NCBI GenBank assembly: GCA_004010535.1
Contig: RQYE01000001.1
Location: forward strand, 310,001 to 374,000
From: Coriobacteriales bacterium OH1046
Lineage (GTDB): Bacteria > Actinomycetota > Coriobacteriia > Coriobacteriales > Atopobiaceae
Direction: 5' to 3'
Length of the DNA: 64,000 nt
The notes below the pieces were generated by a model, which ran no database searches, was not told the origin of the DNA, and saw nothing but the letters and a program-made list of their open reading frames with translations. Of the stretch, positions 1 through 64,000 are shown one piece after another. Numbering within the stretch: the first letter of the stretch is position 1; each line of letters starts with the position of its first letter. A program made the translations under genes and the position numbers.

Positions 1-1316
1 CCCACACCGTAGGGTCCGCCGGTCCAGCCCGTGTTGACGAGATAGACGCGCGTGCCGCCGCGCTCGATGCGCTCGCCGAGCATCTGCGCGTAGATGTTGG
101 GGTCGAGCGGCATGAACGGCTCGCCGAAAAGCGACGAGAACGTGGGCTTGGGCTCCTTGATGCCGCGCTCCGTGCCGGCGATCTTGGAGGTGAAACCGGT
201 GATGAAATGGTACATCGCGGCATCGGTATCGAGCTTGGAGACGGGCGGGAGCACGCCGAAGGCATCGGCGGTGAGGAAGATGACGACATCGGGGATGCGC
301 TTGGCACGCCCGGCGGCGACGGCGTTGGGGATGTACTCGACCGGATAGGCCGTGCGGCCGTTCTCGGTGAGGCTGTCGTCGAAGTAGTCGGCGAGACGGG
401 TCTCGGGATCGATCACGACGTTCTCGCAGATAGCGCCGAAGCGGATCGCGTTCACGATCTGGGGCTCGGTCTCGGGCGTGATGCTGATGGTCTTGGCATA
501 GCAGCCGCCCTCGATGTTGAAGACGGCATCATCGGCCCAACCGTGCTCGTCGTCGCCGATGAGCATGCGGTCCTCGGCGGCGGACAGCGTGGTCTTGCCC
601 GTGCCGGAGAGGCCGAAGAAGACCGTGGTGCCGTGGCTGCGCGGGTTCATGTTGCACGAGCAGTGCATGGGCAGCACGTTGTTCTCGACGGGCAGCAGGT
701 AGTTCATGAACGAGAAGATCGACTTCTTGATCTCGCCGTTGTACTGGGTGCCCACGACGAGGATGATGCGCTCCTGGAAGTTGATGATGACGGCGCATTC
801 GGAATTGGTGCCGTGGACGCGCGGATCGAGCTTGAGCCGGGGTGCCGCCAGCACGACGAAATCGGCCATGCCGAAATCGACGAGCTCGTCCTTGGTGGGG
901 CGCACGAGCATCTGATGGACGAAGAGGGCCTGGCTGGCCATCTCGCATACGGCGAGGACCTTGCGCGAGAAGCGGCGGTCGGCGCCGGCGATGCCATGGA
1001 CGATGTAGACGCGGCGCTCGGAGAGATAGGCCACGACCTCCTCGCGGATCTTCTGGTAGCGCGCGATGGAGATGGGCTTGTTGACGCCGCCCCAGGCGAT
1101 GTTCTCGTGCACGTCCGGGGTATCCACGATGAAGCGGTCCTCGGGGCTGCGGCCCGTGTAGCTCCCGGTGGTGACGGCAAGGCATCCGGTGCTGGTGAGC
1201 GTGCCCTCGTTCCTCTCGACCGCCATCTCGATGAGCTTCGCCGGACTTGCATCGACGGTGCATTTGTCATCGGTGTGGGCGATCCCATACATCTGGAGCT
1301 CGGCGTTGACTGCCAT
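1..1316 (-). CDS. pckA: ATP-dependent phosphoenolpyruvate carboxykinase, C-terminus outside window
   Basis: Interconverts oxaloacetate + ATP and PEP + CO2 + ADP; fermenting bacteria often run it in the CO2-fixing direction. About 438 codons are visible; the family is about 530-540 residues, so roughly the last 100 lie beyond the left edge. The P-loop GLSGTGKTTL (around residue 235) and the downstream metal-binding IGDDEHGW are intact, as is the earlier substrate-loop motif TGRSPEDRF. The ATG follows GGGAGGTAGAT, a strong ribosome site. It is transcribed away from the GNAT gene across a 219-bp divergent gap. Confidence 0.97.
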   Translation of the reverse strand, partial: MAVNAELQMYGIAHTDDKCTVDASPAKLIEMAVERNEGTLTSTGCLAVTTGSYTGRSPEDRFIVDTPDVHENIAWGGVNKPISIARYQKIREEVVAYLSERRVYIVHGIAGADRRFSRKVLAVCEMASQALFVHQMLVRPTKDELVDFGMADFVVLAAPRLKLDPRVHGTNSECAVIINFQERIILVVGTQYNGEIKKSIFSFMNYLLPVENNVLPMHCSCNMNPRSHGTTVFFGLSGTGKTTLSAAEDRMLIGDDEHGWADDAVFNIEGGCYAKTISITPETEPQIVNAIRFGAICENVVIDPETRLADYFDDSLTENGRTAYPVEYIPNAVAAGRAKRIPDVVIFLTADAFGVLPPVSKLDTDAAMYHFITGFTSKIAGTERGIKEPKPTFSSLFGEPFMPLDPNIYAQMLGERIERGGTRVYLVNTGWTGGPYGV

Positions 1317-1535
1317 ATCTACCTCCCGCTTCGCTGCTGCGCCAGCCGTCTCGATACCTGATCCAACAGTGTCTATCGTACGCAGTGCGTCTGCTGGTCG
1401 AAGAAGAATTAACAATATCCCCGCTCGAATTAACCCGTCCGAATCACAACTTCTCAATACGCTCATGATTCGATGGAGGTGCGTGGGGTATCCTCTTAGC
1501 GAAACGAAGCACGCTGTCGGGGGAGGCGGAACACG
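1317..1535. promoter_or_regulatory. Divergent intergenic region pckA / GNAT
   Basis: This 219-bp gap must hold the promoters of both divergent genes. On the minus strand GTTAATTC occurs twice about 22 bp apart (1403-1435), and TACGAT further downstream is a possible -10 for pckA with a poor -35 (TTCGAC, spacer 16). No riboswitch is recognisable. The promoter assignment is a guess; only the AT-rich direct repeat is plainly visible. Confidence 0.3.
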
Positions 1536-2060
1536 ATGGAGCTTGCCGTCCGCATGGGCACGATCGGCGATGCCGCCGCCGCAGTCGAGATCCTCGACGC
1601 TGCGCGCCGTTTCATGCGCGAGAACGGCAACGCGACGCAGTGGGCCGGCAACTACCCTGCACTCGATGACGTGCTCGCAGACATAGGGCATGACGCGTTC
1701 ATGGTCTGCGAGGATACCGGGACGGGCGAGATCGTCGCCACCTTCTGCATGCAGACCCGGCCCGAGCACACCTATACCGAGATCTTCGAAGGAGCTTGGA
1801 TCGACCAGATGCCCTACGGCACGATCCACCGGCTCGCCTCGAAATACCACGGGCAGGGTATCGGGATGCACTGCCTCAGGTGGGCGCAGGAGCACTTCGG
1901 CACGCTGCGGATCGACACCCATGCCGACAACAAGCCCATGCAAGCCGTCCTCGGGCGGGCAGGCTTCGTCCGCTGCGGCATCATCTACGTGGAAGACGGC
2001 ACGCCGCGCATCGCCTTCCACTGGAAGCGCGGCCAGCCGCCGCACGATCGGGGCATTTAG
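1536..2060 (+). CDS. GNAT-family N-acetyltransferase
   Basis: A 174-residue acetyl-CoA-dependent acetyltransferase of unknown substrate. The acetyl-CoA loop (motif A) is seen as KYHGQGIGMHCL around residue 107, followed by LRIDTHADNKPMQAVLGRAGF, the usual GNAT motif B region in which the Asn and Ala-Gly-Phe are typical. The start ATG has GGAGGCGG 6-7 nt upstream. It stands alone between a divergent pckA and a convergent epimerase gene, whose stop overlaps this stop by 4 bp. Such small GNATs may modify amino acids, polyamines or antibiotics; nothing here decides which. Confidence 0.9.
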   Translation: MELAVRMGTIGDAAAAVEILDAARRFMRENGNATQWAGNYPALDDVLADIGHDAFMVCEDTGTGEIVATFCMQTRPEHTYTEIFEGAWIDQMPYGTIHRLASKYHGQGIGMHCLRWAQEHFGTLRIDTHADNKPMQAVLGRAGFVRCGIIYVEDGTPRIAFHWKRGQPPHDRGI

Positions 2061-2932
2061 AACGGCATGATCGAGAAGGAGTAGCGCTTCGTCTCGCCCG
2101 GCTCTGCGAACTGCATGTTGCGCTTGCGCTCGAAGACATCGTCCTCGTCAAAGCGGGTCGCGATGCCCGCCCACGGCTCGAGCGCCACGAACGGTGCATC
2201 CGAGGGCGACCAGATGCCGAGGAAGGGAAGGCCCGCGAAGTCCAGCCTGACGCCATGGCCCTGGGGACCCACGAGCGATACCGTGCTATCGGGCACATCC
2301 TCGAGCACGCAGGTATCGTGCTCGAAGAGGTCGCGCGAGAGCGGGAGCGTATCGGAGTCCTCGACAAGCTGCGTGGAGTGGGCATAATCGATGAGGCCGC
2401 TTTGCGTATCCACCCACGGCGTCGCAGAGGTCCATGGGCGGGAGAACTTGAGCACGTGATCCTCGAACGAACCCTTGAAGCCGGGGATCGGCACGTTGAA
2501 GGCGGGATGTCCCCCCACGACGAAGGGCATGGCCGCCGTCCCGGTATTCTCGACCTCGAAGACCTGGATGAGGCCCTCATCGACAAGACGGTACGACATC
2601 CTGAGCGCGAAGGGGTAGGGATAGCGGCCGAGCATCTCCTCGTTGGCAAGGAGTTCGAAGACGACCTCGCTCTCGCTCTGAGAGAGGAGCACGTGCTCGT
2701 AGAGGCGGCCGAGGCCGTGGCGCTTGAGCTCGATGGGGCCCTTCTCGCTTACAGCCTTATCCGCGCGCAGCACCCCCACGATGGGGAACAGGATGGGCGC
2801 TTGGCCGGCCCACCACGCGGGATCGCCCTGCCAGAGGTACTCATGGCCAACACGCTTCAGGCTCACGAGCTGGGCACCGTGGCTCTCGACGGTCGCCTCG
2901 AGATCGCCTTTGCGGATGGTGTGGCGCGACAT
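2057..2932 (-). CDS. Aldose 1-epimerase family protein
   Basis: A 291-residue galactose-mutarotase-like beta-sandwich enzyme that should interconvert alpha and beta anomers of an aldose or hexose phosphate. GGHPAFNVP, with the conserved His, lies near residue 150, and the N-terminus (HGAQLVSLK, YLWQGDPAWW) matches the LacX/YeaD-like branch. The ATG at 2932 is preceded by AAGGGGAGGGAT; an upstream in-frame ATG at 3004 would overlap the ackA end and has no good ribosome site. It lies 75 bp downstream of ackA on the same strand. The substrate is not predictable from sequence. Confidence 0.88.
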   Translation of the reverse strand: MSRHTIRKGDLEATVESHGAQLVSLKRVGHEYLWQGDPAWWAGQAPILFPIVGVLRADKAVSEKGPIELKRHGLGRLYEHVLLSQSESEVVFELLANEEMLGRYPYPFALRMSYRLVDEGLIQVFEVENTGTAAMPFVVGGHPAFNVPIPGFKGSFEDHVLKFSRPWTSATPWVDTQSGLIDYAHSTQLVEDSDTLPLSRDLFEHDTCVLEDVPDSTVSLVGPQGHGVRLDFAGLPFLGIWSPSDAPFVALEPWAGIATRFDEDDVFERKRNMQFAEPGETKRYSFSIMPF

Positions 2933-3007
2933 ATCCCTCCCCTTCCCGGGAAACGGGGCGGCCGGCGCTCCGCCGGGAACCGCCCCCGTATGCATGCGCT
3001 GCATCTT

Positions 3008-4180
3008 CTAGCCGAGCAGCTCGGCAACGTCGAGGGCGATCATGTACTCCTCGTTGGTGGGGACGACGAGCACCTTGATCGCGCTTTTCGGCGTGCTGAT
3101 GAGGCGGATGTCGTCGGAACGGACGGCATTGAGCTCGGGATCGAGCTCGACGCCCATCCACGCGAGCTTCTTGGCGACCTCGGCGCGCATGCGGGAGGAA
3201 TTCTCGCCGATGCCGGCGGAGTACGCGATGGTGTCGATGCCCTCATTGGCCTGGGCCATCACCATGATGAGCTGGGCCGTGCGGTATGCGAACATCTCGA
3301 TGGCCATCTGGGCGTGCTCGTTGCCCTCATCGGCCGCCTGCTCGATGTCGCGCGAATCGGAGCTGATGCCCGAGACGGCAAGAAGGCCCGACTGCTTGTT
3401 CATCATCGTGTCGACCTCGTCGACCGTGTAGCCGCCCACGCGCTGGAGATAAACCACGGTGGCAGGGTCGATGGTACCGCAGCGGGTGCCCATGATGAGG
3501 CCGTCGAGCGGCGTGAGGCCCATGGTGGTATCCATATTCTTACCGTCGGCGATAGCGCAGAGCGAGGCTCCGGACCCGAGGTGGCAGCTCACGAGCTTAT
3601 GGACGCCGTCGCCGAGGAACTGCTTGGTAGCGCGCCAGATGTAGCGATGGCTGGTGCCGTGGGCGCCGTACTTGCGGATGTGGAGCCTGTCGACCACGTC
3701 GCGCGGCAGGGCGTAACGATGCGCACGCTCGGGGATGGCATAGTGGAAGGAGGTGTCGGCTACGACGACGTTGCCCTTGTTGGGGAAGAGCTCGCGGCAG
3801 ACCTCGATCGCATCCGCCTCCGCATAGTTGTGGAGCGGTGCCAAGGGCGCGACCTCGCGGACCCAGCCGAGGCTCTCATCGGTGACGATCTTGGATTCGG
3901 GGAAGTACCAGCCTCCTTGGACGACCCGATGGCCGATGCCGATGAAGTCCTTGCCGGTGGCATCGATGATATCGATGACATAGCCCATGGCGGTCTTGTG
4001 ATCGGGCAGCGCGGCATCGATCGTCTGCTTGCCCTCGACGGCGATCGATTCGTAGCCCACGAACGATCCGTCGATGCCGATGCGCTCGCAATTGCCCTTG
4101 GCGTAGACCTCGCGCGTATCGACATCCAGAAGCTGGAACTTGAGCGAGGAGGAACCTGCGTTGATGACCAGAACGTTCAT
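3008..4180 (-). CDS. ackA: Acetate kinase
   Basis: Makes ATP from acetyl phosphate, the last step of acetate formation in fermentation. The 390-residue length is normal. Diagnostic motifs are visible: NAGSSSLKFQLLD at the N-terminus (ASKHA phosphate 1), the CHLGSGAS phosphate-2 loop and TMGLTPLDGLIMGTRCG. The start ATG at 4180 has AGGAGTCC directly upstream. No phosphotransacetylase gene is adjacent, so pta must be elsewhere. The downstream neighbour is the epimerase, the upstream neighbour the HIT gene. Confidence 0.97.
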   Translation of the reverse strand: MNVLVINAGSSSLKFQLLDVDTREVYAKGNCERIGIDGSFVGYESIAVEGKQTIDAALPDHKTAMGYVIDIIDATGKDFIGIGHRVVQGGWYFPESKIVTDESLGWVREVAPLAPLHNYAEADAIEVCRELFPNKGNVVVADTSFHYAIPERAHRYALPRDVVDRLHIRKYGAHGTSHRYIWRATKQFLGDGVHKLVSCHLGSGASLCAIADGKNMDTTMGLTPLDGLIMGTRCGTIDPATVVYLQRVGGYTVDEVDTMMNKQSGLLAVSGISSDSRDIEQAADEGNEHAQMAIEMFAYRTAQLIMVMAQANEGIDTIAYSAGIGENSSRMRAEVAKKLAWMGVELDPELNAVRSDDIRLISTPKSAIKVLVVPTNEEYMIALDVAELLG

Positions 4181-4228
4181 GGGACTCCTTTGCATCCGCG
4201 GATAGCTGCCAACTTCTCAATGATACCG

Positions 4229-4576
4229 CTAGTTCCGCGCGAGAAGGCCTTCGCCGAACGAGGCACCGCCGAGAATGTGCATATGGAGGTGCTGAACCGT
4301 CTGGCCTGCATCGGACCCGGTATTCATGATGCAGCGGAAACCCGTGGATGCGATGCCGGTCTTCTCCGCGACGGCTTTGGCGGCGGCGACCATGGACGCG
4401 AGCACCTCGGCGGGAACGCCATCGGCAATAGTGTCGAAATGCCGTTTGGGAACGACCAGCACATGGATGGGAGCTTGGGGATGAAGATCGTCGAAGGCCA
4501 CGACCCGATCGTCCTCATACAGGAACTCCGTGCCGAACGCACCGCTTGCGATGGTGCAGAACACGCAATCCTCCAT
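4229..4576 (-). CDS. HIT family nucleotide-binding protein (HinT-like)
   Basis: A 115-residue histidine-triad protein, probably a purine nucleoside phosphoramidase of the HinT/PKCI type. The triad is HLHMHILGG near the C-terminus, and the N-terminal CVFCTIASG carries the two cysteines typical of zinc-binding members. It starts 13 bp after the end of xseB on the same strand, so it may be the last gene of the protease-xseA-xseB transcript. Confidence 0.93.
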   Translation of the reverse strand: MEDCVFCTIASGAFGTEFLYEDDRVVAFDDLHPQAPIHVLVVPKRHFDTIADGVPAEVLASMVAAAKAVAEKTGIASTGFRCIMNTGSDAGQTVQHLHMHILGGASFGEGLLARN

Positions 4577-4589
4577 GGCGGTTTCCTCT

Positions 4590-4829
4590 CTACTCTGCCG
4601 AGCTGTCTTCTGCAGGGGTGCCGTCCTCGAGGAGTTTGCGCACCTTCTGCTCCGCCTCGGCGATACGGGTCTTCAAGCTCTTCAAGAGCGCAACGCCCCG
4701 CGTGTAGGTCTCGAGCGCATCCTCGAGTTCGAGGTCGCCCGTCTCAAGCGAGCGCACGATCTGCTCGAGCTCGACCGACGCCTCCTTGAAACTCATCTGC
4801 TCTATGTTCTTGCCCTGGGTCTCATCCAT
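4590..4829 (-). CDS. xseB: Exodeoxyribonuclease VII small subunit
   Basis: A 79-residue coiled-coil subunit of exonuclease VII, which degrades single-stranded DNA from both ends. The typical pattern SFKEASVELEQIVRSLETG followed by LEDALETYTRGVALLK is present. The ATG has AAGGAGATCGACA upstream and lies inside the 3' end of xseA (8-bp overlap), so translation is likely coupled. The C-terminus is acidic (EDSSAE). Confidence 0.95.
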   Translation of the reverse strand: MDETQGKNIEQMSFKEASVELEQIVRSLETGDLELEDALETYTRGVALLKSLKTRIAEAEQKVRKLLEDGTPAEDSSAE

Positions 4830-6114
4830 TGTCGATCTCCTTCTCTTGGGTGCCGGTGACCGTTGCCAGGATCCTGCCATCGGAAAGCTGGATCGCGAGC
4901 GCTTCATCGATCCCGACATGCCGGTAAGACGAGACCACGCGCCCTTCTCCGGCATAGACGATAGCGTAACCGCGCTCGAGCACGGAAAGCGGCGAGAGCG
5001 CGGAGAGCGCCGCCGCAAGACGGTCTACGAGTGCGGCAGGCGCATGGCAGATATGCCGTGCCCGCGCACCGAGGCGCATGGATAGAAGCTTCAAGCGGCT
5101 CATGTGCTGATCGATGAGATGGAGCGGAGCGGCCGAGAGGCGTTCCTCGACATGCGCGAGATCGCGGCGGCGCTCGTCGAGCAGCGCATAGGGGCTCGTG
5201 AGGCAGGGGCGGGATGCAAGCGCCTGAAGTGCTTGGCGCTTGACGGCGAGCAGCCCTTGCATGGCATGACCGAGACGCAATCCGCGGTCGCCCAGGGTAT
5301 CCGCGATCTCCGAGAGGCTCGGCGCGATCATCTCCGCAGCTGCAGTGGGCGTGGAGGCACGCAGATCGCCCACCATATCGGCGATCGAGGTATCGGGCTC
5401 ATGCCCGATACCGGTGACGATGGGCACGGGGCATGCGGCGATGGCGCGGGCCAGCTGCTCGTCGTTGAAGCACATGAGATCTTCGAACGAGCCTCCGCCG
5501 CGCACGAGCAGGATCGCGTCGGGCCGTGCCTTCGCGGCGATGGCAAGCGCGCGGATGATGGAGGCGGGAGCCTCGGCGCCCTGCACCGCGCATTCGACCG
5601 TATCGATGAGCACAAGGGGGTTCCTGCGGGCAAGGGTCTGCTCGACATCGTGCAGGACGCTTCCCGAATAGGACGTGCACACGACGATATGCTCGCAGAA
5701 CTTGGGGACCGTGCGCTTTCGCCCCGGATCCATGAGGCCCTCGGCGGCGAGCTTCCTCGCAAGCTGGGCCACCTGCTGGCGCAGCTGCCCCTCCCCCGCC
5801 ATCTCGGCATGACGGATGATGAAGGACATCTTGCCGGAACCCTTGTACACATCGAAGGAGCCGCGCATGATGAGCTGCTGGCCGTCTTCGAGCTCGAAGC
5901 CGAGGGTCCTGTAGCTGGAGCTCCAGATGGTGGCCGCCAACGTCGACTCTTCATCCTTGATCTCGAAATAGCAGTGCCCCGAGCGCCAGTTGGGTCCTTT
6001 GAAGCCGCTCACCTCGCCAACGATGCAGATGGTGCCGACCTCCTTGAGGGAGCGGTTCACCAATGCGACGGCCTGGGAGACGGAAAGGGCCTGCTCCTGT
6101 TGGAACCCGCCCAT
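4822..6114 (-). CDS. xseA: Exodeoxyribonuclease VII large subunit
   Basis: The 430-residue catalytic subunit of exonuclease VII. The N-terminal OB-fold includes VGEVSGFKGPNWRSGHCYFEIKD, and the nuclease core includes VRGGGSFEDL and the GIGHEPDTSIADMVGDLRASTPTAAA region. The ATG at 6114 overlaps the stop of the upstream protease gene as TGATG, implying coupled translation. Upstream in-frame sequence is only read-through of that protease gene in another frame. Confidence 0.96.
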   Translation of the reverse strand: MGGFQQEQALSVSQAVALVNRSLKEVGTICIVGEVSGFKGPNWRSGHCYFEIKDEESTLAATIWSSSYRTLGFELEDGQQLIMRGSFDVYKGSGKMSFIIRHAEMAGEGQLRQQVAQLARKLAAEGLMDPGRKRTVPKFCEHIVVCTSYSGSVLHDVEQTLARRNPLVLIDTVECAVQGAEAPASIIRALAIAAKARPDAILLVRGGGSFEDLMCFNDEQLARAIAACPVPIVTGIGHEPDTSIADMVGDLRASTPTAAAEMIAPSLSEIADTLGDRGLRLGHAMQGLLAVKRQALQALASRPCLTSPYALLDERRRDLAHVEERLSAAPLHLIDQHMSRLKLLSMRLGARARHICHAPAALVDRLAAALSALSPLSVLERGYAIVYAGEGRVVSSYRHVGIDEALAIQLSDGRILATVTGTQEKEIDNG

Positions 6115-6797
6115 CAGCGCCTGCGCGTCCTGCTCATGAGGTACAGGAGCTGGATGACCGACGCGAGCGCGGCGGCGACATAGGTGAGCGCGGCGGCGGT
6201 GAGGACCTCCTTGGCGCCTCTTTGGTCGATTGCCTCGCCTTCTGCGCTGAGATAGGCCAGCGCGCGGCGCGAGGCATCGAACTCGACGGGAAGGGTGACC
6301 AGCTGGAAGAGCACGGATGCGGCGAAGAGGATGAGCGCCAGACGCACGAGACCCGTCATCTGCAGCATGATGCCGGCGAGGAAGACGAGCGACCACGTGC
6401 CTTGGGTGAGGTTCACCACGGGAACGAGAGCCGTGCGGATCTGGACGGGAGAATAGCGCTGAGCATGCTGGATGGCGTGGCCGGCCTCATGGCAGGCCAC
6501 GGCGATAGAGGCGACCGATCCCCCATAACAGTTGTCCTCGGAAAGATGCAGCGTATTGTCGCGCGGATCGTAGTGATCGGTAAGCGCGCCGTCGACGCGC
6601 GCGAATCCCACACCCTCCACGCCCGCATGCGCGAGCATGCTCTTGGCGACATCGGCGCCGGTGCCCTCGAAAGAGGCGTCGACCGCAGACCATTTGCTGT
6701 AGGCCTTCCTGATATAGGCTTGGGTGATGATGCCCAAACCCGTTGCGATCAGGGCTATGAGCATATAACCCATATCATAACCGGCGTAATAGTACAT
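6114..6797 (-). CDS. Membrane zinc metallopeptidase, YugP family
   Basis: A 227-residue membrane protein with the HExxH zinc motif in ACHEAGHAIQHAQ (about residue 110), flanked by a hydrophobic N-terminal segment (GYMLIALIATGLGII) and C-terminal hydrophobic stretches, as in the YugP (DUF2268-like) putative neutral peptidases. The ATG at 6797 has AAGGGGTCAGG upstream; a TTG at 6815 is possible but has no good ribosome site. It heads an apparent operon with xseA, xseB and the HIT gene. Its substrate is unknown. Confidence 0.88.
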   Translation of the reverse strand: MYYYAGYDMGYMLIALIATGLGIITQAYIRKAYSKWSAVDASFEGTGADVAKSMLAHAGVEGVGFARVDGALTDHYDPRDNTLHLSEDNCYGGSVASIAVACHEAGHAIQHAQRYSPVQIRTALVPVVNLTQGTWSLVFLAGIMLQMTGLVRLALILFAASVLFQLVTLPVEFDASRRALAYLSAEGEAIDQRGAKEVLTAAALTYVAAALASVIQLLYLMSRTRRR

Positions 6798-6870
6798 CCT
6801 GACCCCTTCGTCCAAGAACCACCTTGCGCCGCATGGGGCGGAGCAAGGAACACTCCTCCTGTTATACCCA

Positions 6871-8001
6871 TTACAGCAACTCTATTGTATCCCCCTTCAC
6901 GGTGAGACCGATCTCGCCGGAAAGGAGTTTCTCGAGATAGCATCCCGCGACATCGTAGCGCCACGAGGCGGACAGACGCGAGGCCTCCTTGGACTGGATG
7001 AACTCGAGCAGGTCGTCCCGGGTAGCGATGACTTGGACGGCAATGCCTGTACGTGCAGAGATGATACGCAGGAGCGCGTACATGAGGTCGATGATGCTCT
7101 CCTGATCCTGCGTCGGACGGTCATGGTGCTCGAGCTTGGGCAGGGCGTCGGGCGGAAGGGCGAGGCCCGCCTCGACGGCGGAGACGATGGCGGCGGCATC
7201 GCGCGGGGAAAGCTGCTCGGTTTGGCGGATACGGCGCAACGACGCCTCGCTCGCGGGCAGACGCTTGCAGACCTCGATGCACACCTCATCGGAAAGCACC
7301 CATTTGCGCGGGATATCGCGCTTCGCGGCAAGCGTATCGCGCCACGAGCAGACCTCGCGGGCGACACCGAGCTGGCGGCGCGTGAGCGAGGTCACGCGCT
7401 TGAGCCTCCGATAAGCCGAACGCGGATCGTGCGCACAGGAGGCGCTCTCGAAGAGATGCTCCATCTCGGGGAGGACCCAAGCGAGCCGGTCTTTCTCGAG
7501 GAGCGAGGAGATCATGGAGTCGTAGATGGCGGGGAGATAGCGGACATCGTCCTCGGCATACGAGAGCTGCTCCGCATCGAGGGGGCGCTGCGACCAATCG
7601 GTGAGCGCCTCGGCTTTGGGCAGGCGCACATGGGAGAAGGTCTCGACGAGCGCCCCATAGCTCACCTGCTGGCGCATGCCCAGGAACGAGGCGGCCACCT
7701 GGGTGTCGAAGAGCGGTTCGCAGGCGCAGCCCAGCACATGGTGGAGCACCTCGAGATCCTGTGCGCAGGCATGGAAGACCTTGGTGATGGCGCCGTTCTC
7801 GAGAAGGGCGCGCACGGGCGATAGGTTGCGGATGGCGAGCGGGTCTATCGCGGCGACCTCCTCGTGGGTGCCGAGCTGGATGAGGCAGAGCTTGGGAAAG
7901 AAGCTCTTCTCGCGGAGGAACTCGGTGTCGACGGCAAGGACAGGGGATGCGGCAGCCCGATCGCAGAAAGCGCGGAGTGTCTGCTCATCTTGGATATACA
8001 A
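6871..8001 (-). CDS. rnd: Ribonuclease D
   Basis: A 3'-5' exoribonuclease for tRNA and stable RNA maturation. The DEDD core is visible: AVDTEFLREKSFFP (Exo I), FDTQVAASFLG-type Exo II, and YAEDDVRYLPAIYD (Exo III). An HRDC-like helical C-terminus follows. I chose the TTG at 8001 because GGAGAG lies 6 nt upstream and the 376-residue product matches E. coli RNase D. An ATG at 8043 would add 14 residues but has no ribosome site. Divergent from the lipid kinase gene. Confidence 0.92.
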   Translation of the reverse strand: MYIQDEQTLRAFCDRAAASPVLAVDTEFLREKSFFPKLCLIQLGTHEEVAAIDPLAIRNLSPVRALLENGAITKVFHACAQDLEVLHHVLGCACEPLFDTQVAASFLGMRQQVSYGALVETFSHVRLPKAEALTDWSQRPLDAEQLSYAEDDVRYLPAIYDSMISSLLEKDRLAWVLPEMEHLFESASCAHDPRSAYRRLKRVTSLTRRQLGVAREVCSWRDTLAAKRDIPRKWVLSDEVCIEVCKRLPASEASLRRIRQTEQLSPRDAAAIVSAVEAGLALPPDALPKLEHHDRPTQDQESIIDLMYALLRIISARTGIAVQVIATRDDLLEFIQSKEASRLSASWRYDVAGCYLEKLLSGEIGLTVKGDTIELL

Positions 8002-8082
8002 CCTGAACTCTCCAATGCCCGATCTCGTATTTAGCGATACCATCTTAAGGGTAAACGGTATTCTTTCGTGCGGGGAAGGCAT

Positions 8083-9015
8083 ATGCGCGTCCTTATCATC
8101 CATAATCCAAAATCGGGTTTCGGATCCGATGCCATCTTCGAGTTCGAACGCATGCTCATCGGCCCCGGTGATGAATGCTGCCTGCGCATCCTCGGCCCGG
8201 AAGCATCGGGCGCCGACGAGCTCTTCGATGCCGAGCGCTACGATGTCTGCGTTCTCTCGGGCGGCGACGGCACGGTCTCGAACATGCTCTACGCCCTCGC
8301 CTACCGCGATGTCACGGCCTGCGTCTTCCCATCGGGCACGGCGAACCTGCTCTACAGCAACATCGGCAATGCCTTCGAACCCGCCGCATTGGCCCGCGCA
8401 TGCAGGACGGGCACGACGGCGCTGCTCGACCTCGGCGAGATCAGCTGGCAGGATGATAAGGGCATCGAGCGCACCCGCGGCTTCTCGCTCATAAGCGGCA
8501 TGGGCTACGATGCGCAGCTCATGCGGGCGGCGCTCCCCAACAAGCAGTCGATGGGCCAGGCGGCCTATTTCGCCGCCGCCTTCGCGCATCCCCACGTCTC
8601 GGTCGTCGACTTCCACCTCACCGTCGATGGCAAGCGTTCCGACCATCAGGGCATATCCTGCCTTGTCGCCGATACCGCGACCATGCAGGGAGATATCGCC
8701 CTCGTGCCCGACTGCAGGCTCGATGACGGGTTGCTCGACGCCATCGTCCTCGAGGCAGAGCGTTTCGGCGCGTTGGCCCGGCCGATCTTCGCCGGCCTGC
8801 TCGACAAGAGCGGGCGGCGTATCGGAAGGCCGACCTTCTCGCACAAGAGGGGTGCGGAGATCGAGGTCGTCTCATCCGAGCCCGTGCCGCTCGAGATAGA
8901 CGGCGATGTGGTCGAAGGCCTTGTGACGGGGTATCGGGCCCGCATCCTCAAGCAGGCCATACGCGTGATCGTGGACGGGACGAGCCCCTACCACCCCAAC
9001 GAGGCGCCGGCATAG
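8083..9015 (+). CDS. Diacylglycerol kinase family lipid kinase
   Basis: A 310-residue DAGK/YegS-type ATP-dependent lipid kinase. The N-terminal IIHNPKSGFGS and the glycine-rich nucleotide loop SGGDGTVSNMLYAL are diagnostic, and PSGTANLLYSNI follows. The family phosphorylates diacylglycerol, phosphatidylglycerol or long-chain bases at the membrane. AAGG lies just upstream of ATG 8083. The last 28 bp overlap the end of the convergent azlD gene. Confidence 0.9.
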   Translation: MRVLIIHNPKSGFGSDAIFEFERMLIGPGDECCLRILGPEASGADELFDAERYDVCVLSGGDGTVSNMLYALAYRDVTACVFPSGTANLLYSNIGNAFEPAALARACRTGTTALLDLGEISWQDDKGIERTRGFSLISGMGYDAQLMRAALPNKQSMGQAAYFAAAFAHPHVSVVDFHLTVDGKRSDHQGISCLVADTATMQGDIALVPDCRLDDGLLDAIVLEAERFGALARPIFAGLLDKSGRRIGRPTFSHKRGAEIEVVSSEPVPLEIDGDVVEGLVTGYRARILKQAIRVIVDGTSPYHPNEAPA

Positions 9016-9329
9016 CTCAGACACGCATAGGCGAGCATGCCTGCCACGGCGGACCATACGAGCGAGCCGCTCCTTTTCGCGACCGGGATGACGACGAGGA
9101 TGGCGGCAACCGGGACGAGGCCCGCAAGGGGATCTCCCGTCCAGAGGTCGGTCTGCATGATATCGTTCGCGACGAGCGCCGCGAAGGCGGCTGCTGGGAT
9201 GAGGCCGAGGGCGGCGCGCACCTTGGGCGGCAGGTCGCGATGCTTGAGAGCGAGCAGGGGCACCACGCGGAAGATGAGCATGGGCACGAGCAGCAGGATG
9301 TAGAGGAGCCAGAAGCTATGCCCCTGCAT
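8988..9329 (-). CDS. azlD: AzlD-type branched-chain amino acid exporter subunit
   Basis: A 113-residue hydrophobic protein with about four membrane segments (WLLYILLLVPMLIFRVVPLLAL, then AAAFAALVA, a LVPVAAILVVIPVA segment and VWSAVAGMLAYACLS). It matches the AzlD/YgaH subunit that partners AzlC. Its ATG lies inside the last 14 bp of azlC, the usual coupled arrangement. Substrate preference (branched-chain amino acids or analogues) comes from family knowledge only. Confidence 0.88.
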   Translation of the reverse strand: MQGHSFWLLYILLLVPMLIFRVVPLLALKHRDLPPKVRAALGLIPAAAFAALVANDIMQTDLWTGDPLAGLVPVAAILVVIPVAKRSGSLVWSAVAGMLAYACLSYAGASLGW

Positions 9330-10011
9330 GGCCCGCCACCCCCTCGAAGACGAGTCCTGCGATGATGCCCGCAAGGGCTCCCGCGAAGATGGCGACGCCG
9401 CCCGCGCCCGCGAGCTTGAGCAAGCCCACCGCTATGAAGGAGACGATGCAGACGACCGCAGCCGTGGCGTTGTCGAGCTGGCCCACGAGCAGGCACGCGA
9501 AGATAGAGGTCATGCCGAACGACATCACGTCGAGCGGCAGGTCGACCACGGAGCCCAGCGCAGATCCGATGGCATTCGAAGAGGCCCATGAGAGCATCGA
9601 GAAGACGTTCACGAGCGTGGCCCTGCGCTCATCCCACGCCCCATCCGAGCCATAGCGCTCCATATTGACGCCGAAGGACTCATCGGTCACCGTAGCCGCG
9701 AACAGGACGGAGAGGCGCTTGCGCACGGAGGCGAAGAACGGTGAGAAGGCGGCGGAGTAAAGCATCTGGCGCGACGAGACGAGACCGATGGAGAGGGCGA
9801 TCGAAGCGAGCGGCGTACCCGAGATGATCAGGGGCGACATCATGAACTGGCCCGCACCCGAATAGAAGGTGCAGGAGATGAGGAAGGCGGAAAGCGGCCC
9901 GATGCCGATCTCGTTCTCCATCACCCCGCAGGGAACGCCGATGGCGACATAGCCCAACATGATGGGGAAGGCCGCCTTCAGGGCTTCTCGTATGTCGTCA
10001 CGTGTGCTCAC
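9316..10011 (-). CDS. azlC: AzlC family branched-chain amino acid permease
   Basis: A 231-residue membrane protein of the AzlC/YgaZ family. Diagnostic are AAFPIMLGYVAIGVPCG near the N-terminus and SSRQMLYSAAFSP in the middle, with hydrophobic helices to the end. I chose GTG at 10011, since it begins the conserved region; further upstream in-frame sequence belongs to the divergent thioesterase gene. With AzlD it forms an exporter. Confidence 0.9.
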   Translation of the reverse strand: MSTRDDIREALKAAFPIMLGYVAIGVPCGVMENEIGIGPLSAFLISCTFYSGAGQFMMSPLIISGTPLASIALSIGLVSSRQMLYSAAFSPFFASVRKRLSVLFAATVTDESFGVNMERYGSDGAWDERRATLVNVFSMLSWASSNAIGSALGSVVDLPLDVMSFGMTSIFACLLVGQLDNATAAVVCIVSFIAVGLLKLAGAGGVAIFAGALAGIIAGLVFEGVAGHAGA

Positions 10012-10080
10012 AGGATTGAATTCTAGCTTTGCGCTACGATAGGGAATCGAGAATTTAAGATGCCGACATAAAGAGGTTCC

Positions 10081-10806
10081 ATGTTCTCCTTCACAAGCAC
10101 CGTGCGCTTCAGCGAATGCGACGAGACGAGCACCCTGGCCCTGGTGCCCCTCATCAACTACCTGCAGGATTGTTCCGCCTTCCACACGGAGAGCCTGGGC
10201 GTGGGCATCGCCTTCCAGCGCGAGCGCGGCTATGCGTGGGCCATCACCTCGTGGCGCATCGAGATCCATGCGCTGCCCAAGCTCTGCGATCCCCTACGCG
10301 TCGAAACCTACTGCTATGAGATGAAGCGCACGCACGCGATGCGCAGCTACGCGCTCCGCGCCGAGGACGGCACCATCCTCGTCGCGGCAGACGCCCAGTA
10401 TGTCGTGTTCGATCGCGAGAGCGGCAAGCTCATGCGCATTCCCGAAAGCGAGCAGATCTATCTCGAGGAGCGGCCGCGCCTCGAGATGGGCCCCCTCGAG
10501 AAGAAGATCCTCCTTCCCGGCGATTACACCGTATGCGAGCCCATCGCGGTCGGAAAACAGCATCTCGATTACAACGACCATGTCAACAACGCGCAATATG
10601 TGCTCATGGCGCTCGATGCGGCATCGACCTTGGCCGAGATCGGGGTGCCTGCGGCCTTGGACGTCCAGTATCGCAAGATGGCCTTCCAAGGAGATACGGT
10701 GATTCCGCATGTCCGTATCGACGGGCCGCTCGCCTGCGTCGATCTCGCCGCCGAAGATGGCTCAAGCTATGCCATCGTCCGCCTTACGTGCGCAGAGGGG
10801 GTCTGA
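10081..10806 (+). CDS. Acyl-ACP thioesterase (FatA/FatB-like)
   Basis: Hydrolyses acyl-ACP to release free fatty acids. The 241 residues form two hot-dog repeats: the first contains FSECDETSTLALVPLINYLQD, the second the catalytic-type motif DYNDHVNNAQYVLMALDA. This is the usual size for bacterial members. It is transcribed divergently from azlC across 69 bp and is followed 2 bp later by a Nudix gene, probably co-transcribed. Confidence 0.9.
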   Translation: MFSFTSTVRFSECDETSTLALVPLINYLQDCSAFHTESLGVGIAFQRERGYAWAITSWRIEIHALPKLCDPLRVETYCYEMKRTHAMRSYALRAEDGTILVAADAQYVVFDRESGKLMRIPESEQIYLEERPRLEMGPLEKKILLPGDYTVCEPIAVGKQHLDYNDHVNNAQYVLMALDAASTLAEIGVPAALDVQYRKMAFQGDTVIPHVRIDGPLACVDLAAEDGSSYAIVRLTCAEGV

Positions 10807-10808
10807 GC

Positions 10809-11222
10809 ATGGTGCGCGAGCGCGCCGTCCGCGCCATCGTCTATTGCGATGGGAAGGTGCTCGCCGTCAGGCACGATGGCGGCGCCGATGGAGGCTGTTG
10901 GGAATTCCCCGGCGGGGCGATACGGGAGGGCGAGACGGCTGAGGAAGCGTGCCGGCGCAGCTTCTCCGAGGAGCAGGGCATCGGGCTCCATGTGCTCTGG
11001 CGCCTCGACACCCTTGAGGCCGACCTTCCCGATCGCCCCCTCTCCATGGATGTCCTCATCGCCCCGCTCGAGGGGGCTTGTCTGCGCATCCCCGATGACA
11101 ACGACCGTCGCTGGCTCTCCCAGGATCAGCTGCTCGAGGTAGACTGGTCTGCAGCGGATGCGGAGCTGATCATGATGATAGGCGTGCTCTGGGATCAGCT
11201 CTTCGCGGATGAGCATCTGTAA
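10809..11222 (+). CDS. Nudix hydrolase
   Basis: A 137-residue MutT-like protein expected to hydrolyse nucleoside diphosphates linked to another moiety. The Nudix box is GAIREGETAEEACRRSFSEE followed by QGI. The position normally occupied by the first Glu of the REUxEE core is Ser (RSFSEE), a departure that may weaken or alter activity. The ATG lies 2 bp after the thioesterase stop, suggesting coupling. Substrate unknown. Confidence 0.9.
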   Translation: MVRERAVRAIVYCDGKVLAVRHDGGADGGCWEFPGGAIREGETAEEACRRSFSEEQGIGLHVLWRLDTLEADLPDRPLSMDVLIAPLEGACLRIPDDNDRRWLSQDQLLEVDWSAADAELIMMIGVLWDQLFADEHL

Positions 11223-11249
11223 GACGGGTATTCCGATCCCCCCGTTCGC

Positions 11250-11255
11250 TATACT
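11250..11255 (+). promoter_or_regulatory. Possible -10 box (TATACT) of thyA-folA
   Basis: TATACT lies 42 bp upstream of the thyA start and matches five of six bases of the sigma-70 -10 consensus. No convincing -35 is seen 16-18 bp upstream, so this is only a candidate. Confidence 0.3.
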
Positions 11256-11296
11256 TGCATCGGGGCGATTCCCATCTCAGGCGATAGGACGAGACG

Positions 11297-12145
11297 ATGA
11301 GCAAAGCGGACGATATCTTCATCGGCATGTGCGCCGATATCATCGAGAACGGCACCACCACCGAGGGTCAGAAGGTCCGCCCTCGGTGGGAGGATGGCGC
11401 GAGCGCCTACACCATCAAGCGCTTCGGCGTCTGCAACCGCTATGACCTGCGCGAGGAGTTCCCGGCCTTGACGCTGCGACGCACCGCCCTCAAGAGCTGC
11501 ATGGACGAGATCCTCTGGATCTACCAGAGGAAGTCCAACAACATCCGCGACTTGAAGCCCCATATCTGGGATGAATGGGCGGATGAGACGGGATCCATCG
11601 GCAAAGCATACGGCTATCAGGTGGGCCAGGTCTCGCACTACGCGGATGGCGATTACGACCAGATGGATCGCGTGCTGAAGGACCTGCGCGAGAATCCCTA
11701 TTCGCGGCGCATCATGACCAATCTCTACACCTTCGCGGATCTTTCGGAGATGCACCTCTATCCCTGCGCCTTCAACGTCATCTACAACGTTACGCATGAT
11801 GCGGGAGCCGAGAAGCCCGTGCTGAACATGCTGCTCGTGCAGCGCAGCCAGGATGTGCTTGCCGCCAACAACTGGAACGTCTGCCAGTACGCGCTGCTGC
11901 TCATGATGGTCGCGCAGGTCTCCAACATGGTTCCGGGCGAATTCGTGCATATGATCGCCGATGCGCACATCTACGACCGCCATATCGGCATCGTGCGCGA
12001 GCTCATCGCACGGCCGTGCCATCCCGCGCCGAAGGTCTCCCTGAACCCCGGCGTGCATGACTTCTACGCATTCACCACCGACGACCTTATCGTCGAGGAC
12101 TATGTCTTCGGCCCGCAGGTTGCCGGCATCCCTATAGCGGTCTGA
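11297..12145 (+). CDS. thyA: Thymidylate synthase
   Basis: Makes dTMP from dUMP using 5,10-methylene-tetrahydrofolate as methyl donor and reductant, giving dihydrofolate. The 282-residue protein carries the catalytic cysteine in LYPCAFNV and the signature QRSQDVLAANNWNVCQYA; the downstream HIYDRHI region is also typical. It is followed 2 bp later by folA, which recycles the dihydrofolate formed here. Confidence 0.96.
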   Translation: MSKADDIFIGMCADIIENGTTTEGQKVRPRWEDGASAYTIKRFGVCNRYDLREEFPALTLRRTALKSCMDEILWIYQRKSNNIRDLKPHIWDEWADETGSIGKAYGYQVGQVSHYADGDYDQMDRVLKDLRENPYSRRIMTNLYTFADLSEMHLYPCAFNVIYNVTHDAGAEKPVLNMLLVQRSQDVLAANNWNVCQYALLLMMVAQVSNMVPGEFVHMIADAHIYDRHIGIVRELIARPCHPAPKVSLNPGVHDFYAFTTDDLIVEDYVFGPQVAGIPIAV

Positions 12146-12147
12146 CC

Positions 12148-12636
12148 ATGGATGCGATCGTCTCCGTCACGCGGGACTGGGGCATCGGACGCGACGGCGG
12201 GCTGCTCGTGCGTAACAAGGCCGACATGCGGCGCTTCAAGGAGCTCACGATGGGCGGGAGCGTCATCATGGGCAGGAAGACCTTCGAGAGCCTGCCAGGA
12301 GGTCCGCTGACGGGCAGGAACAACATCGTGCTCACACGGGCCCGCGACCTCGCCTCCTCCGAGGATATCGAGGTTGCCCGATCGATTGACGAGGCCTTGG
12401 CGCTGGCGGATGCGTACGGAGAGAGGGCTTGGCTCATCGGTGGGGCGTCGCTCTACAGGCAGTTTATCGACCGGTGCAGCATGGCCTACGTCACCTTCCA
12501 CGATATCGTCCTCGATGCAGATACGTACTTCCCCGATCTGGACGGGGATGATGCGTGGTCGTGCATCGGCATCACGGAGACCGACTTCACCGAGCGCGGC
12601 ATCCCGTTCCATTTCGCCCTGTACGAGCACCTGTGA
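12148..12636 (+). CDS. folA: Dihydrofolate reductase
   Basis: Reduces dihydrofolate to tetrahydrofolate with NADPH. The 162-residue length is standard. Visible motifs: an N-terminal AIVSVTRDWGIGRDGGL loop, the NADPH-binding GGSVIMGRKTFESLPGGPL segment, and the ERAWLIGGASLYRQF glycine-rich loop. It is co-directional with thyA with a 2-bp gap. Downstream begins a cluster of palindromic repeats. Confidence 0.96.
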   Translation: MDAIVSVTRDWGIGRDGGLLVRNKADMRRFKELTMGGSVIMGRKTFESLPGGPLTGRNNIVLTRARDLASSEDIEVARSIDEALALADAYGERAWLIGGASLYRQFIDRCSMAYVTFHDIVLDADTYFPDLDGDDAWSCIGITETDFTERGIPFHFALYEHL

Positions 12637-12665
12637 TCGCAGAGCAGCCGCTCTCGCCCCCCCCC

Positions 12666-12730
12666 GCGTTCCCCCAGCACACCTCCCAGCGACTGTACAG
12701 TCACCGTATGCTGTGCTGGCCAAACGTGCC
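12666..12730. repeat. Palindromic repeat family 1, copy A
   Basis: Imperfect palindrome of about 65 bp with outer arms CCAGCACA / TGTGCTGG around the perfect core GACTGTACAGTC (12691-12702). It lies just downstream of folA and ends with GGCCAAACGTGCC, shared with other copies. Its centre is 95 bp from that of copy B. Confidence 0.85.
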
Positions 12731-12760
12731 TGAATACGTCGCCAAGAGGACCCTGATTTT

Positions 12761-12825
12761 GCTTTTCTCCAGCATGTCCCTTGGCGACTGTACCGTCACC
12801 GGGAAGTGTATTGGTCAAACGTGCC
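12761..12825. repeat. Palindromic repeat family 1, copy B
   Basis: Same element as copy A, core GACTGTACCGTC (12786-12797) between CCAGCATGTCCC and TTGGTCAAACGTGCC. The minus-strand DUF559-like gene reads into this copy: its last residues (GTFDQYTSR) and stop codon are repeat sequence. Confidence 0.85.
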
Positions 12826-13833
12826 GCATGGCTTTTTAGGGTGCAGAGGCGCCGTCCACTCCGATCTGTAATGGTGGCTCGGATTGAAGAGGACGCCCTG
12901 CAGCCTCATCCGCATCGAGATCTCATCGTCATCGGGAAGCGGCAGCCTGAATCCGAGCGCCCGCGCGAGCTGCTCCGCCTTGCGATCGAACCTCCAGTAA
13001 TCGCTTGCCTCCGCGCCCGTGCAAACGATGACCTTCTTCCCCAAGGCAGCGAGAATCCCACGTCGGTTCTTATCGGCATCAGAATCGGCCTTCGTGCCAT
13101 GGTCGGCATCACCATCGTATTCGAAGATGACCTCCGCGCCGCGCCACATCATGTCGGCCGAAAAATACTCCTGCTCGGTAAGGCGACGATCACCCCCGTT
13201 CACATCGACACGCGCGTTGCACTCGGGTTTGGCAAAGTCGTAGCCACCGTGCTCCCCGGGCAATGTGAGCGCAAGATTGCACTGCGTCTCACGTGGAGAG
13301 ACGGATCCATCGGACATGAAGGCAAGCGCCTCCCTCGCTCTTCCCATGCCCGATACGCCATGGCAAGCGTCGATGAATGATCGCAGGGCCGCAACGTTTG
13401 TGAGCGGCTTGTGGGATGTGAATCCGCGCTTGGCGGCGTCGTTGAGCGAATAGCCCCCGGTTAGCTCCATTCCGAGCTCGGCAAGCGCGATGCGCGAGTT
13501 CCGGCGCATATGCGCCGCCTGTAGGAAGCAGAGCTCCGGCGATGAGACGAGCAACTGGTCGGAAAGACGGAAGAAGGAGCTAGCGGGAAGACAGGCGGAG
13601 CAAACGTGCGCGCGGATGCGCTTCGACGCATGCACCATCTGCTTGCCCGGCACGAGGAAATCGACCTTGGAGGAAAGCGTGCGGATATTCTCCGGAATCA
13701 TGGATAGCACGGCTTTCTCCGTGGTCACGCAGTCGAGCAGGCCCGATACGATGATCCTCGATGGGAATGGCTGCTCGCCCGACCCGACGGCACGCCAGAA
13801 GTTGATTGCGGTAGCGTGGCTTAGGCACAGCAT
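12796..13833 (-). CDS. DUF559 / AbiEi-like putative endonuclease-fold protein
   Basis: A 345-residue protein of unproven function. The N-terminal half (VDFLVPGKQM..., then SFFRLSDQLLVSSPELCF) resembles AbiEi/DUF559-associated regions. The C-terminal part carries an EYDGDADH motif (residues 238-245) followed by DKNRRGILAALGKKVIV, the E-x-D ... K/R spacing of Vsr/DUF559 PD-(D/E)xK folds. A strong ribosome site (AGGAGGAGTCC) precedes ATG 13833. Its C-terminus is encoded by repeat copy B, and repeats lie on both sides. It is a clear paralogue of the gene at 59302-60531: both share LVP, SPEL, SPxE and YDG motifs in order. A defence or mobile-element role is inferred only. Confidence 0.65.
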   Translation of the reverse strand: MLCLSHATAINFWRAVGSGEQPFPSRIIVSGLLDCVTTEKAVLSMIPENIRTLSSKVDFLVPGKQMVHASKRIRAHVCSACLPASSFFRLSDQLLVSSPELCFLQAAHMRRNSRIALAELGMELTGGYSLNDAAKRGFTSHKPLTNVAALRSFIDACHGVSGMGRAREALAFMSDGSVSPRETQCNLALTLPGEHGGYDFAKPECNARVDVNGGDRRLTEQEYFSADMMWRGAEVIFEYDGDADHGTKADSDADKNRRGILAALGKKVIVCTGAEASDYWRFDRKAEQLARALGFRLPLPDDDEISMRMRLQGVLFNPSHHYRSEWTAPLHPKKPCGTFDQYTSR

Positions 13834-13837
13834 GGAC

Positions 13838-13858
13838 TCCTCCTCCTGTGATGGAGGA
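13838..13858 (-). promoter_or_regulatory. Hairpin covering the ribosome site of the DUF559-like gene
   Basis: On the minus strand TCCTCC-ATCACA-GGAGGA forms a perfect 6-bp hairpin whose right arm is the Shine-Dalgarno itself. This could hold down translation until opened by a protein or a coupled event. The pairing is visible; the regulatory role is inferred. Confidence 0.45.
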
Positions 13859-14083
13859 CACCGTAACATGGCAGTACCGCTACCATCTCAACAATCTGGT
13901 TCGGACCATCAGGTGGACGACAGCTTTATGGCAGATATCTTTCAAGAAATACTCGATGCCAATGTCAACGCTTTGCTTCCCATCTGGGCAGGAGACAACA
14001 CCCTGCGCAGATCCTTTACGGAAACGGTTCGCGTTTCGTGGAGGCTGCTTTGCATAAAACCTACCTGCAAGGAAGACATGTTC

Positions 14084-14129
14084 GGCAACGACTGTACAGT
14101 CGCCAGATGCCCTGCTGGCCAAACGCAGC
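14084..14129. repeat. Palindromic repeat family 1, copy C (left arm missing)
   Basis: Core GACTGTACAGTC (14090-14101) followed by CGCCAGATGCCCTGCTGGCC and AAACGCAGC. The left arm found in other copies is not recognisable, so this is a partial copy. Its centre is 95 bp from that of copy D. Confidence 0.75.
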
Positions 14130-14158
14130 GAGAAGGTCCTTCTGAAAGGCCCCGATTC

Positions 14159-14224
14159 GGCATTTTCCCAGCATGTCCCTTGGCGACTGTACCGTCACCA
14201 CGACCCTTGCTGGTCAAATATGCC
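14159..14224. repeat. Palindromic repeat family 1, copy D
   Basis: GGCATTTTCCCAGCATGTCC, then the core GACTGTACCGTC (14185-14196) and CTTGCTGGTCAAATATGCC. Nearly identical to copy B in the left half. Confidence 0.8.
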
Positions 14225-14254
14225 ACGATAGTTCTTTAGGAGAGCTTCCGATCC

Positions 14255-14320
14255 GGCATTTCCCCAGCACATCTCCTCGTGACTGCACAGTCGCCAAGGG
14301 ACATGCTGGGGAAACGCAGC
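14255..14320. repeat. Palindromic repeat family 1, copy E
   Basis: GGCATTTCCCCAGCACATCT, core GACTGCACAGTC (14281-14292), then GCCAAGGGACATGCTGGGGA and AACGCAGC. Its centre lies 96 bp from that of copy D, and it ends 11 bp before the stop of the lipoprotein gene. Confidence 0.8.
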
Positions 14321-14330
14321 ACTCGAAAGC

Positions 14331-14924
14331 CTAGATGCTGAACTCAGCCCCTCCGTAGAGGGCGGAGTAGAACTCGTTGTTATCTGGATCGATCTCCCAT
14401 GCCCCGTCCTCGTTCTTGAAGACCTCGAGGGTGACATCGGTGGTCGTGGTTTCGAGCTCGCCTGAATCGACGAGCTCGTAGAAGAAGGAGAAGAGCTTCT
14501 TGACGAGCGCGCCCTCCCCTTCCGTATCGAAGAGCTCCTGCGCCTCATCGGTGGAGGCGAATTCCTCGAATTGCTCGCCCGCCCGATCGAGTGCAGCGCC
14601 GAGGTCGACATTGGTCACCGAGAGGGCGACCGTACCCGTGTCTCCGGAGACATCGACATCGCCGATCTCCCACGCGAGATGCTTGAAGCAGTGGCCCAAG
14701 AACTCGTTGGCGTCGATGCCGTAGGCGTTGAGCGATTCGATGACGCTCTGATCGACGAAGTCTGCGGCATCGGAGTCCTCGATACTCTTGAAGAGCCCCA
14801 TCGTAGTGTCGACGGCATCGCGCACGGCACCCTCCTCGCCCGCGAAGAGCGAGCAGGAAGCGAGCACGACCGACATCGTCAGCGCGCAGAGGGTGGATAC
14901 GGCGGCTTCGAACCTCGTCTTCAT
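14331..14924 (-). CDS. Hypothetical lipoprotein
   Basis: A 197-residue secreted protein with a lipoprotein signal peptide: positively charged start, hydrophobic core, and a lipobox VLASC with the Cys at about residue 23. The mature part is acidic and resembles DUF4878/DUF5105-type small lipoproteins with a transport-factor-like fold (domain assignment tentative). It lies 9 bp downstream of the phosphotransferase gene and is probably co-transcribed. Function unknown. Confidence 0.8.
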   Translation of the reverse strand: MKTRFEAAVSTLCALTMSVVLASCSLFAGEEGAVRDAVDTTMGLFKSIEDSDAADFVDQSVIESLNAYGIDANEFLGHCFKHLAWEIGDVDVSGDTGTVALSVTNVDLGAALDRAGEQFEEFASTDEAQELFDTEGEGALVKKLFSFFYELVDSGELETTTTDVTLEVFKNEDGAWEIDPDNNEFYSALYGGAEFSI

Positions 14925-14933
14925 AGCGCTCCC

Positions 14934-15707
14934 CTATTCGAAATCGGCGGCAGCATTGATCCAGCCGAGCAGGAACTCATCGTAGAGATGGCGCCCTCGC
15001 GAGAGCTCCGCCGCCGCCAGAACAGGCAGCCAGTAGCGGATCTTCTGCTTGGGGATATCGGCCTTGACCGAATAGGCATCGAGATAGAGCTCGGCCCAGT
15101 CGGGCTGCTCGAGCGAGAGCTCGAGATAGGTCATGGCAGCATCGGCCTCGGGCACGCCGCGCGAGACATGGGTCCAGTCACATACATAGGGCTTGCCGCC
15201 GTCCTCGGGGATGAGGACGTTGCTGGGATTGAAATCGCCGTGGCAGATCGTGCGCCCGCTGCGCATGCCGTCCGCACGCATCTGCAAGTCGTAGCGAGCG
15301 GTGGGGTCGAGCTCCCTGACAACGCTGATCATGCCGATGAGCTTGCGCTTCTGATTGTTGAGCAGTATGGGTGCCGGAATGGCTTGGATCTCGAGCTGCA
15401 ACTCGACGAACTGATCCATATATGCTTTGAGCTCGTCGCCTGCAGCATCGTGCATGATGCCGGAGAGGGTCCTGCTGGGGATGTACTCGTTCGCGAGCGC
15501 CCAAGAACCATCCTCGACTTGGGAAACCTCGAGGATACGGGGGACGCGCACACCCGCTTCCTGAATACGGGCGCAGTTCAGCGCCTCGTTGAAGACATCC
15601 TGCGCGGGCTTGCTGGCGTTGAAGACCTTGATCACGCGATCGCCGTCACGGTAGACGACCTTGTTATGGCGGCGGACGATCTCGACCTTGCAATCTGAAA
15701 GCTGCAT
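14934..15707 (-). CDS. Aminoglycoside phosphotransferase-like small-molecule kinase
   Basis: A 257-residue APH/choline-kinase-fold protein. The catalytic loop ICHGDFNPSNVLI (Brenner motif) and the metal-binding VCDW that replaces DFG are clear; an ATP-binding Lys is likely in DRVIKVFN. It most resembles the TIGR02172-like phosphotransferases found near housekeeping genes; resistance is not implied. Upstream is adhE (30-bp gap), downstream the lipoprotein gene. Confidence 0.85.
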   Translation of the reverse strand: MQLSDCKVEIVRRHNKVVYRDGDRVIKVFNASKPAQDVFNEALNCARIQEAGVRVPRILEVSQVEDGSWALANEYIPSRTLSGIMHDAAGDELKAYMDQFVELQLEIQAIPAPILLNNQKRKLIGMISVVRELDPTARYDLQMRADGMRSGRTICHGDFNPSNVLIPEDGGKPYVCDWTHVSRGVPEADAAMTYLELSLEQPDWAELYLDAYSVKADIPKQKIRYWLPVLAAAELSRGRHLYDEFLLGWINAAADFE

Positions 15708-15737
15708 TTCGTTTCCTCCAAACGGTTGGGCGCTCGA

Positions 15738-18359
15738 TTAGTCTTCGTAGCTCGACGCAGGGCGACCGTAATAGGCGTCCAGATAGAGCTCGCGGATCTC
15801 GGAGATGAGCGGATAACGCGGGTTCGCGCCCGTGCACTGGTCGTTGAAGGCCTGCTCGCTCATCTCGTCGAGGTTGTCGAGGAAGTACTGCTCGTCGACG
15901 CCGTACTCGGCGATGGTCTTCTTCACGCCCACGTACTCGAGGAGGGCTTCGATCTTGGCGATGAACCTCTCGAAGACCTCGGCATCGTCGGCGCCGGTCA
16001 CGCCGCAGAAGCGGGCAGCCTCGGCATAGCGCGCAAGCGTCTTGGGATGGTCGTACTGGGGGAAGGTGCCCATGCGCGTGGGAACCTCGGCGGAGTTGTA
16101 GCGCATGACGCGGGTGAGGATGACGGCGTTGGCCCAGCCGTGCGGGATATGGTGCCAGGCCCCGAGCTTATGCGCCATGGAGTGGTTGACACCGAGGAAG
16201 GCGTTGGCGAATGCCATGCCGGCGAGGCAGGAGGCGTTGGCCATGTGGTCGCGGGCCTCGACGTCACCCGGCGTGTCGTAGGCGCGCTCGAGGTAGTCGA
16301 AGACGAGCTTCATCGCACGCAGCGCCATCCCGTCGGTATAGTCGGAGGCCATCATGGAGACGAAGGCCTCGAGGGCATGCGTGAGCACATCGACGCCCGA
16401 GGCCGAGGTGAGGCCCTTGGGCTGGGTCATCATGTTGGCGGTATCGACGATGGCCATGTTGGGGAGCAGCTGGTAATCGGCGATAGGCCACTTCACGCCC
16501 GTCTCGGCATCGGTGATGATGGCGAACGGCGTGACTTCGGAACCGGTGCCCGAGGACGTGGGGATGGCGACGAAGAAGGCTTTGGAGCCGAGCTCGGGGA
16601 AGGTATAGACGCGCTTGCGGATATCCATGAAGTCGACGGCCATGTCCTCGAAACGGGCCTCGGGATGCTCGTACATCATCCACATGATCTTAGCGCAGTC
16701 CATGGCCGATCCGCCGCCGAGGGCGATGATGCAATCGGGGTCGAACGCCTGCATCTGGCGCAGGCCCTGCTCGGCGCACTGCAGTGTGGGATCGGGCGTG
16801 ACCTCCCAGAAGCTTGCATGCATGATTCCCATCTCGTCGAGGATGCCCTCGATCTGCTTGGTGAAACCGCTCTTGTAGAGGAAGGTGTCGGTGACGATGA
16901 AGCAGCGCTTCCTGCCATAGACATCCTTGAGCTCGCGCAGGGCCACGGGCATGCAGTCCTTCTTGAAGAAGAGTTTCTCGGGGGTACGGAGCCACAGCAT
17001 GTTCTCACGCCTCTCTGCAACGTACTTGAAGTTGAGCAGGTTCATGACGCCCACATTGCCGCACACGGAGTTGCCGCCCCACGAGCCGCAGCCCAGCGTG
17101 AGCGAGGGGGTGAGCTTGAAGTTGTAGAGGTCGCCGATCCCGCCCTGCGAGGAGGGCGTGTTGATGAGGATGCGGCAGGTCTTCATGGCCTCTGCATGGG
17201 CCGCGATCTTCTCGCGCTCGGCGGTATCGATGTAGAGCGAGCTCGTATGCCCGAAACCGCCGTCGGCAACGAGGCGCTTGGCCTTCTCGAGCGCATCCTC
17301 GAAGGTCTTGGCCCTGTACATGCCGAGCACCGGCGAAAGCTTCTCATGGGCGAACGGCTCGGAGGGATCGACCGAGCTGACCTCGCCGATGAGGATCTTG
17401 GTGTTCTTGGGAACCTCGACACCCGCCATCTGCGCAATCTTATATGCGGGCTGGCCGACGATCTTGGCGTTCACGGAGCCGTTGATGATGACGGTATTGC
17501 CGACCTTCTTGACCTCATCTCCTTTGAGGAAATAGCAGCCGCGGCGCTCGAACTCGTCTTTGACCTTCTTGTAGAGGGCATCCCCCACGACGGTGACCGA
17601 CTGCTCGGACGCGCAGATCATGCCGTAGTCGAAGGTCTTGGAGTGGATGATCGAGTTGACGGCGAGCTTGACGTCGGCGCTCTCGTCGATGATGACGGGG
17701 GTGTTGCCGGGGCCGACGCCGAGGGCGGGCTTGCCGGACGAATATGCGGAACGGACCATGCCGGGGCCGCCCGTGGCGAGGATGATATCGGAGTTATGCA
17801 TGAGCTCGTTGGTAAGCTCGAGCGAGGGCTGGGGAATCCAGTCGATGATGCCCTCGGGGCAGCCGGCTGCCTCGGCGGCATCACGCACGATGCGCGCCGC
17901 TTCGATGGTGCATGCCTTGGCGCGCGGATGCGGGCTGATGATGATGGCATTGCGGGTCTTGAGGCAGATGAGGCATTTGAAGATCGCAGTCGATGTGGGG
18001 TTGGTCGTGGGGATGACCGCCGCCACGATGCCGATGGGCTCGGCGATCTTGGTCATGCCGAAGGCCTTGTCCTCCTCGATGACGCCGCAGGTCCTGGTCT
18101 CCCTATAGGCGTTGTAGATATACTCGGACGCGTAATGGTTCTTGATGACCTTATCCTCGACGAGGCCCATGCCCGTCTCCTCGACCGCCATCTTGGCAAG
18201 CGGGATACGCGCCTTGTTCGCAGCGAGCGCCGCCCTATAGAAGATCTCGTCGACCTGCTCCTGCGAGAAGGTGGCGAAGACCTCCTGAGCTGCGCGCATC
18301 TGCTGCATGCGCTTGGCCAGCGCATCGACGCTGTCGATCGCAATCGGCTTCCTTACCAT
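15738..18359 (-). CDS. adhE: Bifunctional acetaldehyde-CoA / alcohol dehydrogenase
   Basis: Reduces acetyl-CoA to acetaldehyde and then to ethanol with two NADH. The 873-residue protein has an N-terminal aldehyde dehydrogenase domain (PTTNPTSTAIFKCL, the catalytic Cys in YGMICASEQSV, about residue 245) and a C-terminal iron alcohol dehydrogenase domain (ALGGGSAMDCAKIMW, GTGSEVTPFAI, and His ligands in GVNHSMAHKLGAWHHIPHG). GGGAGGTAGAT precedes the ATG, the same leader as at pckA. With ackA it gives the acetate/ethanol branch. Confidence 0.97.
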   Translation of the reverse strand: MVRKPIAIDSVDALAKRMQQMRAAQEVFATFSQEQVDEIFYRAALAANKARIPLAKMAVEETGMGLVEDKVIKNHYASEYIYNAYRETRTCGVIEEDKAFGMTKIAEPIGIVAAVIPTTNPTSTAIFKCLICLKTRNAIIISPHPRAKACTIEAARIVRDAAEAAGCPEGIIDWIPQPSLELTNELMHNSDIILATGGPGMVRSAYSSGKPALGVGPGNTPVIIDESADVKLAVNSIIHSKTFDYGMICASEQSVTVVGDALYKKVKDEFERRGCYFLKGDEVKKVGNTVIINGSVNAKIVGQPAYKIAQMAGVEVPKNTKILIGEVSSVDPSEPFAHEKLSPVLGMYRAKTFEDALEKAKRLVADGGFGHTSSLYIDTAEREKIAAHAEAMKTCRILINTPSSQGGIGDLYNFKLTPSLTLGCGSWGGNSVCGNVGVMNLLNFKYVAERRENMLWLRTPEKLFFKKDCMPVALRELKDVYGRKRCFIVTDTFLYKSGFTKQIEGILDEMGIMHASFWEVTPDPTLQCAEQGLRQMQAFDPDCIIALGGGSAMDCAKIMWMMYEHPEARFEDMAVDFMDIRKRVYTFPELGSKAFFVAIPTSSGTGSEVTPFAIITDAETGVKWPIADYQLLPNMAIVDTANMMTQPKGLTSASGVDVLTHALEAFVSMMASDYTDGMALRAMKLVFDYLERAYDTPGDVEARDHMANASCLAGMAFANAFLGVNHSMAHKLGAWHHIPHGWANAVILTRVMRYNSAEVPTRMGTFPQYDHPKTLARYAEAARFCGVTGADDAEVFERFIAKIEALLEYVGVKKTIAEYGVDEQYFLDNLDEMSEQAFNDQCTGANPRYPLISEIRELYLDAYYGRPASSYED

Positions 18360-18410
18360 ATCTACCTCCCAATTTCCAAACACCCTTACGCTGACGATTG
18401 ACAAGGACGG

Positions 18411-19067
18411 TTACCAGAGGACGAGGTCGGCATACGAGGAGAAGCGCTCGTGCGCCGCCGAGAGATCGAGCGATCCCGACCCGTCGTCGAGCGCGCATAC
18501 ATAGGCGCCCGCCGCCAGACCGGCAGCGATGCCCGGCGCAGAATCCTCGATGACGATGCATGCATGCGGGGGGACGTCCAAAAGCCTCATGGCAAGCACG
18601 TACCCTTCCGGGTCGGGCTTATGATGCTCGAGCATATCCCCGCCTATGATGACATCGAACAAGCCCATCATCCTGAGACGATCGAGGGCGATGGCGACGG
18701 CATAGCTGGGCGTGTTCGAGACGAGCGCGGATGCGATACCCTGCGCTCGAAGGGCCTCTATGAATTCGACGGCTCCTTCGATGGGCTTGCAGCGGATATC
18801 GAGATAGGGCGCCTCGCGGCCATAGGGACTGCTGCCGAGGACATCGGCAGCGCGCGCAGCCGCATGGGAGCGGTCGAGTATCGCCTGGATGGCACCGAGA
18901 AGCCCTTGGAGATCCATGCCCGAGACGTGCGCGAGCCCGGCGGCGTCGACATCGGCACCGTGGCTGCGGAGAAGCCGGGCAAGCTGCTCGTTCTTGATAT
19001 GCTCGGAATCGACGGTCGTGCCGTCCATATCGAACAGAACCGCCTGTATCCGTTCCGGCCGACTCAA
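18411..19067 (-). CDS. HAD-superfamily hydrolase (beta-phosphoglucomutase-like)
   Basis: A 218-residue phosphatase or phosphomutase. Motif I is AVLFDMDGTTVDSEH with the nucleophile Asp near residue 13; motif II is LVSNTPS; the Lys of motif III is in HHKPDPEGY and motif IV is VIEDSAPGI. The cap is the helical type of the PGM/GPH group. I chose TTG at 19067 because GGAGGGACGCT sits just upstream and no ATG precedes motif I. It lies 51 bp upstream of adhE. Confidence 0.87.
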   Translation of the reverse strand: MSRPERIQAVLFDMDGTTVDSEHIKNEQLARLLRSHGADVDAAGLAHVSGMDLQGLLGAIQAILDRSHAAARAADVLGSSPYGREAPYLDIRCKPIEGAVEFIEALRAQGIASALVSNTPSYAVAIALDRLRMMGLFDVIIGGDMLEHHKPDPEGYVLAMRLLDVPPHACIVIEDSAPGIAAGLAAGAYVCALDDGSGSLDLSAAHERFSSYADLVLW

Positions 19068-19396
19068 AGCGTCCCTCCATCGAAGGAAACGAGCATCGTT
19101 TGGGCCCGTCGCATAAAAAAGGTGACACGGCAATCGGTCGCACTGGAACCGCGCGCCCTCCTGGCCACGTGCGCCGGCACAGGACTTCCTCCTAGGATAA
19201 CGGATATCCGCTAGGCGGCGGAACAACAGCATCACTATACCATCCCGATTGGGAATTGCCATCCCGAATATGCGTCGCATCGAAAATGCAGACCGCAGCG
19301 CAAGGCGATCCATCGCGACGGGAGGCCGCCCGCTTACAGCACGGCCCGGGACCGAAGTCCCGGGCCGCCATCCCCCTATGGAACGGTGCAGACGAT
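19068..19396. other. 329-bp gap: HAD promoter region and aldolase terminator
   Basis: It holds the terminator-like hairpin after the aldolase gene and, further along, a possible minus-strand -10 (TATAGT at 19234-19239) for the HAD/adhE transcript, near the direct repeat GGGATGG. No gene is seen. Confidence 0.5.
19343..19366 (-). terminator. Strong hairpin after the aldolase gene
   Basis: Perfect 10-bp stem GGCCCGGGAC / GTCCCGGGCC closed by a TTCG tetraloop on the minus strand, 30 bp after the aldolase stop. There is no long T-run, so it may also act as a 3'-end stabiliser. Confidence 0.75.
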
Positions 19397-20233
19397 CTAT
19401 GCCTGGCCGGTGGCACCGCAGAGATCGAACATATGGAGCGCGACCTCCTTGTAGCCGTTGGTGATGTAGTTGAAGAAGCCATAGGCGCCGAAGCCGGTGC
19501 AGTCGTTGGACTCGACGCCGCGGACGCAGCCCTGCATGAGCTCGTTGGCGATGTTGAGCTTGTTGGCGCCCATGCGGCACATCCTGTGGAGGTTCTCCTC
19601 GCCGGTACCGGAGCCGCCGTGGATCACGAGCGGTGCGGGAACGACCTCATGGAGCTCGGCGAGCAGGTCGAAGTCGATCTTCGGGGTACCCTTGTAGACG
19701 CCGTGGGAGGTGCCGACCGAGACGGCCAGGGTGTCGGCGCCGGAGTCGGCGAGGAAGCTCACGGCCTCGGAAGGGACGGTGAAGACGGTGTCGGCGGCAT
19801 CGTCGTACTTATCGCCAGTGCCGACATGGCCGAACTCGGCCTCGACGCCAACGCCCACGGCATGGGCGACCTTGGCCACGGCGGCGACCTCGGCCGCGTT
19901 GACCTCGTAGGGCTCGGAGGACTTGTCGAGCATGACGTCGGAGAAGCCGGCGCGCATGGCGAGCATGCAGTGGTCGAAGGAAGAGCCGTGGTCGAGGATG
20001 ATCGACACGGGCACGGAAGCCTTCTCTGCCAGGCGGGTTGCCATGTAGCCATAGCTCAGGATGTCGTCGACCTTGCCGGTGTTGAACATGTAGAGCATGA
20101 TGAGGGGTGCGTTCTTCTCCTCGGCGGCGGCGATGGCGGCCTTGACGGTGATCTCGTTGGCAGCGGACAGCGCGGGGATGCAGTACATGTTCGCGCGGGC
20201 CTTCGCCATGGTCTCGACCATAGAAACAAGCAT
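19397..20233 (-). CDS. Class II ketose-bisphosphate aldolase
   Basis: A 278-residue zinc-dependent aldolase of the FbaA/KbaY/GatY family, splitting fructose- or tagatose-1,6-bisphosphate into two trioses. Zinc ligands are seen in IILDHGSSFDHC, VEAEFGHVGTGDK (acidic metal loop) and VIHGGSGTGEEN. As the last gene of a PTS/dehydrogenase operon it more likely serves tagatose bisphosphate or a related sugar than glycolysis, but the sequence alone does not decide. AGGAGTCACAC precedes the ATG. A strong hairpin follows the gene. Confidence 0.88.
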   Translation of the reverse strand: MLVSMVETMAKARANMYCIPALSAANEITVKAAIAAAEEKNAPLIMLYMFNTGKVDDILSYGYMATRLAEKASVPVSIILDHGSSFDHCMLAMRAGFSDVMLDKSSEPYEVNAAEVAAVAKVAHAVGVGVEAEFGHVGTGDKYDDAADTVFTVPSEAVSFLADSGADTLAVSVGTSHGVYKGTPKIDFDLLAELHEVVPAPLVIHGGSGTGEENLHRMCRMGANKLNIANELMQGCVRGVESNDCTGFGAYGFFNYITNGYKEVALHMFDLCGATGQA

Positions 20234-20254
20234 GTGTGACTCCTATCTCTTGGC

Positions 20255-20277
20255 GGGCACCCCTCAGCGGGGAGCCC
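20255..20277 (-). promoter_or_regulatory. Intercistronic hairpin between zinc-ADH and aldolase genes
   Basis: Stem GGGC-A-CCCC / GGGG-A-GCCC with a 5-nt loop in the 59-bp gap. It probably tunes mRNA stability or attenuation within the operon, not termination, because no T-run follows. Confidence 0.5.
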
Positions 20278-20292
20278 AATGGATACCCGGAC

Positions 20293-21339
20293 TTAGAGTT
20301 TGATGATGCAGCGGAAGGTGTCGGGGCGGATGGCCGCCTCGAAAGCCTTCTGGCAATCGTCGATGCCGAAGACGCCGGAGACGAGCTTGCCAGGATCGAT
20401 GATGCCCTTGGAGAGGGCGTCGCAGGAACGGCGGAAGCTGCGCAGGGACGGCGAGACGGCGCCGGTGATGACGGCCTCGGAGTTATGCAGCCAGTTGGGC
20501 GAGACCTCGATGGGCTCGTCGGGATGCTGGCTGGAGTACATGATGACGCGGCCCAGCTTGGCAACCATGCCGATGGCCTGCTGCGCGACGGCGGAGACGG
20601 CGGTGGTGTTGAAGACGACGGCCGCGCCGTCGCCGCCCGTAAGCTCCTTGACGGTCTCGACGGCGTCGCAGGCGGTGGGATCGATGACGACATCGGCACC
20701 GAGCTCGCGGGCGAGCTCGCGGCGGGCCTCATCGGGCTCGGACATGATGACGCGGGCACCCTGGACCTTGGCGCACATGACGTGCAGCTGCCCCATGATG
20801 CCGCCGCCGATGACGACGACGTCGTCGCCGATCTCGATCCTGCCCTTCTCGATGGAATTGAGGACGCAGGCGAGCGGCTCGGCGAAGCAGGCTTTCTCGA
20901 GCGGGAGCCCGTCGTCCATGAAGAACACCATATCTGGGTTGATGAGCATATACTGCTCGAGGCCGCCGATGCCGGGATATGCCATCCAGCTCTTATCCTG
21001 CTCGCTGCCGTTGGTGCAGAGGTTTCCCTCGTCGTGACGGCAGCCGTAGCAGTGGCCGCAGCTGTAGAAGGTGCGTGCGGCGATGCGCTTGCCGATGGGG
21101 TAGTCCTCGGGTTTGAGGCCCTCGCCGATGGCGTCGATGCGGCCGGCAACCTCGTGGCCGCCGATGAACGGCAGCGGAACGGGGACGACGCCCGTGAACA
21201 TGCGCTGCTCGAACGTGCACAGGGCGCAGCCCTCGACACGCATGCGGATCTGGCCCCTACCCGGAACAGGGAGGTCGGCCTCGAGCACAGATGCCTCGTG
21301 GTCCCCGGTGATGGCGACTATCTTCATTTTATCGGCCAT
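20293..21339 (-). CDS. Zinc-dependent medium-chain polyol/alcohol dehydrogenase
   Basis: A 348-residue MDR enzyme. The catalytic zinc region is EGCALCTFEQRM with GHEVAGRIDAIG downstream; the structural zinc lobe is CGHCYGCRHDEGNLC; the Rossmann motif is VVVIGGGIMGQLH. The closest known roles are sorbitol, threonine and galactitol-1-phosphate dehydrogenases. Its position between the PTS and a class II aldolase suggests oxidation of a phosphorylated polyol to a ketose phosphate, an inference. The N-terminus has ALCTFE where CGICGSD is usual. Confidence 0.85.
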   Translation of the reverse strand: MADKMKIVAITGDHEASVLEADLPVPGRGQIRMRVEGCALCTFEQRMFTGVVPVPLPFIGGHEVAGRIDAIGEGLKPEDYPIGKRIAARTFYSCGHCYGCRHDEGNLCTNGSEQDKSWMAYPGIGGLEQYMLINPDMVFFMDDGLPLEKACFAEPLACVLNSIEKGRIEIGDDVVVIGGGIMGQLHVMCAKVQGARVIMSEPDEARRELARELGADVVIDPTACDAVETVKELTGGDGAAVVFNTTAVSAVAQQAIGMVAKLGRVIMYSSQHPDEPIEVSPNWLHNSEAVITGAVSPSLRSFRRSCDALSKGIIDPGKLVSGVFGIDDCQKAFEAAIRPDTFRCIIKL

Positions 21340-21392
21340 GATGTACCTCTTTCCTTGTAGCCGAACAATACAACCGGATTTGAAACGCCACC

Positions 21393-22535
21393 CTACCCGA
21401 TGCCGTAATACAGATCGCGGTAGAGTTTCTCGAGATCCTCGCGCGTGGCTTTGTAGCCATGGCTGTCAAGCGAGGGATTGGCGAGGGTCTCCTCTATCCA
21501 TGCCGGGACGCGGGCCATGTAGGTCCCTTCGTCGACGCCGGCATCCTTGTAGCACAGAGGCACGTCCATATCGCGGCACATCTGGCGAATCTTCTCAATG
21601 AGGGCGTCGGTGACCTCCTCGTCGCCGCCGGAGAACCCGACCTGGTGGGCAAGGCGCACGTATGCGGGCTGGGGCCTCGACAGCTCCATGACGGGAGGGA
21701 CGCCTATGGCCTGCGCGAGGCCATGCGGGATACGGAACTCTCCGCCCGGCTGATCGACGGAATGCGCGAGCCCGCAATTGGAATTGTCGATTGCCTGACC
21801 GGCGAGGGTGGCCGCCACCGCCATGCGCTGGCGGGCTCCTTGGTCGCCGTTATAGGAGTCGACGAGGTTCTCGATGGTCGCCGTAGCAGCCGCGATGGCG
21901 ACCGTGCGGGTGAGCTCGTTGGCCCACGTGATGGTGGAGGCCCCGACTGCGTGGGAGAGCGCATCCATGCCCGAGAAGGCGATGACGCTCTTGGGAAGGC
22001 TCTGCAGGAGGTCGTAATCGAGAACCGCGTAGGTGGGACGGACCTGAGGCGCGAGGATCATCGCGAAATGCTCGGCCGTCTTATCGGCCATGGCGCAGCA
22101 GGTGGTCTCGGAGCCCGTGCCGGAAGTGGTGGCGACGGCGATCATTTTGCATTTGCCGGGGAAGGGATCGACGGCGAAGAGCTGGCAAGCCTGCTCCCAG
22201 GTATAGTGGGGGAGCTCGTAGAAGAGCCAGAGGACCTTCGCGGAATCCATGGTGGCACCGCCGCCGATGGCGACGAGCCACGTGGGCTCGAACTCCTGGC
22301 AGGCCTTGATCGGCCCCTCGAGCAGCTCGCGCGTGGGCTCTCCGGGAATAGTGCAGAGGTACTCGTACGCCTCCGCATCTTCGAGGAGCTCGGCGATGCG
22401 GGGCTCGAGGTCGAGTGCGCCCATGATGCCGGTATCGACGACGAGGCCGACGCGCTCGCCTTTGAGTTCGGCAAGGCAGTCGAGGGCACCGGATCCGATC
22501 TTGTATTGCGTGGTGCCGAACGTTCCGTAAGGCAT
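21393..22535 (-). CDS. Iron-containing alcohol dehydrogenase
   Basis: A 380-residue group III (Fe-ADH) oxidoreductase. NAD-binding GGGATMDSAKVLW, the TTSGTGSETTC loop and metal-ligand histidines in GMDALSHAVGAST and HSVDQPGGEFRIPHGLAQA are present. In one of these the usual His-Ala pattern is altered (LAHSVDQPGGEF). It is cotranscribed with the PTS, so it probably reduces or oxidises an aldehyde or polyol derived from the imported sugar. Confidence 0.88.
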   Translation of the reverse strand: MPYGTFGTTQYKIGSGALDCLAELKGERVGLVVDTGIMGALDLEPRIAELLEDAEAYEYLCTIPGEPTRELLEGPIKACQEFEPTWLVAIGGGATMDSAKVLWLFYELPHYTWEQACQLFAVDPFPGKCKMIAVATTSGTGSETTCCAMADKTAEHFAMILAPQVRPTYAVLDYDLLQSLPKSVIAFSGMDALSHAVGASTITWANELTRTVAIAAATATIENLVDSYNGDQGARQRMAVAATLAGQAIDNSNCGLAHSVDQPGGEFRIPHGLAQAIGVPPVMELSRPQPAYVRLAHQVGFSGGDEEVTDALIEKIRQMCRDMDVPLCYKDAGVDEGTYMARVPAWIEETLANPSLDSHGYKATREDLEKLYRDLYYGIG

Positions 22536-22588
22536 TTCACACTTCCAATCCTTGTTGCATGCGAACGTCTCTGGAATCCCAGATATGT

Positions 22589-22622
22589 GGCGCGGCCCGC
22601 CTCAGCGACTGCAGACCGCGCC
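22589..22622 (-). promoter_or_regulatory. Intercistronic hairpin between IID and iron-ADH genes
   Basis: GGCGCGG and CCGCGCC can pair across 20 nt inside the 131-bp gap. A processing or stability element is plausible; the pairing alone is visible. Confidence 0.35.
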
Positions 22623-22666
22623 GTATCGAAGACACGAAGTAAGCGGCAGCGCCGGACTCGCTTCCC

Positions 22667-23494
22667 CTATGCGAGGATGCCGGTAACGCTGCCCACGATG
22701 CCGATGACAACGAGGAGCAGGAGGACCTTGGTGGAGCTCCAGCCCTTGCTGACGAGCGCATAGCACATCAGGGTTGCGGCAAGGGAGAGGAATCCGGGCA
22801 GCAGCGTATCGAACAGGCCCGTCTGCAGGCTGAACGGCTCGGCACCCTCCCCCATCGGAATGGTGATGCCGGTGTGGACGGATACGAAGTTCATGATGAG
22901 GGCACCGAGGACCATGCAGCCGAGGATGCCGGCACCGGACAGGAGGTTTTTGAAGGTACCCGACTCGAGAAGATCGAGGAGGGCATCGGAACCCTTGTTG
23001 TAGCCCAGATTGAACATGAAGCGCGCGATGCCGATCTGGATGATGGCCTGGAGAAGGATGACGATGATGGGGACGGCGGTATTGCCCTGGACGCCCTGGG
23101 CGCAGCCGATGGCCAAGATGATCGGATAGATGACGCCCTGCATGTAGGAATCGCCCACACCGGAGAGCGGCCCCATGAGGCCCGTCTTGATGGAGCGGAT
23201 GGCCTCCTCGGTGACATCCTCGCCAGATGCGCGCTGCTCCTCCATGGCGAGCACGAGGCCCAGAACACCGCCGCCGGTGGTGTTCTCGATGTTGTAGAAC
23301 TCGAAGTGGCGGGCAGCGGCGGCCTTGAACTCGTCGGGATCGTCGGCATAAAGCTCGCGGATCGCGGGGGCCATGGCGTCGAGGAAGCAGCCGCCCTGCA
23401 TGTTCTCGTAGTTGTAGCAGGCCTGATAGGTCCACTCCCAGGTCCAAAAGCACTTGTTCAGCGTGCTCTTCGAAAGTTTCTTGGTCTCTGCCAT
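22667..23494 (-). CDS. PTS mannose/sorbose-family IID component
   Basis: A 275-residue membrane component of a mannose-class phosphotransferase permease. The long N-terminal region (TLNKCFWTWEWTYQACYNYE, GGCFLDAMAP) is typical of IID, followed by GLMGPLSGVGDSYMQGVIYP and C-terminal membrane helices. Its ATG overlaps the IIC stop by one base. Confidence 0.93.
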   Translation of the reverse strand: MAETKKLSKSTLNKCFWTWEWTYQACYNYENMQGGCFLDAMAPAIRELYADDPDEFKAAAARHFEFYNIENTTGGGVLGLVLAMEEQRASGEDVTEEAIRSIKTGLMGPLSGVGDSYMQGVIYPIILAIGCAQGVQGNTAVPIIVILLQAIIQIGIARFMFNLGYNKGSDALLDLLESGTFKNLLSGAGILGCMVLGALIMNFVSVHTGITIPMGEGAEPFSLQTGLFDTLLPGFLSLAATLMCYALVSKGWSSTKVLLLLVVIGIVGSVTGILA

Positions 23495-24240
23495 TATTCT
23501 GCACCTTCAATCTTGCTCGTAAGCTGGATGTAGATGATGGCGGTGATAAGGCTGATAAGGCCGATGCCGATCATGTCCAGCTCGGTGTAGGCGGCCAGCA
23601 GGAAGCCCAGGAACAGGAAGACGCGGGTCTCGCCCTGGAAGATGAATTTCAGGGTGATGCCGATACCGAGGGCAGGCATGAGACCGCCGATAACCGACAT
23701 GATGGGGATCAGGAAGGCGACGCTTCCGAGGAAGTCGCCCACGACCTGGGAGCCGAAGTATGCGGCGATAGTCACGGGTATGCAGGTGATGCAGAACAGG
23801 AAGATCTGGGGGATGACGACGGTGGGCAGCCAAAGGCCCTTGAGACCGTCGTTCTTCTCGATGAGCCTCTCGGTCAGCGGGTTGAAGAAGGAGTCGACGG
23901 TGAGGCGGCCGACCCACGTGAAGGCGCCGAGCAGGCCCAGGGGCACGGCCAGGGCAAGGGCAGCGTCGATCTCGAGCCCTGCGGAGATCGCAAGGGCTGT
24001 GCCGAGGATACCTGCCATGGGGATGTCGCTCGGCAGGGAACCGCCAGCGGAAATGAAGCCGATGAACATCATGTTGATCGTTGCACCGATCTGGACGCCC
24101 TTGACGGGATCGCCTAGGATGCAACCGACCAGGAAGCCGTTGACCAGCGGACGATAGATGGTGCCGTAGCTGACCATCGTCACGTTCGACTGGGCAAGGA
24201 AGTACAAAAGACCGCACAAAAATGCTTGGAAAAGTGACAT
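23494..24240 (-). CDS. PTS mannose/sorbose-family IIC component
   Basis: A 248-residue polytopic membrane protein. Diagnostic are RPLVNGFLVGCILGDPVKG and QIGATINMMFIGFISAGGS, followed by hydrophobic helices to near the C-terminus. It forms the sugar channel with IID. It is separated from the IIB gene by 84 bp. Confidence 0.93.
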   Translation of the reverse strand: MSLFQAFLCGLLYFLAQSNVTMVSYGTIYRPLVNGFLVGCILGDPVKGVQIGATINMMFIGFISAGGSLPSDIPMAGILGTALAISAGLEIDAALALAVPLGLLGAFTWVGRLTVDSFFNPLTERLIEKNDGLKGLWLPTVVIPQIFLFCITCIPVTIAAYFGSQVVGDFLGSVAFLIPIMSVIGGLMPALGIGITLKFIFQGETRVFLFLGFLLAAYTELDMIGIGLISLITAIIYIQLTSKIEGAE

Positions 24241-24324
24241 TCTTATTTCCTCCCAACACCCGATCTACGTAATCCGATAGAACACGTACTTCGTGATACA
24301 GACGGGACAGCTCCGCAACAGGAA

Positions 24325-24804
24325 CTAGAGAAGCTTGTCCAGGGGAATGTAGGACTCCTGAGGTACCAGGTGATACCCGACCTCGGTTCCCTTCTCCACC
24401 AGACGCTTCATGCAATTAACCTCCTCTTCGCTCGCTGAGACATTCCTGTTGAGCTTGGTACGCCCCGCCTTGATACCCATACCCCCGAGAACGACCGCCT
24501 TGATCGCCACACCGCCGTCGACGAGCTCCTCGATGGGCTCGGGTCCCTTGGCGATCAACATGACCTTCTCGCCGTCATGCCCGCCCCCGTTGATGTAGGC
24601 GATGGTGTCGGCGACGCCTTTCGCAACGACTGTGGAGCCTTTGGGGGCGGCGGCACGCAGCACGCGCTGCATGAGGGAATCCTTGGCAACGGCCTCGTCG
24701 ACGATGATGATGACGTCGCTGGGATAATACTTGAGCCATGCGGTGACTACTTGCCCGTGGATGAGGCGGTCGTCGATGCGGACCAATGAAATCTCTGCTG
24801 CCAT
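24325..24804 (-). CDS. PTS mannose/sorbose-family IIB component
   Basis: A 159-residue cytoplasmic phosphocarrier. RIDDRLIHGQVVTAWLK near the N-terminus carries the phosphorylated His (about residue 16). It passes phosphate from the IIA protein to the sugar. It is the first gene of the IIB-IIC-IID-Fe-ADH-Zn-ADH-aldolase run. The start is preceded by AAGGAGAAGCAAG. Confidence 0.93.
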   Translation of the reverse strand: MAAEISLVRIDDRLIHGQVVTAWLKYYPSDVIIIVDEAVAKDSLMQRVLRAAAPKGSTVVAKGVADTIAYINGGGHDGEKVMLIAKGPEPIEELVDGGVAIKAVVLGGMGIKAGRTKLNRNVSASEEEVNCMKRLVEKGTEVGYHLVPQESYIPLDKLL

Positions 24805-25343
24805 CTTGCTTCTCCTTTGAACGTGCGCGCTTTTGCGTTATGCGAATCTCTCCAAAGTACGCAGCCGGAAGAGAGACCAGCCTAAGAAAGGGGGTGGGGA
24901 TAAGGTTTTCGTGCCAAGAGTAGTGGCCTTGGCCGGATAAAGGGCAGATCCTATGCGGGAAGGGGGAATACATTTCCCAGTTCTTCCCCGCTCCGAACGG
25001 CGCCTCCAAACCGCACGTTCCGAGCTCGCCTCCGCATTGCGCGCATCGGGATGCATGCGCCCACGCACGAGACCTCTTCCCGCGACACCGCGAGGAAAAA
25101 CGGCATCCTGTGAGCCATGCACTTCGAACATCCAGACCCTGCCTGCGAGCACATGCCAAAGCGGTGGGGCTACCTCTCCCCACCTCACCAACTATACGCT
25201 ACGTGACACACAAAAGTCCCTCAAATCCGTGAACGCATGTTTTTTTGCCGTGCGTGTAATAGCTCTTGCAAAACACCGAGAAGTTATGTACGCATGGGGC
25301 AGAACCTCCGGTGGAGGGCACTGCCCCATGCATGGGCGGCAGC
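24805..25343. promoter_or_regulatory. 539-bp gap upstream of the PTS operon
   Basis: Intergenic region between the IIB gene and the separate IIA gene, both on the minus strand. A minus-strand TATAGT (25191-25196) is a possible -10; if used, the IIB mRNA would have a leader near 380 nt. GCGCAT / ATGCGC arms occur inside that leader (around 25030-25060). No gene or known riboswitch is recognised. Confidence 0.4.
25292..25331 (-). terminator. Two-tier hairpin after the IIA gene
   Basis: Outer arms GCATGGGGCAG / CTGCCCCATGC (11 bp, perfect) enclose an inner CCTCC / GGAGG stem. It begins 13 bp after the IIA stop. No T-run follows on the minus strand, so it may be a partial terminator letting some transcripts continue into the PTS operon. 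Confidence 0.6.
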
Positions 25344-25766
25344 TTACTCTGAGTCATCGGTCTCAAGGAAATCGCCGAGGAGCTTGTTGACATCGACTAC
25401 GCTCATGGATCCGATATCCGTGAGGGTTCCGGCGAGTTCCGATGCGGACATGAGATCCCGGCTTGTGAGCAGCTCGATGACCATGGGCAGGTTCATGCCG
25501 GTGATATGGTGGAACGTGCAGGAGCCCATAGCCGCACATGTCACATTGAAGGGGCTGCCCGATTGGATATCGGTCAGGACGACGAGATCGCCGTGGGAGA
25601 GGCTCTCCTCGATGGCGGCGCATACCTCATCGCGGAAGGTATCGACGGAATCGCCCAGATACAGGCCGAAGGTTTTCACGTGATCCTGCTTGCCGCAAAT
25701 GAACTCCGCAGACTCGAGCATGGCCTTGGAAAGCGGGCCGTGCGAGACCAAGATGACATCGAACAT
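25344..25766 (-). CDS. PTS mannose-family IIA component
   Basis: A 140-residue EIIA-Man protein. Phosphorylated His is in LVSHGPLSKAM (about residue 9), followed by the typical GDSVDTFRDEV and VVLTDIQSGSPFNV segments. GGAGGGGGAAGC precedes ATG 25766. It is separated from IIB by over 500 bp, so it may be shared with other permeases or separately regulated. Confidence 0.9.
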   Translation of the reverse strand: MFDVILVSHGPLSKAMLESAEFICGKQDHVKTFGLYLGDSVDTFRDEVCAAIEESLSHGDLVVLTDIQSGSPFNVTCAAMGSCTFHHITGMNLPMVIELLTSRDLMSASELAGTLTDIGSMSVVDVNKLLGDFLETDDSE

Positions 25767-25907
25767 GCTTCCCCCTCCGATTTTTGAAAACGTTTCGAAT
25801 TTGATACGCCCCCAAGACTGTAGTACATACGCGACTGCTATGGTAGATGCAATATGATAAATGGGTTTTCTCAAGCGGACGGATCGGATAGCGGGAGGGG
25901 CGCGCTC

Positions 25908-27227
25908 ATGGATGGGAATGCGCGTGGTAAGCGCGGGGGTTTCCACTATGCTTATGCGATCGCATTCGCGTGCATGGTGATGGCAAGCGTGGCGCTGGGT
26001 TTCATGTACGGCTGCTCGGGTATCTTCTTCACACCCGTGAGCTCGTATTTCGGAGTACCTGTTGCGCAGCTCGTCCTCTATATGTCGGTCTTCAACGCGG
26101 CCATCGCCTTGGCGCTTCCCCCCATCGGCAGGCTCATGGGACGTGCGGACCTGCGGGTGCTGCTCTCTATCTGCGCGGTCTTGCTCGGCGGGAGCTATGC
26201 CCTCATGTCGAGATGCACGGCGATCTGGCAGTTCTACCTACTGGGCGCAACCATGGGAGTAGGCATGACGCCGTTCGTCTACCTCGTGGTTCCCACGCTC
26301 ATCAACTCGTGGTTCGCAAAGCGCGTGGGCTTCCTCATCGGCCTGTGCATGGCCTTCTCGGGTATCATCGGCATGATCTTCAATCCCATCGGAACGCAGA
26401 TCATCCGGTCGGGCCCCGAGGGATGGAGAGACGCCTACCTGCTGTTCGGCTGTCTCATCATGGCGGGCATCCTGCCTTTCACCATGTTCGTCGTCCGCAA
26501 CGCGCCTGCGGATAGGGGGCTCGAGCCCTACGGTGCCGATGATCCCGATATCGTCGATGCCTCCGCTCCCAAAGGCATCCCGGCGGCCACGGCGCTCAGG
26601 ACCCCCGTCTTCAAACTCATCGTCGTCTTCATCGTCATGAACACGGTCGTCCAGACGATGAGCTCGTTCATCCCCTCCTATGCCGAATCGCTTGGCGCGA
26701 GCTATCCTGCCGTTGCCGATGCCTCCGGCCTCATCATGGCAACCGTCCAAGTGGGAAACATGCTGGGCCTGCTCGTGCTCGGATTCGTCAACGATAGGTC
26801 CCTGCGCCTCGGGGTTCTCGTTGCCGGCATCGCAGGCGCGGCAGGCATCGCGCTCCTGCTCTTCTTCCCGGCACGGATTCTCCTGATGTACTTGGGAGCT
26901 TTGGCGTTGGGCGTGTGCTATGCCTCGACCTCCATCGAAACCTCCCTTCTGGTGCGGGGATGTTTCGGTTCCCAAGACTATACCGTCATCACATCGCGCG
27001 TATCGGCTTTCGGCGCCGGTTTCGCGGTCATCGCGAGCCCGCTTTGGGGAGCCATCTCCGCAACGCCGCTCGGATATGCCCCTATGCTCCTCATCGGCAT
27101 CGTGAGCTGCGCGATCTCCATCGCGGCCGCCACTATGGCGCTCTCGGGTGCGAAAGCGCTCGCCATGGATGCGGGGGAGGCCGGCATGGACGCCCGCGAC
27201 AGCAGGACGCCTGTATCCGCAGGATGA
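25908..27227 (+). CDS. MFS transporter
   Basis: A 439-residue major facilitator with about 12 membrane helices, of the oxalate/formate antiporter-like (OFA) or monocarboxylate type. MGRADLRVLLSICAVLLGG (motif A position) and the large loop around residue 200 divide the halves. I chose ATG 25908, with GGAGGGGCGCGCTC upstream, over an ATG at 25854 that has no ribosome site. Transcribed divergently from the IIA gene. Substrate unknown. Confidence 0.85.
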   Translation: MDGNARGKRGGFHYAYAIAFACMVMASVALGFMYGCSGIFFTPVSSYFGVPVAQLVLYMSVFNAAIALALPPIGRLMGRADLRVLLSICAVLLGGSYALMSRCTAIWQFYLLGATMGVGMTPFVYLVVPTLINSWFAKRVGFLIGLCMAFSGIIGMIFNPIGTQIIRSGPEGWRDAYLLFGCLIMAGILPFTMFVVRNAPADRGLEPYGADDPDIVDASAPKGIPAATALRTPVFKLIVVFIVMNTVVQTMSSFIPSYAESLGASYPAVADASGLIMATVQVGNMLGLLVLGFVNDRSLRLGVLVAGIAGAAGIALLLFFPARILLMYLGALALGVCYASTSIETSLLVRGCFGSQDYTVITSRVSAFGAGFAVIASPLWGAISATPLGYAPMLLIGIVSCAISIAAATMALSGAKALAMDAGEAGMDARDSRTPVSAG

Positions 27228-27238
27228 GGGCTCTCTTG

Positions 27239-27338
27239 CGCCACGGGGCCCCGCCCCATCCGGATATGCGCTTTCAGACACGAATCGGTGCTTTTCTGTC
27301 TGAAAGCGCATATCCGGATGGGGCGGGGCCCCGTGGCG
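27239..27338. repeat. Perfect 42-bp inverted repeat with 16-nt loop
   Basis: Arms 27239-27280 and 27297-27338 are exact reverse complements over 42 bp, separated by 16 nt. The arms start CGCCACGGGGCCCCGCCCCA and contain TATGCGCTTTCAGACA next to the loop. It follows the MFS gene by 11 bp. It is far larger than a normal terminator. Confidence 0.95.
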
Positions 27339-27341
27339 TTG

Positions 27342-27372
27342 ACTATACGGACAGGAGCATACGGACAGGAGC
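27342..27372. repeat. Short tandem direct repeat
   Basis: ATACGGACAGGAGC occurs twice in tandem right after the large inverted repeat. Its role is unknown. Confidence 0.7.
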
Positions 27373-27414
27373 GTTCCGGCACCGAAGGCTTGCCGCCGCA
27401 TCGCCGGCAGACGG

Positions 27415-28023
27415 TCAACGCAGAGCCGCGAGCGCCGTCTCGAGCTTCCCGATCTGCACGAAAGGATCGTCCGAGGAGGCCTGTATGCGAAAGACCTCGT
27501 CGCATCCCGTAAGCCTGTAATCGATGATATTGCCGAAACCATGGGCGAGCAGCTGGGTAGCTGCGGCGAAGCTCCCATCCGATTTCAGACCGGGGTAGAA
27601 GACCCGCTCCACAAGAGGATGGCAGGCAAGATAGTGGGCGATCGCCGAAGCCGCATCGTTCTCGGCGCGCATAACAGCGAGGAACGCATCCTGGCGTTCG
27701 GCAAGCCCGGCTGCATCATGATCGGGAAGCGGGGACACGGCGGAGGAGGCGGCATCCCCCCACACGCAGTAGAGCCCAGACGCACGATCACCCAGGACAC
27801 GCCCCATATGTTGGATATAGGCGCATGCCTTGATCCGCGCCGGATTCACTCCCCCATAGGTTGGGAACGAGATATCGACGATAGAGCCGGGCTCGGGCTC
27901 GCAGCAGGAAAGCGGGCTGCCCCCGAGAAGGACGCATGCATCCGATCCGAACAGGGCATACGCAAGCTCCTGCGCAGAGCCTGGGAAGCTGTAGAAAGCA
28001 CGGGGAGGCCGTTCCCCCATCAT
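27415..28023 (-). pseudogene. Remnant of a PLP-dependent Cys/Met metabolism enzyme
   Basis: About 202 residues with the C-terminal pattern of cystathionine lyase/synthase-type enzymes (ASAIAHYLACHPLVERVFYPGL). The family is about 380-430 residues, and the PLP-lysine region and N-terminal half are missing. There is no ribosome site at the likely start (MMGER at 28023), and a terminator stands directly upstream. It is probably a decayed fragment, but the frame is open, so a small functional protein cannot be excluded. Confidence 0.5.
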
Positions 28024-28045
28024 GCACCGGTCCAAAGGAGAAGAA

Positions 28046-28068
28046 GGGCCCCGAGCAAGCCGAGGCCC
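28046..28068 (-). terminator. Terminator after the alanine-rich protein gene
   Basis: On the minus strand GGGCCTCGG pairs with CTCGGGGCCC (two G-U pairs) around CTTG and is followed by TTCTTCTCCTTT. It ends the thrS/alanine-rich protein transcript. Confidence 0.7.
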
Positions 28069-28087
28069 GCATGTATGGATAGGAGGG

Positions 28088-28420
28088 CTACTTCCCGGCT
28101 CCGACCTTGCCGTCGCCATCGAGATCCGTCCTGGTTTTCTCCTCGACGAAATCCTTGGCGGCACCGTATGCGTTCGCTGCAGCTTCGCCAACCTTCCCTG
28201 CAACGTCTTGGATAGCCCCCACAACGCCGGGAGCCGCCTCCTTTGCCTTGCCGACCAGATCGCCCGCTGCCTTGGCGGCATCGTCCGCGATATCCTGCGC
28301 AGCGTCTATGACGCCGGGGGCGGCCTCCTTTGCCTTGCCGACCAGATCGTCGGCAACCTCCGCCGCTTGTCCGGCCAGCTCCGTTGCCTTGTCCTTGAGC
28401 TCATCGAAATCGACTGCCAT
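28088..28420 (-). CDS. Small alanine-rich repeat protein with a C-terminal EF-hand-like loop
   Basis: A 110-residue acidic, alanine-rich, helical protein. The stretch DLVGKAKEAAPGV occurs twice (about residues 25 and 54), so it is built from an internal duplication of about 29 residues, like LEA/YtxH-type stress proteins. The C-terminus has DLDGDGKVG, which matches an EF-hand/dockerin calcium loop. No signal peptide or membrane segment. It follows thrS and has its own terminator. Confidence 0.75.
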   Translation of the reverse strand: MAVDFDELKDKATELAGQAAEVADDLVGKAKEAAPGVIDAAQDIADDAAKAAGDLVGKAKEAAPGVVGAIQDVAGKVGEAAANAYGAAKDFVEEKTRTDLDGDGKVGAGK

Positions 28421-28452
28421 GATACACTCCTTCCAAATCCTCGAGTCCGAAT

Positions 28453-30216
28453 CTAACCTTCGCGCATCGCGATCTCGCGGAGAAGCTCCGCGATGAACTC
28501 GTCGAGACCCTTCTGCACGGTCTCGTTCGAGCGGTCGCGCACCGAGATGTTGCCCGCCTCGGCCTCCTTCTCGCCGAGGATGAGCATGTACGGCACACGG
28601 TCGATAGCGCGCGCCTCGCGAATCTTATACCCGATCTTTTCGTCGCGCTCATCGACTTTCACCCGGATGCCGGCGGCGGAGAGCGTCTTGGCAACCGTGT
28701 CCGCGTATGCACGGGCCTTCTCGGAGACGGGAAGGATCTTGACCTGGCAGGGCGAGAGCCACGTAGGGAATTTTCCCGCGTACTGCTCGGTGAGCATGCC
28801 GATGAAGCGCTCGAAGCTGCCGAAACCCGCACGGTGGATCATGATGGGACGATGCTTCTCGCCATCGGACGCGGTGTATTCGAGCCCGAAGTTCAACGGA
28901 AGCTGGAAATCGAGCTGGATGGTGCCGCATTGCCACGTGCGGCCGAGGCAATCGGTCAGGTGGAAATCGATCTTGGGACCGTAGAAGGCGCCATCGCCCT
29001 CGTTGAGGATGTAGGCGACGCCGAGCGCCCCGAGAGCCTCCTCGAGACCTGCCTCGGCATGCTCCCAATCCTCATCGGAGCCCATGGAGTCTGCGGGACG
29101 CGTGGAGAGCTCGATTTTGTACTCGAAGCCGAACTGACGGTAATATGCATCGAAGAGCTGCGCGGTCTCGAGCACGATCGAGGTGATCTGCTCGGGTGTG
29201 ACGAAGATGTGACCGTCGTCCTGCGTGAATGCGCGGACCCGGAAAAGACCGTGCAGGGCACCGCGCATCTCGTGCCGATGGTCGAGGCCCGCCTCGGCGA
29301 GTTTGAGGGGCAGATCGCGGTAGCTGCGCGGCTTGGATTTGTAGATGAGGCAGGCCCCCGGGCAGTTCATCGGCTTGACGGCGAAATCCTCGTCATCGAT
29401 GAGCGTGGTGTACATGTTTTCTTTATAGTGGTCCCAGTGGCCGCTCGTCTCCCAGAGCTTGCGGGAGAGGATCTGGGGCGTCTCGACCTCATCATAGCCA
29501 TAGTCGGCCATCATCTCGTGCCAGTACTCGATGAGGGCGTTCTTGAGCTTGGTGCCGTTGGGAAGCCAGAAGGGGAATCCCGGACCCTCGTCGGCGAACA
29601 TGAAGAGCTCCATCTCCTGGCCGATCTTGCGATGGTCGCGCTTCTTCGCCTCTCCGATGAAGGCGAGGTGCGCATCGAGTTCTTCCTTGGTCGGAAAGGC
29701 GATGCCGTTGATGCGGGTGAGCATCTTGTTCTCGGCATCGTTCTTCCAATAGGCACCCGAGACGCCCGTGAGCTTGAAGGCCTTGAGGGCCTTAGTATAG
29801 GTGAGGTGGGGGCCGATGCACATATCGACGTACTCGCCTTGGCTGAAGAAGGTGATGCGGGCTTCGGGATCGAGATCGTCGATATGCTCGGCCTTATAGA
29901 GCTCCCCCCGCTCGACCATGAGCGCCTTGGCCTCGGAACGCGGGAGCTCGAAGACGGTGAACCTGAGGTTCTCCTTGACGATCCTCCCCATCTCAGCCTC
30001 GATTGCGGGGAAATCATCCTCGCTCAGATGCTCGCCGCCGAGATCGACATCGTAGTAGAAGCCGTTGTCGGTTGCGGGACCGTACCCGAAGCGGGCATCG
30101 GGATAGAGGCGTTTGATGGCCTGCGCCATGATATGGGCGGCACTGTGCCGGACAACGTGCACCTCCTCCTCGGAGCTGCACTCGCCTACCGTGCCATCGT
30201 TGTAGAGGACCTTCAT
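28453..30216 (-). CDS. thrS: Threonyl-tRNA synthetase, TGS domain missing
   Basis: Charges tRNA-Thr. The editing domain is present (RHSAAHIMAQAIK with HxxxH, then DMCIGPHL with CxxxH), as are the class II catalytic domain (EMRGALHGLFRVRAFTQDD, motif 2) and the anticodon-binding C-terminus. The 588 residues begin only about 30 residues before the editing motif, whereas most bacterial ThrS carry a TGS domain of about 60 residues there. A GTG at 30246 overlaps the upstream stop and would add just 10 residues. Upstream is the zinc-ribbon protein gene. Confidence 0.95.
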   Translation of the reverse strand: MKVLYNDGTVGECSSEEEVHVVRHSAAHIMAQAIKRLYPDARFGYGPATDNGFYYDVDLGGEHLSEDDFPAIEAEMGRIVKENLRFTVFELPRSEAKALMVERGELYKAEHIDDLDPEARITFFSQGEYVDMCIGPHLTYTKALKAFKLTGVSGAYWKNDAENKMLTRINGIAFPTKEELDAHLAFIGEAKKRDHRKIGQEMELFMFADEGPGFPFWLPNGTKLKNALIEYWHEMMADYGYDEVETPQILSRKLWETSGHWDHYKENMYTTLIDDEDFAVKPMNCPGACLIYKSKPRSYRDLPLKLAEAGLDHRHEMRGALHGLFRVRAFTQDDGHIFVTPEQITSIVLETAQLFDAYYRQFGFEYKIELSTRPADSMGSDEDWEHAEAGLEEALGALGVAYILNEGDGAFYGPKIDFHLTDCLGRTWQCGTIQLDFQLPLNFGLEYTASDGEKHRPIMIHRAGFGSFERFIGMLTEQYAGKFPTWLSPCQVKILPVSEKARAYADTVAKTLSAAGIRVKVDERDEKIGYKIREARAIDRVPYMLILGEKEAEAGNISVRDRSNETVQKGLDEFIAELLREIAMREG

Positions 30217-30242
30217 GCGATTCGCTTCCCCATCTATCGCGA

Positions 30243-32045
30243 TCACTGTTGGATATCGACGCTGCAGAACGAGATGCTCAGATACTGGCCTTCGGAAACC
30301 TCGATCGAGACGGGGCCGTCGATCATGTCGATCGCGACAACGCTATCGTACATGGTGACGGGATCCGAGGTCGAGAAGACGGTGTAGAAGCCGCTGAAAT
30401 CCTCCCCGTCGGGAGTGAGGGTGACCGTACCCGCAGGGATATCCAAGCCGATCTTGTAGATGCCGCTGGCGCTCCAATCGGCGGTGGCGGAGCATGATGA
30501 GATGGGATCGAGCGAGCAGCGCTCGAACTCGACGTACTGGCCGTCTTGCAGGGTCACATAGCAGCAGGATTCGAAGACGGAGTTGTTTACGATGTCCTCT
30601 ATCTCGGTTGAGCTGTTATCGGCGTATACGGCATAGTAGCCGCTGGTATCGGCATCGGCGTAGAGCTTGTACTCGCCTGAGGGGAGGCCCTCGCCCACGA
30701 TATAGGAACCGGGGGGTATAGAACCGACGGCACCCTGTGAAAGGGTGCCGACGGTGGGAGTGCTCGGTGCCGTGGTGAGGGAGGGCGCCGTCGTCGAGGC
30801 GCCCGTTCTGCCTCCGTCGATCGTCCGACCGAAGAGGTTGTCCCATACCTCGGCGATGCTTGATCCATAGTCATCGCCGAGGTATTCCTCGAGCAACCCC
30901 GAGTCTACGGCTTCCTCGTTGAAGACATTCAGGACGTAGAGGCCGATATCATCGTTGACATTGACGAGGACGATGCTGTTCCCGCCCGAGGGGCCGGAGA
31001 CGACGGCAAGGCCGAGACCGTCATCGATCCACTCGCTATCGACGACATCGATATTCGCGAGCTTATCGAAGGCGTCCTTCGAGGATTTGTAATCGCGATC
31101 ATCGACGACGATGACATAGATGCAGGAGGTACCCGAGGCATTCCGGTCCAGCTCGCCGATCTCGCTGCGGGAAAACTCGTAGTCATTGTTGCCCGAGACG
31201 TAGACGCAGTCGTTCCCGTCGAATGATTCCCACCAAAGGCGCTCGCTGTTCCACGAGAAGCCCTCATCCTCGATTGCCTGGGTGAACTCGGCACCGGTGA
31301 GTTCGACGACGGAATAGAGGGTGGGGTTGCCCTTGGCGTCGAACAGGTCGTAATCAGTGGAAGGTGCGGGAGTGGGCGCGGGAGTGGGGGTGCCGCCCCC
31401 ACCAGAGGTCCCGCCGCCGTCTCCGCTGTTGCCGAAGAACGTGAACACCAAGAAGCCCGCAAGCGCCAGCACGACGGCGGCGATGGCGATCTTGGCGATG
31501 GGGGATTTCTTCGCGGGCGCAGCACCCATGGGAGCGCCGGTCGATGCGGCGGGCTGATAGGCATAGCCGGGAGCCTGCTGGCTCGTGGGCGCGGGCGGAG
31601 CGTAGGTGGGCTGGGGGGCGTATGCCTGCTGGACGGGAGCCGGAGCAGGGATGGTCTGCTGGGCTGGCGCTGGAGCAGGGGTATACGCAGGCGCGGGAGC
31701 GGGCGTGTTGGGAGCGGCAGGGACGCTCTCGACATAGCGTGCAGGCTCGGCGGATGCCGCCACGGGTATAACCGGTGCAACGGCAGGGGCCGTAGCTTGG
31801 CTGGCGGCCGCGCTCTCCGCGTCCATCTCGGCCTTCAGACGCGCGAGGGCATCATCTACGCTCTCGGATGCAGCTTCTTGGATGGGCTCGGCGCTGGGAG
31901 CGGCGGCTTCTTGGACGGTCTCCTCGACTGCAGCCTGGGCCGCATCGATGACCGGCTCCGAAGACGACGCCGAAGTCGGCGTGCCGCAGTTCGGGCAGAA
32001 CGCAGAGTCATCCGGTATCCCTGCACCACAATGCGAACAATACAT
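30243..32045 (-). CDS. Zinc-ribbon, proline-rich membrane-anchored protein
   Basis: A 600-residue protein of unknown function. Order of parts: N-terminal zinc ribbon (CSHCG ... CPNCG), acidic linker, a long Ala/Pro-rich segment with PAPAYTPAPAPAQ, a membrane helix (IAKIAIAAVVLALAGFLVFTFF, about residue 185-207), a Gly/Thr/Pro stalk, and an extracytoplasmic region with several small beta-rich repeats (EGLPSGEYKL, LDIPAGTVTL). Such architecture suggests a surface or stress-sensing protein with the ribbon in the cytoplasm. Confidence 0.8.
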   Translation of the reverse strand: MYCSHCGAGIPDDSAFCPNCGTPTSASSSEPVIDAAQAAVEETVQEAAAPSAEPIQEAASESVDDALARLKAEMDAESAAASQATAPAVAPVIPVAASAEPARYVESVPAAPNTPAPAPAYTPAPAPAQQTIPAPAPVQQAYAPQPTYAPPAPTSQQAPGYAYQPAASTGAPMGAAPAKKSPIAKIAIAAVVLALAGFLVFTFFGNSGDGGGTSGGGGTPTPAPTPAPSTDYDLFDAKGNPTLYSVVELTGAEFTQAIEDEGFSWNSERLWWESFDGNDCVYVSGNNDYEFSRSEIGELDRNASGTSCIYVIVVDDRDYKSSKDAFDKLANIDVVDSEWIDDGLGLAVVSGPSGGNSIVLVNVNDDIGLYVLNVFNEEAVDSGLLEEYLGDDYGSSIAEVWDNLFGRTIDGGRTGASTTAPSLTTAPSTPTVGTLSQGAVGSIPPGSYIVGEGLPSGEYKLYADADTSGYYAVYADNSSTEIEDIVNNSVFESCCYVTLQDGQYVEFERCSLDPISSCSATADWSASGIYKIGLDIPAGTVTLTPDGEDFSGFYTVFSTSDPVTMYDSVVAIDMIDGPVSIEVSEGQYLSISFCSVDIQQ

Positions 32046-32126
32046 GGTATTCCCTTCTCTTCCGATACACGCGGGAACGATTGGATGCGGACCCGCGATA
32101 CATCCGACCCTAACTGGCTTCCTATA

Positions 32127-32558
32127 TTACTGGATACGCGTGCGGCAATAGGGGCAAACCTTCCAATCGGCGTTGAGCGGCCTATGGCAGGTAGGGCAGA
32201 CGTTGCGCACCTGCGTATTGCAGATGGGGCACACCACGAAATCGCGGTCGATGGGAGCGCCGCACTTGGGGCAGATGCCGTAGTGCGAGAGCTGATGCTC
32301 GCGCAGGGCGATATCGAGATCCTGCTCCTCGCGGTCTATGAGGTAGGAGCTGGGGCGGAGGATGACATAGGCGAGCAGGCCGACGACGGGGATGACGGAG
32401 ATGACGGCCCACATCCACCACGGCTCGGCGCCGCGGCGCTGCGCGTCGCGGATGACATAGACGATGGAGAGCACGTAGAGCATGACCACGCAGGCCACCA
32501 TGAGGTACAGGACCATTTTGACTTCAGGGGTGATCAGCTGATCGAGAAGTTCTTGCAT
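32127..32558 (-). CDS. Membrane protein with double zinc ribbon
   Basis: A 143-residue protein with two N-terminal membrane helices (VLYLMVACVVMLYVLSIVYV and WMWAVISVIPVVGLLAYVIL, PLDc_N-like) and two or three zinc ribbons (CPKCG ... CPIC, CPTCH ... CPYC). It is adjacent to and co-directional with the other zinc-ribbon gene. Function unknown. Confidence 0.8.
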   Translation of the reverse strand: MQELLDQLITPEVKMVLYLMVACVVMLYVLSIVYVIRDAQRRGAEPWWMWAVISVIPVVGLLAYVILRPSSYLIDREEQDLDIALREHQLSHYGICPKCGAPIDRDFVVCPICNTQVRNVCPTCHRPLNADWKVCPYCRTRIQ

Positions 32559-32627
32559 ATGAGGTGCTCCTTAGCGCATCGAGCCGACACGAAATGCCTA
32601 CACACGAGGATAGATTGTAGCAGACAC

Positions 32628-34043
32628 CTAACCCAGTTGGGCTAGAACCTCGCCCGCGAGCGTGATTGATCCGCACGCAATGTAGGAATCTCCACACAAT
32701 GCGGACGCGGCAGCCTCCACGGAAGGGTAGACGCCTACGACAGCGGCCCCGGCGGCTTGGAAAAGAGCCGCCAGATCCCCTGCGGCAAGCGCGCGGCGCG
32801 AGGCGGTCTGCGTGCAGGCCACGCGCGGGAACTCGGGGGCGAGAAGCGCCACGATGCCTTCCACGTCCTTATCGGCGAGGACCGCGCAGAGCAGGAGGGG
32901 CCTATCCGCCGTCTCGGGCTCGATGGCGCGCACGGCGGCGAGGAAGGCCCCGACCGACTGCGGGTTATGGCAGGCGTCGATGAGGACAGGCGGATCCGGG
33001 CGCAGGAGCTGGAAACGGCCCGGCGTGGGACAGCCGATGATCGAGGTGTAGAGTTTCTCGAGATCGAGGACGCGCCCGAGGTAATCCTCGGCAAGGCAGA
33101 CGGCGCAGGCGATATTGGCGGCCTGATAGCCCGGCTTCAGGGCCGCGAGCTCGGGATAGCTTGCGCGCGGCGTCGTCACCTGCAGCTCGAGGGGGGCGCC
33201 TAAGCGTGCAGGATGCTTGGTGATGGCATAGCTCGCATGGGGAAGGCCCCCGTGCATGCGCGGGACGCCCTCCCCCATCTCGCCGGCGGCATCCTCAAGG
33301 AACTCGGGACGCAGCAGCATCGGCGTGACGTCCTGCTCAAAGCACTGCATGAGGAACACGTCCTCCACGGAGGACGGCGTGGCAGTGCCCACGCCGAGCA
33401 CGCAGGTGCGACCGGGCTTGATGACGGCCGCCTTCTCGGCGGCGATGGCCTCGAGGGTATCGCCGAGCACGTGCATGTGATCGAGCCCCACGCCCGTCAC
33501 CGCGACGGACCGGATGGACTTGACGGCGCTCGTGGCATCCCAACGTCCGCCCATGCCGCATTCGAGAACCGCCGCATCGACCCCCGCACGCGCATAGACC
33601 ACGCAGGCGGCGACGGTGAGCAGGTCGAACTCGGTGATGTCGTACGGGCGCTCGCCCGCTTCGGCGCGTCGTGCGTTCACGCGCCTGCCCGCCTCGAGGG
33701 CGGCGGATACGGCGTAGGCGAACTCCTCCTCCGAAACGGGAGATCCTTGGATCTCCATGCGCTCGGTGTAGGAGACGAGCTCGGGGCTGGTGTAGAGGGC
33801 GCAGCGCACGCCCTCCCCCATGAGGATGGCCGCCGTATAGCGCGACGTCGAGGTCTTCCCGTTGGTACCGGCGATCTGGATCGACCCGAAACGGGTATCG
33901 GGATCGTCCAACTCGGCGAGCATCTCCTCGACGGTTTCGAGCAGGGGCGAGATGCCGAATCTCAGGGTCTCCCGGAGCGTGCGGAGCGCATCGCCATAAT
34001 AGAGAGACGGAACATCGAAGGGAACGCGATAGTCTGTGCTCAT
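32628..34043 (-). CDS. folC: Folylpolyglutamate synthase / dihydrofolate synthase
   Basis: Adds glutamate(s) to dihydropteroate or folates. The 471-residue Mur-ligase-fold enzyme shows IQIAGTNGKTSTSRY (P-loop), ECGMGGRWDATSAV and GPTPGRFQLL-like / LIDACHNPQSV motifs. Its ATG overlaps the end of the formate/nitrite transporter gene by 4 bp, so it is the last member of the one-carbon operon. Confidence 0.93.
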   Translation of the reverse strand: MSTDYRVPFDVPSLYYGDALRTLRETLRFGISPLLETVEEMLAELDDPDTRFGSIQIAGTNGKTSTSRYTAAILMGEGVRCALYTSPELVSYTERMEIQGSPVSEEEFAYAVSAALEAGRRVNARRAEAGERPYDITEFDLLTVAACVVYARAGVDAAVLECGMGGRWDATSAVKSIRSVAVTGVGLDHMHVLGDTLEAIAAEKAAVIKPGRTCVLGVGTATPSSVEDVFLMQCFEQDVTPMLLRPEFLEDAAGEMGEGVPRMHGGLPHASYAITKHPARLGAPLELQVTTPRASYPELAALKPGYQAANIACAVCLAEDYLGRVLDLEKLYTSIIGCPTPGRFQLLRPDPPVLIDACHNPQSVGAFLAAVRAIEPETADRPLLLCAVLADKDVEGIVALLAPEFPRVACTQTASRRALAAGDLAALFQAAGAAVVGVYPSVEAAASALCGDSYIACGSITLAGEVLAQLG

Positions 34044-34825
34044 ACGCCGGGCTTCCCCCCATAGACGAAGCGATAGGTGCAGGCGACGACGAGGGCGCCG
34101 CCCACGACGTTGCCCAACGTGGTGAAGATGATAGTGCGCGCCATGCCGGCGAAGGCGATGGCGTCGAGGCCCAGAGCCGTCTGGGTGAGCATACCGAACG
34201 GGATGAAGAACATGTTGGCGATGCAGTGCTCGAAGCCGCAGGCGACGAAACCGACGACGGGCACCGCTGCGGCAAGGAACTTATCGGCAACCGAAGTCGC
34301 CGCGAAACCTATCCAGACGGCGAGGCAGACGAGCACGTTGCAGAGGATCGCGCGGAAAAAAGCCTCACCGGGAGCCAGCGAGGCCTTTGCGGCGGCGACG
34401 GAAACCGAAGCCTCCCCCACCGCACCGCCCCCGAACGAGCGGAAGACGGCAAGATGCAGGATGAGCGCAAGCAGCAATGAACCGCAGAGGTTGCCCGCAT
34501 AGACGACGCCCCAACGGGAGAGCATCTGCCCGAGGTTGTATTTCTTCGAGAGCATGCCGATGGCCATGAGGGAATTGCCCGTGAAGAGCTCCGCGCCTGC
34601 GGCGAGCACGAGGAAGAGCCCGAGCGAGAAGGCGAGGCCGCCCAACAGCGATGAGAGGCCGAAGGAAAGGGAGCCATCGGCTTTGACGATCAGCATGAAC
34701 GCGGCGCCGAGACCGATATAGAGGCCGGCAAGGCAGCCGAGCGCGAAGGCCTTGGGCAATGCAAGGCCGGCCTTGTCCACCCCAGCCTTCTCTGCAGCGG
34801 CTTCGATCTCCGAAGGGCTCAGCAT
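34040..34825 (-). CDS. Formate/nitrite transporter family protein
   Basis: A 261-residue FNT-family channel with about six membrane helices (GCLAGLYIGLGAAFMLIV, GELFTGNSLMAIGM-type, GRTIIFTTLGNVVGGALVVAC). Given its operon with formate-tetrahydrofolate ligase upstream, formate is the likely substrate, supplying or exporting one-carbon units. The start lies 2 bp after the folE stop. Confidence 0.9.
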   Translation of the reverse strand: MLSPSEIEAAAEKAGVDKAGLALPKAFALGCLAGLYIGLGAAFMLIVKADGSLSFGLSSLLGGLAFSLGLFLVLAAGAELFTGNSLMAIGMLSKKYNLGQMLSRWGVVYAGNLCGSLLLALILHLAVFRSFGGGAVGEASVSVAAAKASLAPGEAFFRAILCNVLVCLAVWIGFAATSVADKFLAAAVPVVGFVACGFEHCIANMFFIPFGMLTQTALGLDAIAFAGMARTIIFTTLGNVVGGALVVACTYRFVYGGKPGV

Positions 34826-34827
34826 AG

Positions 34828-35415
34828 CTAGACTCCGATCAGGCCGAGGGCCTCTTCGCGCGCCTTGAGATCATCCTTGAACCATCCGCGCACGGCCGAT
34901 GTCACCGTCTTGGAGCCGGCGCTTTTGATGCCCCGCATGGTCATGCAGGTATGCTCGGCCTCGAGGACCACGAGAACGCCGCGCGGCGAAAGGCGCTCGA
35001 CGAGGGCGTCGGCGATCTGCTGGGTGAGGCGCTCCTGGAGCTGCGGGCGGCGGGCGAAGCCGTCCACGCAGCGGGCGAGTTTGGAGAGGCCGGTGATCTT
35101 GCCGTTGCCGGGCAGATAGCAGATGTGCGCCCTGCCCACGAACGGCAGGAGATGATGCTCGCACATCGAGGAGAAGGGGATGTCCTTCACGATGACCATA
35201 TCCTCGTTGCCGGGCTCGTCGAACTGCCTGAGGAGGTGGGAGCCGGGATCTTCCTGCATGCCGCCGAAGATCTCCTTGCAGGCACGGGCCACGCGGCCGG
35301 GCGTGTCCTTAAGGCCCGCGCGGTCGGGATCCTCGCCGATGCCGATGAGGAGCTCGCGGATCGCGGCCTCGATACGGGGCTCATCGAGTATACGGTAGCT
35401 CAGCTTCCCGGCCAT
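34828..35415 (-). CDS. folE: GTP cyclohydrolase I
   Basis: The first step of folate synthesis, converting GTP to dihydroneopterin triphosphate. The 195-residue protein carries the zinc-binding [10 protein letters not shown] and [19 protein letters not shown], a typical signature. The start directly follows the folD stop (TAGATG). Confidence 0.96.
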
Positions 35416-36270
35416 CTATGCAGCCATCCTCTCCGCAGCTTCGACCACATGCTTGGCGAGGACCGCCGTCGTGACCGAGCCCACACCTCCGGGAACGGGC
35501 GTGATGGCGCCCACGATGGGCTCGACCTCATCGTATACGACATCGCCTGCGAGCTTCCGGCTCGCCTCGTCCCAGTTTATACCTACATCAACGACGACTT
35601 GCCCGGGAGCAACGGAATCCGCGCCGACGCACCCCAACGAACCGGCTGCGGCGACGAGGATCTCGGCCTTGGCGCATTCGGCGGCGAGATCGCGCGTGCG
35701 GGTATGGCACATGGTGACCGTGGCATTCCTGGCTTGGAGCATCATCGAGACGGGCTTGCCGATGACGAGCGAACGGCCGATGACGGTGACGCGGGCGCCT
35801 TCGAGCCCGTAGCCGTAGAAATCGAGCAGCTCGATCACGGCCTCGGCCGTGCAGGGCGCGAAGCCCACCGGGCGGTTCGCGAAGACGCCGTAGAGCGAGC
35901 CGCTCGTGATGCAGTCCACATCCTTGGCAGGATCGAGGGCTGCGCAGGCGACCGCCTCGTCGAGCGTTTTGGGCAGCGGGCGGAACATGAGGCAGCCGTG
36001 GATGGAGGCGTCGGCGTTGATGCGGTCGATGGCACCCATGAGCTCCGCTTGGGTGCCATCGGCATCGAGGATGGTCCGCTCGACCGCGATGCCTGCGGCG
36101 GCGCAGCGTTTGAGCGCCCCGTGCTCGTAAGCGAGATCGTCATCGCGTGCGCCGACACGGAGGATGGCGAGCTTGGGGATGATGCCCCGCTCGGACAGCG
36201 CCCTCGCGCGCGGGATCAGCTTCTCGGTGAGCGCGGCGGCAACCGGGGCACCCTTGAGCAGTTCTGCCAT
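35416..36270 (-). CDS. folD: Methylene-tetrahydrofolate dehydrogenase, cyclohydrolase lysine missing
   Basis: A 284-residue FolD family protein, oxidising methylene- to methenyl-THF with NAD(P). Rossmann region GRSLVIGKPVSMMLQ and the C-terminal PVPGGVGSVTTAVLAKH are intact. In the active-site helix the usual Y-x-x-x-K is YEHGA (ALKRC follows), so the lysine that serves cyclohydrolase activity in bifunctional FolD is absent. The gene directly upstream encodes a separate cyclohydrolase, consistent with divided functions. ATG 36270 was preferred for spacing from GGGGAG; ATG 36276 overlaps the fchA stop. Confidence 0.92.
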   Translation of the reverse strand: MAELLKGAPVAAALTEKLIPRARALSERGIIPKLAILRVGARDDDLAYEHGALKRCAAAGIAVERTILDADGTQAELMGAIDRINADASIHGCLMFRPLPKTLDEAVACAALDPAKDVDCITSGSLYGVFANRPVGFAPCTAEAVIELLDFYGYGLEGARVTVIGRSLVIGKPVSMMLQARNATVTMCHTRTRDLAAECAKAEILVAAAGSLGCVGADSVAPGQVVVDVGINWDEASRKLAGDVVYDEVEPIVGAITPVPGGVGSVTTAVLAKHVVEAAERMAA

Positions 36271-36275
36271 GATCA

Positions 36276-36917
36276 TCACTCCCCTCCCCTGATGCAATTC
36301 ATGACCTTTGCCTCGACGGCCTCGGCGCGCGGGCACCACGCGGCGAGAAGCTCATCGCATCCGGCCTCGATCCTCTTGGCTGCATCTGAGCAGCCGAGGC
36401 CGGTCAGCACCTTGGTATTGACGAACACGTTGAGGCTCGCGGCCTCGAGCGCGGCTCGGGCGAAGAGCACGCCGCAACCCACGTCGGAGAGGAGCATGCG
36501 CGAGCCCTTCTCGCATAGCTCCTCGAGCAGCTCGATGGCTTCGCAGCACTGGTGCATCATCTCGACGGGAGCGACGATGGCGGCACGGGTGGCCTCCTCG
36601 AGCACCTCGGCGCGTCCCGGATCCTCCTTGGAGATGCCGTAGGCCCTCGAGAGCGGATAGAACGCTGCGGCATCCTCGTCCACGAGCGCGATCAGACGCC
36701 TGCGTATGGCATCGGCAGTCTCCAGCATGCGCTGGATGTCATCCTCGACGGCGACATAGGCCTTCTTGCCGGTGGTGAAGTTGCCCACCATCGATGCGAG
36801 CGCCACGCCGAGGGCGCCCGCATAGGCGGCAGCGCCGCCGCCGCCCGGCACGGGCTGTCCGGAGGCCAGCGCCTCGGCGAATTCGACGCAGCTCTTGTTT
36901 GTAAGGGTTCCAGCCAT
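36276..36917 (-). CDS. fchA: Methenyl-tetrahydrofolate cyclohydrolase (FchA / FTCD-like)
   Basis: A 213-residue cyclodeaminase/cyclohydrolase family protein. The N-terminal SGQPVPGGGGAAAYAGALG and NFTTGKKAY motifs are diagnostic. It should convert methenyl-THF to formyl-THF, linking fhs and folD. It is followed by folD with a TGATG overlap, and lies 206 bp downstream of fhs. Confidence 0.9.
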   Translation of the reverse strand: MAGTLTNKSCVEFAEALASGQPVPGGGGAAAYAGALGVALASMVGNFTTGKKAYVAVEDDIQRMLETADAIRRRLIALVDEDAAAFYPLSRAYGISKEDPGRAEVLEEATRAAIVAPVEMMHQCCEAIELLEELCEKGSRMLLSDVGCGVLFARAALEAASLNVFVNTKVLTGLGCSDAAKRIEAGCDELLAAWCPRAEAVEAKVMNCIRGGE

Positions 36918-37123
36918 GATCGACTTCCTTGTCAGTCAATTCCGGTAATGCCCGCGACCTTCCCAAGGTCCGCCGAGAAGATCTCCTCGGCGCGGGAGGA
37001 TCGCCGGCCATACGGGAAACCTGCACTGAGGCTCCCAGAAGATCCCATAAGGAATCTTTCCGCAGCGCGTCCTTTGCGCGAGGACGTTTCCGAAAAAACC
37101 TCGGAGGCCCTCGAAGCGGTGCT

Positions 37124-38797
37124 TTAGAACAGGCCGACGATCCTCCCATCCTCGGTGACGTCGATCTTCTCGGCGGCGGGCACCTTGGGAAGACCCGGCA
37201 TCGTCATGATGTCGCCGGTGAGGGCCACGATGAAGCCGGCGCCGGCGGAGACCTTGAGGTTGCGCACCGTGATGCGGAAACCGCGCGGCGCTCCGAGCTT
37301 GGTCTGGTCGTCGGTGAACGAGTACTGGGTCTTGGCCATGCAGATGGGGAGCTTGCCGAAACCCTGATCGGTGAGTTCTTTAAGCTGCTTGGCGGCATTG
37401 GAGGTGAGGTCGACGCCATCGGCATGGTAGACCTTGGTGGCGATGGCCTCGAGCTTATCCATGATGGGGGCATCCGCATCATAGGAGAAGCTGAAGCCGT
37501 TGGGTTGGTCGCAGAGGCGGACGACCTCGTCGGCGAGCGCCTCTCCGCCTGCGCCGCCCTTGGCCCAGACCTCGGATAGGGCGACGTTCACGCCGAGTTC
37601 CTTACACTTGGCCTCGACGAGGTCGAGCTCTGCCTTCGTGTCCGTGGGGAAGGCGTTGATGGCAACGACCACGGGAAGCTTGAAGACGTCCTGGATGTTG
37701 GAGACGTGCTGGAGCAGATTCGGTAGGCCGACCTCGACGGCGGCAAGATTCTCGGTGCCGAGATCCGCCTTGGCGACGCCGGCGTTGTGCTTGAGGGCGC
37801 GCACCGTGGCGACGAGGACGACTGCGGAGGGCTTGAGCCCGGTCATGCGGCACTTGATGTCGAGGAACTTCTCGGCACCCAGGTCGGCGCCGAAGCCGGC
37901 CTCGGTCACGACGTAATCGGCGAGCTTCATGGCCGTGGTGGTCGCCTCGACGGAGTTGCAGCCGTGGGCGATGTTGGCGAAGGGACCGCCGTGCACGAAC
38001 GCGGGATTGTTCTCGAGCGTCTGGACCAGATTGGGCTTGATGGCATCTTTCAGGAGCGCCGTCATGGCACCTTGGGCCTTGAGGTCGCCGCAGGTGACGG
38101 GAGCGCGATCGTAGGTGTAGGCCACGACCATGCGGGCGAGGCGGGCTTTGAGGTCGGCGAGGTCGGCGGCGAGGCAGAAGACGGCCATGACCTCGGAGGC
38201 CACGGTGATGTCGAAGCCATCCTGGCGGGGCATGCCGTCGGCGATACCGCCGAGGCCGTCCACCACGTTGCGGAGCTGGCGGTCGTTCATATCGACGCAG
38301 CGGCGCCAGGTGATGCGTCGCGGATCGATGTTGAGTGCGTTCCCCTGCTTGATGTGGTTGTCGATCATGGCGGCGAGCAGGTTGTTGGCGGCACCGATGG
38401 CATGGAAGTCGCCGGTGAAATGCAGGTTGATGTCCTCCATGGGGACGACCTGGGCGTAACCGCCGCCGGCGGCACCGCCCTTGACGCCGAAGACGGGACC
38501 GAGGGAGGGTTCGCGCAGGCAGAGCATCGTCTTCTTGCCGATACGGTTGAGGCCGTCGGCGAGGCCCACGGACGTGGTGGTCTTGCCCTCGCCCGCAGGC
38601 GTGGGGTTGATGGCCGTCACGAGGATGAGCTTGGCCGATGCCGGCCTATCCCTAAGCGAGTGGATATCGACCTTGGCCTTGTACTTTCCGTAGTGCTCGA
38701 GCATATCGTCGGAAAGGCCCACCTTGGCGGCGACCTCCGAGATAGGGAGCATGGTTGCCGCCTGCGCGATCTCGATATCGGATTTGATCTCTGCCAT
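37124..38797 (-). CDS. fhs: Formate-tetrahydrofolate ligase
   Basis: Makes 10-formyl-THF from formate, THF and ATP. The 557-residue length is typical; the P-loop is [14 protein letters not shown], and [21 protein letters not shown] follows. The ATG has AAGGAGAGAGA upstream. The product feeds purine synthesis or, run in reverse, makes ATP. It stands 206 bp upstream of the fchA-folD-folE-FNT-folC run. Confidence 0.97.
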
Positions 38798-39102
38798 TCT
38801 CTCTCCTTCTTCCGGCGGGCAGATGCCCGTGCCCGAACCCATTATCCGGTACGTGCTGCTCGAAACCCCATGCATATCCGGCATGGCATCATGCCGGTTC
38901 GAAAAACACACCGAGTGTAGCGTGGAACACCCGCAGTCCGAATACTCAGAAGTGCGCATTTTACCGGCCGGTATCCCGACGTTTTGTCGGCCACTGGTAT
39001 TATCGCGGAGCGGGAGCCGAACTCTCAACAGGCAAATGCACAAAGCATCGCCGCGCGTTTTCGTCGAATCTGCACAGAGGACGGAGCGTTGGCCTCCTCA
39101 AA
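38798..39102. promoter_or_regulatory. Upstream region of fhs with small palindromes
   Basis: About 300 bp without a gene. It contains a perfect CCGGCATG / CATGCCGG hairpin (38878-38897), the palindrome ACCGGCCGGT near 38960-38970 and CCGAC / GTCGG. I looked for the ZTP (pfl) and THF riboswitch conserved cores and did not see them. It probably holds the fhs promoter. Confidence 0.4.
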
Positions 39103-39176
39103 TAACATACACTTTACAGACCTTCCTGCGGTTTCTTCTAGGAGAAAGCCCAGTTGAGCTCATGGAGTGTATGTTA
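39103..39176. repeat. 74-bp palindromic repeat, copy 1
   Basis: Begins TAACATACACTTTA and ends AGTGTATGTTA; the middle TTTCTTCTAGGAGAAA can form an inner hairpin. It is the same length and pattern as three other copies (45549, 59231, 60561). It lies 17 bp after the end of the SDR gene. Confidence 0.9.
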
Positions 39177-39193
39177 ACGAGAGCGCCGCGCAG

Positions 39194-40039
39194 CTATATG
39201 AGCTCCATGCCGAGCATATCGGGCGCCTGACAAGTGAGCGTTGCAGCCTCGAGGCCCCAATCCACCACCAGGCAGTGCCCACTCACGTACTCGGCCAACT
39301 CGCTGCCGAGGTACAGGCAGGCCCTGCCCATGACGGACGGGTCGGCGATGGGCTTGCCGTTTCCCACGCTGGCCTCGAACTGCTTCCTAGCACCCGGCAC
39401 GGCCTCGTAGAACTCGGTCATGAAGCGCGAACCCGTAGAGCAGGGCAGCACCGCATTGATGCGCACGTCGCGCGCGGCGAACCCAGCGGTCTTCGAGGCC
39501 ACGAGGAAGTTCATCGCGCGCTTGGCGAGCATGTAGGCCATAGTGCCGCCCGCATCGTCCATATCGAGGTCGTGGATGGCCTCGATGGTCGCGTCCCAGC
39601 CGTCGGCCTCCACGATCGCGCGATACTCGCCGATGAGCTCCCCTTTGGCCCAGCGCACGCCCGCCGTGGAAGTGACGAAGGTGATCGATCCGCCCGGCGC
39701 CGCGCGCTCGGCGAGGTAGGTGTCGAGCAGGTACTTGTTGGCGACGAAGTCGATGATGAAGGTGTCGATGTAGCCGTTCTTCACGCCCGAGACGCCCGCC
39801 ACGCCGAAGAAGCAGTCGATACGCCCGGGAAGCTGCGCAAACGCTGTATCGATGGAGTCACGTGAAACCTGATCGAGCCTGACCCAACCTGCCTGGCCGG
39901 GAATGTCCGCCTCTCGCCTGCTCGCGGTCCAAACCTCGGCCCCGCAGTCCACGAGCATCTCCGCGAGCGCGCGGCCCATGCCCGAGCTCGCACCCGTCAC
40001 CACGCAGACCTTGCCCGCATAGCCCAGATAGTCGTTCAT
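39194..40039 (-). CDS. Short-chain dehydrogenase/reductase (3-alpha-hydroxysteroid dehydrogenase-like)
   Basis: A 281-residue SDR. The NAD(P) motif VVTGASSGMGRALAE is canonical; Ser in FVTSTAGV and the YxxxK pair in MAYMLAKRAMNF are present. The long insertion before the catalytic Tyr (about residues 150-180) resembles 3-alpha-hydroxysteroid dehydrogenase-type SDRs, a weak hint at substrate. ATG 40039 has AAGGGGAATCGC upstream. Follows the PanB-like gene by 84 bp. Confidence 0.85.
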   Translation of the reverse strand: MNDYLGYAGKVCVVTGASSGMGRALAEMLVDCGAEVWTASRREADIPGQAGWVRLDQVSRDSIDTAFAQLPGRIDCFFGVAGVSGVKNGYIDTFIIDFVANKYLLDTYLAERAAPGGSITFVTSTAGVRWAKGELIGEYRAIVEADGWDATIEAIHDLDMDDAGGTMAYMLAKRAMNFLVASKTAGFAARDVRINAVLPCSTGSRFMTEFYEAVPGARKQFEASVGNGKPIADPSVMGRACLYLGSELAEYVSGHCLVVDWGLEAATLTCQAPDMLGMELI

Positions 40040-40123
40040 GCGATTCCCCTTTTTCGAGAAGGGCGGCGCGCATCGCCGCACGCCGCCCGGAATCGGGACG
40101 AGTAACCCGTCTCCCCGCCCTGC

Positions 40124-41005
40124 CTAGGCCTCGAAGGCATCCATCAAGGCGTTGAACTTGTCGAGCTCCTCGGGATCCATGTGGTAGCCGTGCTTGTCCT
40201 CGGGGTAGTCGCCCTCGCGCACGTCCTCGAGCCAGCCCATGTAGGCCTCGCAGAGGAACGGGAGCAGGGCGGCATAGCTCTTGGCGTGGGATGCCGGCTT
40301 GGGCATGACGCCGAAGGTGTCCATATCGACCATCTCGGAGCCGTCGCAGGGCGCGCCACCCGCGATGGATACCACGGGAACGCGGAGCCTCTCGGCGATG
40401 GCCTGCGAGACCTCCATGGGCGTGAGCTCGATGGTCATGCCGCCCATGCCATTCTCCTGATACTCGTAGCCCCATTTGAAGATCTTGAAGGCATCCTCGG
40501 CGGTCTTGCCGACGCGCTTGTAGCCGGTGGCGTTGGTCTGCCAGCCGGAGATGGCGCCGATATGGCCGTAGGTGGGCACGTAATTGTCGCTCATGAATTT
40601 GAGAACGTCGTTGGTGACGCCCATGGGAAGCATGGAGTCGGCACCGTGGAATACGAGCTCGGCACCGTTCTTCACAGCGTCGACCTTGTCGGCATACATG
40701 GAGATGGGCATGTAGAAGTTGATGTGGATGATCTTGCAATACTCGCGGAACTTCTTGATGGTGAGGCGGGAGCCGATCTTGTCCTCTTCGGCGGTGGTGC
40801 CGGTGCGGGTGGAGATCATGTGCGGGATGCGGCAGATATCGCAGCCGACCATCTCGGCGGCCAACGCGAAGAAGGGGCCGAGCTCTGCGGGGCACATCTG
40901 GACGATCTTTTCGCCTTTGTCCTTCATCTTCTGCAGGTAGGCGAGGTTCTTGCGGGATTTCGAAGCGGTGGACATCTTGATGTCGGCATGCTCGTTATCA
41001 GCCAT
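40124..41005 (-). CDS. Ketopantoate hydroxymethyltransferase (PanB)-like protein
   Basis: A 293-residue (beta-alpha)8 protein. VPTYGHIGAISGWQTNATGY and the following KRVGKTAEDA, plus GGAPCDGSEMVDMDTFG, line up with PanB signatures (GHIGLTPQ...GGYK, GAG..CDGQ). However, the metal/substrate regions deviate strongly (SISMYADKVDAV and HGADS in place of PanB's DMPF and KLEGG). It sits among redox genes, not with panC/panD, so a different reaction of the PanB/PEP-mutase superfamily is likely. Start has AAGGAACCAAC. Confidence 0.7.
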   Translation of the reverse strand: MADNEHADIKMSTASKSRKNLAYLQKMKDKGEKIVQMCPAELGPFFALAAEMVGCDICRIPHMISTRTGTTAEEDKIGSRLTIKKFREYCKIIHINFYMPISMYADKVDAVKNGAELVFHGADSMLPMGVTNDVLKFMSDNYVPTYGHIGAISGWQTNATGYKRVGKTAEDAFKIFKWGYEYQENGMGGMTIELTPMEVSQAIAERLRVPVVSIAGGAPCDGSEMVDMDTFGVMPKPASHAKSYAALLPFLCEAYMGWLEDVREGDYPEDKHGYHMDPEELDKFNALMDAFEA

Positions 41006-41058
41006 GTTGGTTCCTTTCCGGTGAAGACGGGTATGACTGGGGCGTGACAAGGGGACAC

Positions 41059-41155
41059 GTGACAAGGGGACAGGTCGCTTGTCACGGTGTCACGCTCAAG
41101 GCTGTTGAATCGGAGAAGGCAGATCGCCGTGACAAGCGACCTGTCTCTTTGTCAC
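41059..41155. repeat. GTGACA-type inverted repeat, copy 1
   Basis: Arms 41059-41087 and 41127-41155 (29 nt, two mismatches) with GTGACAAG-CGACCTGTC; the loop is 39 nt. An extra GTGACAAGGGGAC lies just outside to the left. The element begins 3 bp after the stop of the small helical protein gene. Related to the element at 61964-62032. Confidence 0.85.
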
Positions 41156-41158
41156 GCC

Positions 41159-41374
41159 TTACGCATCCAGCGCGTCAAGGCGGGCGATGATCTCCTCGAC
41201 GGTCTCCTTGGGAAGACCGGTCTGCGGGAACTTGAGGAGGGTCTTCATCTTCATGCCCTTGACGGGGCCGAGCTCGGGATTGGAGATGAACCCGGGGATG
41301 TACTCGTCGATGATCGCAACGGCACGCTCGTCCTCGAGAATCTCGGAAAGCTTGCTCTTGCTGCTGATGGCCAT
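41159..41374 (-). CDS. Small helical protein, DUF1858-like
   Basis: A 71-residue protein, probably all-helical: SEILEDERAVAIIDEYIPGF, then GMKMKTLLKFPQ and an acidic C-terminal helix. The pattern 'residues-decay, loop, helix' recalls DUF1858 and small domains found at the ends of larger enzymes, but I cannot assign a function. AAGGAAGCATC precedes the ATG. It lies 71 bp after the SDR gene upstream. Confidence 0.7.
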   Translation of the reverse strand: MAISSKSKLSEILEDERAVAIIDEYIPGFISNPELGPVKGMKMKTLLKFPQTGLPKETVEEIIARLDALDA

Positions 41375-41445
41375 GATGCTTCCTTTCTCTTTAGTGTTTG
41401 TCTTCTCCCGCTTCTGCGGGCAATTACCGGTTTTGGGACGCGTTT

Positions 41446-42348
41446 CTAGCCGTGGAGGCCGCCTTCCATGGTGTAGCTCCACGGCTTCTCCTGGAAGCTG
41501 AAACCGGCACCGCCATCCACCTCGACGACCTTGCCGTACATGAAGTCGGAGACATTCGTGCACATGGTGACGATCATGCGGGCCATCTCGTCCGGAGTCG
41601 ATGCGACGGGGGTATCCTTGCCGCCGCCCATCTGATCGGCCTGCCATTCGGCCCCGTAGCGCGCGACCGTCTCGACGCAGTTGGCGATCGCGCCGGGGGT
41701 GACCATGCCGCCGGGGGCGACGCAGTTCACGTTGATGCCGTACTGTTTGAGCTCCTTGGCGATGCCGCGCGTCATGCCGACGACGCCGGCCTTGGCGGCG
41801 TTGTACGGGGTCATCATGGCGAGATGCGCCATGTCCTCTCCGCGGTAGGCGACCGAGGCGATGGTGACGATCTTGCCGCCATGCTTCGCCCTGACCATGG
41901 AGCGGGCCGCAGCCTGCACGAGGAAGTACTGGCCTTTCATATCGGTATCGACGATATCGTCGTAGAGTTCCTCATCCATGTCAAGAAAAGCGCGGGCCTG
42001 CCAGGTGGCGGCCACGGGCACGCAGATGTCGACGGGACCGAACCGTTCCTCGGCGAATCTCACGAGCCCCGCGCATTCATCAACGTCGCGCGTATCGAAC
42101 TGCTTGAAGGCCGCGTCCTCGTAGCCGAGATCGCCGAGGGCCGCGAGGGCCATATCGCCCCACTCCTGGGTACGGGCGCCGAAGACGACCTTGGCACCGC
42201 ACTCGAGGAGGCGGTTGATGACGAACAGGGCAAGGCCGACCGATCCGGAGACGACGGCCACCTTGCCGGAGAGATCGAACACCTCCGAGATGGGCGCCAC
42301 GTCCTCAAGGCTATCGGCCGACATGTCGAACAACGTTTCCTTGTCCAT
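41446..42348 (-). CDS. Short-chain dehydrogenase/reductase with altered nucleotide motif
   Basis: A 300-residue SDR. The active site is complete (Ser in TIASVAYRG, Tyr-Lys in TPYNAAKAG, and NVNCVAPGGM downstream), but the dinucleotide motif reads VVSGSVGLALFV, not TGxxxGIG. This loses the last conserved glycine and may change cofactor use. It has an N-terminal extension of about 28 residues. Strong ribosome site GGAAAGGGG. Upstream lies a 202-bp gap carrying a motif shared with the luxR promoter. Confidence 0.85.
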   Translation of the reverse strand: MDKETLFDMSADSLEDVAPISEVFDLSGKVAVVSGSVGLALFVINRLLECGAKVVFGARTQEWGDMALAALGDLGYEDAAFKQFDTRDVDECAGLVRFAEERFGPVDICVPVAATWQARAFLDMDEELYDDIVDTDMKGQYFLVQAAARSMVRAKHGGKIVTIASVAYRGEDMAHLAMMTPYNAAKAGVVGMTRGIAKELKQYGINVNCVAPGGMVTPGAIANCVETVARYGAEWQADQMGGGKDTPVASTPDEMARMIVTMCTNVSDFMYGKVVEVDGGAGFSFQEKPWSYTMEGGLHG

Positions 42349-42422
42349 AGAAGACCCCTTTCCTCGAGGATGGATGATCCAACCTTGAGGAAAGTATCGC
42401 GCGGCACCATTCGCCGGGTTAT

Positions 42423-42462
42423 GGGCATAGCTGGGTATCTTTCGTACCTAATTTTTAGTATA
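42423..42462 (+). promoter_or_regulatory. Shared motif site 1, upstream of SDR gene
   Basis: GGGCATAGCTGGGTATCTTT is followed by ATTTTTAGTATA. 16 of the first 20 bases and the AT-rich tail match site 2 upstream of the LuxR gene. It lies 75-114 bp before the SDR start. A binding site for the LuxR protein is the inference. Confidence 0.5.
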
Positions 42463-42550
42463 TGAGCAGGTAAACGGCAGTGTTTTGATTACGAGCGGAT
42501 TACGTTTGACCCGGACGGATGAGACGGAGGCGGCTGTCCGGGTGCGGTGG

Positions 42551-42967
42551 TTACTGTTCGCACGCCCATTCGCGGATCTTGTTCTCGCGCACGTCGCGCT
42601 CGAGGAAGGCCAGATCATCTCCGAAAAAGCGCTTAATCTCGCCCACAGTCGTGCCCTGGCGCTTAGCCATGGCTTCGGCCTCGGCAAGCAGTTCCTCGGG
42701 AGCCACCGTTACGTCGAGCTTCTTCGTAAGATCGCGCAACACGAGCGGCTCCTTGGCCTCGAACGCGGCCGCCTCGCGCAGCTCGTCCTCCATCTCGGCA
42801 AGCTCTTGGTCGGGAAAGACGTGCGTCTCTCCTCCGCTCATCTGCGCATACATCATGCGGTGCTTCATGTCGGCACGCACCATCTCGTATTCCCGTGCCA
42901 CGCTCTCCTCGGGAACCTCGATGTCGTAGGAGGCCACATACGCACGCCACGTGCTCTCGTCGATCAT
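42551..42967 (-). CDS. Stand-alone trigger-factor C-terminal-domain-like chaperone
   Basis: A 138-residue, strongly acidic, helical protein. Residues about 85-138 (LDVTVAPEELLAEAEAMAKR, then FLERDVRENKIREW) match the pattern of the trigger factor C-terminal (SurA-like) domain, and the N-terminal part continues that helical style. The ribosome-binding and PPIase domains of normal trigger factor are absent. Its ATG overlaps the chaperonin stop (ATGA), so both are made together. It probably binds a particular client. Confidence 0.65.
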   Translation of the reverse strand: MIDESTWRAYVASYDIEVPEESVAREYEMVRADMKHRMMYAQMSGGETHVFPDQELAEMEDELREAAAFEAKEPLVLRDLTKKLDVTVAPEELLAEAEAMAKRQGTTVGEIKRFFGDDLAFLERDVRENKIREWACEQ

Positions 42968-44622
42968 CGTGCGCCACCCACATGGAACGCCTCGGCCAGA
43001 TTGACCTCGCCCCTCTTGACAGGCGTGACGCCGGCTTCGGTGATGAGCAGCGTCTCGGCCACCGAGAAGGACGCCTCGAGCGCCGAGCGCGTCACGCGCA
43101 CCGGATCGATGATGCCCCCCTCGAACATATCGACGTAGCGATCGAGAGCCGCATCGTAGCCCATTCCGACGGGGAGTTCGGAGAGCTTCTCGATGATCGC
43201 ACGGCCGCTCGCACCCGCATTCTCCGCGATGCGGAGAATCGGGGCCTTGCACGCCTCAATGGCGATGGCGGCACCCGTGCGCTCGTCACCTTCGAGCACG
43301 GCAGCGAGCTCCCCGAGCGAAGGGGCCAAAGCGAGCAGCGCTATGCCGCCTCCTGCGACCACGCCCTCCTCATAGGCTGCGCGGGCGGCGTTGACGGCAT
43401 CCTCCACGCGCATCTTGCGCTCCCACTGCTCGGGTTCCGTGGCGCCGCCCACGGCAATGGTGGCGACACCCGAGACAAACGCCGCCAGCCGCTCCTCATG
43501 GCGCTTGCGGTTGAACTCGTACTCGGTGTTCCCGGCGCGGTAGCGCAGCTCGGCCACGCGCTTGGCGATGGCCTCGGGATCCCCGCGGCCGCCCGAGATG
43601 ATGGTACGCGTGCGTGTGACCTTCACACGGTCGGCGGAACCGAGCATGTCGCGCGTGACATCGCGTAGGGAGATGCCCATCTCCTCGCTCACGTACATGC
43701 CGCCCGTCTGCACGGCGATATCGTCCATGCGCCAGCGGCGGCCCTCGCCATAGGCCGGTGCCTGCACGCAGGCCACGTTCATATCGCCCTCGAGCTTGTT
43801 GCGCATGACGAGCTCCAGGGCGTCACCCTCAAGACCGTCGCAGAGCACGAGCATATCGCGCCCATCCTCGGCCGCGCAGATGAGCGCCGGGATGATATCC
43901 TGGGCGTTCTCGAACTTCTTATCGCAGATGAGGATGCAGGGGTTCTCGAGCACGCACTCACCGGAGCGGGCATCGGTTGCCATATGGGGCGAGATGAGCG
44001 TGCGATCGAAGACGATGCCCTCGTCCACCGTGAGCTCGGTCTCCACCCGCTGCGAGTCGTCCACGTTGACGACACCCTCGAGGCCCACACGATAAAGCGC
44101 CTCCCCCACCAGGGCGCCCAACGCGGGATCCTGGCAGGAGATGGTGGCAACGCGGGAGATATCCTCCTGCGTCTCCACGGGTACCGCAAAATCCGCAAGC
44201 TTCTTCACAGCGAGCTCACCCGCCTTCTTGATGCCGCGACGTAGCGCCAAGGGATCGGCGCCGGCGGCGATGTTGCGGAATGCGCCCTGCAAGATGGCCT
44301 GTGCGAGCACGATAGCGGTCGTGGTGCCGTCGCCCGCCTCGTCATTGGCCTTGATGGCGGCCGCGCGGCACAGCTGCGCACCCATGTTCTTGACGGGATC
44401 TTTGAACGAGACCTCCTTGGCGATGGTGACGCCATCGTTGGTGATGAGCACGTGGGCGCCTGCCCGCGCGGTCTCGCCGTAGTCGGCCCCGTAGAGGTTC
44501 GCCTTCTGATGCATCGCGATGGTGCGACCCTTGGGTCCCAACGTCGCGCTTACGGTATCCGCGAGCTCGTCGACTCCCGAGAGCAACGCCTTACGTGCAG
44601 CATCGCCATGAATGATAGCCAT
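42964..44622 (-). CDS. Divergent GroEL-type (group I) chaperonin
   Basis: A 552-residue Hsp60 homologue. The ATPase motif EAGDGTTTAIVLAQA and VVAGGGIALL are intact, and TLGPKGRTI is near the N-terminus. Oddities: an insertion of about 12 residues before NDGVTIAKE (stretch YGADYGETARAGAHVLIT), no GGM-repeat tail, and no groES next to it. It lies 18 bp after the luxR-type gene and overlaps the TF-like gene. It is thus likely an extra chaperonin dedicated to this cluster rather than the housekeeping GroEL. Confidence 0.88.
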   Translation of the reverse strand: MAIIHGDAARKALLSGVDELADTVSATLGPKGRTIAMHQKANLYGADYGETARAGAHVLITNDGVTIAKEVSFKDPVKNMGAQLCRAAAIKANDEAGDGTTTAIVLAQAILQGAFRNIAAGADPLALRRGIKKAGELAVKKLADFAVPVETQEDISRVATISCQDPALGALVGEALYRVGLEGVVNVDDSQRVETELTVDEGIVFDRTLISPHMATDARSGECVLENPCILICDKKFENAQDIIPALICAAEDGRDMLVLCDGLEGDALELVMRNKLEGDMNVACVQAPAYGEGRRWRMDDIAVQTGGMYVSEEMGISLRDVTRDMLGSADRVKVTRTRTIISGGRGDPEAIAKRVAELRYRAGNTEYEFNRKRHEERLAAFVSGVATIAVGGATEPEQWERKMRVEDAVNAARAAYEEGVVAGGGIALLALAPSLGELAAVLEGDERTGAAIAIEACKAPILRIAENAGASGRAIIEKLSELPVGMGYDAALDRYVDMFEGGIIDPVRVTRSALEASFSVAETLLITEAGVTPVKRGEVNLAEAFHVGGAR

Positions 44623-44640
44623 CGTGCCGATCTCCCATCC

Positions 44641-45396
44641 CTACTTTCCCAAGAGCTTCACGAGAAGCTCCTGTTTGCTGTCCACTCCGAGCTTCCTGTA
44701 GATATGCGCGATATGCTTGTTCGTCGTGCCGAGCGAGATGCGGAGCTTACGTGCGATGTACACCGGTTTGATACCTTGGCAGAGCAGGTCCAGCACCTCG
44801 CGCTCGCGCTGCGTGAGCTCATCCACCCCCGCGATACCATCCCACATGCGCACCTGCGCGGTCGGCCGAGCGAAGAGGTTCTTGTAGAGGTTGCCCAGAT
44901 GGGCGGCAATCAACTTGACCGTCTCCACCTCGAGTTGCGTGAACTTCCCGTCGATCAAACGGTCGAGCGCGAATGCCGTGGCAGGGGCACCTTTGAGGTC
45001 GAACAAGGTGAACGAGAGGGTTTGGGAGAGCCTGCGCGGACGGATGTAGTTGCGCATGAAATCGTTCTGGATCCAGTCGATCTCATGCCAGTCGATGAGA
45101 TCGACATGGCCAGAGCCCTCGGTCTCGAAAACATCGGTCGTCAAGCCGAAATCGTCATCCACCGACTTTGCGTAGTAGTTGAGGTACATCTGCATCCAGC
45201 GCTCCGAGAACCCCACGAAGTGCTTGCGGGCAATCTTGCGGTTTCCGTCGAGCAGGAGGAACACGGCCTGATCGTACGGGATGATATCGCTAATCTTCTC
45301 TATCACGTTCACGCAGAAGCGGTACGGCTCGTGGATGTTGCCGCAAGCGAGCACGAAATCGCTGCATGCTTTCCAAGGAACAGCCCGCGCTCCCAT
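44641..45396 (-). CDS. LuxR-family transcriptional regulator
   Basis: A 251-residue regulator: an N-terminal GAF/autoinducer-domain-like sensor (residues 1-170) and a C-terminal LuxR helix-turn-helix (ELTQREREVLDLLCQG, then ISLGTTNKHIAHIYRKLGV). There is no receiver domain, so it likely binds a small ligand directly. It begins the luxR-chaperonin-TF operon and lies next to the redox genes it may control. Upstream it has a motif also found before the SDR gene. Confidence 0.85.
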   Translation of the reverse strand: MGARAVPWKACSDFVLACGNIHEPYRFCVNVIEKISDIIPYDQAVFLLLDGNRKIARKHFVGFSERWMQMYLNYYAKSVDDDFGLTTDVFETEGSGHVDLIDWHEIDWIQNDFMRNYIRPRRLSQTLSFTLFDLKGAPATAFALDRLIDGKFTQLEVETVKLIAAHLGNLYKNLFARPTAQVRMWDGIAGVDELTQREREVLDLLCQGIKPVYIARKLRISLGTTNKHIAHIYRKLGVDSKQELLVKLLGK

Positions 45397-45455
45397 AGCT
45401 CCCCCCGATAATCGCCATGCCGAGTATGTCTTAGCAAATCATCGAGCGCCGTGTG

Positions 45456-45482
45456 TATACCTAAAAATACCCATATCTGCCC
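45456..45482 (-). promoter_or_regulatory. Shared motif site 2, upstream of luxR-type gene
   Basis: On the minus strand GGGCAGATATGGGTATTTTT then AGGTATA; matches site 1 at 42423-42462. Located 60-86 bp before the regulator start, suitable for autoregulation. Confidence 0.5.
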
Positions 45483-45548
45483 ACGGACTATGTAAGAAAC
45501 GCGAACGGCGCCGCTTGTCATGGCGAGCGCAGCGCCGGTCTCCGAAAA

Positions 45549-45622
45549 TAACATGCACTTCAGGAGCTTTCCTGCAGTTTCTCCTGAAAGAAATCCCAGT
45601 TGTGCTCATAGCGTGTATGTTA
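45549..45622. repeat. 74-bp palindromic repeat, copy 2
   Basis: TAACATGCACTT ... GTGTATGTTA, 74 bp, with inner TTTCTCCTGAAAGAAA. Located 88 bp after the end of the flavoprotein gene. Confidence 0.88.
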
Positions 45623-45710
45623 TCCGCCGTCCGCGTAAGGCCCTCGCATTCATCCAAGAGCACGTGGCTTCTGCCCGAAGCGCCTCCTGGTGGGAAGAGG
45701 GCCGGCCGCG

Positions 45711-47774
45711 TTACCTCCCCACCTTCATGGCGACCTCGTAGGCACGCCAGATCACGGAGCGCAGGTTGCCCACGGAAAGGCAGTCTCCCACCAGGTGCAC
45801 GTTCCTGCCCGCCGGGACGAGCGGTGCCGGGTCATAGCCGACCGATCCGATCACGCTGTCGCACGCGATCGCGAACGCCGTGCCGGCGGCATCGCGGCAG
45901 AGGATCGAGCCGTCGCGCACCTCCGCGAGCGTGGTCTCCAGATACACGGGGACCTCGTGCAGGGCAAACCATTCGCGCAGATACGAGCTGTTCGCGAGGC
46001 ACACGCCCTTCTGCGCGATGAGATCGTCCTTCATCTCGACGATGATGGGGCGCTTCCCCTGGAGCGCCAGCTCGTAGGCTATCTCGGAACCGGTGAGGCC
46101 GCCGCCGATGACGGCCACCGTCTGGCCCACCTCGCGCTTCCCCAGCAGGTACTCGCAGGCCTCGACCATGCGTTCGTGGCCGGGCACGCTGCGCAGCACC
46201 TTGGGCGCCGCGCCCGTGGCGATGATCACCGGTCGGTCGCCGAATTCGGCGATGTCGCGGATCTCGGTATCGAGATGCACCTCCACATCCAGCTCGTCCA
46301 TCTGCCTTCTGTACCAGACGAGCAGATCGCGGAGCTTGCCCTTGTAGCTCTCGGCGCTCGCGGCGATGAAGGTGCCGCCCAGCTCGGATCCGCGCTCGTA
46401 GATCACGGGATGGTTGCCCTGGAGCGCCAGCACGCGGGCGCACTCCATGCCGCCGATGCCCCCGCCCACGATGATGACGGTCTTCGAGCGTTCGGTCTTC
46501 TCGATATGGTGCTTGTCCCACTGGAGCATCTCGGCGTTCACGGCGCAGCGGGCCAGATGCAGGCTGTCCGTGAGGTCCTGATCGTTGGGAACGCCCTTGT
46601 AGTGGCACATGTTGAAGCAGCCGTTGTGGCAGAGGATGCACGGGCGGATATCCTCCTCGCGCCCCTGGCTGAGCTTGGCCACCCACTGCGGGTCGGCGAG
46701 GAACCGCCGCGCGAAGCCGGCGCCGTCGAGCCGTCCCGCCGCGATCTCAGCGGCGGCGACGTGCGGATCGAGCCTGCCCGCGCACACCACGGGGATGTCC
46801 ACGAACTGCCTGATATGCTCCACGTCCGCGAGGTTGCAGTTCTCGGGCATGTAGATGGGAGGATGGGCCCAGTACCAGGCATCGTAGGTGCCGTTGTCGC
46901 AGTTGAGCATCGCATAGCCGGCATCTTGGAGATAGCGCGCGACACGCTCGGACTCCCCCATCGAGCGCCCGACCTCATCGAACTCCTCGCCGGGGAGCGC
47001 ACCTTGACGGAAGCCCTTGGTCTTCGAGACGACGCTGTAGCGGAGCGACACCGGGAAATCGTCTCCGCAGGCCTCGTGGATCGCCTGCACGATACGCACC
47101 GCGAAGCGGTAGCGGTTCTCGAAGGAACCGCCGTACTCATCGGCGCGCTTGTTCACATAGGGGAGGGTGAACTGATCGAGGAGGTAGCCCTCGTGCACCG
47201 CGTGGACCTCGACACCGTCGACCCCGGCTTCCCTGAGCTTGCACGAGCATGCTGCGAACGAGTGCACGAACTCGTCGATCTCCGGCACGGTCATGGCACG
47301 CGAGGGCACCTTGTCCGACCATCGGTTGGGACTCGGGCTTGCCGAGGCGCATATGCGGTCGAGGTCCATGAAGGGCTTCGAGAGCGTTCGCAACACGGGA
47401 TTCTCCCAAAGCCGCTCCATCAGGGCGCTGATGGTGAAGGAGCGGCCGAAACCAGCTGTGAGCTGCACGAAAAGCTTCGCGCCCGTCTTGTGGAAGCTTG
47501 GCATCCATGCGGCAAGGTCGCGGTACATCCTATCATTCTTGTGCAGCCACTGCCCGAACATCGGATTGTAGACAGGCTGGCAGCCGGGCAGCACAAGGCC
47601 TGCACCGCCTTCGGCCACTTCCATGATGAAGCGCGCGCCATCCCTGTCGAAGTGGTTCTTCTCCATCCATCCGAAGAGGTCGGTGCCGCCCATCGAGGTC
47701 ACGACGATCCTGTTCTTGACCTCGCATGAGCCGATCTTCCACGGGGTGAAGAGGGGCTTCAGGCTCTCGTCCAT
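45711..47774 (-). CDS. Old-yellow-enzyme family NADH:flavin oxidoreductase with 4Fe-4S (BaiCD/2-enoate reductase-like)
   Basis: A 687-residue enzyme in three parts: an FMN-binding TIM barrel (KNRIVVTSMGG, GYLLDQFTLPYVNKRADEYG), a 4Fe-4S cluster (CILCHNGCFNMC, about residue 370), and FAD/NAD domains (VIIVGGGIGGMECA, VAVIGGGLTGSEIA). The family reduces activated C=C bonds (2-enoates, bile acid intermediates, trimethylamine dehydrogenase relatives). Start has GGAGGTACGC. It is followed upstream by the aconitase-X pair at 23 bp, so a dehydration then enoate-reduction sequence is plausible. Confidence 0.88.
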   Translation of the reverse strand: MDESLKPLFTPWKIGSCEVKNRIVVTSMGGTDLFGWMEKNHFDRDGARFIMEVAEGGAGLVLPGCQPVYNPMFGQWLHKNDRMYRDLAAWMPSFHKTGAKLFVQLTAGFGRSFTISALMERLWENPVLRTLSKPFMDLDRICASASPSPNRWSDKVPSRAMTVPEIDEFVHSFAACSCKLREAGVDGVEVHAVHEGYLLDQFTLPYVNKRADEYGGSFENRYRFAVRIVQAIHEACGDDFPVSLRYSVVSKTKGFRQGALPGEEFDEVGRSMGESERVARYLQDAGYAMLNCDNGTYDAWYWAHPPIYMPENCNLADVEHIRQFVDIPVVCAGRLDPHVAAAEIAAGRLDGAGFARRFLADPQWVAKLSQGREEDIRPCILCHNGCFNMCHYKGVPNDQDLTDSLHLARCAVNAEMLQWDKHHIEKTERSKTVIIVGGGIGGMECARVLALQGNHPVIYERGSELGGTFIAASAESYKGKLRDLLVWYRRQMDELDVEVHLDTEIRDIAEFGDRPVIIATGAAPKVLRSVPGHERMVEACEYLLGKREVGQTVAVIGGGLTGSEIAYELALQGKRPIIVEMKDDLIAQKGVCLANSSYLREWFALHEVPVYLETTLAEVRDGSILCRDAAGTAFAIACDSVIGSVGYDPAPLVPAGRNVHLVGDCLSVGNLRSVIWRAYEVAMKVGR

Positions 47775-47797
47775 GCGTACCTCCTGTCTTCGCGCCG

Positions 47798-48238
47798 CTA
47801 TCCCACGATGACGACGCCGTCTTCGCCCACGGTGACGGTCATGCCGGTGGCAACACAGTCGAGGAATTCCTCGCCGAGGCCATCGACCACGGGCATGCTC
47901 GCGTCCGTCCACACGGCGCCGAGGATGGCACCGGATGCGGCGAGCGAGTCGATGGGCATCGAGAAGAGCATGCAGGCGGGTTGGCGGCCCATGGCGCACG
48001 CAGCATAGAGCACCATGCCGCCCGTGGTCGAGCCGATGGTCATGGGCAGGCAGAGCGCCTTGCCCGCCATGGGCCTCTTGTAGAGGTCGAGGTTGTTCTG
48101 GTCGCCGCACCTGACCTTCTTGTCCCCGAACATGAGCGCCATCTGGTAGCTTGCGAGCGTGTTGAAGCCGCCGTGGCTCACGAGCGCCTCGGCCGTGCAC
48201 GTTCCCGGCACCACGACGCGACCTTTGAACTGCCTCAT
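47798..48238 (-). CDS. Aconitase-X swivel domain protein (DUF126, small subunit)
   Basis: A 146-residue AcnX small subunit. GTCTAEALVSHGGFNTLASY and SIGSTTGGMVLYAACAMG are typical of the swivelling domain. ATG 48238 gives ideal spacing from GGAGG; ATG 48244 overlaps the large-subunit stop as ATGA. Together the pair forms a dehydratase, known for cis-3-hydroxyproline and phosphomevalonate in relatives. Confidence 0.87.
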   Translation of the reverse strand: MRQFKGRVVVPGTCTAEALVSHGGFNTLASYQMALMFGDKKVRCGDQNNLDLYKRPMAGKALCLPMTIGSTTGGMVLYAACAMGRQPACMLFSMPIDSLAASGAILGAVWTDASMPVVDGLGEEFLDCVATGMTVTVGEDGVVIVG

Positions 48239-48240
48239 CG

Positions 48241-49515
48241 TCATCGCCTCCCCCCGCAGATGATGTCGAGCACGTCGGCCTCGGTCTCGTACTTCGCGCT
48301 CGTATAGGTGCGCAGCTTGTTCGACGAGGTGATAACGGCCTTGAGCTTGCAGAGCGGGTTGTTCATGTACATGAGCGGGCAGATCGGGCTGAGCACGATG
48401 CCCATGCGCTTGGCGCGCATGTAACCGTCGCCTTTCTGGAACTCGCGGATCACGCGCACGGGAGCGGTGAACACCGTGGGCACGGCAACCCTCTCGCGAC
48501 CGCGCGCATTGAGCCCGCGCTCGACATCGGCGGTCCACGTTTCGAGCTGGGCGAGCGAAAGATGCGGGCAGCCCACGAAGCAGAGCTCGGGTTTGGACTT
48601 CGGGTTCTTCCAGATGACGGGGTAGCTCCTGCGCACGCGCTCGAGCTCCGCATCGTCGATGACGTAGGTCTTGGCGCCTTCGGCGATGAGCGCCTCGCCT
48701 CGCTCCTTGGCTTCGGGTGTGAGGCCGTCGATGTGGTAGAGGCCGACCGCGCCATTGGAGGCGGTGGCGGCGCCGAAATCCTTGAGGTAGGCCGTGGCAT
48801 CGTCGGTGAGCTCTCCTCCCAGCCACCGGTCGAGTCCGCGCACATAGGGCACCTCCTCCATCACGCGCATACCGATGGCAGAGCCCAGAAGCTGGGCCTC
48901 GGGCTTCTTGGAGCACGTGACGTCGATCATCCAAGTGGCTTTGCGCCCCTCGTCGGTGAGGAGCCCGAACTCGGGAACGAAGCCTGCGATGGATCCCATC
49001 AGCTCGATGATGCCCGAGTTGCGGTTGCACCGTGCGCCGAGCACCGAGTTGGCATACACGACGGCCGAGGACTCCGCCCACGAGAGCACATCCCCCTTCT
49101 TGGGAAGGTTGCCCACCTCGTCGAGATAGCAGGCGCAGGTGTAGGCATCATCCCCTTTGATGCCGAGACGCTGGAGCTGCGCCTCGAAACGCTCCTGCTC
49201 GGAGTACATGAAGCGCCTGAAGACGAGGTTCTCGAGCAGCGAGGAGGGCACGCTTTTGTCCAACGGACGCGGATCGGCCGTGAACCGCTGGCCGCTCGCG
49301 ATGCCCGCGCCGATGATCTGGTCGAAGAGATCGTAGACCGGCTCCATCACCCCCAACCCGAAGCTGATCACCGTGTGCCCGTACTCGCCCGTGACGGGCA
49401 CCATGCGCTCTGCGCCGAAGGTCTCGCCGTACATGATGAGGGTTTTGACGATCTTCGCCATCACCTCGCCCCGGCTCCCATCGAGAAGCGCCTGCTGCTC
49501 GGACGTCAAATACAT
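48241..49515 (-). CDS. Aconitase-X catalytic domain protein (DUF521, large subunit)
   Basis: A 424-residue AcnX large subunit. Probable cluster cysteines lie in YTCACYLDEVG, VTCSKKPEAQ and the C-terminal PICPLMYMNNPLC, and LTSEQQALLDGSRGEVMAK is the standard N-terminus. Substrate is unknown; it is not near proline or mevalonate genes here. GGAGGGG precedes the ATG. It is the first gene of the AcnX-OYE transcript. Confidence 0.9.
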   Translation of the reverse strand: MYLTSEQQALLDGSRGEVMAKIVKTLIMYGETFGAERMVPVTGEYGHTVISFGLGVMEPVYDLFDQIIGAGIASGQRFTADPRPLDKSVPSSLLENLVFRRFMYSEQERFEAQLQRLGIKGDDAYTCACYLDEVGNLPKKGDVLSWAESSAVVYANSVLGARCNRNSGIIELMGSIAGFVPEFGLLTDEGRKATWMIDVTCSKKPEAQLLGSAIGMRVMEEVPYVRGLDRWLGGELTDDATAYLKDFGAATASNGAVGLYHIDGLTPEAKERGEALIAEGAKTYVIDDAELERVRRSYPVIWKNPKSKPELCFVGCPHLSLAQLETWTADVERGLNARGRERVAVPTVFTAPVRVIREFQKGDGYMRAKRMGIVLSPICPLMYMNNPLCKLKAVITSSNKLRTYTSAKYETEADVLDIICGGRR

Positions 49516-49635
49516 GCGACCACCCCTCCCCCTCAAAGCGACCGTTCGATCCCCATCATACGTCCGGGGAGCCGATCGCTGCTCATCCGCACCGCAGGCG
49601 GCAACGACTCCTCCGCATGAGGGGCTGGGGCGATG

Positions 49636-50016
49636 CTACACCGTCAGCTCTATGCGGTTGCCCTCATCATCGAGCACGCAGCTCTCGTAATAGCCATCGC
49701 CTGTCGTGCGCGGCCCGCTCACGCAGCGGTAGCCATCTGCGATCAACCGTACCGTCAGCGCATCGACCGCCTCGGCCGAGCCGAGCGAGAGCGCCACATG
49801 AGCCCAGCCATCGTGCGGGCGGTCATCGCTGCCCAGCACCTGCGTCCCATCGCACATGAGCTCGATGCGTGCCCCTCCATCAAGCGTGAGAAAGTACGAG
49901 TGGAAGCCGCGCGCGTTGACGTACTCGGAACTCGCCGACGCCCCGAAGTACGTCTCCCAGAACCTGCGTGCCCGCTCGAGATCGGCAACCCAGAGGGCAA
50001 TGTGTTCTACCTGCAT
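49636..50016 (-). CDS. VOC family (glyoxalase-like) protein
   Basis: A 126-residue vicinal-oxygen-chelate protein. VEHIALWVADLERARRFWE opens the first beta-alpha-beta-beta-beta unit and the second ends with VLDDEGNRIELTV. Metal ligands expected in this fold (His near residue 5, Glu near 52, His near 73, Glu near 121) are plausible. It is 9 bp downstream of the M20 gene, the last gene of that transcript. Reaction unknown. Confidence 0.85.
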   Translation of the reverse strand: MQVEHIALWVADLERARRFWETYFGASASSEYVNARGFHSYFLTLDGGARIELMCDGTQVLGSDDRPHDGWAHVALSLGSAEAVDALTVRLIADGYRCVSGPRTTGDGYYESCVLDDEGNRIELTV

Positions 50017-50025
50017 GGCTTTCCC

Positions 50026-51480
50026 CTAACACTGGCGCAGCACGCGCGTGAAGAACTCGATGGAACGGCGCAGCGACTCCACGCGGATACGCTCGTTGTC
50101 GCCGTGTATGGTCGCAAGCTCGTCTGCGGTCACATCGTAGGCCGAGAAGCGGTACACCCGATCCGAGAGGTCGCGATAGTGGCGGCTATCGGAGCATTGA
50201 ACCATGACGTAGGGGCTCACCACGCAATCCGGCCACGTGTCGCCGACGGCTCGGGCCACGCGGCGGTAGCCCTCGCAGTCGGTGCGCGAGACGGGACTCG
50301 GCTCGCAGGCGTCGAGTGCGGTGATGGTGACATCGGAGTCGTCGATCGTATCCCTGAGATATGCCAGCACGCCCGAAACCGTATCGTCGGGATTGATGCG
50401 GATGTTGGAGACGATGGATGCGGTCGGCGGGATCACGTTGTAAGCCGAGCTCCCCTGCATCTGCGTGAAGGCGACCGTTGTGCGCAGCAGCGCGTTGAGG
50501 TTGCCGCCCGCCTTGCGCGTGAGCTGGTCGAGCACCGGCGTGAACGCCCCGATAGTGGCGAAGATCGTGCGGTAGAGCGGCGTGGTGTGGCGCCCGAGCA
50601 CATCGAACATCTGACGTACGGGTTCCGAGATCCTAAGCGGCATCGGATGGGCCTCGATGGCGCAGACAGCTTCGGCAAGCGCGGCGACCGGCGAGTGCGG
50701 TTTGGGGGCAGAAGCATGGCCGCCGTTCGAGGCGGCCCCGTAGCGCACGTTCAAGAAGCCCTTCTCGGCGATGCCGATGAGGCCGCAGGGACGCTCGAGC
50801 CCGGGGAACACGTTCTGCACCACGGCACCGCCCTCATCGAGGACCAGCTCGGGGACGATGCTCCGTTCGGCGAGCCAATCCACGATGCGCGCGGCGCCGG
50901 GGCCGTTCACCTCCTCGCCACCCGAGAAGGCGAAGTAGACGTCGCACGTCGGCACGAAGCCTGCGGCGATGAGGGCATTCGCTGCGAAGAGGATGCCGTT
51001 CATGGTGACCTTGGTGTCGAGCGCTCCGCGACCCCAGAGGACGCCATCGATGAGCTCGCCGCCGAAGGGATCGTGTTCCCAGGCGCCCTCGTCTGCAGGC
51101 ACCACGTCGTAGTGGGCCATGAGCACGGCAGGGCGGCCCTGCTCGCGACCGGGCCACCTGAACAGCAGGGCCCTATCGTCCATGCGCGTGAGCGAGCAGG
51201 CCGCGAACACATGGGGATAGAGCTCGGGGAGCATACCTATGAGCTTCTCGAACTCGGCATCATCCTCGAGGGCATGATCGACGTTCGAGACCGTCTTGCA
51301 GCGGATGAGGCGGGCCAGATGGTCCACGGCCGCATCGGTATCTACCTCGACCGGCTCGATGGAGCGGGGTTCCTCCACCGGCGGGGCGAACCGCGCGGCG
51401 CGGACCGCAAGGGTTGTCGCCGTACCGGCACCGAGTGCGGCCAGAGTTCCGGTCATAGCACGTCTGAGCAGCTTGTTCAT
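50026..51480 (-). CDS. M20-family metallopeptidase
   Basis: A 484-residue zinc peptidase (carboxypeptidase or dipeptidase, or N-acyl amidohydrolase type). Zinc motif MAHYDVVPADE, then VLWGRGALDTKVTMNG, EE at FSGGEEVNGPGAA and a late His in CSDSRHYRDL. An N-terminal segment (RAMTGTLAALGAGTATTLAVRAARF) looks like a membrane anchor or signal. The start overlaps the symporter stop (ATGA). Confidence 0.87.
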   Translation of the reverse strand: MNKLLRRAMTGTLAALGAGTATTLAVRAARFAPPVEEPRSIEPVEVDTDAAVDHLARLIRCKTVSNVDHALEDDAEFEKLIGMLPELYPHVFAACSLTRMDDRALLFRWPGREQGRPAVLMAHYDVVPADEGAWEHDPFGGELIDGVLWGRGALDTKVTMNGILFAANALIAAGFVPTCDVYFAFSGGEEVNGPGAARIVDWLAERSIVPELVLDEGGAVVQNVFPGLERPCGLIGIAEKGFLNVRYGAASNGGHASAPKPHSPVAALAEAVCAIEAHPMPLRISEPVRQMFDVLGRHTTPLYRTIFATIGAFTPVLDQLTRKAGGNLNALLRTTVAFTQMQGSSAYNVIPPTASIVSNIRINPDDTVSGVLAYLRDTIDDSDVTITALDACEPSPVSRTDCEGYRRVARAVGDTWPDCVVSPYVMVQCSDSRHYRDLSDRVYRFSAYDVTADELATIHGDNERIRVESLRRSIEFFTRVLRQC

Positions 51481-52880
51481 GAGATCTCCTCCCGTTTGGA
51501 TGCGAGTTCGGCCACTTCCTCCTCGATGTGGAAGCGCCAGACGACGATGAGCATGATCGCGGCAAAGATAAGCGGTGCCCAGCCCAGCAGGAAGTTCAGG
51601 GTGGGCACGACGGCGGCAGGCTGTGCGGGAAGGGAAGCGTCGAAGCCCGCGCGGGCGAGGAGGGCGCCGATCATCCACGTCACCCCGGACTGCGAGAGCT
51701 TTGCCGCGAGGTTGTCGACCGTCGAGACCATGGAGTCGAGGCGCCTGCCTTCCTTCGCCTCGACCAGATCGACGATGTTGTTGCGGTTGGTGTTCATCAT
51801 GATGAAGGTGACCGAGACGCCCATGCCCGTCACAGCCGCATTGGCGTAGAGCGCGGCGATGCTCGCGGGATCGAGGATGAACCAGACCTTGGAGGCGATC
51901 AGGAAGAGCGCACCTGCGATCATCGTGCGGCGACGACCCAGCTTGCGATCGATGGAGCCGACGAGCAGGCTCATGGAGAGCGAGACCGCAAGATAGGCGG
52001 CCTGTATGGGCGTAGCTGCAGCCGTGGAGCCGAGCGCATAGGTCGCGAAGTAGGTGAGGCAGGAGAGCAGCAGCGCATTGCCGCAGCCATAGCAGGCCAC
52101 GTAGATGGTATTGCGGATGAAGGAGGGGCACGAGATGAGCATGCGCACGACTTCGCGGAAGGGGATACGCTCCTCGTTATCCTCGACCTGGTGGACACGC
52201 TCCTTGGTGGTGGCGAAGTGGACGACGGCTCCCGCGATGCAGATGGCGCCCATCACGGATGCCGTGAGGATGAAGCCGCGGCCCGCAGCATCGGTGAGGT
52301 TACCCGAAACGTCCATGGCGCCGAAGACCTTGAGGAGCGGCAAGCAGGCGAGCGCGCCGATGGCGGTGCCGAGGCAGCCGCCCACGTTGCGGAAGACATT
52401 GAGGCTCCTGCGGTCGTCATCGCGATTGGTCGCGACGGAGCCCATCGAGTTGTACGGGATGCCGCAGAAGGTGTTGAAGGCCTCGAAGGCGAAATAGATG
52501 GCCTCCGCGACGACCGCCTTGAAGAGCTCGCTTCCGGGGAACGCCCAGAAGAGCGCCACGATGGAGATGGCCCAGGGCACCGCATAGAGGATGTAGGGAC
52601 GGATCTTCTCGCCGCTCTTGAAGCGGTGGTTCAAGGCCATGTAGCCGAGCAGCGGGTCGTTCACGGCATCCCACACGGTGCCGATGGCGAAGACCGTGCC
52701 TGCGACGCCCACGCTGATGCCCAGCACGTTGGTCAGGAAGAACAGGTAATAGAGGCTCTTGAACTGGTAGACGATATTGTCGGAGGTCGAGAAGGTCATG
52801 AAGCCGAGCTTCTCGACGAGCCCCATCTTCTCGGTGGTGGCGCTGATATGCATCTCGGTCGCCTTCGCTTCATTCGTCAT
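51477..52880 (-). CDS. GPH-family (glycoside-pentoside-hexuronide) cation symporter
   Basis: A 467-residue transporter with about 12 membrane helices. GTVWDAVNDPLLGYMALNHR and the following region are the GPH signature. GPH members usually carry sugars or glycosides with H+/Na+, but the neighbours here (hydrolase, M20 peptidase) suggest a conjugated or peptide-like substrate. Its ATG overlaps the alpha/beta hydrolase stop (ATGA). GAGGAG precedes the start. Confidence 0.87.
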   Translation of the reverse strand: MTNEAKATEMHISATTEKMGLVEKLGFMTFSTSDNIVYQFKSLYYLFFLTNVLGISVGVAGTVFAIGTVWDAVNDPLLGYMALNHRFKSGEKIRPYILYAVPWAISIVALFWAFPGSELFKAVVAEAIYFAFEAFNTFCGIPYNSMGSVATNRDDDRRSLNVFRNVGGCLGTAIGALACLPLLKVFGAMDVSGNLTDAAGRGFILTASVMGAICIAGAVVHFATTKERVHQVEDNEERIPFREVVRMLISCPSFIRNTIYVACYGCGNALLLSCLTYFATYALGSTAAATPIQAAYLAVSLSMSLLVGSIDRKLGRRRTMIAGALFLIASKVWFILDPASIAALYANAAVTGMGVSVTFIMMNTNRNNIVDLVEAKEGRRLDSMVSTVDNLAAKLSQSGVTWMIGALLARAGFDASLPAQPAAVVPTLNFLLGWAPLIFAAIMLIVVWRFHIEEEVAELASKREEIS

Positions 52881-53851
52881 ATGCGGCACTCCTCGCGCTC
52901 CTTGACGGCCATGAGCTTCTCGCGCAAGAGGCGCTTGAACTTCTCGGGCTCGTCGTTCATGGGATTGTGGCCCGAATGCTCGAACCAGATAAGATCCTTA
53001 TCGGGCGCCTCGATCATGTCGTACCACTCCTGCACGAGCTCGGAGGGCGTGTTCATGTCGAGGCGACCGTCGAAGATGTAGAAGGGGATGTCGAACTTCG
53101 TGCAGGTGGACGGAAAGTCCACGGCACCCACCTCGGGCCACATGACCGAGAGCACGCGCCTGTGCCCGGTGATGTAGCCCGCGAGGTCGAGAGGGCTGTA
53201 TTCCCCCGAGGCGAGGATGGGGATGACCATGCTCGCAAGGTAGCTGCGCTTGCCCTTGTCCCTGGAATAGCCGCCGTACCTCATCATGATGCGGCGCTGC
53301 ACCATCATGCCGTCGTAGCCGCCCTTGTACTGGCCGCGCACGGGAGGGCCCACCTCCTGGAGCTTCCTGATGGAATCCCCATCGCCTGCTGCACGGGCGG
53401 CATCGAGGGCGAACCCGTAGGAAAGCTCCTCGTTTCTGGCACCGTCGACCACCTGGCCGAAGCCCACGAAGGCGGCGATCCCAGCAGGATAGCGGTAGGC
53501 GAGCCAGGTGCCGAGCACGCTTCCCCAGCTGCCGCCGATCACGAAGATCCTATCCTTGCCGAAATGGGCGCGCAGCCACTCCACGAGCTCCGCCGCATCG
53601 TCGGTGAGCCTGCGGATGGTGAGGTCGGCATCCTTCACGCCCGAGGCCGAGCCGCCCGAGCCGCGCTGGTCCCAGGTGGCGATGGTGAAGCTGTCGAGCA
53701 GGTCGAGGTGGGCGGTCATGATGTTGTGGCGGTTGCAGACGCCGGGCCCTCCGTGCAAAAAGAGCAGCACGGGCTTGGACGTGTCGTTCGTCTTTATGTG
53801 GATGCGCTGCCTCGTGCCGCCGATCACGATCCTGGTGTTGATATCGATCAT
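52877..53851 (-). CDS. Alpha/beta hydrolase (proline iminopeptidase-like)
   Basis: A 324-residue serine hydrolase. Oxyanion region FLHGGPGV, nucleophile elbow GGSWGSVLGTW and the late His in EHSGHNPMND are seen; this is the HGGPG / GGSWGS type of prolyl aminopeptidases. It is cotranscribed with the GPH symporter, M20 and VOC genes, with ATGA overlaps. Its start overlaps the broken TetR gene end. Confidence 0.88.
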   Translation of the reverse strand: MIDINTRIVIGGTRQRIHIKTNDTSKPVLLFLHGGPGVCNRHNIMTAHLDLLDSFTIATWDQRGSGGSASGVKDADLTIRRLTDDAAELVEWLRAHFGKDRIFVIGGSWGSVLGTWLAYRYPAGIAAFVGFGQVVDGARNEELSYGFALDAARAAGDGDSIRKLQEVGPPVRGQYKGGYDGMMVQRRIMMRYGGYSRDKGKRSYLASMVIPILASGEYSPLDLAGYITGHRRVLSVMWPEVGAVDFPSTCTKFDIPFYIFDGRLDMNTPSELVQEWYDMIEAPDKDLIWFEHSGHNPMNDEPEKFKRLLREKLMAVKEREECRI

Positions 53852-54376
53852 CGCGCATCTCCCTCCGCCCTAATGGACCATCTCGCAGACGAAATCGGCA
53901 TTTGGGCAGGATCGGGCTTATAGCCGTCGAGCGCCCACGTGTAGAACAGATTGTACAGCCCACCGGAGAGAAAACTGCGACGAACCGCATCGTGCCCGCG
54001 CGCTCCTTCGACCCCGAAGGCCCGATCGAACTCCCCACGCACGATATCCATGCGCCCCGCATCGATAAGCAGGGAGACCAGATTGCGCTGCTCACGCATG
54101 TGCTCGAGCAGCATCGTCACATACGCGCGCGAGTCATACGCGCGCGGGCCGGACGCAATCGAAGCGAGGAAACCCTCGGTCAATCCGCGTGCATGGGCTT
54201 TCAAGGATATCGTCTTTAGAGTCGAAGCTGCGCTAAGAGGAGACGTGCGCCGCCTGGACCCCCACCGCTATCTCCGTCACCGAGATGGCGTCATAGGGTT
54301 TCTCGGCCATCAGCACGATAAGCGCCTGCGTGAGGCGCGTGCGGACCACCGTGTGGGCATTTCTCGTCTCCTCCAT
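53848..54376 (-). pseudogene. TetR-family regulator gene, disrupted
   Basis: N-terminal part from ATG 54376 (METR-like start, then RTRLTQALIVLMAEKPYDAI and SVTEIAV) is a TetR helix-turn-helix opening, but reads into a TAG 43 codons later, after HVSS. The rest of the HTH (RSFDSKDDIL) and the C-terminal domain (KAHARGLTEGFLASI... to 53848) are readable only after a stop and a frame change; one extra T at ATCCTTGAAA would explain the second. A stop plus a shift mean the repressor is likely lost, possibly leaving the hydrolase operon unregulated. Confidence 0.75.
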
Positions 54377-54514
54377 GAAACACTCCGACGACGCATATTC
54401 CATTTTGGTGCAGGAAACGATTGCAGGACGTCCGATCGCCGCGCTCGGTCATACTAACTTCTGTGACAAGTGTATCAAATCAGTGATTTTGCACGGGAAG
54501 AAAGGATGTGCACC

Positions 54515-55456
54515 ATGAACTACAAGAAGGTTACCGTAGCGGGCGGCGGTGTGCTGGGAAGCCAGATCGCCTTCCAGATCGCATACAGCGGATTCGCCGT
54601 CACCATCTGGCTCCGCGAGCCGGGCTCGATCGGTCGCTGCCAGCCCAAGCTCGACCGTCTCAAGGGCATCTACCTCGATACCCTCGAGGCCATGAAGACC
54701 GACCCCGCAGCCTATGCCTATGGGCTGCTTCCACGCGACCAGGTCACGCCGGAGGCTTGCGAAGCCGCCAAAGCGCGCGTCGAGAAAGCCTATGCCGACC
54801 TCAAGCTCACCACCTCATATGAAGAGGCCTTCTCCGATGCCGACTTCGTGATCGAGTCCATCGCCGAGAACCCGCAGGAGAAGATCGCCCTCTACACCGA
54901 GATGGCCAAGCACCTGCCCGAGAAGACCGTCGTGGCCACCAACTCCTCCACGATGCTGCCGAGCACGTTCGCCTCCTACACGGGCCGTCCGGAGAAATAT
55001 CTGGCCCTCCATTTCGCGAACAATATCTGGAAGCAGCCGACCGCCGAGGTCATGGTGCACGCAGGCACCGATCCCAGGTACTTCGATGAGGTCTTCGAAT
55101 TCGCCCAGGCTATCCGCATGGTACCGTTGAAAGTCATGAAGGAGCAGCCGGGCTATCTTTTGAATTCCATGCTCGTGCCCTTCCTCGGCGCTGCCGAATA
55201 CCTTTGGGCCGAGGGCATCGGCACACCCGAGGACATCGACCTCGCCTGGACCATGTCGACCGGCGCCCCCAACGGCCCGTTCCGCATCCTCGACGTCGTG
55301 GGCCTTACCACCGCCTACAACATCGGCATGATGAAGCCGGGTGCCGATGACCCCACCACCCCGCAGGGCAGGATATGCGCGCTGCTCAAAGAGAAAATCG
55401 ACCGCGGCGAGCTGGGCGTCAATGCAGGCAAGGGTTTCTACGATTACACGAAGTAG
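54515..55456 (+). CDS. 3-hydroxyacyl-CoA dehydrogenase family protein
   Basis: A 313-residue NAD-dependent dehydrogenase. Rossmann motif VAGGGVLGSQIAFQIAYSG; the catalytic His lies in LALHFANNIW with the Glu in AEVMVH, and the C-terminal domain has GYLLNSMLVPFLGAAEYL. ATG 54515 has GAAAGG upstream; ATG 54506 is too close to it. Divergent from the TetR remnant, and ended by a strong terminator. It may act in beta-oxidation-like or butyrate-type chemistry; the acyl substrate is unknown. Confidence 0.88.
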   Translation: MNYKKVTVAGGGVLGSQIAFQIAYSGFAVTIWLREPGSIGRCQPKLDRLKGIYLDTLEAMKTDPAAYAYGLLPRDQVTPEACEAAKARVEKAYADLKLTTSYEEAFSDADFVIESIAENPQEKIALYTEMAKHLPEKTVVATNSSTMLPSTFASYTGRPEKYLALHFANNIWKQPTAEVMVHAGTDPRYFDEVFEFAQAIRMVPLKVMKEQPGYLLNSMLVPFLGAAEYLWAEGIGTPEDIDLAWTMSTGAPNGPFRILDVVGLTTAYNIGMMKPGADDPTTPQGRICALLKEKIDRGELGVNAGKGFYDYTK

Positions 55457-55483
55457 AGCAACGGAACGCACATACGGCACGGC

Positions 55484-55531
55484 AAACGGCACGGCGCCCG
55501 GGATACCCGCATCCCGGGCGCCGTGCCGTTT
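55484..55531. terminator. Bidirectional terminator with 21-bp perfect stem
   Basis: Arms 55484-55504 and 55511-55531 pair perfectly over 21 bp with an ACCCGC loop and AAA/TTT at the base. It lies between convergent genes, so it can end both transcripts. Confidence 0.9.
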
Positions 55532-55552
55532 GATAGTCCCTTTTGCCCGCGC

Positions 55553-56965
55553 CTAGCGCACGGCGAGCTCTTCGCCCATCAGAAGCCCCATGACGCTCGA
55601 CATCATGAGCCCACGCGTCCAGCCCGAGCTGTCACCTAGACAGTGAAGCCGTGCGATAGTGGTGTCCAAGTGCCCGTCCATCACCACGCGGTTGCTGTAG
55701 AACTTGAGCTCGGGTGCGTAGAGCAGGGTCTCCTCGGAGGCGAAACCGGGAACCACCACGTCGACCGCCTTGATGAACTCGATGATATCGGTCATGGCGC
55801 GGTATGGCATGGCGGAGGTGATATCCCCGGGTTCGGCGTCGGCAAGCGTGGGCGCGACGTTGCTGCGCGAGAGCTCCTCGCGCCAGGTCCGCTTTCCGTC
55901 GAGGATGTCGCCGAGGCGTTGCACGAGGATATGACCGTTGCCGAGCATGTTCACAAGCTGGCCCACCTGCCGCGAATAGGCGATGGGTCGGTTGAACGGT
56001 GCGCGGAAATGCTGCGTGGCGAGCACGGCGAGGTTGGTGTTGGCGCTCTTGCTGTCCTTGTAGGAATGCCCGTTCACCACGGCGAGATCGCCGTCGTAGT
56101 TCTCCTGGCTCACGAAGCCGCCCGGATTCTGGCAGAATGTGCGCACCTTGTCGCGGAAGGGCAAGGGATAGCCCACGAGCTTGCTCTCGTAGAGGACGTT
56201 GTTCACATCGTCGAGCACCTCGTTGCGCACCTCCACGCGTACGCCCATGTCCATAGGGCCGGACTCGTGGGCGATTCCGTGGCGCTCGCAGAGCTCGTCG
56301 AGCCACGCGGCGCCGCGGCGTCCCGTGGCAACAACCGTCTCCTTGGAACTGATCTCGCACGTGCCCGTGGGCCCGCAGACAACGGCACCCCGGCAGATAC
56401 CCTCCTCGACGAGCAGATCGGTGCAGTCGTGCTCGAAGAGCAGCTCGACGCCCGCCTCTACAAGATGGCGCTCGATACGGCCATAGAGACCCTGCGCACG
56501 CTCGGTCCCCAGATGGCGTATGGGGCAATCGAGGAGCTTGAGACCCGCGCGGATGGCACGGCGGCGGATATCGGCCACCTGATCGGGATGCCCGACGCCC
56601 TCCACATGCTCGTCCGCCCCGAACTCGAGGTAGATCGCATCGCAGCGGCCGATCATCTCCTGGGCGAATTCCGTGCCGATAAGCTCGGGGAGATCCCCGC
56701 CCACCTCGTGGGAGAGCGAGAGTTTGCCGTCGGAGAACGCGCCGGCACCCGAGAAACCCGTGGTGATGCGGCAGGGATCGCAGTGCACGCACACCCCCGT
56801 CGTGGTCTTGGGGCAGAAGCGCTCCTCGATCGCGCGACCCTTCTCGACCATGACGATATGGCGGGCGGCGCCGGATCGGAGCAATCCGAGCGCGCAGAAG
56901 ATGCCTGCGGGGCCTGCGCCGACGATGAGGACATCGCAAGCCTTGCGTGCGGTTTCGGATTCCAT
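55553..56965 (-). CDS. NAD(P)/FAD-dependent oxidoreductase
   Basis: A 470-residue flavoprotein of the COG2509 type. N-terminal VLIVGAGPAGIFCALGLL binds FAD; GFSGAGAFSDGKLSLS follows, and CVHCDPC may be a redox or metal site. The family is uncharacterised; it is widespread in anaerobes. ATG 56965 chosen for the GGGAGGGC upstream. Convergent with the hydroxyacyl-CoA dehydrogenase gene. Confidence 0.85.
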   Translation of the reverse strand: MESETARKACDVLIVGAGPAGIFCALGLLRSGAARHIVMVEKGRAIEERFCPKTTTGVCVHCDPCRITTGFSGAGAFSDGKLSLSHEVGGDLPELIGTEFAQEMIGRCDAIYLEFGADEHVEGVGHPDQVADIRRRAIRAGLKLLDCPIRHLGTERAQGLYGRIERHLVEAGVELLFEHDCTDLLVEEGICRGAVVCGPTGTCEISSKETVVATGRRGAAWLDELCERHGIAHESGPMDMGVRVEVRNEVLDDVNNVLYESKLVGYPLPFRDKVRTFCQNPGGFVSQENYDGDLAVVNGHSYKDSKSANTNLAVLATQHFRAPFNRPIAYSRQVGQLVNMLGNGHILVQRLGDILDGKRTWREELSRSNVAPTLADAEPGDITSAMPYRAMTDIIEFIKAVDVVVPGFASEETLLYAPELKFYSNRVVMDGHLDTTIARLHCLGDSSGWTRGLMMSSVMGLLMGEELAVR

Positions 56966-57146
56966 GGCAGCGCCCTCCCTGCCGGCTGCTCGCCGAGACG
57001 ATGGATTCGGGAATATCACCGATTGCTATCGTACACCCGGAAGCCGGGGTCGAGGACGTGGGCGCTTTCTCCCATGCGGGCTCGCGGCGGCTTCGCGGAA
57101 AGGGCCTGGGAGCTGCGCATGGGAGCCTAGCCGGGTAGTCCGCCGA

Positions 57147-59117
57147 TCACATCAGCGAGCAGATGTTCTTGGCGAACTCCACGGGGTCATCGACGGGAAG
57201 TCCCTCCACGAGCAGCGCCTGGTCATAGAGGAGGTTCGCATAGAGGGCGAGCTTATCGTCCTCCCCCGCCGCGTGCACGGCGACGAGCTTGGCGAAGACC
57301 GGGTGCTGGGCATTGAGCTCGAGCACGCGCTCGGCCTTGGGCATCATGCCGGCATCGGGGCCCTTCATCATCACGCGTTCCATCTCGAGCGAGATCGGAC
57401 CCTGCGCGGTGATGCACGCAGGCGCATCGGTGAGGTTGGCCGAGACGCGAACCGCCGAGACCTTCTCCCCGAGCGCCTTCACCATAGCTTCGAACAACGC
57501 CTCGTTCTCCTTGGTCGACTGCTCAGCGGCGGACTTCTCCTCCTCGGTGGCAAGGTCGAGATCGGCCGTGGCGACGTTGGCGAGCTCGAGCTCGCGCGCG
57601 TCTTCGACGGGGCTCTCGCCCTCGGCCGCAGCGGTCACGGGGCGGTAGCTGCGCATGGTCTGGAGCATGAACTCGTCGATATCCTGCGTGCAGAGCAGCA
57701 CGTCGTACCCGCGCCCGAGGGCGCTCGTCACGGCGGGAAGCTTCCCGAGCCGCTCGCGCGAATCTCCTGCGGCATAGAGGATCTTGTCCTGCCCCTCCTT
57801 CATCGCCGAGGCGTACTCGCCGAGCGTGCGCCACCTCTCCTCGCGCGCGGACCAGAAGAGCAGCAGGTCGGCAAGGTCGCCTGCCTTGGCACCGTAGCTC
57901 TCGTAGATGCCGAACTTGAGCCCGCGTCCGAAGTTCTCGAAGAACGTCTCGTAGACCGTACGCTCATCGGCGAGCATGGCAGCGAGCTCGTCGTGGATCT
58001 TGCGCTCCACGCGTTTGGCGATGGCGCGCAGCTGGCGGTTCTGCTGCAGCGTCTCGCGTGAGATGTTGAGGGCGACATCCGGCGAGTCCACCACGCCGCG
58101 CACGAAGTTGTAGTAGTCGGGCAGCAGGTCGGAGCACTTCTCCTGGATGAGCACGTTCGACGAGTAGAGTGCGAGGCCCTTCTCGTAGTCTTTGCTGTAG
58201 AGGTCGAAAGGCGCACGACCGGGGATGAAGAGCAGCACGTCGTAGGAGAGCGCCCCCTCGGCATGGAACGAGATGGTGCGCGCGGGAGCCTCCCAATCGT
58301 GGAAGGTGGCCTTGTAGAACTCGTCGTAGTCGGTCTGCTCAACCTCCGAGCTGCGCTTCTTCCAGATGGGCGTCATGGAGTTGAGCGTCTCGAGTTCCTG
58401 GTACTGCTCGTATTGCGGCGTGTAGTCATCGCCCGCATCATCCGGCTTGGGCAGCTGGCGACTCTTGGTGGCCATCATCTGGACCGGATGGCGCACGTAG
58501 TTGGAGTAGCGCTTCACGAGGTCGCGCAGGCCCCATTCCGAGAGGAACTTGTCGAGATCCTCGTCCTCGCCGCTCGCGCGCAAGAACAGCGTGACATCGG
58601 TGCCGTGATCGGCCGCGCCGTCGCGCTCGCCCGCCTTGGCCGCCTCGATGGTGTAGCCCCGGATGCCATCGGACTCCCACGCGAAGGCTTGGTCGGCGCC
58701 GAAAGCGCGGCTCACCACGCGCACGCGGGAGGCGACCATGAAGCTCGAGTAGAAACCCACGCCGAACTGGCCGATGATGTCGATATCCGCTCCCTGGTGC
58801 TCGGCATTCTCATCCTTGAAGGCCTCGGAGCCGGAGTGCGCGATGGTACCGAGGTTCTTGTCGAGCTCGGACTCGGTCATGCCGATGCCGTTATCGCTCA
58901 CGGTGATGGTGCGGGCGTCCTTATCGAAGGAGAGGCGGATGGCCAGATCCTCCTCGCCCAACTGAACCGAGGGATCGGTGAGCGCCTTGAACGAGAGTTT
59001 GTCGATGGCGTCGCTCGCATTGGAGACGAGCTCGCGCAGGAAGATCTCACGATTGGTGTAGATGGAGTTGATCATGAGGTCGAGGAGTTTCTTGCTCTCG
59101 GTCTTGAATTGGCGCAT
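57147..59117 (-). CDS. htpG: Hsp90 chaperone
   Basis: A 656-residue HtpG. The GHKL ATPase domain shows RELVSNASDAIDKL, DNGIGMT and GQFGVGFYSSFMV; the C-terminal dimerisation domain follows. AAGGAAG lies upstream of the ATG. It assists folding under stress. It stands alone here, 74-bp repeat copy 3 lying about 114 bp upstream. Confidence 0.96.
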   Translation of the reverse strand: MRQFKTESKKLLDLMINSIYTNREIFLRELVSNASDAIDKLSFKALTDPSVQLGEEDLAIRLSFDKDARTITVSDNGIGMTESELDKNLGTIAHSGSEAFKDENAEHQGADIDIIGQFGVGFYSSFMVASRVRVVSRAFGADQAFAWESDGIRGYTIEAAKAGERDGAADHGTDVTLFLRASGEDEDLDKFLSEWGLRDLVKRYSNYVRHPVQMMATKSRQLPKPDDAGDDYTPQYEQYQELETLNSMTPIWKKRSSEVEQTDYDEFYKATFHDWEAPARTISFHAEGALSYDVLLFIPGRAPFDLYSKDYEKGLALYSSNVLIQEKCSDLLPDYYNFVRGVVDSPDVALNISRETLQQNRQLRAIAKRVERKIHDELAAMLADERTVYETFFENFGRGLKFGIYESYGAKAGDLADLLLFWSAREERWRTLGEYASAMKEGQDKILYAAGDSRERLGKLPAVTSALGRGYDVLLCTQDIDEFMLQTMRSYRPVTAAAEGESPVEDARELELANVATADLDLATEEEKSAAEQSTKENEALFEAMVKALGEKVSAVRVSANLTDAPACITAQGPISLEMERVMMKGPDAGMMPKAERVLELNAQHPVFAKLVAVHAAGEDDKLALYANLLYDQALLVEGLPVDDPVEFAKNICSLM

Positions 59118-59230
59118 GGTCGATCGCTTCCTTCCGGGCTGTTGCGGGCGAAACCTGCCGCTCGATAGATGACATGGATGCTTATACCCAAGTTGGACGG
59201 TTCGGATACCCCAGCACCGTGCGCTTGCAA

Positions 59231-59304
59231 TAGCATACACTCCAGGGGCTTTCCTGCTGTTTTTTCTAGAAGAAAGGCCCGTTGAGCTTCTAAAGTGTAT
59301 GTTA
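59231..59304. repeat. 74-bp palindromic repeat, copy 3
   Basis: TAGCATACACT ... AGTGTATGTTA, 74 bp, inner TTTTTTCTAGAAGAAA. Its last bases (TTA at 59302-59304) are the TAA stop of the DUF559-like gene. Confidence 0.9.
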
Positions 59305-60531
59305 ATCGCTCGCAACCGACACGATCCTAGGGTCACCGTCCTCCTCCTCGAACCTCACAACCGCCTCAGCAAGCGAGATACCGAGCTCCCGCGCATCCAC
59401 AATCCCACGCTTGCCGCGCAGGCCGGGCATGAGCGAGCAGATAAGGCCATGGCGCGCCCGGGAGATCCGTTCGTTTCCCAATGCAACCCGCTGAGCGAGC
59501 AGATCGTGCCGCCCCGCACGCTCGATCGCCTCGACCACCTGCCCCATCGCCCGTTCGAAACCGCCCCGATCGAGCAGATCCTCCTTGGTGATGGAGAAGA
59601 CCGTGAGTCCGAGCAGCATAAGGTCGCGGTCCCTGCGCTTGTCCGCGACGATGCGCGCGCGGGAGTCGGCCATCGCTTCGGCGAACTCACGCGCCAGGGC
59701 AGCGTTTCCCGGATCCCTGTCCAACGCGACCGCAGCACGGGCGATCTCGGACAGGCGGAAATGGTCCTCGCCGTCGTAGTTCAGGCCCACATTCGTTCCT
59801 CGGAACATGATGTCGGGCACACGCGAGCCCGCATCGCTCAAGCGGGAGAGGCGCTCGCCCAGCTCCTTGCGCGGGTTGAGGTCGATAGGACCCAGATCGA
59901 GCCCCAGCTTATCCACCAGCAATACTGCAAGGGCGGCAACGAGCGCCTCCGCAGGCGACCAGGCGTTCTCGGCAATGAGATCGATGGCCGCGAGCGCCTG
60001 CCGGGATCCGCGAACCTCATGGGCTTCCCGCGCGTATGCCCTCAGCTTGGCAACGGTAGTCACCGGCGCGATACCGTAGACCGCATCGCCATTGCGCGGG
60101 TTTTCCGCCGCGCGGGAGAAGCACCCGCAGAGCTCCATTCCCACCAGCACATGGTCGATGGGATCCATCGCACGCGCAAGCTCGATGAACAGGAGTTCAG
60201 GGCAGCTCACGGCGATACCGTTGCCCACATCGACGAACGACCCTTTGGGAAGGGCCCCCGAGACAACCGTGCTCTTGGTACCGGCCACCTGCAAACGCAG
60301 GTCCTTTTCGGGTACGAGGACATCGAGCGGACGGGTTGGCGAGAACTCCCCCGCCGTGCCGAGGAAGGCGAGCTGCTCGGCGATCCTCTTGCGCGTCCAC
60401 CGGTGCATCGGCCCCGGATCGGGCGGCAGCATAGCGCAGCGCCTTGCCAAGCCGACTTTGATCTTGCCGCACCTGATGGCACGGATTATGTGAAGCGCGG
60501 TGAGCGAACCGAGGGTCAGACGCACGGGCAT
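59302..60531 (-). CDS. DUF559 / AbiEi-like protein, paralogue of the 12796-13833 gene
   Basis: About 409 residues. PLDVLVPEKDLRL and SFVDVGNGIAVSCPELLF match the N-terminal half of the paralogue; SPAEALVAALAVLLV and PDIMFRGTNVGLNYDGEDHF, then DKRRDRDLMLLGLTVFSI, match its nuclease-like part. The acidic residue before YDG is Asn here (NYDG not EYDG), so nuclease activity may be lost or changed. The gene is exactly bracketed by 74-bp repeats, one supplying the stop codon. Starts at ATG 60549 or GTG 60525 are alternatives. Function unknown. Confidence 0.6.
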   Translation of the reverse strand: MPVRLTLGSLTALHIIRAIRCGKIKVGLARRCAMLPPDPGPMHRWTRKRIAEQLAFLGTAGEFSPTRPLDVLVPEKDLRLQVAGTKSTVVSGALPKGSFVDVGNGIAVSCPELLFIELARAMDPIDHVLVGMELCGCFSRAAENPRNGDAVYGIAPVTTVAKLRAYAREAHEVRGSRQALAAIDLIAENAWSPAEALVAALAVLLVDKLGLDLGPIDLNPRKELGERLSRLSDAGSRVPDIMFRGTNVGLNYDGEDHFRLSEIARAAVALDRDPGNAALAREFAEAMADSRARIVADKRRDRDLMLLGLTVFSITKEDLLDRGGFERAMGQVVEAIERAGRHDLLAQRVALGNERISRARHGLICSLMPGLRGKRGIVDARELGISLAEAVVRFEEEDGDPRIVSVASD

Positions 60532-60560
60532 CCCTTCCAGGAAGATCATTCTCCTTCAAA

Positions 60561-60634
60561 TAACATACACTTTAAGATGACAACTGCGGCTTCTCCTAGA
60601 AGAAACCGCAGGATAGCCGGTAATGTGTATGTTA
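60561..60634. repeat. 74-bp palindromic repeat, copy 4
   Basis: TAACATACACTTTA ... TGTGTATGTTA, 74 bp, inner TTCTCCTAGAAGAAAC. Located 11 bp upstream of the earliest start of the DUF559-like gene and 41 bp after the PaaK-like stop. Confidence 0.9.
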
Positions 60635-60675
60635 ATTTCCAACGAGAAGGTCTCGGGGTGCCGCCCGCCGCCTCC

Positions 60676-61917
60676 CTACTCGTAACGCTCGTCGAAGACG
60701 CGCCTGGTCTTCTTCTCGCTCCTAGGAAGCAGTCCCAGCTCGACGATCTTGACGAGCGGCGTGAAGCCTATCCTGTGCCTGATACGCCGCGCCACGTGCC
60801 TGCGCAGATCCTCCCAGTCCACCGAGCCGTTGGTCTCCACGTAGAGGCGCATGGTGTCGCGCCCATCGAGGTGCGAGAGGCGGATCTGGTACTCGCTCGA
60901 GAGCTCCGGGAAGCTGGCGAGGATCTCCTCGATCTGGGCCGGGAAGACGTTGACGCCGTGGATCTTCATCATGTCGTCGGAACGGCCCGTGATGGTATCG
61001 ATGCGCGGATGCTCGTTGTGCCCGCAGGGGCAATCGCCGGGGATGATGCGGGAGAGGTCGTGGGTGCGGAAGCGGATGAGCGGCGCGCCCTCCTTGACGA
61101 GCGTGGTGAGCACGATCTCGCCCCGCTCGCCATCGGGGAGGACCTCGCCCGTATCCGGATCGATGATCTCGAGGAACACGTAGTCGCTCCACACGTGCAT
61201 GCCGTGGCCATGCTGGCAGTTGATGCCGATGCCGGGGCCGTACACCTCGGTGAGGCCGTAGATGTCGTAATACTCCACGCTTAGGGCATCGATGATGCGT
61301 TTGCGGATCTTCTCGCCCGCGCGTTCGGAGCCGGTGATGAGCTTCCTGAGCCTGATCCGGTCGCGCAAGCCGCGTTTCTCGATCTCCTCGGCGAGGAGGA
61401 GCGCATAGCTCGCGGTGGCCGTGAGCACCGTTGACTGCATGTCGATCATGAACTGGAGCTGCTTCTCGGTGTTGCCGGGACCCATGGGGATGGCCATGGC
61501 GCCGAGCAGCTCGCACCCCGCCTGGAAGCCGATGCCGGCGGTCCAGAGGCCGTAGCCCGGCGTGATCTGGATGCGATCCTCGGATGTGACGCCGGCATAC
61601 TCGTAGCAGCGGGCGAACTGGGCAGCCCAATCGTCCACATCCCTCCGGGTGTAGGGGATGATGACCGGCGTGCCGGTGGTACCGCTCGAGGAGTGGATGC
61701 GCACGATCTCGCGATCGGGAACGGCGGAGAGTCCCAGCGGATAGGCCTCGCGCAGATCCTCTTTCTCGCAGAACGGGAGAGCACGGAAATCTTCGACGCT
61801 GCCGACGCCCGTGATACCGGCTTCCCGTAGGCGCTTCCCATAGAAATGGTTCGAGTCGAGCAAGCGCTTGACCTGAGTATCGACCTGCTTGAGCTGGATC
61901 TCGTTGATCTGCATCAT
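60676..61917 (-). CDS. Phenylacetate-CoA ligase-type enzyme
   Basis: A 413-residue ANL-superfamily ligase that makes a CoA thioester from an aryl acid with ATP. AMP-binding motif HSSSGTTGTPVI and YDIYGLTEVYGPG are present, with the C-terminal VNVFPAQIEEIL lid. With IorAB next door it should act on aryl acids such as phenyl- or indoleacetate from amino acid breakdown, or run in reverse to conserve ATP. ATG 61917 or 61914 both fit AAGGAATGC. Confidence 0.88.
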   Translation of the reverse strand: MMQINEIQLKQVDTQVKRLLDSNHFYGKRLREAGITGVGSVEDFRALPFCEKEDLREAYPLGLSAVPDREIVRIHSSSGTTGTPVIIPYTRRDVDDWAAQFARCYEYAGVTSEDRIQITPGYGLWTAGIGFQAGCELLGAMAIPMGPGNTEKQLQFMIDMQSTVLTATASYALLLAEEIEKRGLRDRIRLRKLITGSERAGEKIRKRIIDALSVEYYDIYGLTEVYGPGIGINCQHGHGMHVWSDYVFLEIIDPDTGEVLPDGERGEIVLTTLVKEGAPLIRFRTHDLSRIIPGDCPCGHNEHPRIDTITGRSDDMMKIHGVNVFPAQIEEILASFPELSSEYQIRLSHLDGRDTMRLYVETNGSVDWEDLRRHVARRIRHRIGFTPLVKIVELGLLPRSEKKTRRVFDERYE

Positions 61918-61963
61918 GCATTCCTTTCGTTGCGGCGTGACAGGGGGCGTGACGAGGGGACAG

Positions 61964-62032
61964 GCGTGACGGGGGGACAGGTCACTTGTCACGCTTTGAC
62001 AGCGTGACAAGTGACCTGTCCCCCCGTCACGC
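61964..62032. repeat. GTGACA-type inverted repeat, copy 2 (32-bp perfect arms)
   Basis: Arms 61964-61995 and 62001-62032 match perfectly over 32 bp, loop TTGAC. Outer GTGACAGGGGGCGTGAC sequences extend the symmetry outward. Related to 41059-41155 through GTGACAAG-GACCTGTC. The iorB stop (62039-62041) lies in the outer arm. Confidence 0.95.
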
Positions 62033-62038
62033 CCCCTG

Positions 62039-62626
62039 TCACGCGCATGCTGTCACGGGCGCCCACTCGAGCGCACGGAGGTTGAGCTCGTGGAAACGTT
62101 CGGGGAGGCGCATCCTTATGGCGGCGCGGATATCGTCGACGGCGAGCGAAAGCGCACCCGTGCGCACGGCGGCACCGAGCAGCACCACGTTCAGGCACTT
62201 CTCCGAGCCGAGATCGGCAGCAGCGGCATCGGCATCCACCACGATGGGATTCTCTACATACCCCTGCAGGTACGCCATGATGGCCTCGAGATCGTACGCG
62301 GGACCGCCGATTGTGGCGCTCACCGGGATGATGGGCCGCGAGCTCACGACTACTGTGCCCCCCGCACGCAGGTACGCCAGCTGGCGCACGGCTTCGGCAG
62401 GCTCGAAGGCGATGATCAAGTCCGCGCGTCCGCAGCCGATGAGCGGGGAAGCCGCGCCGTCGCCGATGCGCACATGGGAAAAGACGCTGCCCCCGCGCTG
62501 CGCCATGCCGATGGTCTCCGCCGTCTTGACCGGAAGGCCCCTCGCCATGGCTGCCGCAGCGAGGAGCTGGGAGGCGAGGACGGTGCCCTGACCGCCCACA
62601 CCGCAGAGGACGATGTTATCGCTCAC
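62039..62626 (-). CDS. iorB: Indolepyruvate:ferredoxin oxidoreductase, beta subunit
   Basis: A 195-residue gamma-type domain subunit. NIVLCGVGGQGTVLASQLL and the TAETIGMAQRGGSVFSHVRIG motif are diagnostic. It starts with GTG overlapping the iorA stop (GTGA). The enzyme oxidatively decarboxylates aryl 2-oxo acids to aryl-CoA with reduced ferredoxin. The C-terminus (VTACA) runs into a palindromic repeat. Confidence 0.94.
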   Translation of the reverse strand: MSDNIVLCGVGGQGTVLASQLLAAAAMARGLPVKTAETIGMAQRGGSVFSHVRIGDGAASPLIGCGRADLIIAFEPAEAVRQLAYLRAGGTVVVSSRPIIPVSATIGGPAYDLEAIMAYLQGYVENPIVVDADAAAADLGSEKCLNVVLLGAAVRTGALSLAVDDIRAAIRMRLPERFHELNLRALEWAPVTACA

Positions 62627-64000
62627 AGCCGCTCTCCTCCCGATATGGCGCCTACAGGGCACAGCTGCTCGCAGAGGGTGCAACCCGTGCACAGCGAGCT
62701 ATCGATCCTGGCTTTGCCGTCCTCGAGGAAGAGGGCGGGGCAGCCGATCTCGAGGATGCAGCGCTTGCACCCGATGCACGAATCGCCATCGACATGGCTT
62801 GTGGCCTGCGGTTTTGCAAGGATCACGCAGGGACTCCTGAAGATGATGGCCTTGACTCCCGGCTCGTCCGCCACACGGCGCACCGTTTCGACGGCATGCG
62901 CATGATCGAGTGGGTCGACGGTCTCGACGACCGCGAGGCCGATAGCCCGTAGGATCGCCTCGATCGAGACCTTCTCGACGGTCGCGCCCATCATGGTCCG
63001 GCCGGTACCGGGATGCGGCTGATGGCCGGTCATGGCGGTGGTGGAATTATCGAGCACGATGAGCGTGAGATCTGCCTGATTGTAGAACGCGTTGATGACG
63101 CCGGTGATGCCGCTCGCGAAGAAGGTGGAGTCGCCCACGAACGCGAAGCAGGCGGTGTCGGGCTCCACATGGAAGATGCCTTGGGCGACGGTGATGCCCG
63201 CGCCCATGCACAGGCAGGTGTCGACCATATCGAGCGGCCGGGCATTGCCGAGGGTGTAGCAGCCGATGTCGCCGCAGTAGACGGTCTTGCGCACGCCCAT
63301 GGCCTTTTTGACGGCATAGAAGCTCGCACGATGCGGGCAGCCGACGCACGGGACGGGCGGGCGCACGGGAAGCCGCAGGGCGTTTGGGCCGACACGGGCG
63401 GGCGGCGCCGTGCCCAGAAATGCGGCGAGGGCAGCCCCCACCGACGCGACGGTGTTCTCGCCCGCAGGCGCGATATCTCCGGTGAGCTTGCCGCGTATAC
63501 GCACATCGAGACCGTGCTTGCCGCATATCTGGAGCAATGCGCGCTCGATGACCGGGTCGAGCTCCTCCACGCAGAGGATCTCGTCGAGACCGGAGAGGAA
63601 CTCCAATGCAAGGTCCTCGGGGAAGGGGAAGGGCGTGGCAACGCGCAAGAGGCGCGGGCAGGTGTCGGCAGCGAGGCTCTCCTCGACGTACATCGTGCTG
63701 ATGCCGTGCGTAGCGATGCCCACGCGCGGGGCAGATGGCCCCTCGGGCATGATGAAGTTGCGGGTATACGACGAGAGCTCGTCGGAGAGCCGTGCGTTTC
63801 TCGCCTCGATCTTGGCATGGTTGGCGCGCGAGAGGCGCGGGAAGATGACCCAACGGGAGGAATCCCTTGCGAAACCCGTCGGTTCGGTGCGCCTCCAATC
63901 GGCCCCGTCGGCAACCGTGATGGCCTCGTAACCGTGGTCGATGCGGGTCGTGGCACGGAAGATGACGGGCGAGCCGATGCGCTCTGAGAGATCGAAGGCC
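62623..64000 (-). CDS. iorA: Indolepyruvate:ferredoxin oxidoreductase, alpha subunit, N-terminus outside window
   Basis: About 459 residues are visible of an expected 580-620, so the N-terminal pyrimidine-domain start lies off the right edge. The TPP-binding part has GDIGCYTLG, CMGAGITVAQGI and VGDSTFFASGITG; VPCVGCPHRASFYAVK precedes. The C-terminus carries two ferredoxin-type 4Fe-4S clusters (CIGCKRCILEIGCP and CTGCTLCEQLCP). Reading order iorA-iorB-PaaK suggests one operon for aromatic amino acid fermentation. Confidence 0.95.
   Translation of the reverse strand, partial: AFDLSERIGSPVIFRATTRIDHGYEAITVADGADWRRTEPTGFARDSSRWVIFPRLSRANHAKIEARNARLSDELSSYTRNFIMPEGPSAPRVGIATHGISTMYVEESLAADTCPRLLRVATPFPFPEDLALEFLSGLDEILCVEELDPVIERALLQICGKHGLDVRIRGKLTGDIAPAGENTVASVGAALAAFLGTAPPARVGPNALRLPVRPPVPCVGCPHRASFYAVKKAMGVRKTVYCGDIGCYTLGNARPLDMVDTCLCMGAGITVAQGIFHVEPDTACFAFVGDSTFFASGITGVINAFYNQADLTLIVLDNSTTAMTGHQPHPGTGRTMMGATVEKVSIEAILRAIGLAVVETVDPLDHAHAVETVRRVADEPGVKAIIFRSPCVILAKPQATSHVDGDSCIGCKRCILEIGCPALFLEDGKARIDSSLCTGCTLCEQLCPVGAISGGERL

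Follow-up and report, generated by a model that had tools for sequence, protein, structure and literature searches.

Among the proteins encoded in organohalide-respiration gene clusters, RdhD and RdhE are GroEL-like. The cprTKZEBACD cluster of Desulfitobacterium combines RdhD and RdhE, both predicted molecular chaperones, with RdhT, a trigger-factor homologue (PMC3306737), and PceT is known as the dedicated chaperone of PceA (PMC8905343). A chaperonin can also be encoded together with a soluble di-iron monooxygenase in an operon without groES, as is the case for MmoG, MimG and the GroEL of the smo cluster, and mimG is required to obtain active MimABCD (PMC9324122, PMC7570240, PMC11057499). The known cases of dedicated chaperonins mostly concern oxygenases or dehalogenases that are hard to express, and it is still debatable to what extent a chaperonin may become adapted to a single client. 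At the locus described here, a chaperonin and a trigger-factor partner reduced to a minimum share one small block with two soluble proteins that are candidate clients, a short-chain dehydrogenase and a TIM barrel.

The window, that is, the whole 64,000-nucleotide stretch of DNA analysed, covers positions 310001-374000 of contig C1 in a genome of 2.38 Mb on 19 contigs. Those of its genes that are discussed are all encoded on the reverse strand. A LuxR/NarL-type regulator of 251 residues with a C-terminal Pfam GerE domain (44641-45396) is followed, 18 bp after its stop codon, by the ATG of GroEL2, a divergent chaperonin of 552 residues with a Cpn60_TCP1 domain (42964-44622). The TGA of GroEL2 in turn overlaps, as ATGA, the start codon of TFC, a stand-alone trigger-factor C-domain protein of 138 residues with a Trigger_C domain (42551-42967), so that the translational coupling described in an earlier, sequence-only reading of this DNA stands as noted. 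Downstream lie SDR1, a short-chain dehydrogenase (41446-42348), a conserved 70-residue protein without a family match (41159-41371) and PanB-A, a TIM barrel resembling ketopantoate hydroxymethyltransferase (40124-41005); SDR1 and PanB-A are constant neighbours of the pair and candidate clients. These are followed by a second short-chain dehydrogenase, SDR2 (39194-40039), which is present at some loci only, and by folate C1 genes (32628-38800; formate-THF ligase, cyclodeaminase, FolD, GTP cyclohydrolase I, a formate transporter and a Mur-ligase-like protein), which are found near the module at many loci. Upstream, outside the conserved module, an OYE-type oxidoreductase and two AcnX subunits are encoded (45711-49536), and the flanks are indeed oxidoreductase genes, with an OYE-type FMN/FAD enzyme on one side and an SDR on the other. 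Farther upstream, at a distance of about 12 kb from the module, the window encodes an HSP90 (HtpG; 57147-59336), and at locus L036 an HSP90 gene precedes LuxR by about 1.3 kb.

Elsewhere in the genome, contig C18 carries the only groES, which immediately precedes a canonical groEL (C18:48681-50261) whose product is 44% identical to GroEL2, and a complete trigger factor is encoded at C1:2003-3196; GroEL2 and TFC are therefore extra copies. This bears out the earlier remark that groES is not adjacent to GroEL2, and the presence of a canonical groEL removes one of the outcomes named there as refuting. GroEL2 is encoded with one enzyme set besides the canonical groESL, as would be expected of a dedicated enzyme chaperonin in the manner of MmoG or MimG. 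In part because of this redundancy, and in line with the earlier proposal of a folding module apart from the housekeeping GroESL, we consider that GroEL2 and TFC probably form a dedicated folding module for a pathway comprising SDR1, the 70-residue protein and PanB-A. We infer that PanB-A and SDR1 are its most likely clients, and likewise the part played by TFC.

The pair and both of its reading frames are kept at 17 further loci, indicating that their association is not due to chance, and the pair was found in every intact locus. At these 17 loci SDR1 accompanies it, as do, wherever the contig extends far enough, the 70-residue protein, which is kept at nearly all loci, and PanB-A; at several loci PanB-A is followed by SDR2 and the folate C1 genes. 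Gene order is LuxR-GroEL2-TFC-SDR1 at most loci and GroEL2-TFC-LuxR-SDR1 at L067, L081 and L083, and the persistence of the link to SDR1 in both orders argues for a dedicated module. The same is true of the distribution: PanB-A, counted at an identity of at least 75%, occurs in 13 of 398 Coriobacteriia genomes; all 13 also have TFC, which is otherwise present in G039 alone, a genome with only fragments of the module. By genus, both are present in the same 7 of 153. Because of the kinship among the genomes and the linkage of the genes, we attach no P value to this co-occurrence. Among 396 genomes of the phylum, PanB-A was found in the source genome only. Those carriers that have names are assemblies of Coriobacteriia, filed under Atopobiaceae, Coriobacteriaceae, Eggerthellaceae, Olsenella or Atopobium; for several the label gives goat or deer gut, and the RUG isolates among them are presumably rumen genomes.

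PanB-A scores 79.4 bits against the PanB equivalog, below its cut-off of 207.55 bits. Of the catalytic positions compared, H136 and E181 are kept and D45, D84, K112 and E114 are not, in an alignment that is weak N-terminally, so that by sequence PanB-A is like KPHMT but does not keep the PanB Mg ligands. For this reason we rejected the idea, which had come from gene order, of a reverse PanB reaction that feeds the folate C1 genes by turning a hydroxymethyl group into formate and ATP. No canonical PanB above the curated cut-off was found in the genome, and because PanB-A is its only PanB-like gene, the organism may be unable to make pantothenate. PanB-like genes of a second type, type B, are 43-47% identical to PanB-A and occur in sets of the order LuxR-SDR-PanB-like (L037:255-3035, L040:13325-16116 and L046:5243-8035), with neither GroEL and TFC nor the palindrome described below.

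In G005, GroEL and TFC have diverged to 45% and 31% identity with those of the source genome, compared to 78% for PanB-A and 70% for SDR1. Despite this divergence, the chaperone pair still stands beside PanB-A, which again supports a dedicated module, and its GroEL has an insert of 13 residues at the position where GroEL2 carries its own. PanB-A and SDR1 are the only genes that accompany the pair at all intact loci, G005 included. The PanB-like protein of G005 (L047:10903-11892, reverse strand) has an N-terminal extension, MAINSSSKLSEV..., that resembles the start of the 70-residue protein, as if the two had been partially fused. Two genomes, G039 and G032, lack intact PanB-A and SDR1 of the module type at the locus, and only fragments of the pair are left in them, as would be expected of a module that serves these enzymes: in G039, a deletion fuses the central part of TFC to the last part of PanB-A, and about 164 residues of GroEL2 survive; G032 retains a piece of a G005-type GroEL and a piece of TFC that contains a stop, and neither PanB-A nor SDR1 lies in their vicinity. 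Both are probably metagenome assemblies, and a misjoin may lie behind a single one of these cases.

Could GroEL2 and TFC instead be a general second chaperone pair, specific for stress or certain conditions, that merely moves with the gene block? Actinobacteria commonly have additional GroELs that are not accompanied by groES (PMC5904260), all co-occurrence falls within one linked block, and linked genes moving as a block would co-occur without any chaperone-client relation too; moreover, the type-B PanB-like/SDR pairs manage without GroEL2 and TFC, which speaks against a dedicated module. However, a pair of general use should not be reduced to fragments just where the enzymes are missing, nor be absent from genomes of the class without PanB-A, in which we found it nowhere save for the fragments in G039. 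With the operator-like sites common to the enzyme unit and the uniform alteration of the client surface, both described below, also standing against it, we regard this explanation as unlikely.

GroEL2 matches Cpn60_TCP1 with 202.7 bits over residues 20-528 and PRK12849 with 558 (cut-off 352) and, having the Cpn60 fold over its full length, is a type I chaperonin; its 543.7 bits against the housekeeping GroEL equivalog TIGR02348 remain below the cut-off of 582.1. A tree built from 18 GroEL2 proteins, as many canonical GroELs of Coriobacteriia, the GroEL of E. coli and two other relatives shows GroEL2 as a clade of its own (support 100/99) and places E. coli GroEL with the canonical set, with the deep order unsure because of long branches. 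Like the canonical GroEL of its own genome, GroEL2 has the chaperonin fold and a full ATPase site, its ATP-binding and catalytic residues (D52, D87, T89-91, D398, D495 and others) being invariant in 18/18 orthologues. Unlike that protein, it has no adjoining groES, carries an insert, lacks the GGM tail and is changed on the surface for clients and GroES. In E. coli GroEL, the apical surface binds both clients and GroES. The conserved apical residues of housekeeping GroELs are replaced in GroEL2 in a uniform way: Y199 by L or M (17/18), Y203 by H (14/18), F204 by M or L, E238 by I (18/18), T261 by L (16/18), V264 by R, E, G or Q, and R268 by E (14/18). The F44 loop has given way to an insert of constant length in all 18 orthologues; the insertion reported earlier is therefore real, although it measures 14 residues net rather than about 12, and the GGM tail, likewise reported as absent, is missing from all 18. 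At the bottom of the E. coli GroEL cavity, clients are contacted by the F44 loop and by the C-termini (PMC10723157). A model of the GroEL2 monomer has a mean pLDDT of 83, its low-confidence stretches being the insert and the tail. This combination of an invariant ATPase site with a changed apical surface, F44 loop and tail argues for a dedicated chaperonin.

TFC, whose reading frame opens with the C-domain and which has no ribosome-binding or PPIase domain, matches Trigger_C with 49.5 bits (cut-off 22.7) and the full-length trigger factor model TIGR00115 at positions 283-408 of 410 only (52.1 versus 180.2 bits for the equivalog); an alignment of 13 orthologues is invariant in 37 of 138 columns. 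Its AlphaFold model is all-helical (pLDDT 92), and the top matches in a fold search were the Thermotoga trigger factor C-domain, Mycoplasma MPN555 and SurA-type chaperones. For Thermotoga trigger factor and MPN555, Z reached 7.7-7.9 over 113-129 residues at 14-18% structural identity, just below 8 and modest for a helical fold, but the sequence match to Trigger_C makes the assignment safe. A profile search of PDB sequences gave chance matches only. The earlier suggestion that the protein be modelled led back to the trigger factor C-domain, a resemblance that again favours a folding module; TFC is like these chaperones in fold, but differs from trigger factor in lacking the other domains and in being tied to a chaperonin gene. 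A recent origin from the genome's own trigger factor was rejected, the two being only 27% identical over 88 residues (E 0.011).

The changed client and GroES surface and the loss of the tail and F44 loop, together with the retention of the 70-residue protein at nearly all loci, would also be consistent with a GroEL2 that has ceased to be a folding machine and instead uses ATP to scaffold or assemble a complex of PanB-A, SDR1 and the 70-residue protein, with TFC as a linker. A complete ATPase site in 18/18 orthologues and the membership of TFC in a chaperone family fit folding better, however, and we consider the scaffold improbable.

The regulator carries a GerE domain (52.4 bits) that is closest to NarL; its N-terminal domain had no Pfam match, and no receiver domain was matched. 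Palindromes close to ATACCTANNNNTAGGTAT, with the core TACCTAN-NN-NTAGGTA, lie upstream of SDR1 and in front of the gene that opens the chaperone unit, in the window as ATGGGTATTTTTAGGTAT (45457-45474) in front of LuxR-GroEL2-TFC and ATACTAAAAATTAGGTAC (42444-42461) in front of the SDR1-PanB-A unit. NarL sites have the same 7-2-7 layout, for example TACCCCTAAAGGGGTA (PMC4549865), and inverted heptamers at a spacing of 2 bp, together with the GerE domain, fit binding of the NarL type, as a prediction. The mean best match was 11.8/14 for SDR1 promoters (18 loci) and 10.7/14 for the chaperone unit (16 loci), compared to 8.1 (sd 0.17) in dinucleotide shuffles, for a motif picked by eye from both promoter sets, whose orthologous members are not independent. 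Scores for internal starts and control promoters were 7-9, except those for formate-THF ligase in L081 (12) and for the canonical groES of the source genome (10). Within the window, the pattern occurs with at most three mismatches at the two module sites only (expected 0.27), and where gene order is altered, the palindrome still precedes the first gene. A genome-wide scan at the same tolerance gave 28 sites versus 33 in a reversed control, so that we call no regulon from it; the case for an operator is based on position conserved across loci. Palindromes common to chaperone and enzyme units again argue for a dedicated module. In G005, where no LuxR orthologue lies nearby, the palindrome is missing in front of SDR1. 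In the window and at L038, L040 and L042, formate-THF ligase is preceded by a palindrome (about TGCTCANNNNTGAGTAT) that resembles this one without being the same, and in L081 this gene has a near-full match to the module motif. An extra half-site just downstream of the SDR1 operator (around 42430) forms palindromes like GGTATNAAANATACC in several genomes, for example at L041 and L043, a sequence pattern that suggests three adjacent half-sites.

That the regulator itself is the client, its activity being gated by GroEL2 and TFC, would agree with its place adjoining or neighbouring the pair at most loci, but in G005 the pair lies beside PanB-A with no LuxR orthologue near and the related LuxR genes of the type-B loci are not accompanied by one, making this very improbable. 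As for the clients first proposed, the OYE-type Fe-S flavoprotein and AcnX, we rejected them as hardly credible, since these genes, which had suggested a redox cluster, adjoin the module in the source genome alone, with neither near it at any other locus and no operator-like site upstream of either. Of the co-regulation with neighbouring enzymes that had been suggested, only the part concerning SDR1-PanB-A is retained, on the in silico evidence of common operator-like sites.

For the dedicated module, we propose the following mechanism. The LuxR/NarL-type regulator would bind the conserved palindromes before both units, so that folding machinery and enzymes are produced together. TFC, which corresponds to the client-cradling part of trigger factor without its ribosome-binding and prolyl-isomerase domains, would hold the new enzyme chain and hand it over to GroEL2, which would fold or assemble PanB-A and/or SDR1 in a predicted ATP-driven ring; the changes in its binding surface and cavity floor may adapt it to a narrow client set. 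The lid would be the housekeeping GroES or none. A stricter form, in which GroEL2 is a GroES-free, client-specific chaperonin with TFC as loader or co-chaperonin, is rather doubtful; if true, anaerobic Actinomycetota would have a two-part chaperonin system of a new kind. With this block, the specificity for clients, the need for GroES and the function of a trigger-factor C-domain on its own become directly testable, with natural controls in type-B enzymes without the pair and in genomes where pair fragments persist and the enzymes are gone, and it flags an uncharacterised pathway beside folate C1 genes in ruminant gut bacteria.

In the literature searched, we found no GroEL paired with a stand-alone trigger-factor C-domain. 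Client-enzyme chaperonins are already known; the combination of such a pair with a NarL-type regulator and SDR/PanB-like partners did not turn up in that literature either and is taken to be new. The organohalide-respiration clusters resemble the module in placing a trigger-factor homologue and predicted chaperones beside a special enzyme and a regulator in anaerobes, a likeness in working principle drawn from gene content. They differ in that the module has only the C-domain of trigger factor, translationally coupled to GroEL, a LuxR/NarL-like rather than a CRP-FNR regulator, and SDR and PanB-like enzymes instead of a Tat-exported dehalogenase. The clients of MmoG, MimG and the smo GroEL are aerobic monooxygenases with no trigger-factor partner mentioned; what GroEL2 has in common with these chaperonins is again the working principle, a chaperonin encoded with its enzyme in an operon that has no groES.

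Follow-up and report, generated by a model that had tools for sequence, protein, structure and literature searches.

A gene that lies exactly between two copies of one palindrome, and takes its stop codon from one of them, raises the question of whether gene and palindromes form a single unit and, if so, what the encoded protein might do to its own borders. Here, we address this question in a window of 64,000 nucleotides from Coriobacteriales bacterium OH1046 (G000:C1:310001-374000; genome G000 comprises 2.38 Mb in 19 contigs) and in related genomes, which are mostly draft or metagenome assemblies.

A gene framed by palindromes

An imperfect palindrome of 74 bp occurs in four copies in the window, each with terminal arms of 10-14 bp (TAACATACACTTTA) and an inner stem. 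The strands of these copies were assigned from their internal asymmetry. A second, distant member of the gene family is also present in the window. The features are as follows.

12656..12825, no strand: downstream repeats of the second family member, two units spaced about 95 bp, which overlap the end of the gene
12796..13869, minus strand: second, distant family member, 357 aa, with its own, different repeats on both sides
14086..14318, no strand: upstream repeats of the second family member, three units about 95 bp apart
39103..39176, minus strand: palindrome copy 1, solo, found by end-motif search; syntenic counterpart in G001
45549..45622, minus strand: palindrome copy 2, solo, found by end-motif search; also in G001, where the subsequent 4 kb of the window are absent
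59231..59304, minus strand: palindrome copy 3, downstream boundary of the cassette gene; its first three minus-strand bases (59304-59302) are the gene's TAA stop
59302..60549, minus strand: cassette gene, 415 aa (409 aa from the probable start at 60531), with an AbiEi-like N-terminal half and a Vsr/EDxHD-like C-terminal half
60561..60634, plus strand: palindrome copy 4, upstream boundary of the cassette gene, inverted relative to copy 3

Copies 3 and 4 (74 nt each) are mutually 73% complementary. The first-pass annotation had described two 74-bp palindromes framing the gene, with copy 3 contributing the stop codon, and both points were confirmed. The distance of 11 bases that it gave between copy 4 and the gene holds for the upstream ATG at 60549; the alignment of homologs indicates that the ATG at 60531 is more likely the real start, and the gap would then be 29 bases. 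The TAACATACACTTTA end occurs eight times in the window with at most three mismatches (two ends for each of four copies), compared with a mean of 0.35 and a maximum of 2 in shuffled sequences. RNA self-folding of all four copies exceeds that of shuffles (z -2.7 to -6.7), and single-stranded DNA folding is clearly above shuffles only for copies 1 (z -3.5) and 4 (z -6.0), with copies 2 and 3 at z about -1.5. The core CSCAG or a variant thereof is found on both strands of the window copies, at position 46-48 of the 74. An Rfam scan of 58900-60900 returned a chance match only.

The cassette gene has htpG on one side and a PaaK-like AMP-binding gene on the other. Within the same genus, the corresponding position in G001 is occupied by the gene and both palindromes, which show 86% identity to G000, and G003 has an unrelated gene there. 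An empty htpG-PaaK site was absent among these two same-genus relatives in which htpG was found; htpG was not found at the threshold used in G002, G004, G006, G008, and G017. G012 also has a family member immediately upstream of htpG, oriented the other way. Between htpG and the left palindrome, G001 has about 400 bp (L002 1010-1420; G001:C97) that the window lacks.

Other inverted repeats were observed in the window. The spacer separating the PaaK-like gene from the one after it contains two nested near-perfect inverted repeats at 61935-62044 (33 nt, 100%; 30 nt, 97%) made of GTGACAGG/CCTGTCAC-like words, and a GTGACAGG-CCTGTCAC palindrome resembling them is found in another genus (L058 2950-2993). 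At 55483-55532, a perfect 22-nt inverted repeat with a 6-nt loop is perhaps a terminator-like hairpin.

Matched and private repeats across the gene family

Framing by matched repeats is a rule of this gene family, and the rule is weaker in distant relatives. With framing defined as a flank-to-flank score of at least 20 (the largest score among control ORFs was 19), matching flank repeats on both sides were found in 37 of 71 testable homologs vs none of 165 neighbouring control ORFs; the 71 derive from 73 collected loci, two of which lie at contig ends and were left out. The repeat pair was undetected in 34/71, mostly distant homologs. Among the 64 homologs that could be placed by identity, 29/39 at 34% or above were framed, compared with 4/25 below 34%. 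In a separate set of close homologs, the genomes of which overlap with those of the 71, matching repeats on both sides were found in 14/17 (L041 on 28 bp only), with L044, L050, and L051 negative or weak; among more distant homologs, 7/20 are clearly framed. Olsenella sp. An270 (G095) has 10 framed genes among 12 intact members, a count made with widened flank windows and without a control set. The family has so far been found only in Coriobacteriia, mostly Atopobiaceae, in a scan of genome contigs that required one of two conserved peptides and could miss members outside this class. A tblastn search of plasmid and phage records gave no family match, which leaves carriage on such elements without evidence.

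Each gene or subfamily has a private repeat sequence, and repeats are unrelated below 50% protein identity. Across 550 non-syntenic pairs, from which flank-sharing pairs had been removed by a hand-made list, the repeat score never exceeded 18 below 50% protein identity and reached up to 39 at 50-60%. The rank correlation between repeat score and protein identity was weak (0.13), but only 4 of 500 permutations gave a value as high.

Terminal inverted repeats (score of at least 10) were found in 48/72 repeat copies vs 37/1440 control segments. The core CSCAGKT was matched by regular expression in 13 of 28 collapsed repeat families (shuffle mean 1.2, largest 6), CSCAG having first been spotted by eye in other families and the regular-expression and position tests being partly after the fact; an unbiased 7-mer search of the 28 families gave 19 vs 15-17 in shuffles, no clear excess. 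Each of ten An270 solos (151-155 bp) has CSCAG at its centre, at about positions 73-77 of either one strand or its complement, and identity among them is 0.76 at the ends and 0.44 in the nearly random interior (0.38 when shuffled). The simplest reading is that selection acts on the arms and the centre rather than on the filling.

A hairpin word, CGTTCTTCTCGCC / GGCGAGAAGAAC, is frequent in Olsenella intergenic regions and often edges palindromic elements (L234-L247, at the intergenic site of the An270 solo comparison, and L113, L117, L119, and L123). This word may be another repeat family or a preferred landing sequence.

Solo palindromes and rearrangement

The window palindrome family was detected with a palindrome model in 5 of 40 genomes (G000, G001, G002, G004, and G008). 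In G008, a homolog of 40% identity is framed by two copies of that genome's own version of the palindrome. In An270, one element family occurs at about 11 places, and one of these is 324 bp away from a family gene with a frameshift. Copy numbers are about 4 to 12 in the genomes with solos that were surveyed, and repeat lengths are about 70-155 bp. Solo copies were found for neither the L040 family nor the G125 element, and dispersal of solos as a general rule was rejected on this ground.

Comparison of G000 and G001 revealed changes at the palindromes themselves. Copies 1 and 2 and a further solo on G000:C17, which is common to G001 and absent from a diverged interval in G003, have the same orientation in both genomes. 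Copy 3 is inverted (82% identity inverted, 69% direct), copy 4 is ambiguous (73/73), and the G001 version of copy 3 is 91% identical, in inverted orientation, to solo copy 1. Furthermore, G001 has a 9-kb stretch between two copies where G000 has a single copy. Together with the missing 4 kb next to copy 2, the inversion and the 9-kb stretch indicate that these palindromic elements are places of rearrangement. G001:C2 has two large, similar genes in tandem, one of which has a palindrome copy on each side (L052 5168-5251 and 7927-8010), as though the palindromes had served in the duplication.

Presence, absence, and replacement at shared sites

Depending on the genome, one and the same junction has a cassette, another cassette in its place, only one remaining palindrome, or no element. 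We surveyed the region upstream of argH in 21 genomes (20 plus L121). A family gene is found between argG and argH in six (G056, G119, G128, G131, G064, and L121) and directly upstream of argH in six others (G087, G103, G122, G007, G134, and G015), in which argG was outside the stretch compared and, for G015, the contig ends. A lone palindrome is present in two (G095 and G125), and the site is empty in five (G074, G137, G112, G009, and G020). In G116, the interval upstream of argH is 190 bp and a family gene lies beyond argG, and G108 has 3.1 kb upstream of argH without a family gene.

Among the 11 filled genomes, G015 being left out, ArgH is 86-99% identical throughout the 55 pairs. Cassette identity in the same pairs falls into two ranges, 89-99% (4 pairs) and 42-65% (51 pairs); for example, G087 and G103 share 93.7% in ArgH and 91.2% in the cassette, and G056 and G087 share 95.7% and 46.5%, respectively. 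Fast divergence of one resident cassette was considered and rejected, since cassette identity is bimodal despite similar ArgH identities, a pattern that argues for replacement. About eight kinds of cassettes are distributed at this site, with three in forward and eight in reverse orientation among the 11 genomes.

A similar search at the site of an An270 solo covered 15 genomes. The site is empty in G074, G103, and G122 (7, 8, and 27 bp vs 334 bp in An270), other palindromic elements were recognized by eye in G137, G056, G128, G116, and G087, a short hairpin is present in G119, and about 0.8 kb of other sequence is found in G131 and G108; the left flank was unaligned in G125, G007, G134, and G112. 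Neither a target-site duplication nor an exact insertion boundary was definable at the compared sites. At the best-resolved one, empty and filled versions differ by 70-110 bp per side beyond the element itself, and it is such extra sequence that blurs the boundaries. The idea of a mobile cassette in the first-pass annotation was largely right, as the gene and its flanking repeats behave as a cassette in their states and swapping at argH. The empty or one-repeat site that it proposed to seek exists upstream of argH, where empty, solo, and filled forms were all found, but not at htpG-PaaK.

Predicted domains of the encoded protein

The window protein was assigned to no family by Pfam, NCBIfam, or PADLOC. 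Its earlier label as DUF559-like has no Pfam support in this protein or in 65 members of the family: 17 Pfam families were matched at E of 1 or below by these homologs, without DUF559 or any transposase model, and the family with the most members among them was AbiEi_1 (3/65, best E 0.057). PADLOC gave four weak single-member matches (best E 0.015), and PHROGs gave only weak, scattered, single-member matches.

The structural comparisons point to a Vsr-like fold instead. An AlphaFold2 model built from 16 homologs has a pLDDT of 84.9. In a second look with VIA, residues about 191-340 matched I-Bth0305I (Z 8.6, rmsd 3.0, 97 aligned residues) and Vsr (Z 8.4 and 8.0), with unrelated entries close beneath at 7.9 and lower; Foldseek on the models gave nothing below E 0.001, with Vsr at about 1. 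The first half, modelled separately, has a pLDDT of 94, and for residues 1-188 the top three VIA matches all belong to the AbiEi family (6y8q, Z 7.5; 1zel, 5.0; 8an5, 4.8), compared with 3.0 for the next, unrelated entry. The three are the AbiEi-type antitoxins AbiEi, Rv2827c, and MenA1. The matched part of AbiEi is its C-terminal (antitoxicity) domain and not the winged helix, which appears to be missing from the modelled protein; recognition of the palindrome arms by the AbiEi-like half is thus without direct support.

Six residues are invariant in the 65 members (E133, E195, D240, N251, Y252, and D253), and H257 (at least 90%), R300, R302, and D318 are near-invariant. This conservation is as expected of a nuclease centre and suggests a catalytic role. 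The models fit an AbiEi-like domain joined to a Vsr/EDxHD-like nuclease fold, with putative nuclease activity.

A model for the cassette and its alternatives

The gene with its matched repeat pair, the private repeats, the solos elsewhere in some genomes, and the gain, loss, and swapping seen at shared junctions are best explained, we are inclined to believe, by a single-gene mobile cassette whose own nuclease acts on the palindromes, in a manner like RAYTs and REPINs with an unrelated enzyme. From these patterns we infer binding, cutting, and movement. The protein would recognize its own palindrome through the arms, probably with a dimer placed over the dyad, and may nick or cut at or near the conserved central CSCAG core. 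Repair or strand transfer could then copy, invert, remove, or disperse palindromes; loss of the gene would leave one palindrome, or a rival cassette would replace the resident. The protein may also act in trans on palindromes, as a RAYT does on its REPINs. In PMC3943268 an EDxHD enzyme, I-Bth0305I, is reported to dimerize on a target of nearly 60 bp, a precedent for a long symmetric site.

A more specific proposal can be offered only tentatively. Such cassettes would form a class of elements that set their own bounds, where the work of a transposase, integrase, or HUH enzyme falls to a Vsr/EDxHD-type nuclease with an AbiEi-like domain. This nuclease would process large palindromes at a CSCAG core on the dyad, spread them, and compete with sister cassettes for the same intergenic sites, with a private palindrome code in each lineage and some ten or more gene-repeat pairs per genome.

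Alternatively, the gene may be cargo, namely, a defence, toxin-antitoxin-like, or repair gene swapped at fixed intergenic sites by ordinary homologous recombination, with an enzyme that is inactive on the repeats and repeats that are passive handles or scars. The AbiEi-like first half and the many divergent paralogs per genome, both typical of accessory loci, and the possibility that replacement upstream of argH runs via conserved flanks are all consistent with this explanation. However, exchange handles should be common to the cassettes, and the repeats are private to each gene; solo palindromes disperse elsewhere, and the PADLOC matches among the 65 members are few and weak. We consider the cargo explanation unlikely.

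Somewhat less likely again is homing, in which a free-standing EDxHD gene would cut cassette-free or foreign-cassette alleles of conserved junctions upstream of htpG and argH and be copied in by repair, with the palindromes aiding recognition or resolution. I-Bth0305I is the best structural neighbour of the nuclease half and its dimeric binding to a long target would suit such a role, different cassettes repeatedly occupy the same junction, and in G012 a member is next to htpG on its upstream side, with the orientation reversed. A homing gene, however, normally destroys its own target upon insertion, whereas the palindromes, the likely targets here, remain at the two ends of the cassette and as solos. 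Several orientations and many different sites are also seen.

It is improbable that the gene is an ordinary one, inherited vertically, with the palindromes as its operators or terminators. The position of copy 4 just upstream of the start and the conserved placement of gene and repeats in G000 and G001 would agree with this, as would the autoregulation of AbiEi antitoxins via inverted repeats that is described in PMC7319586. Nevertheless, a matched repeat is also found downstream, solos occur at unrelated genes, units are present or absent and are swapped, and the region 59000-60900 contains no promoter-like site and one terminator-like site that is not above shuffles. Finally, the first-pass suggestion of a gene captured by chance between two generic miniature elements is scarcely credible. 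The layout of the window alone, with two of four copies bracketing the gene, gives that impression, but in other genera the repeat pairs around the homologs are unrelated and gene-specific, and the G008 homolog is framed by its own palindrome version.

Relationship to known systems

The proposed single-gene cassette acting on its own palindromes has its closest parallel in REPIN-RAYT systems, for which PMC3116915 describes single-copy enzyme genes with palindromic repeats beside them, a separate repeat class for every gene, and dispersed non-autonomous copies. In both, the enzyme gene has palindromic repeats of its own on its flanks, and repeats are dispersed elsewhere for some of the families studied here and not for others. 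Unlike RAYTs, the cassette protein is no Y1/HUH transposase: the 65 members have no transposase match, and the modelled nuclease half resembles Vsr and I-Bth0305I. The cassette repeats, about 70-155 bp in length, are also few in number in the genomes with solos.

EDxHD homing enzymes and Vsr function in phage intron homing or mismatch repair. The putative cassette nuclease resembles I-Bth0305I and Vsr in the predicted fold of residues about 191-340 and has invariant acidic residues and a near-invariant histidine that may correspond to their active site, but is preceded by an AbiEi-like half and encoded by a gene bounded by private palindromes. Likewise, residues 1-188 resemble the fold of the type IV antitoxins AbiEi, Rv2827c, and MenA1, but the winged helix is apparently absent, a nuclease half follows, and at the window locus no cognate nucleotidyltransferase toxin gene lies beside the gene, the neighbours of which encode HtpG and the AMP-binding PaaK-like protein. 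As with MITEs and insertion sequences, the elements are short, have terminal inverted repeats, are dispersed, and vary in presence, but no transposase was found in the cassette and no target-site duplication was recognized. In the open-access literature we found no description of a nuclease gene with private palindromes, and one may exist elsewhere. The element looks like an apparently undescribed kind of tiny mobile cassette.

REPINs are tied to one type of enzyme, the HUH RAYTs, and here the same tie would be seen with an unrelated, nuclease-like family. Since each genome has about a dozen distinct pairs of gene and repeat, the co-evolution of enzyme and repeat is directly testable, and the family provides a set of candidate nucleases, each of which may recognize a different long palindrome. 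Such cassettes would account for many unannotated intergenic palindromes and for a large unnamed gene family in the Coriobacteriia of the gut and rumen.
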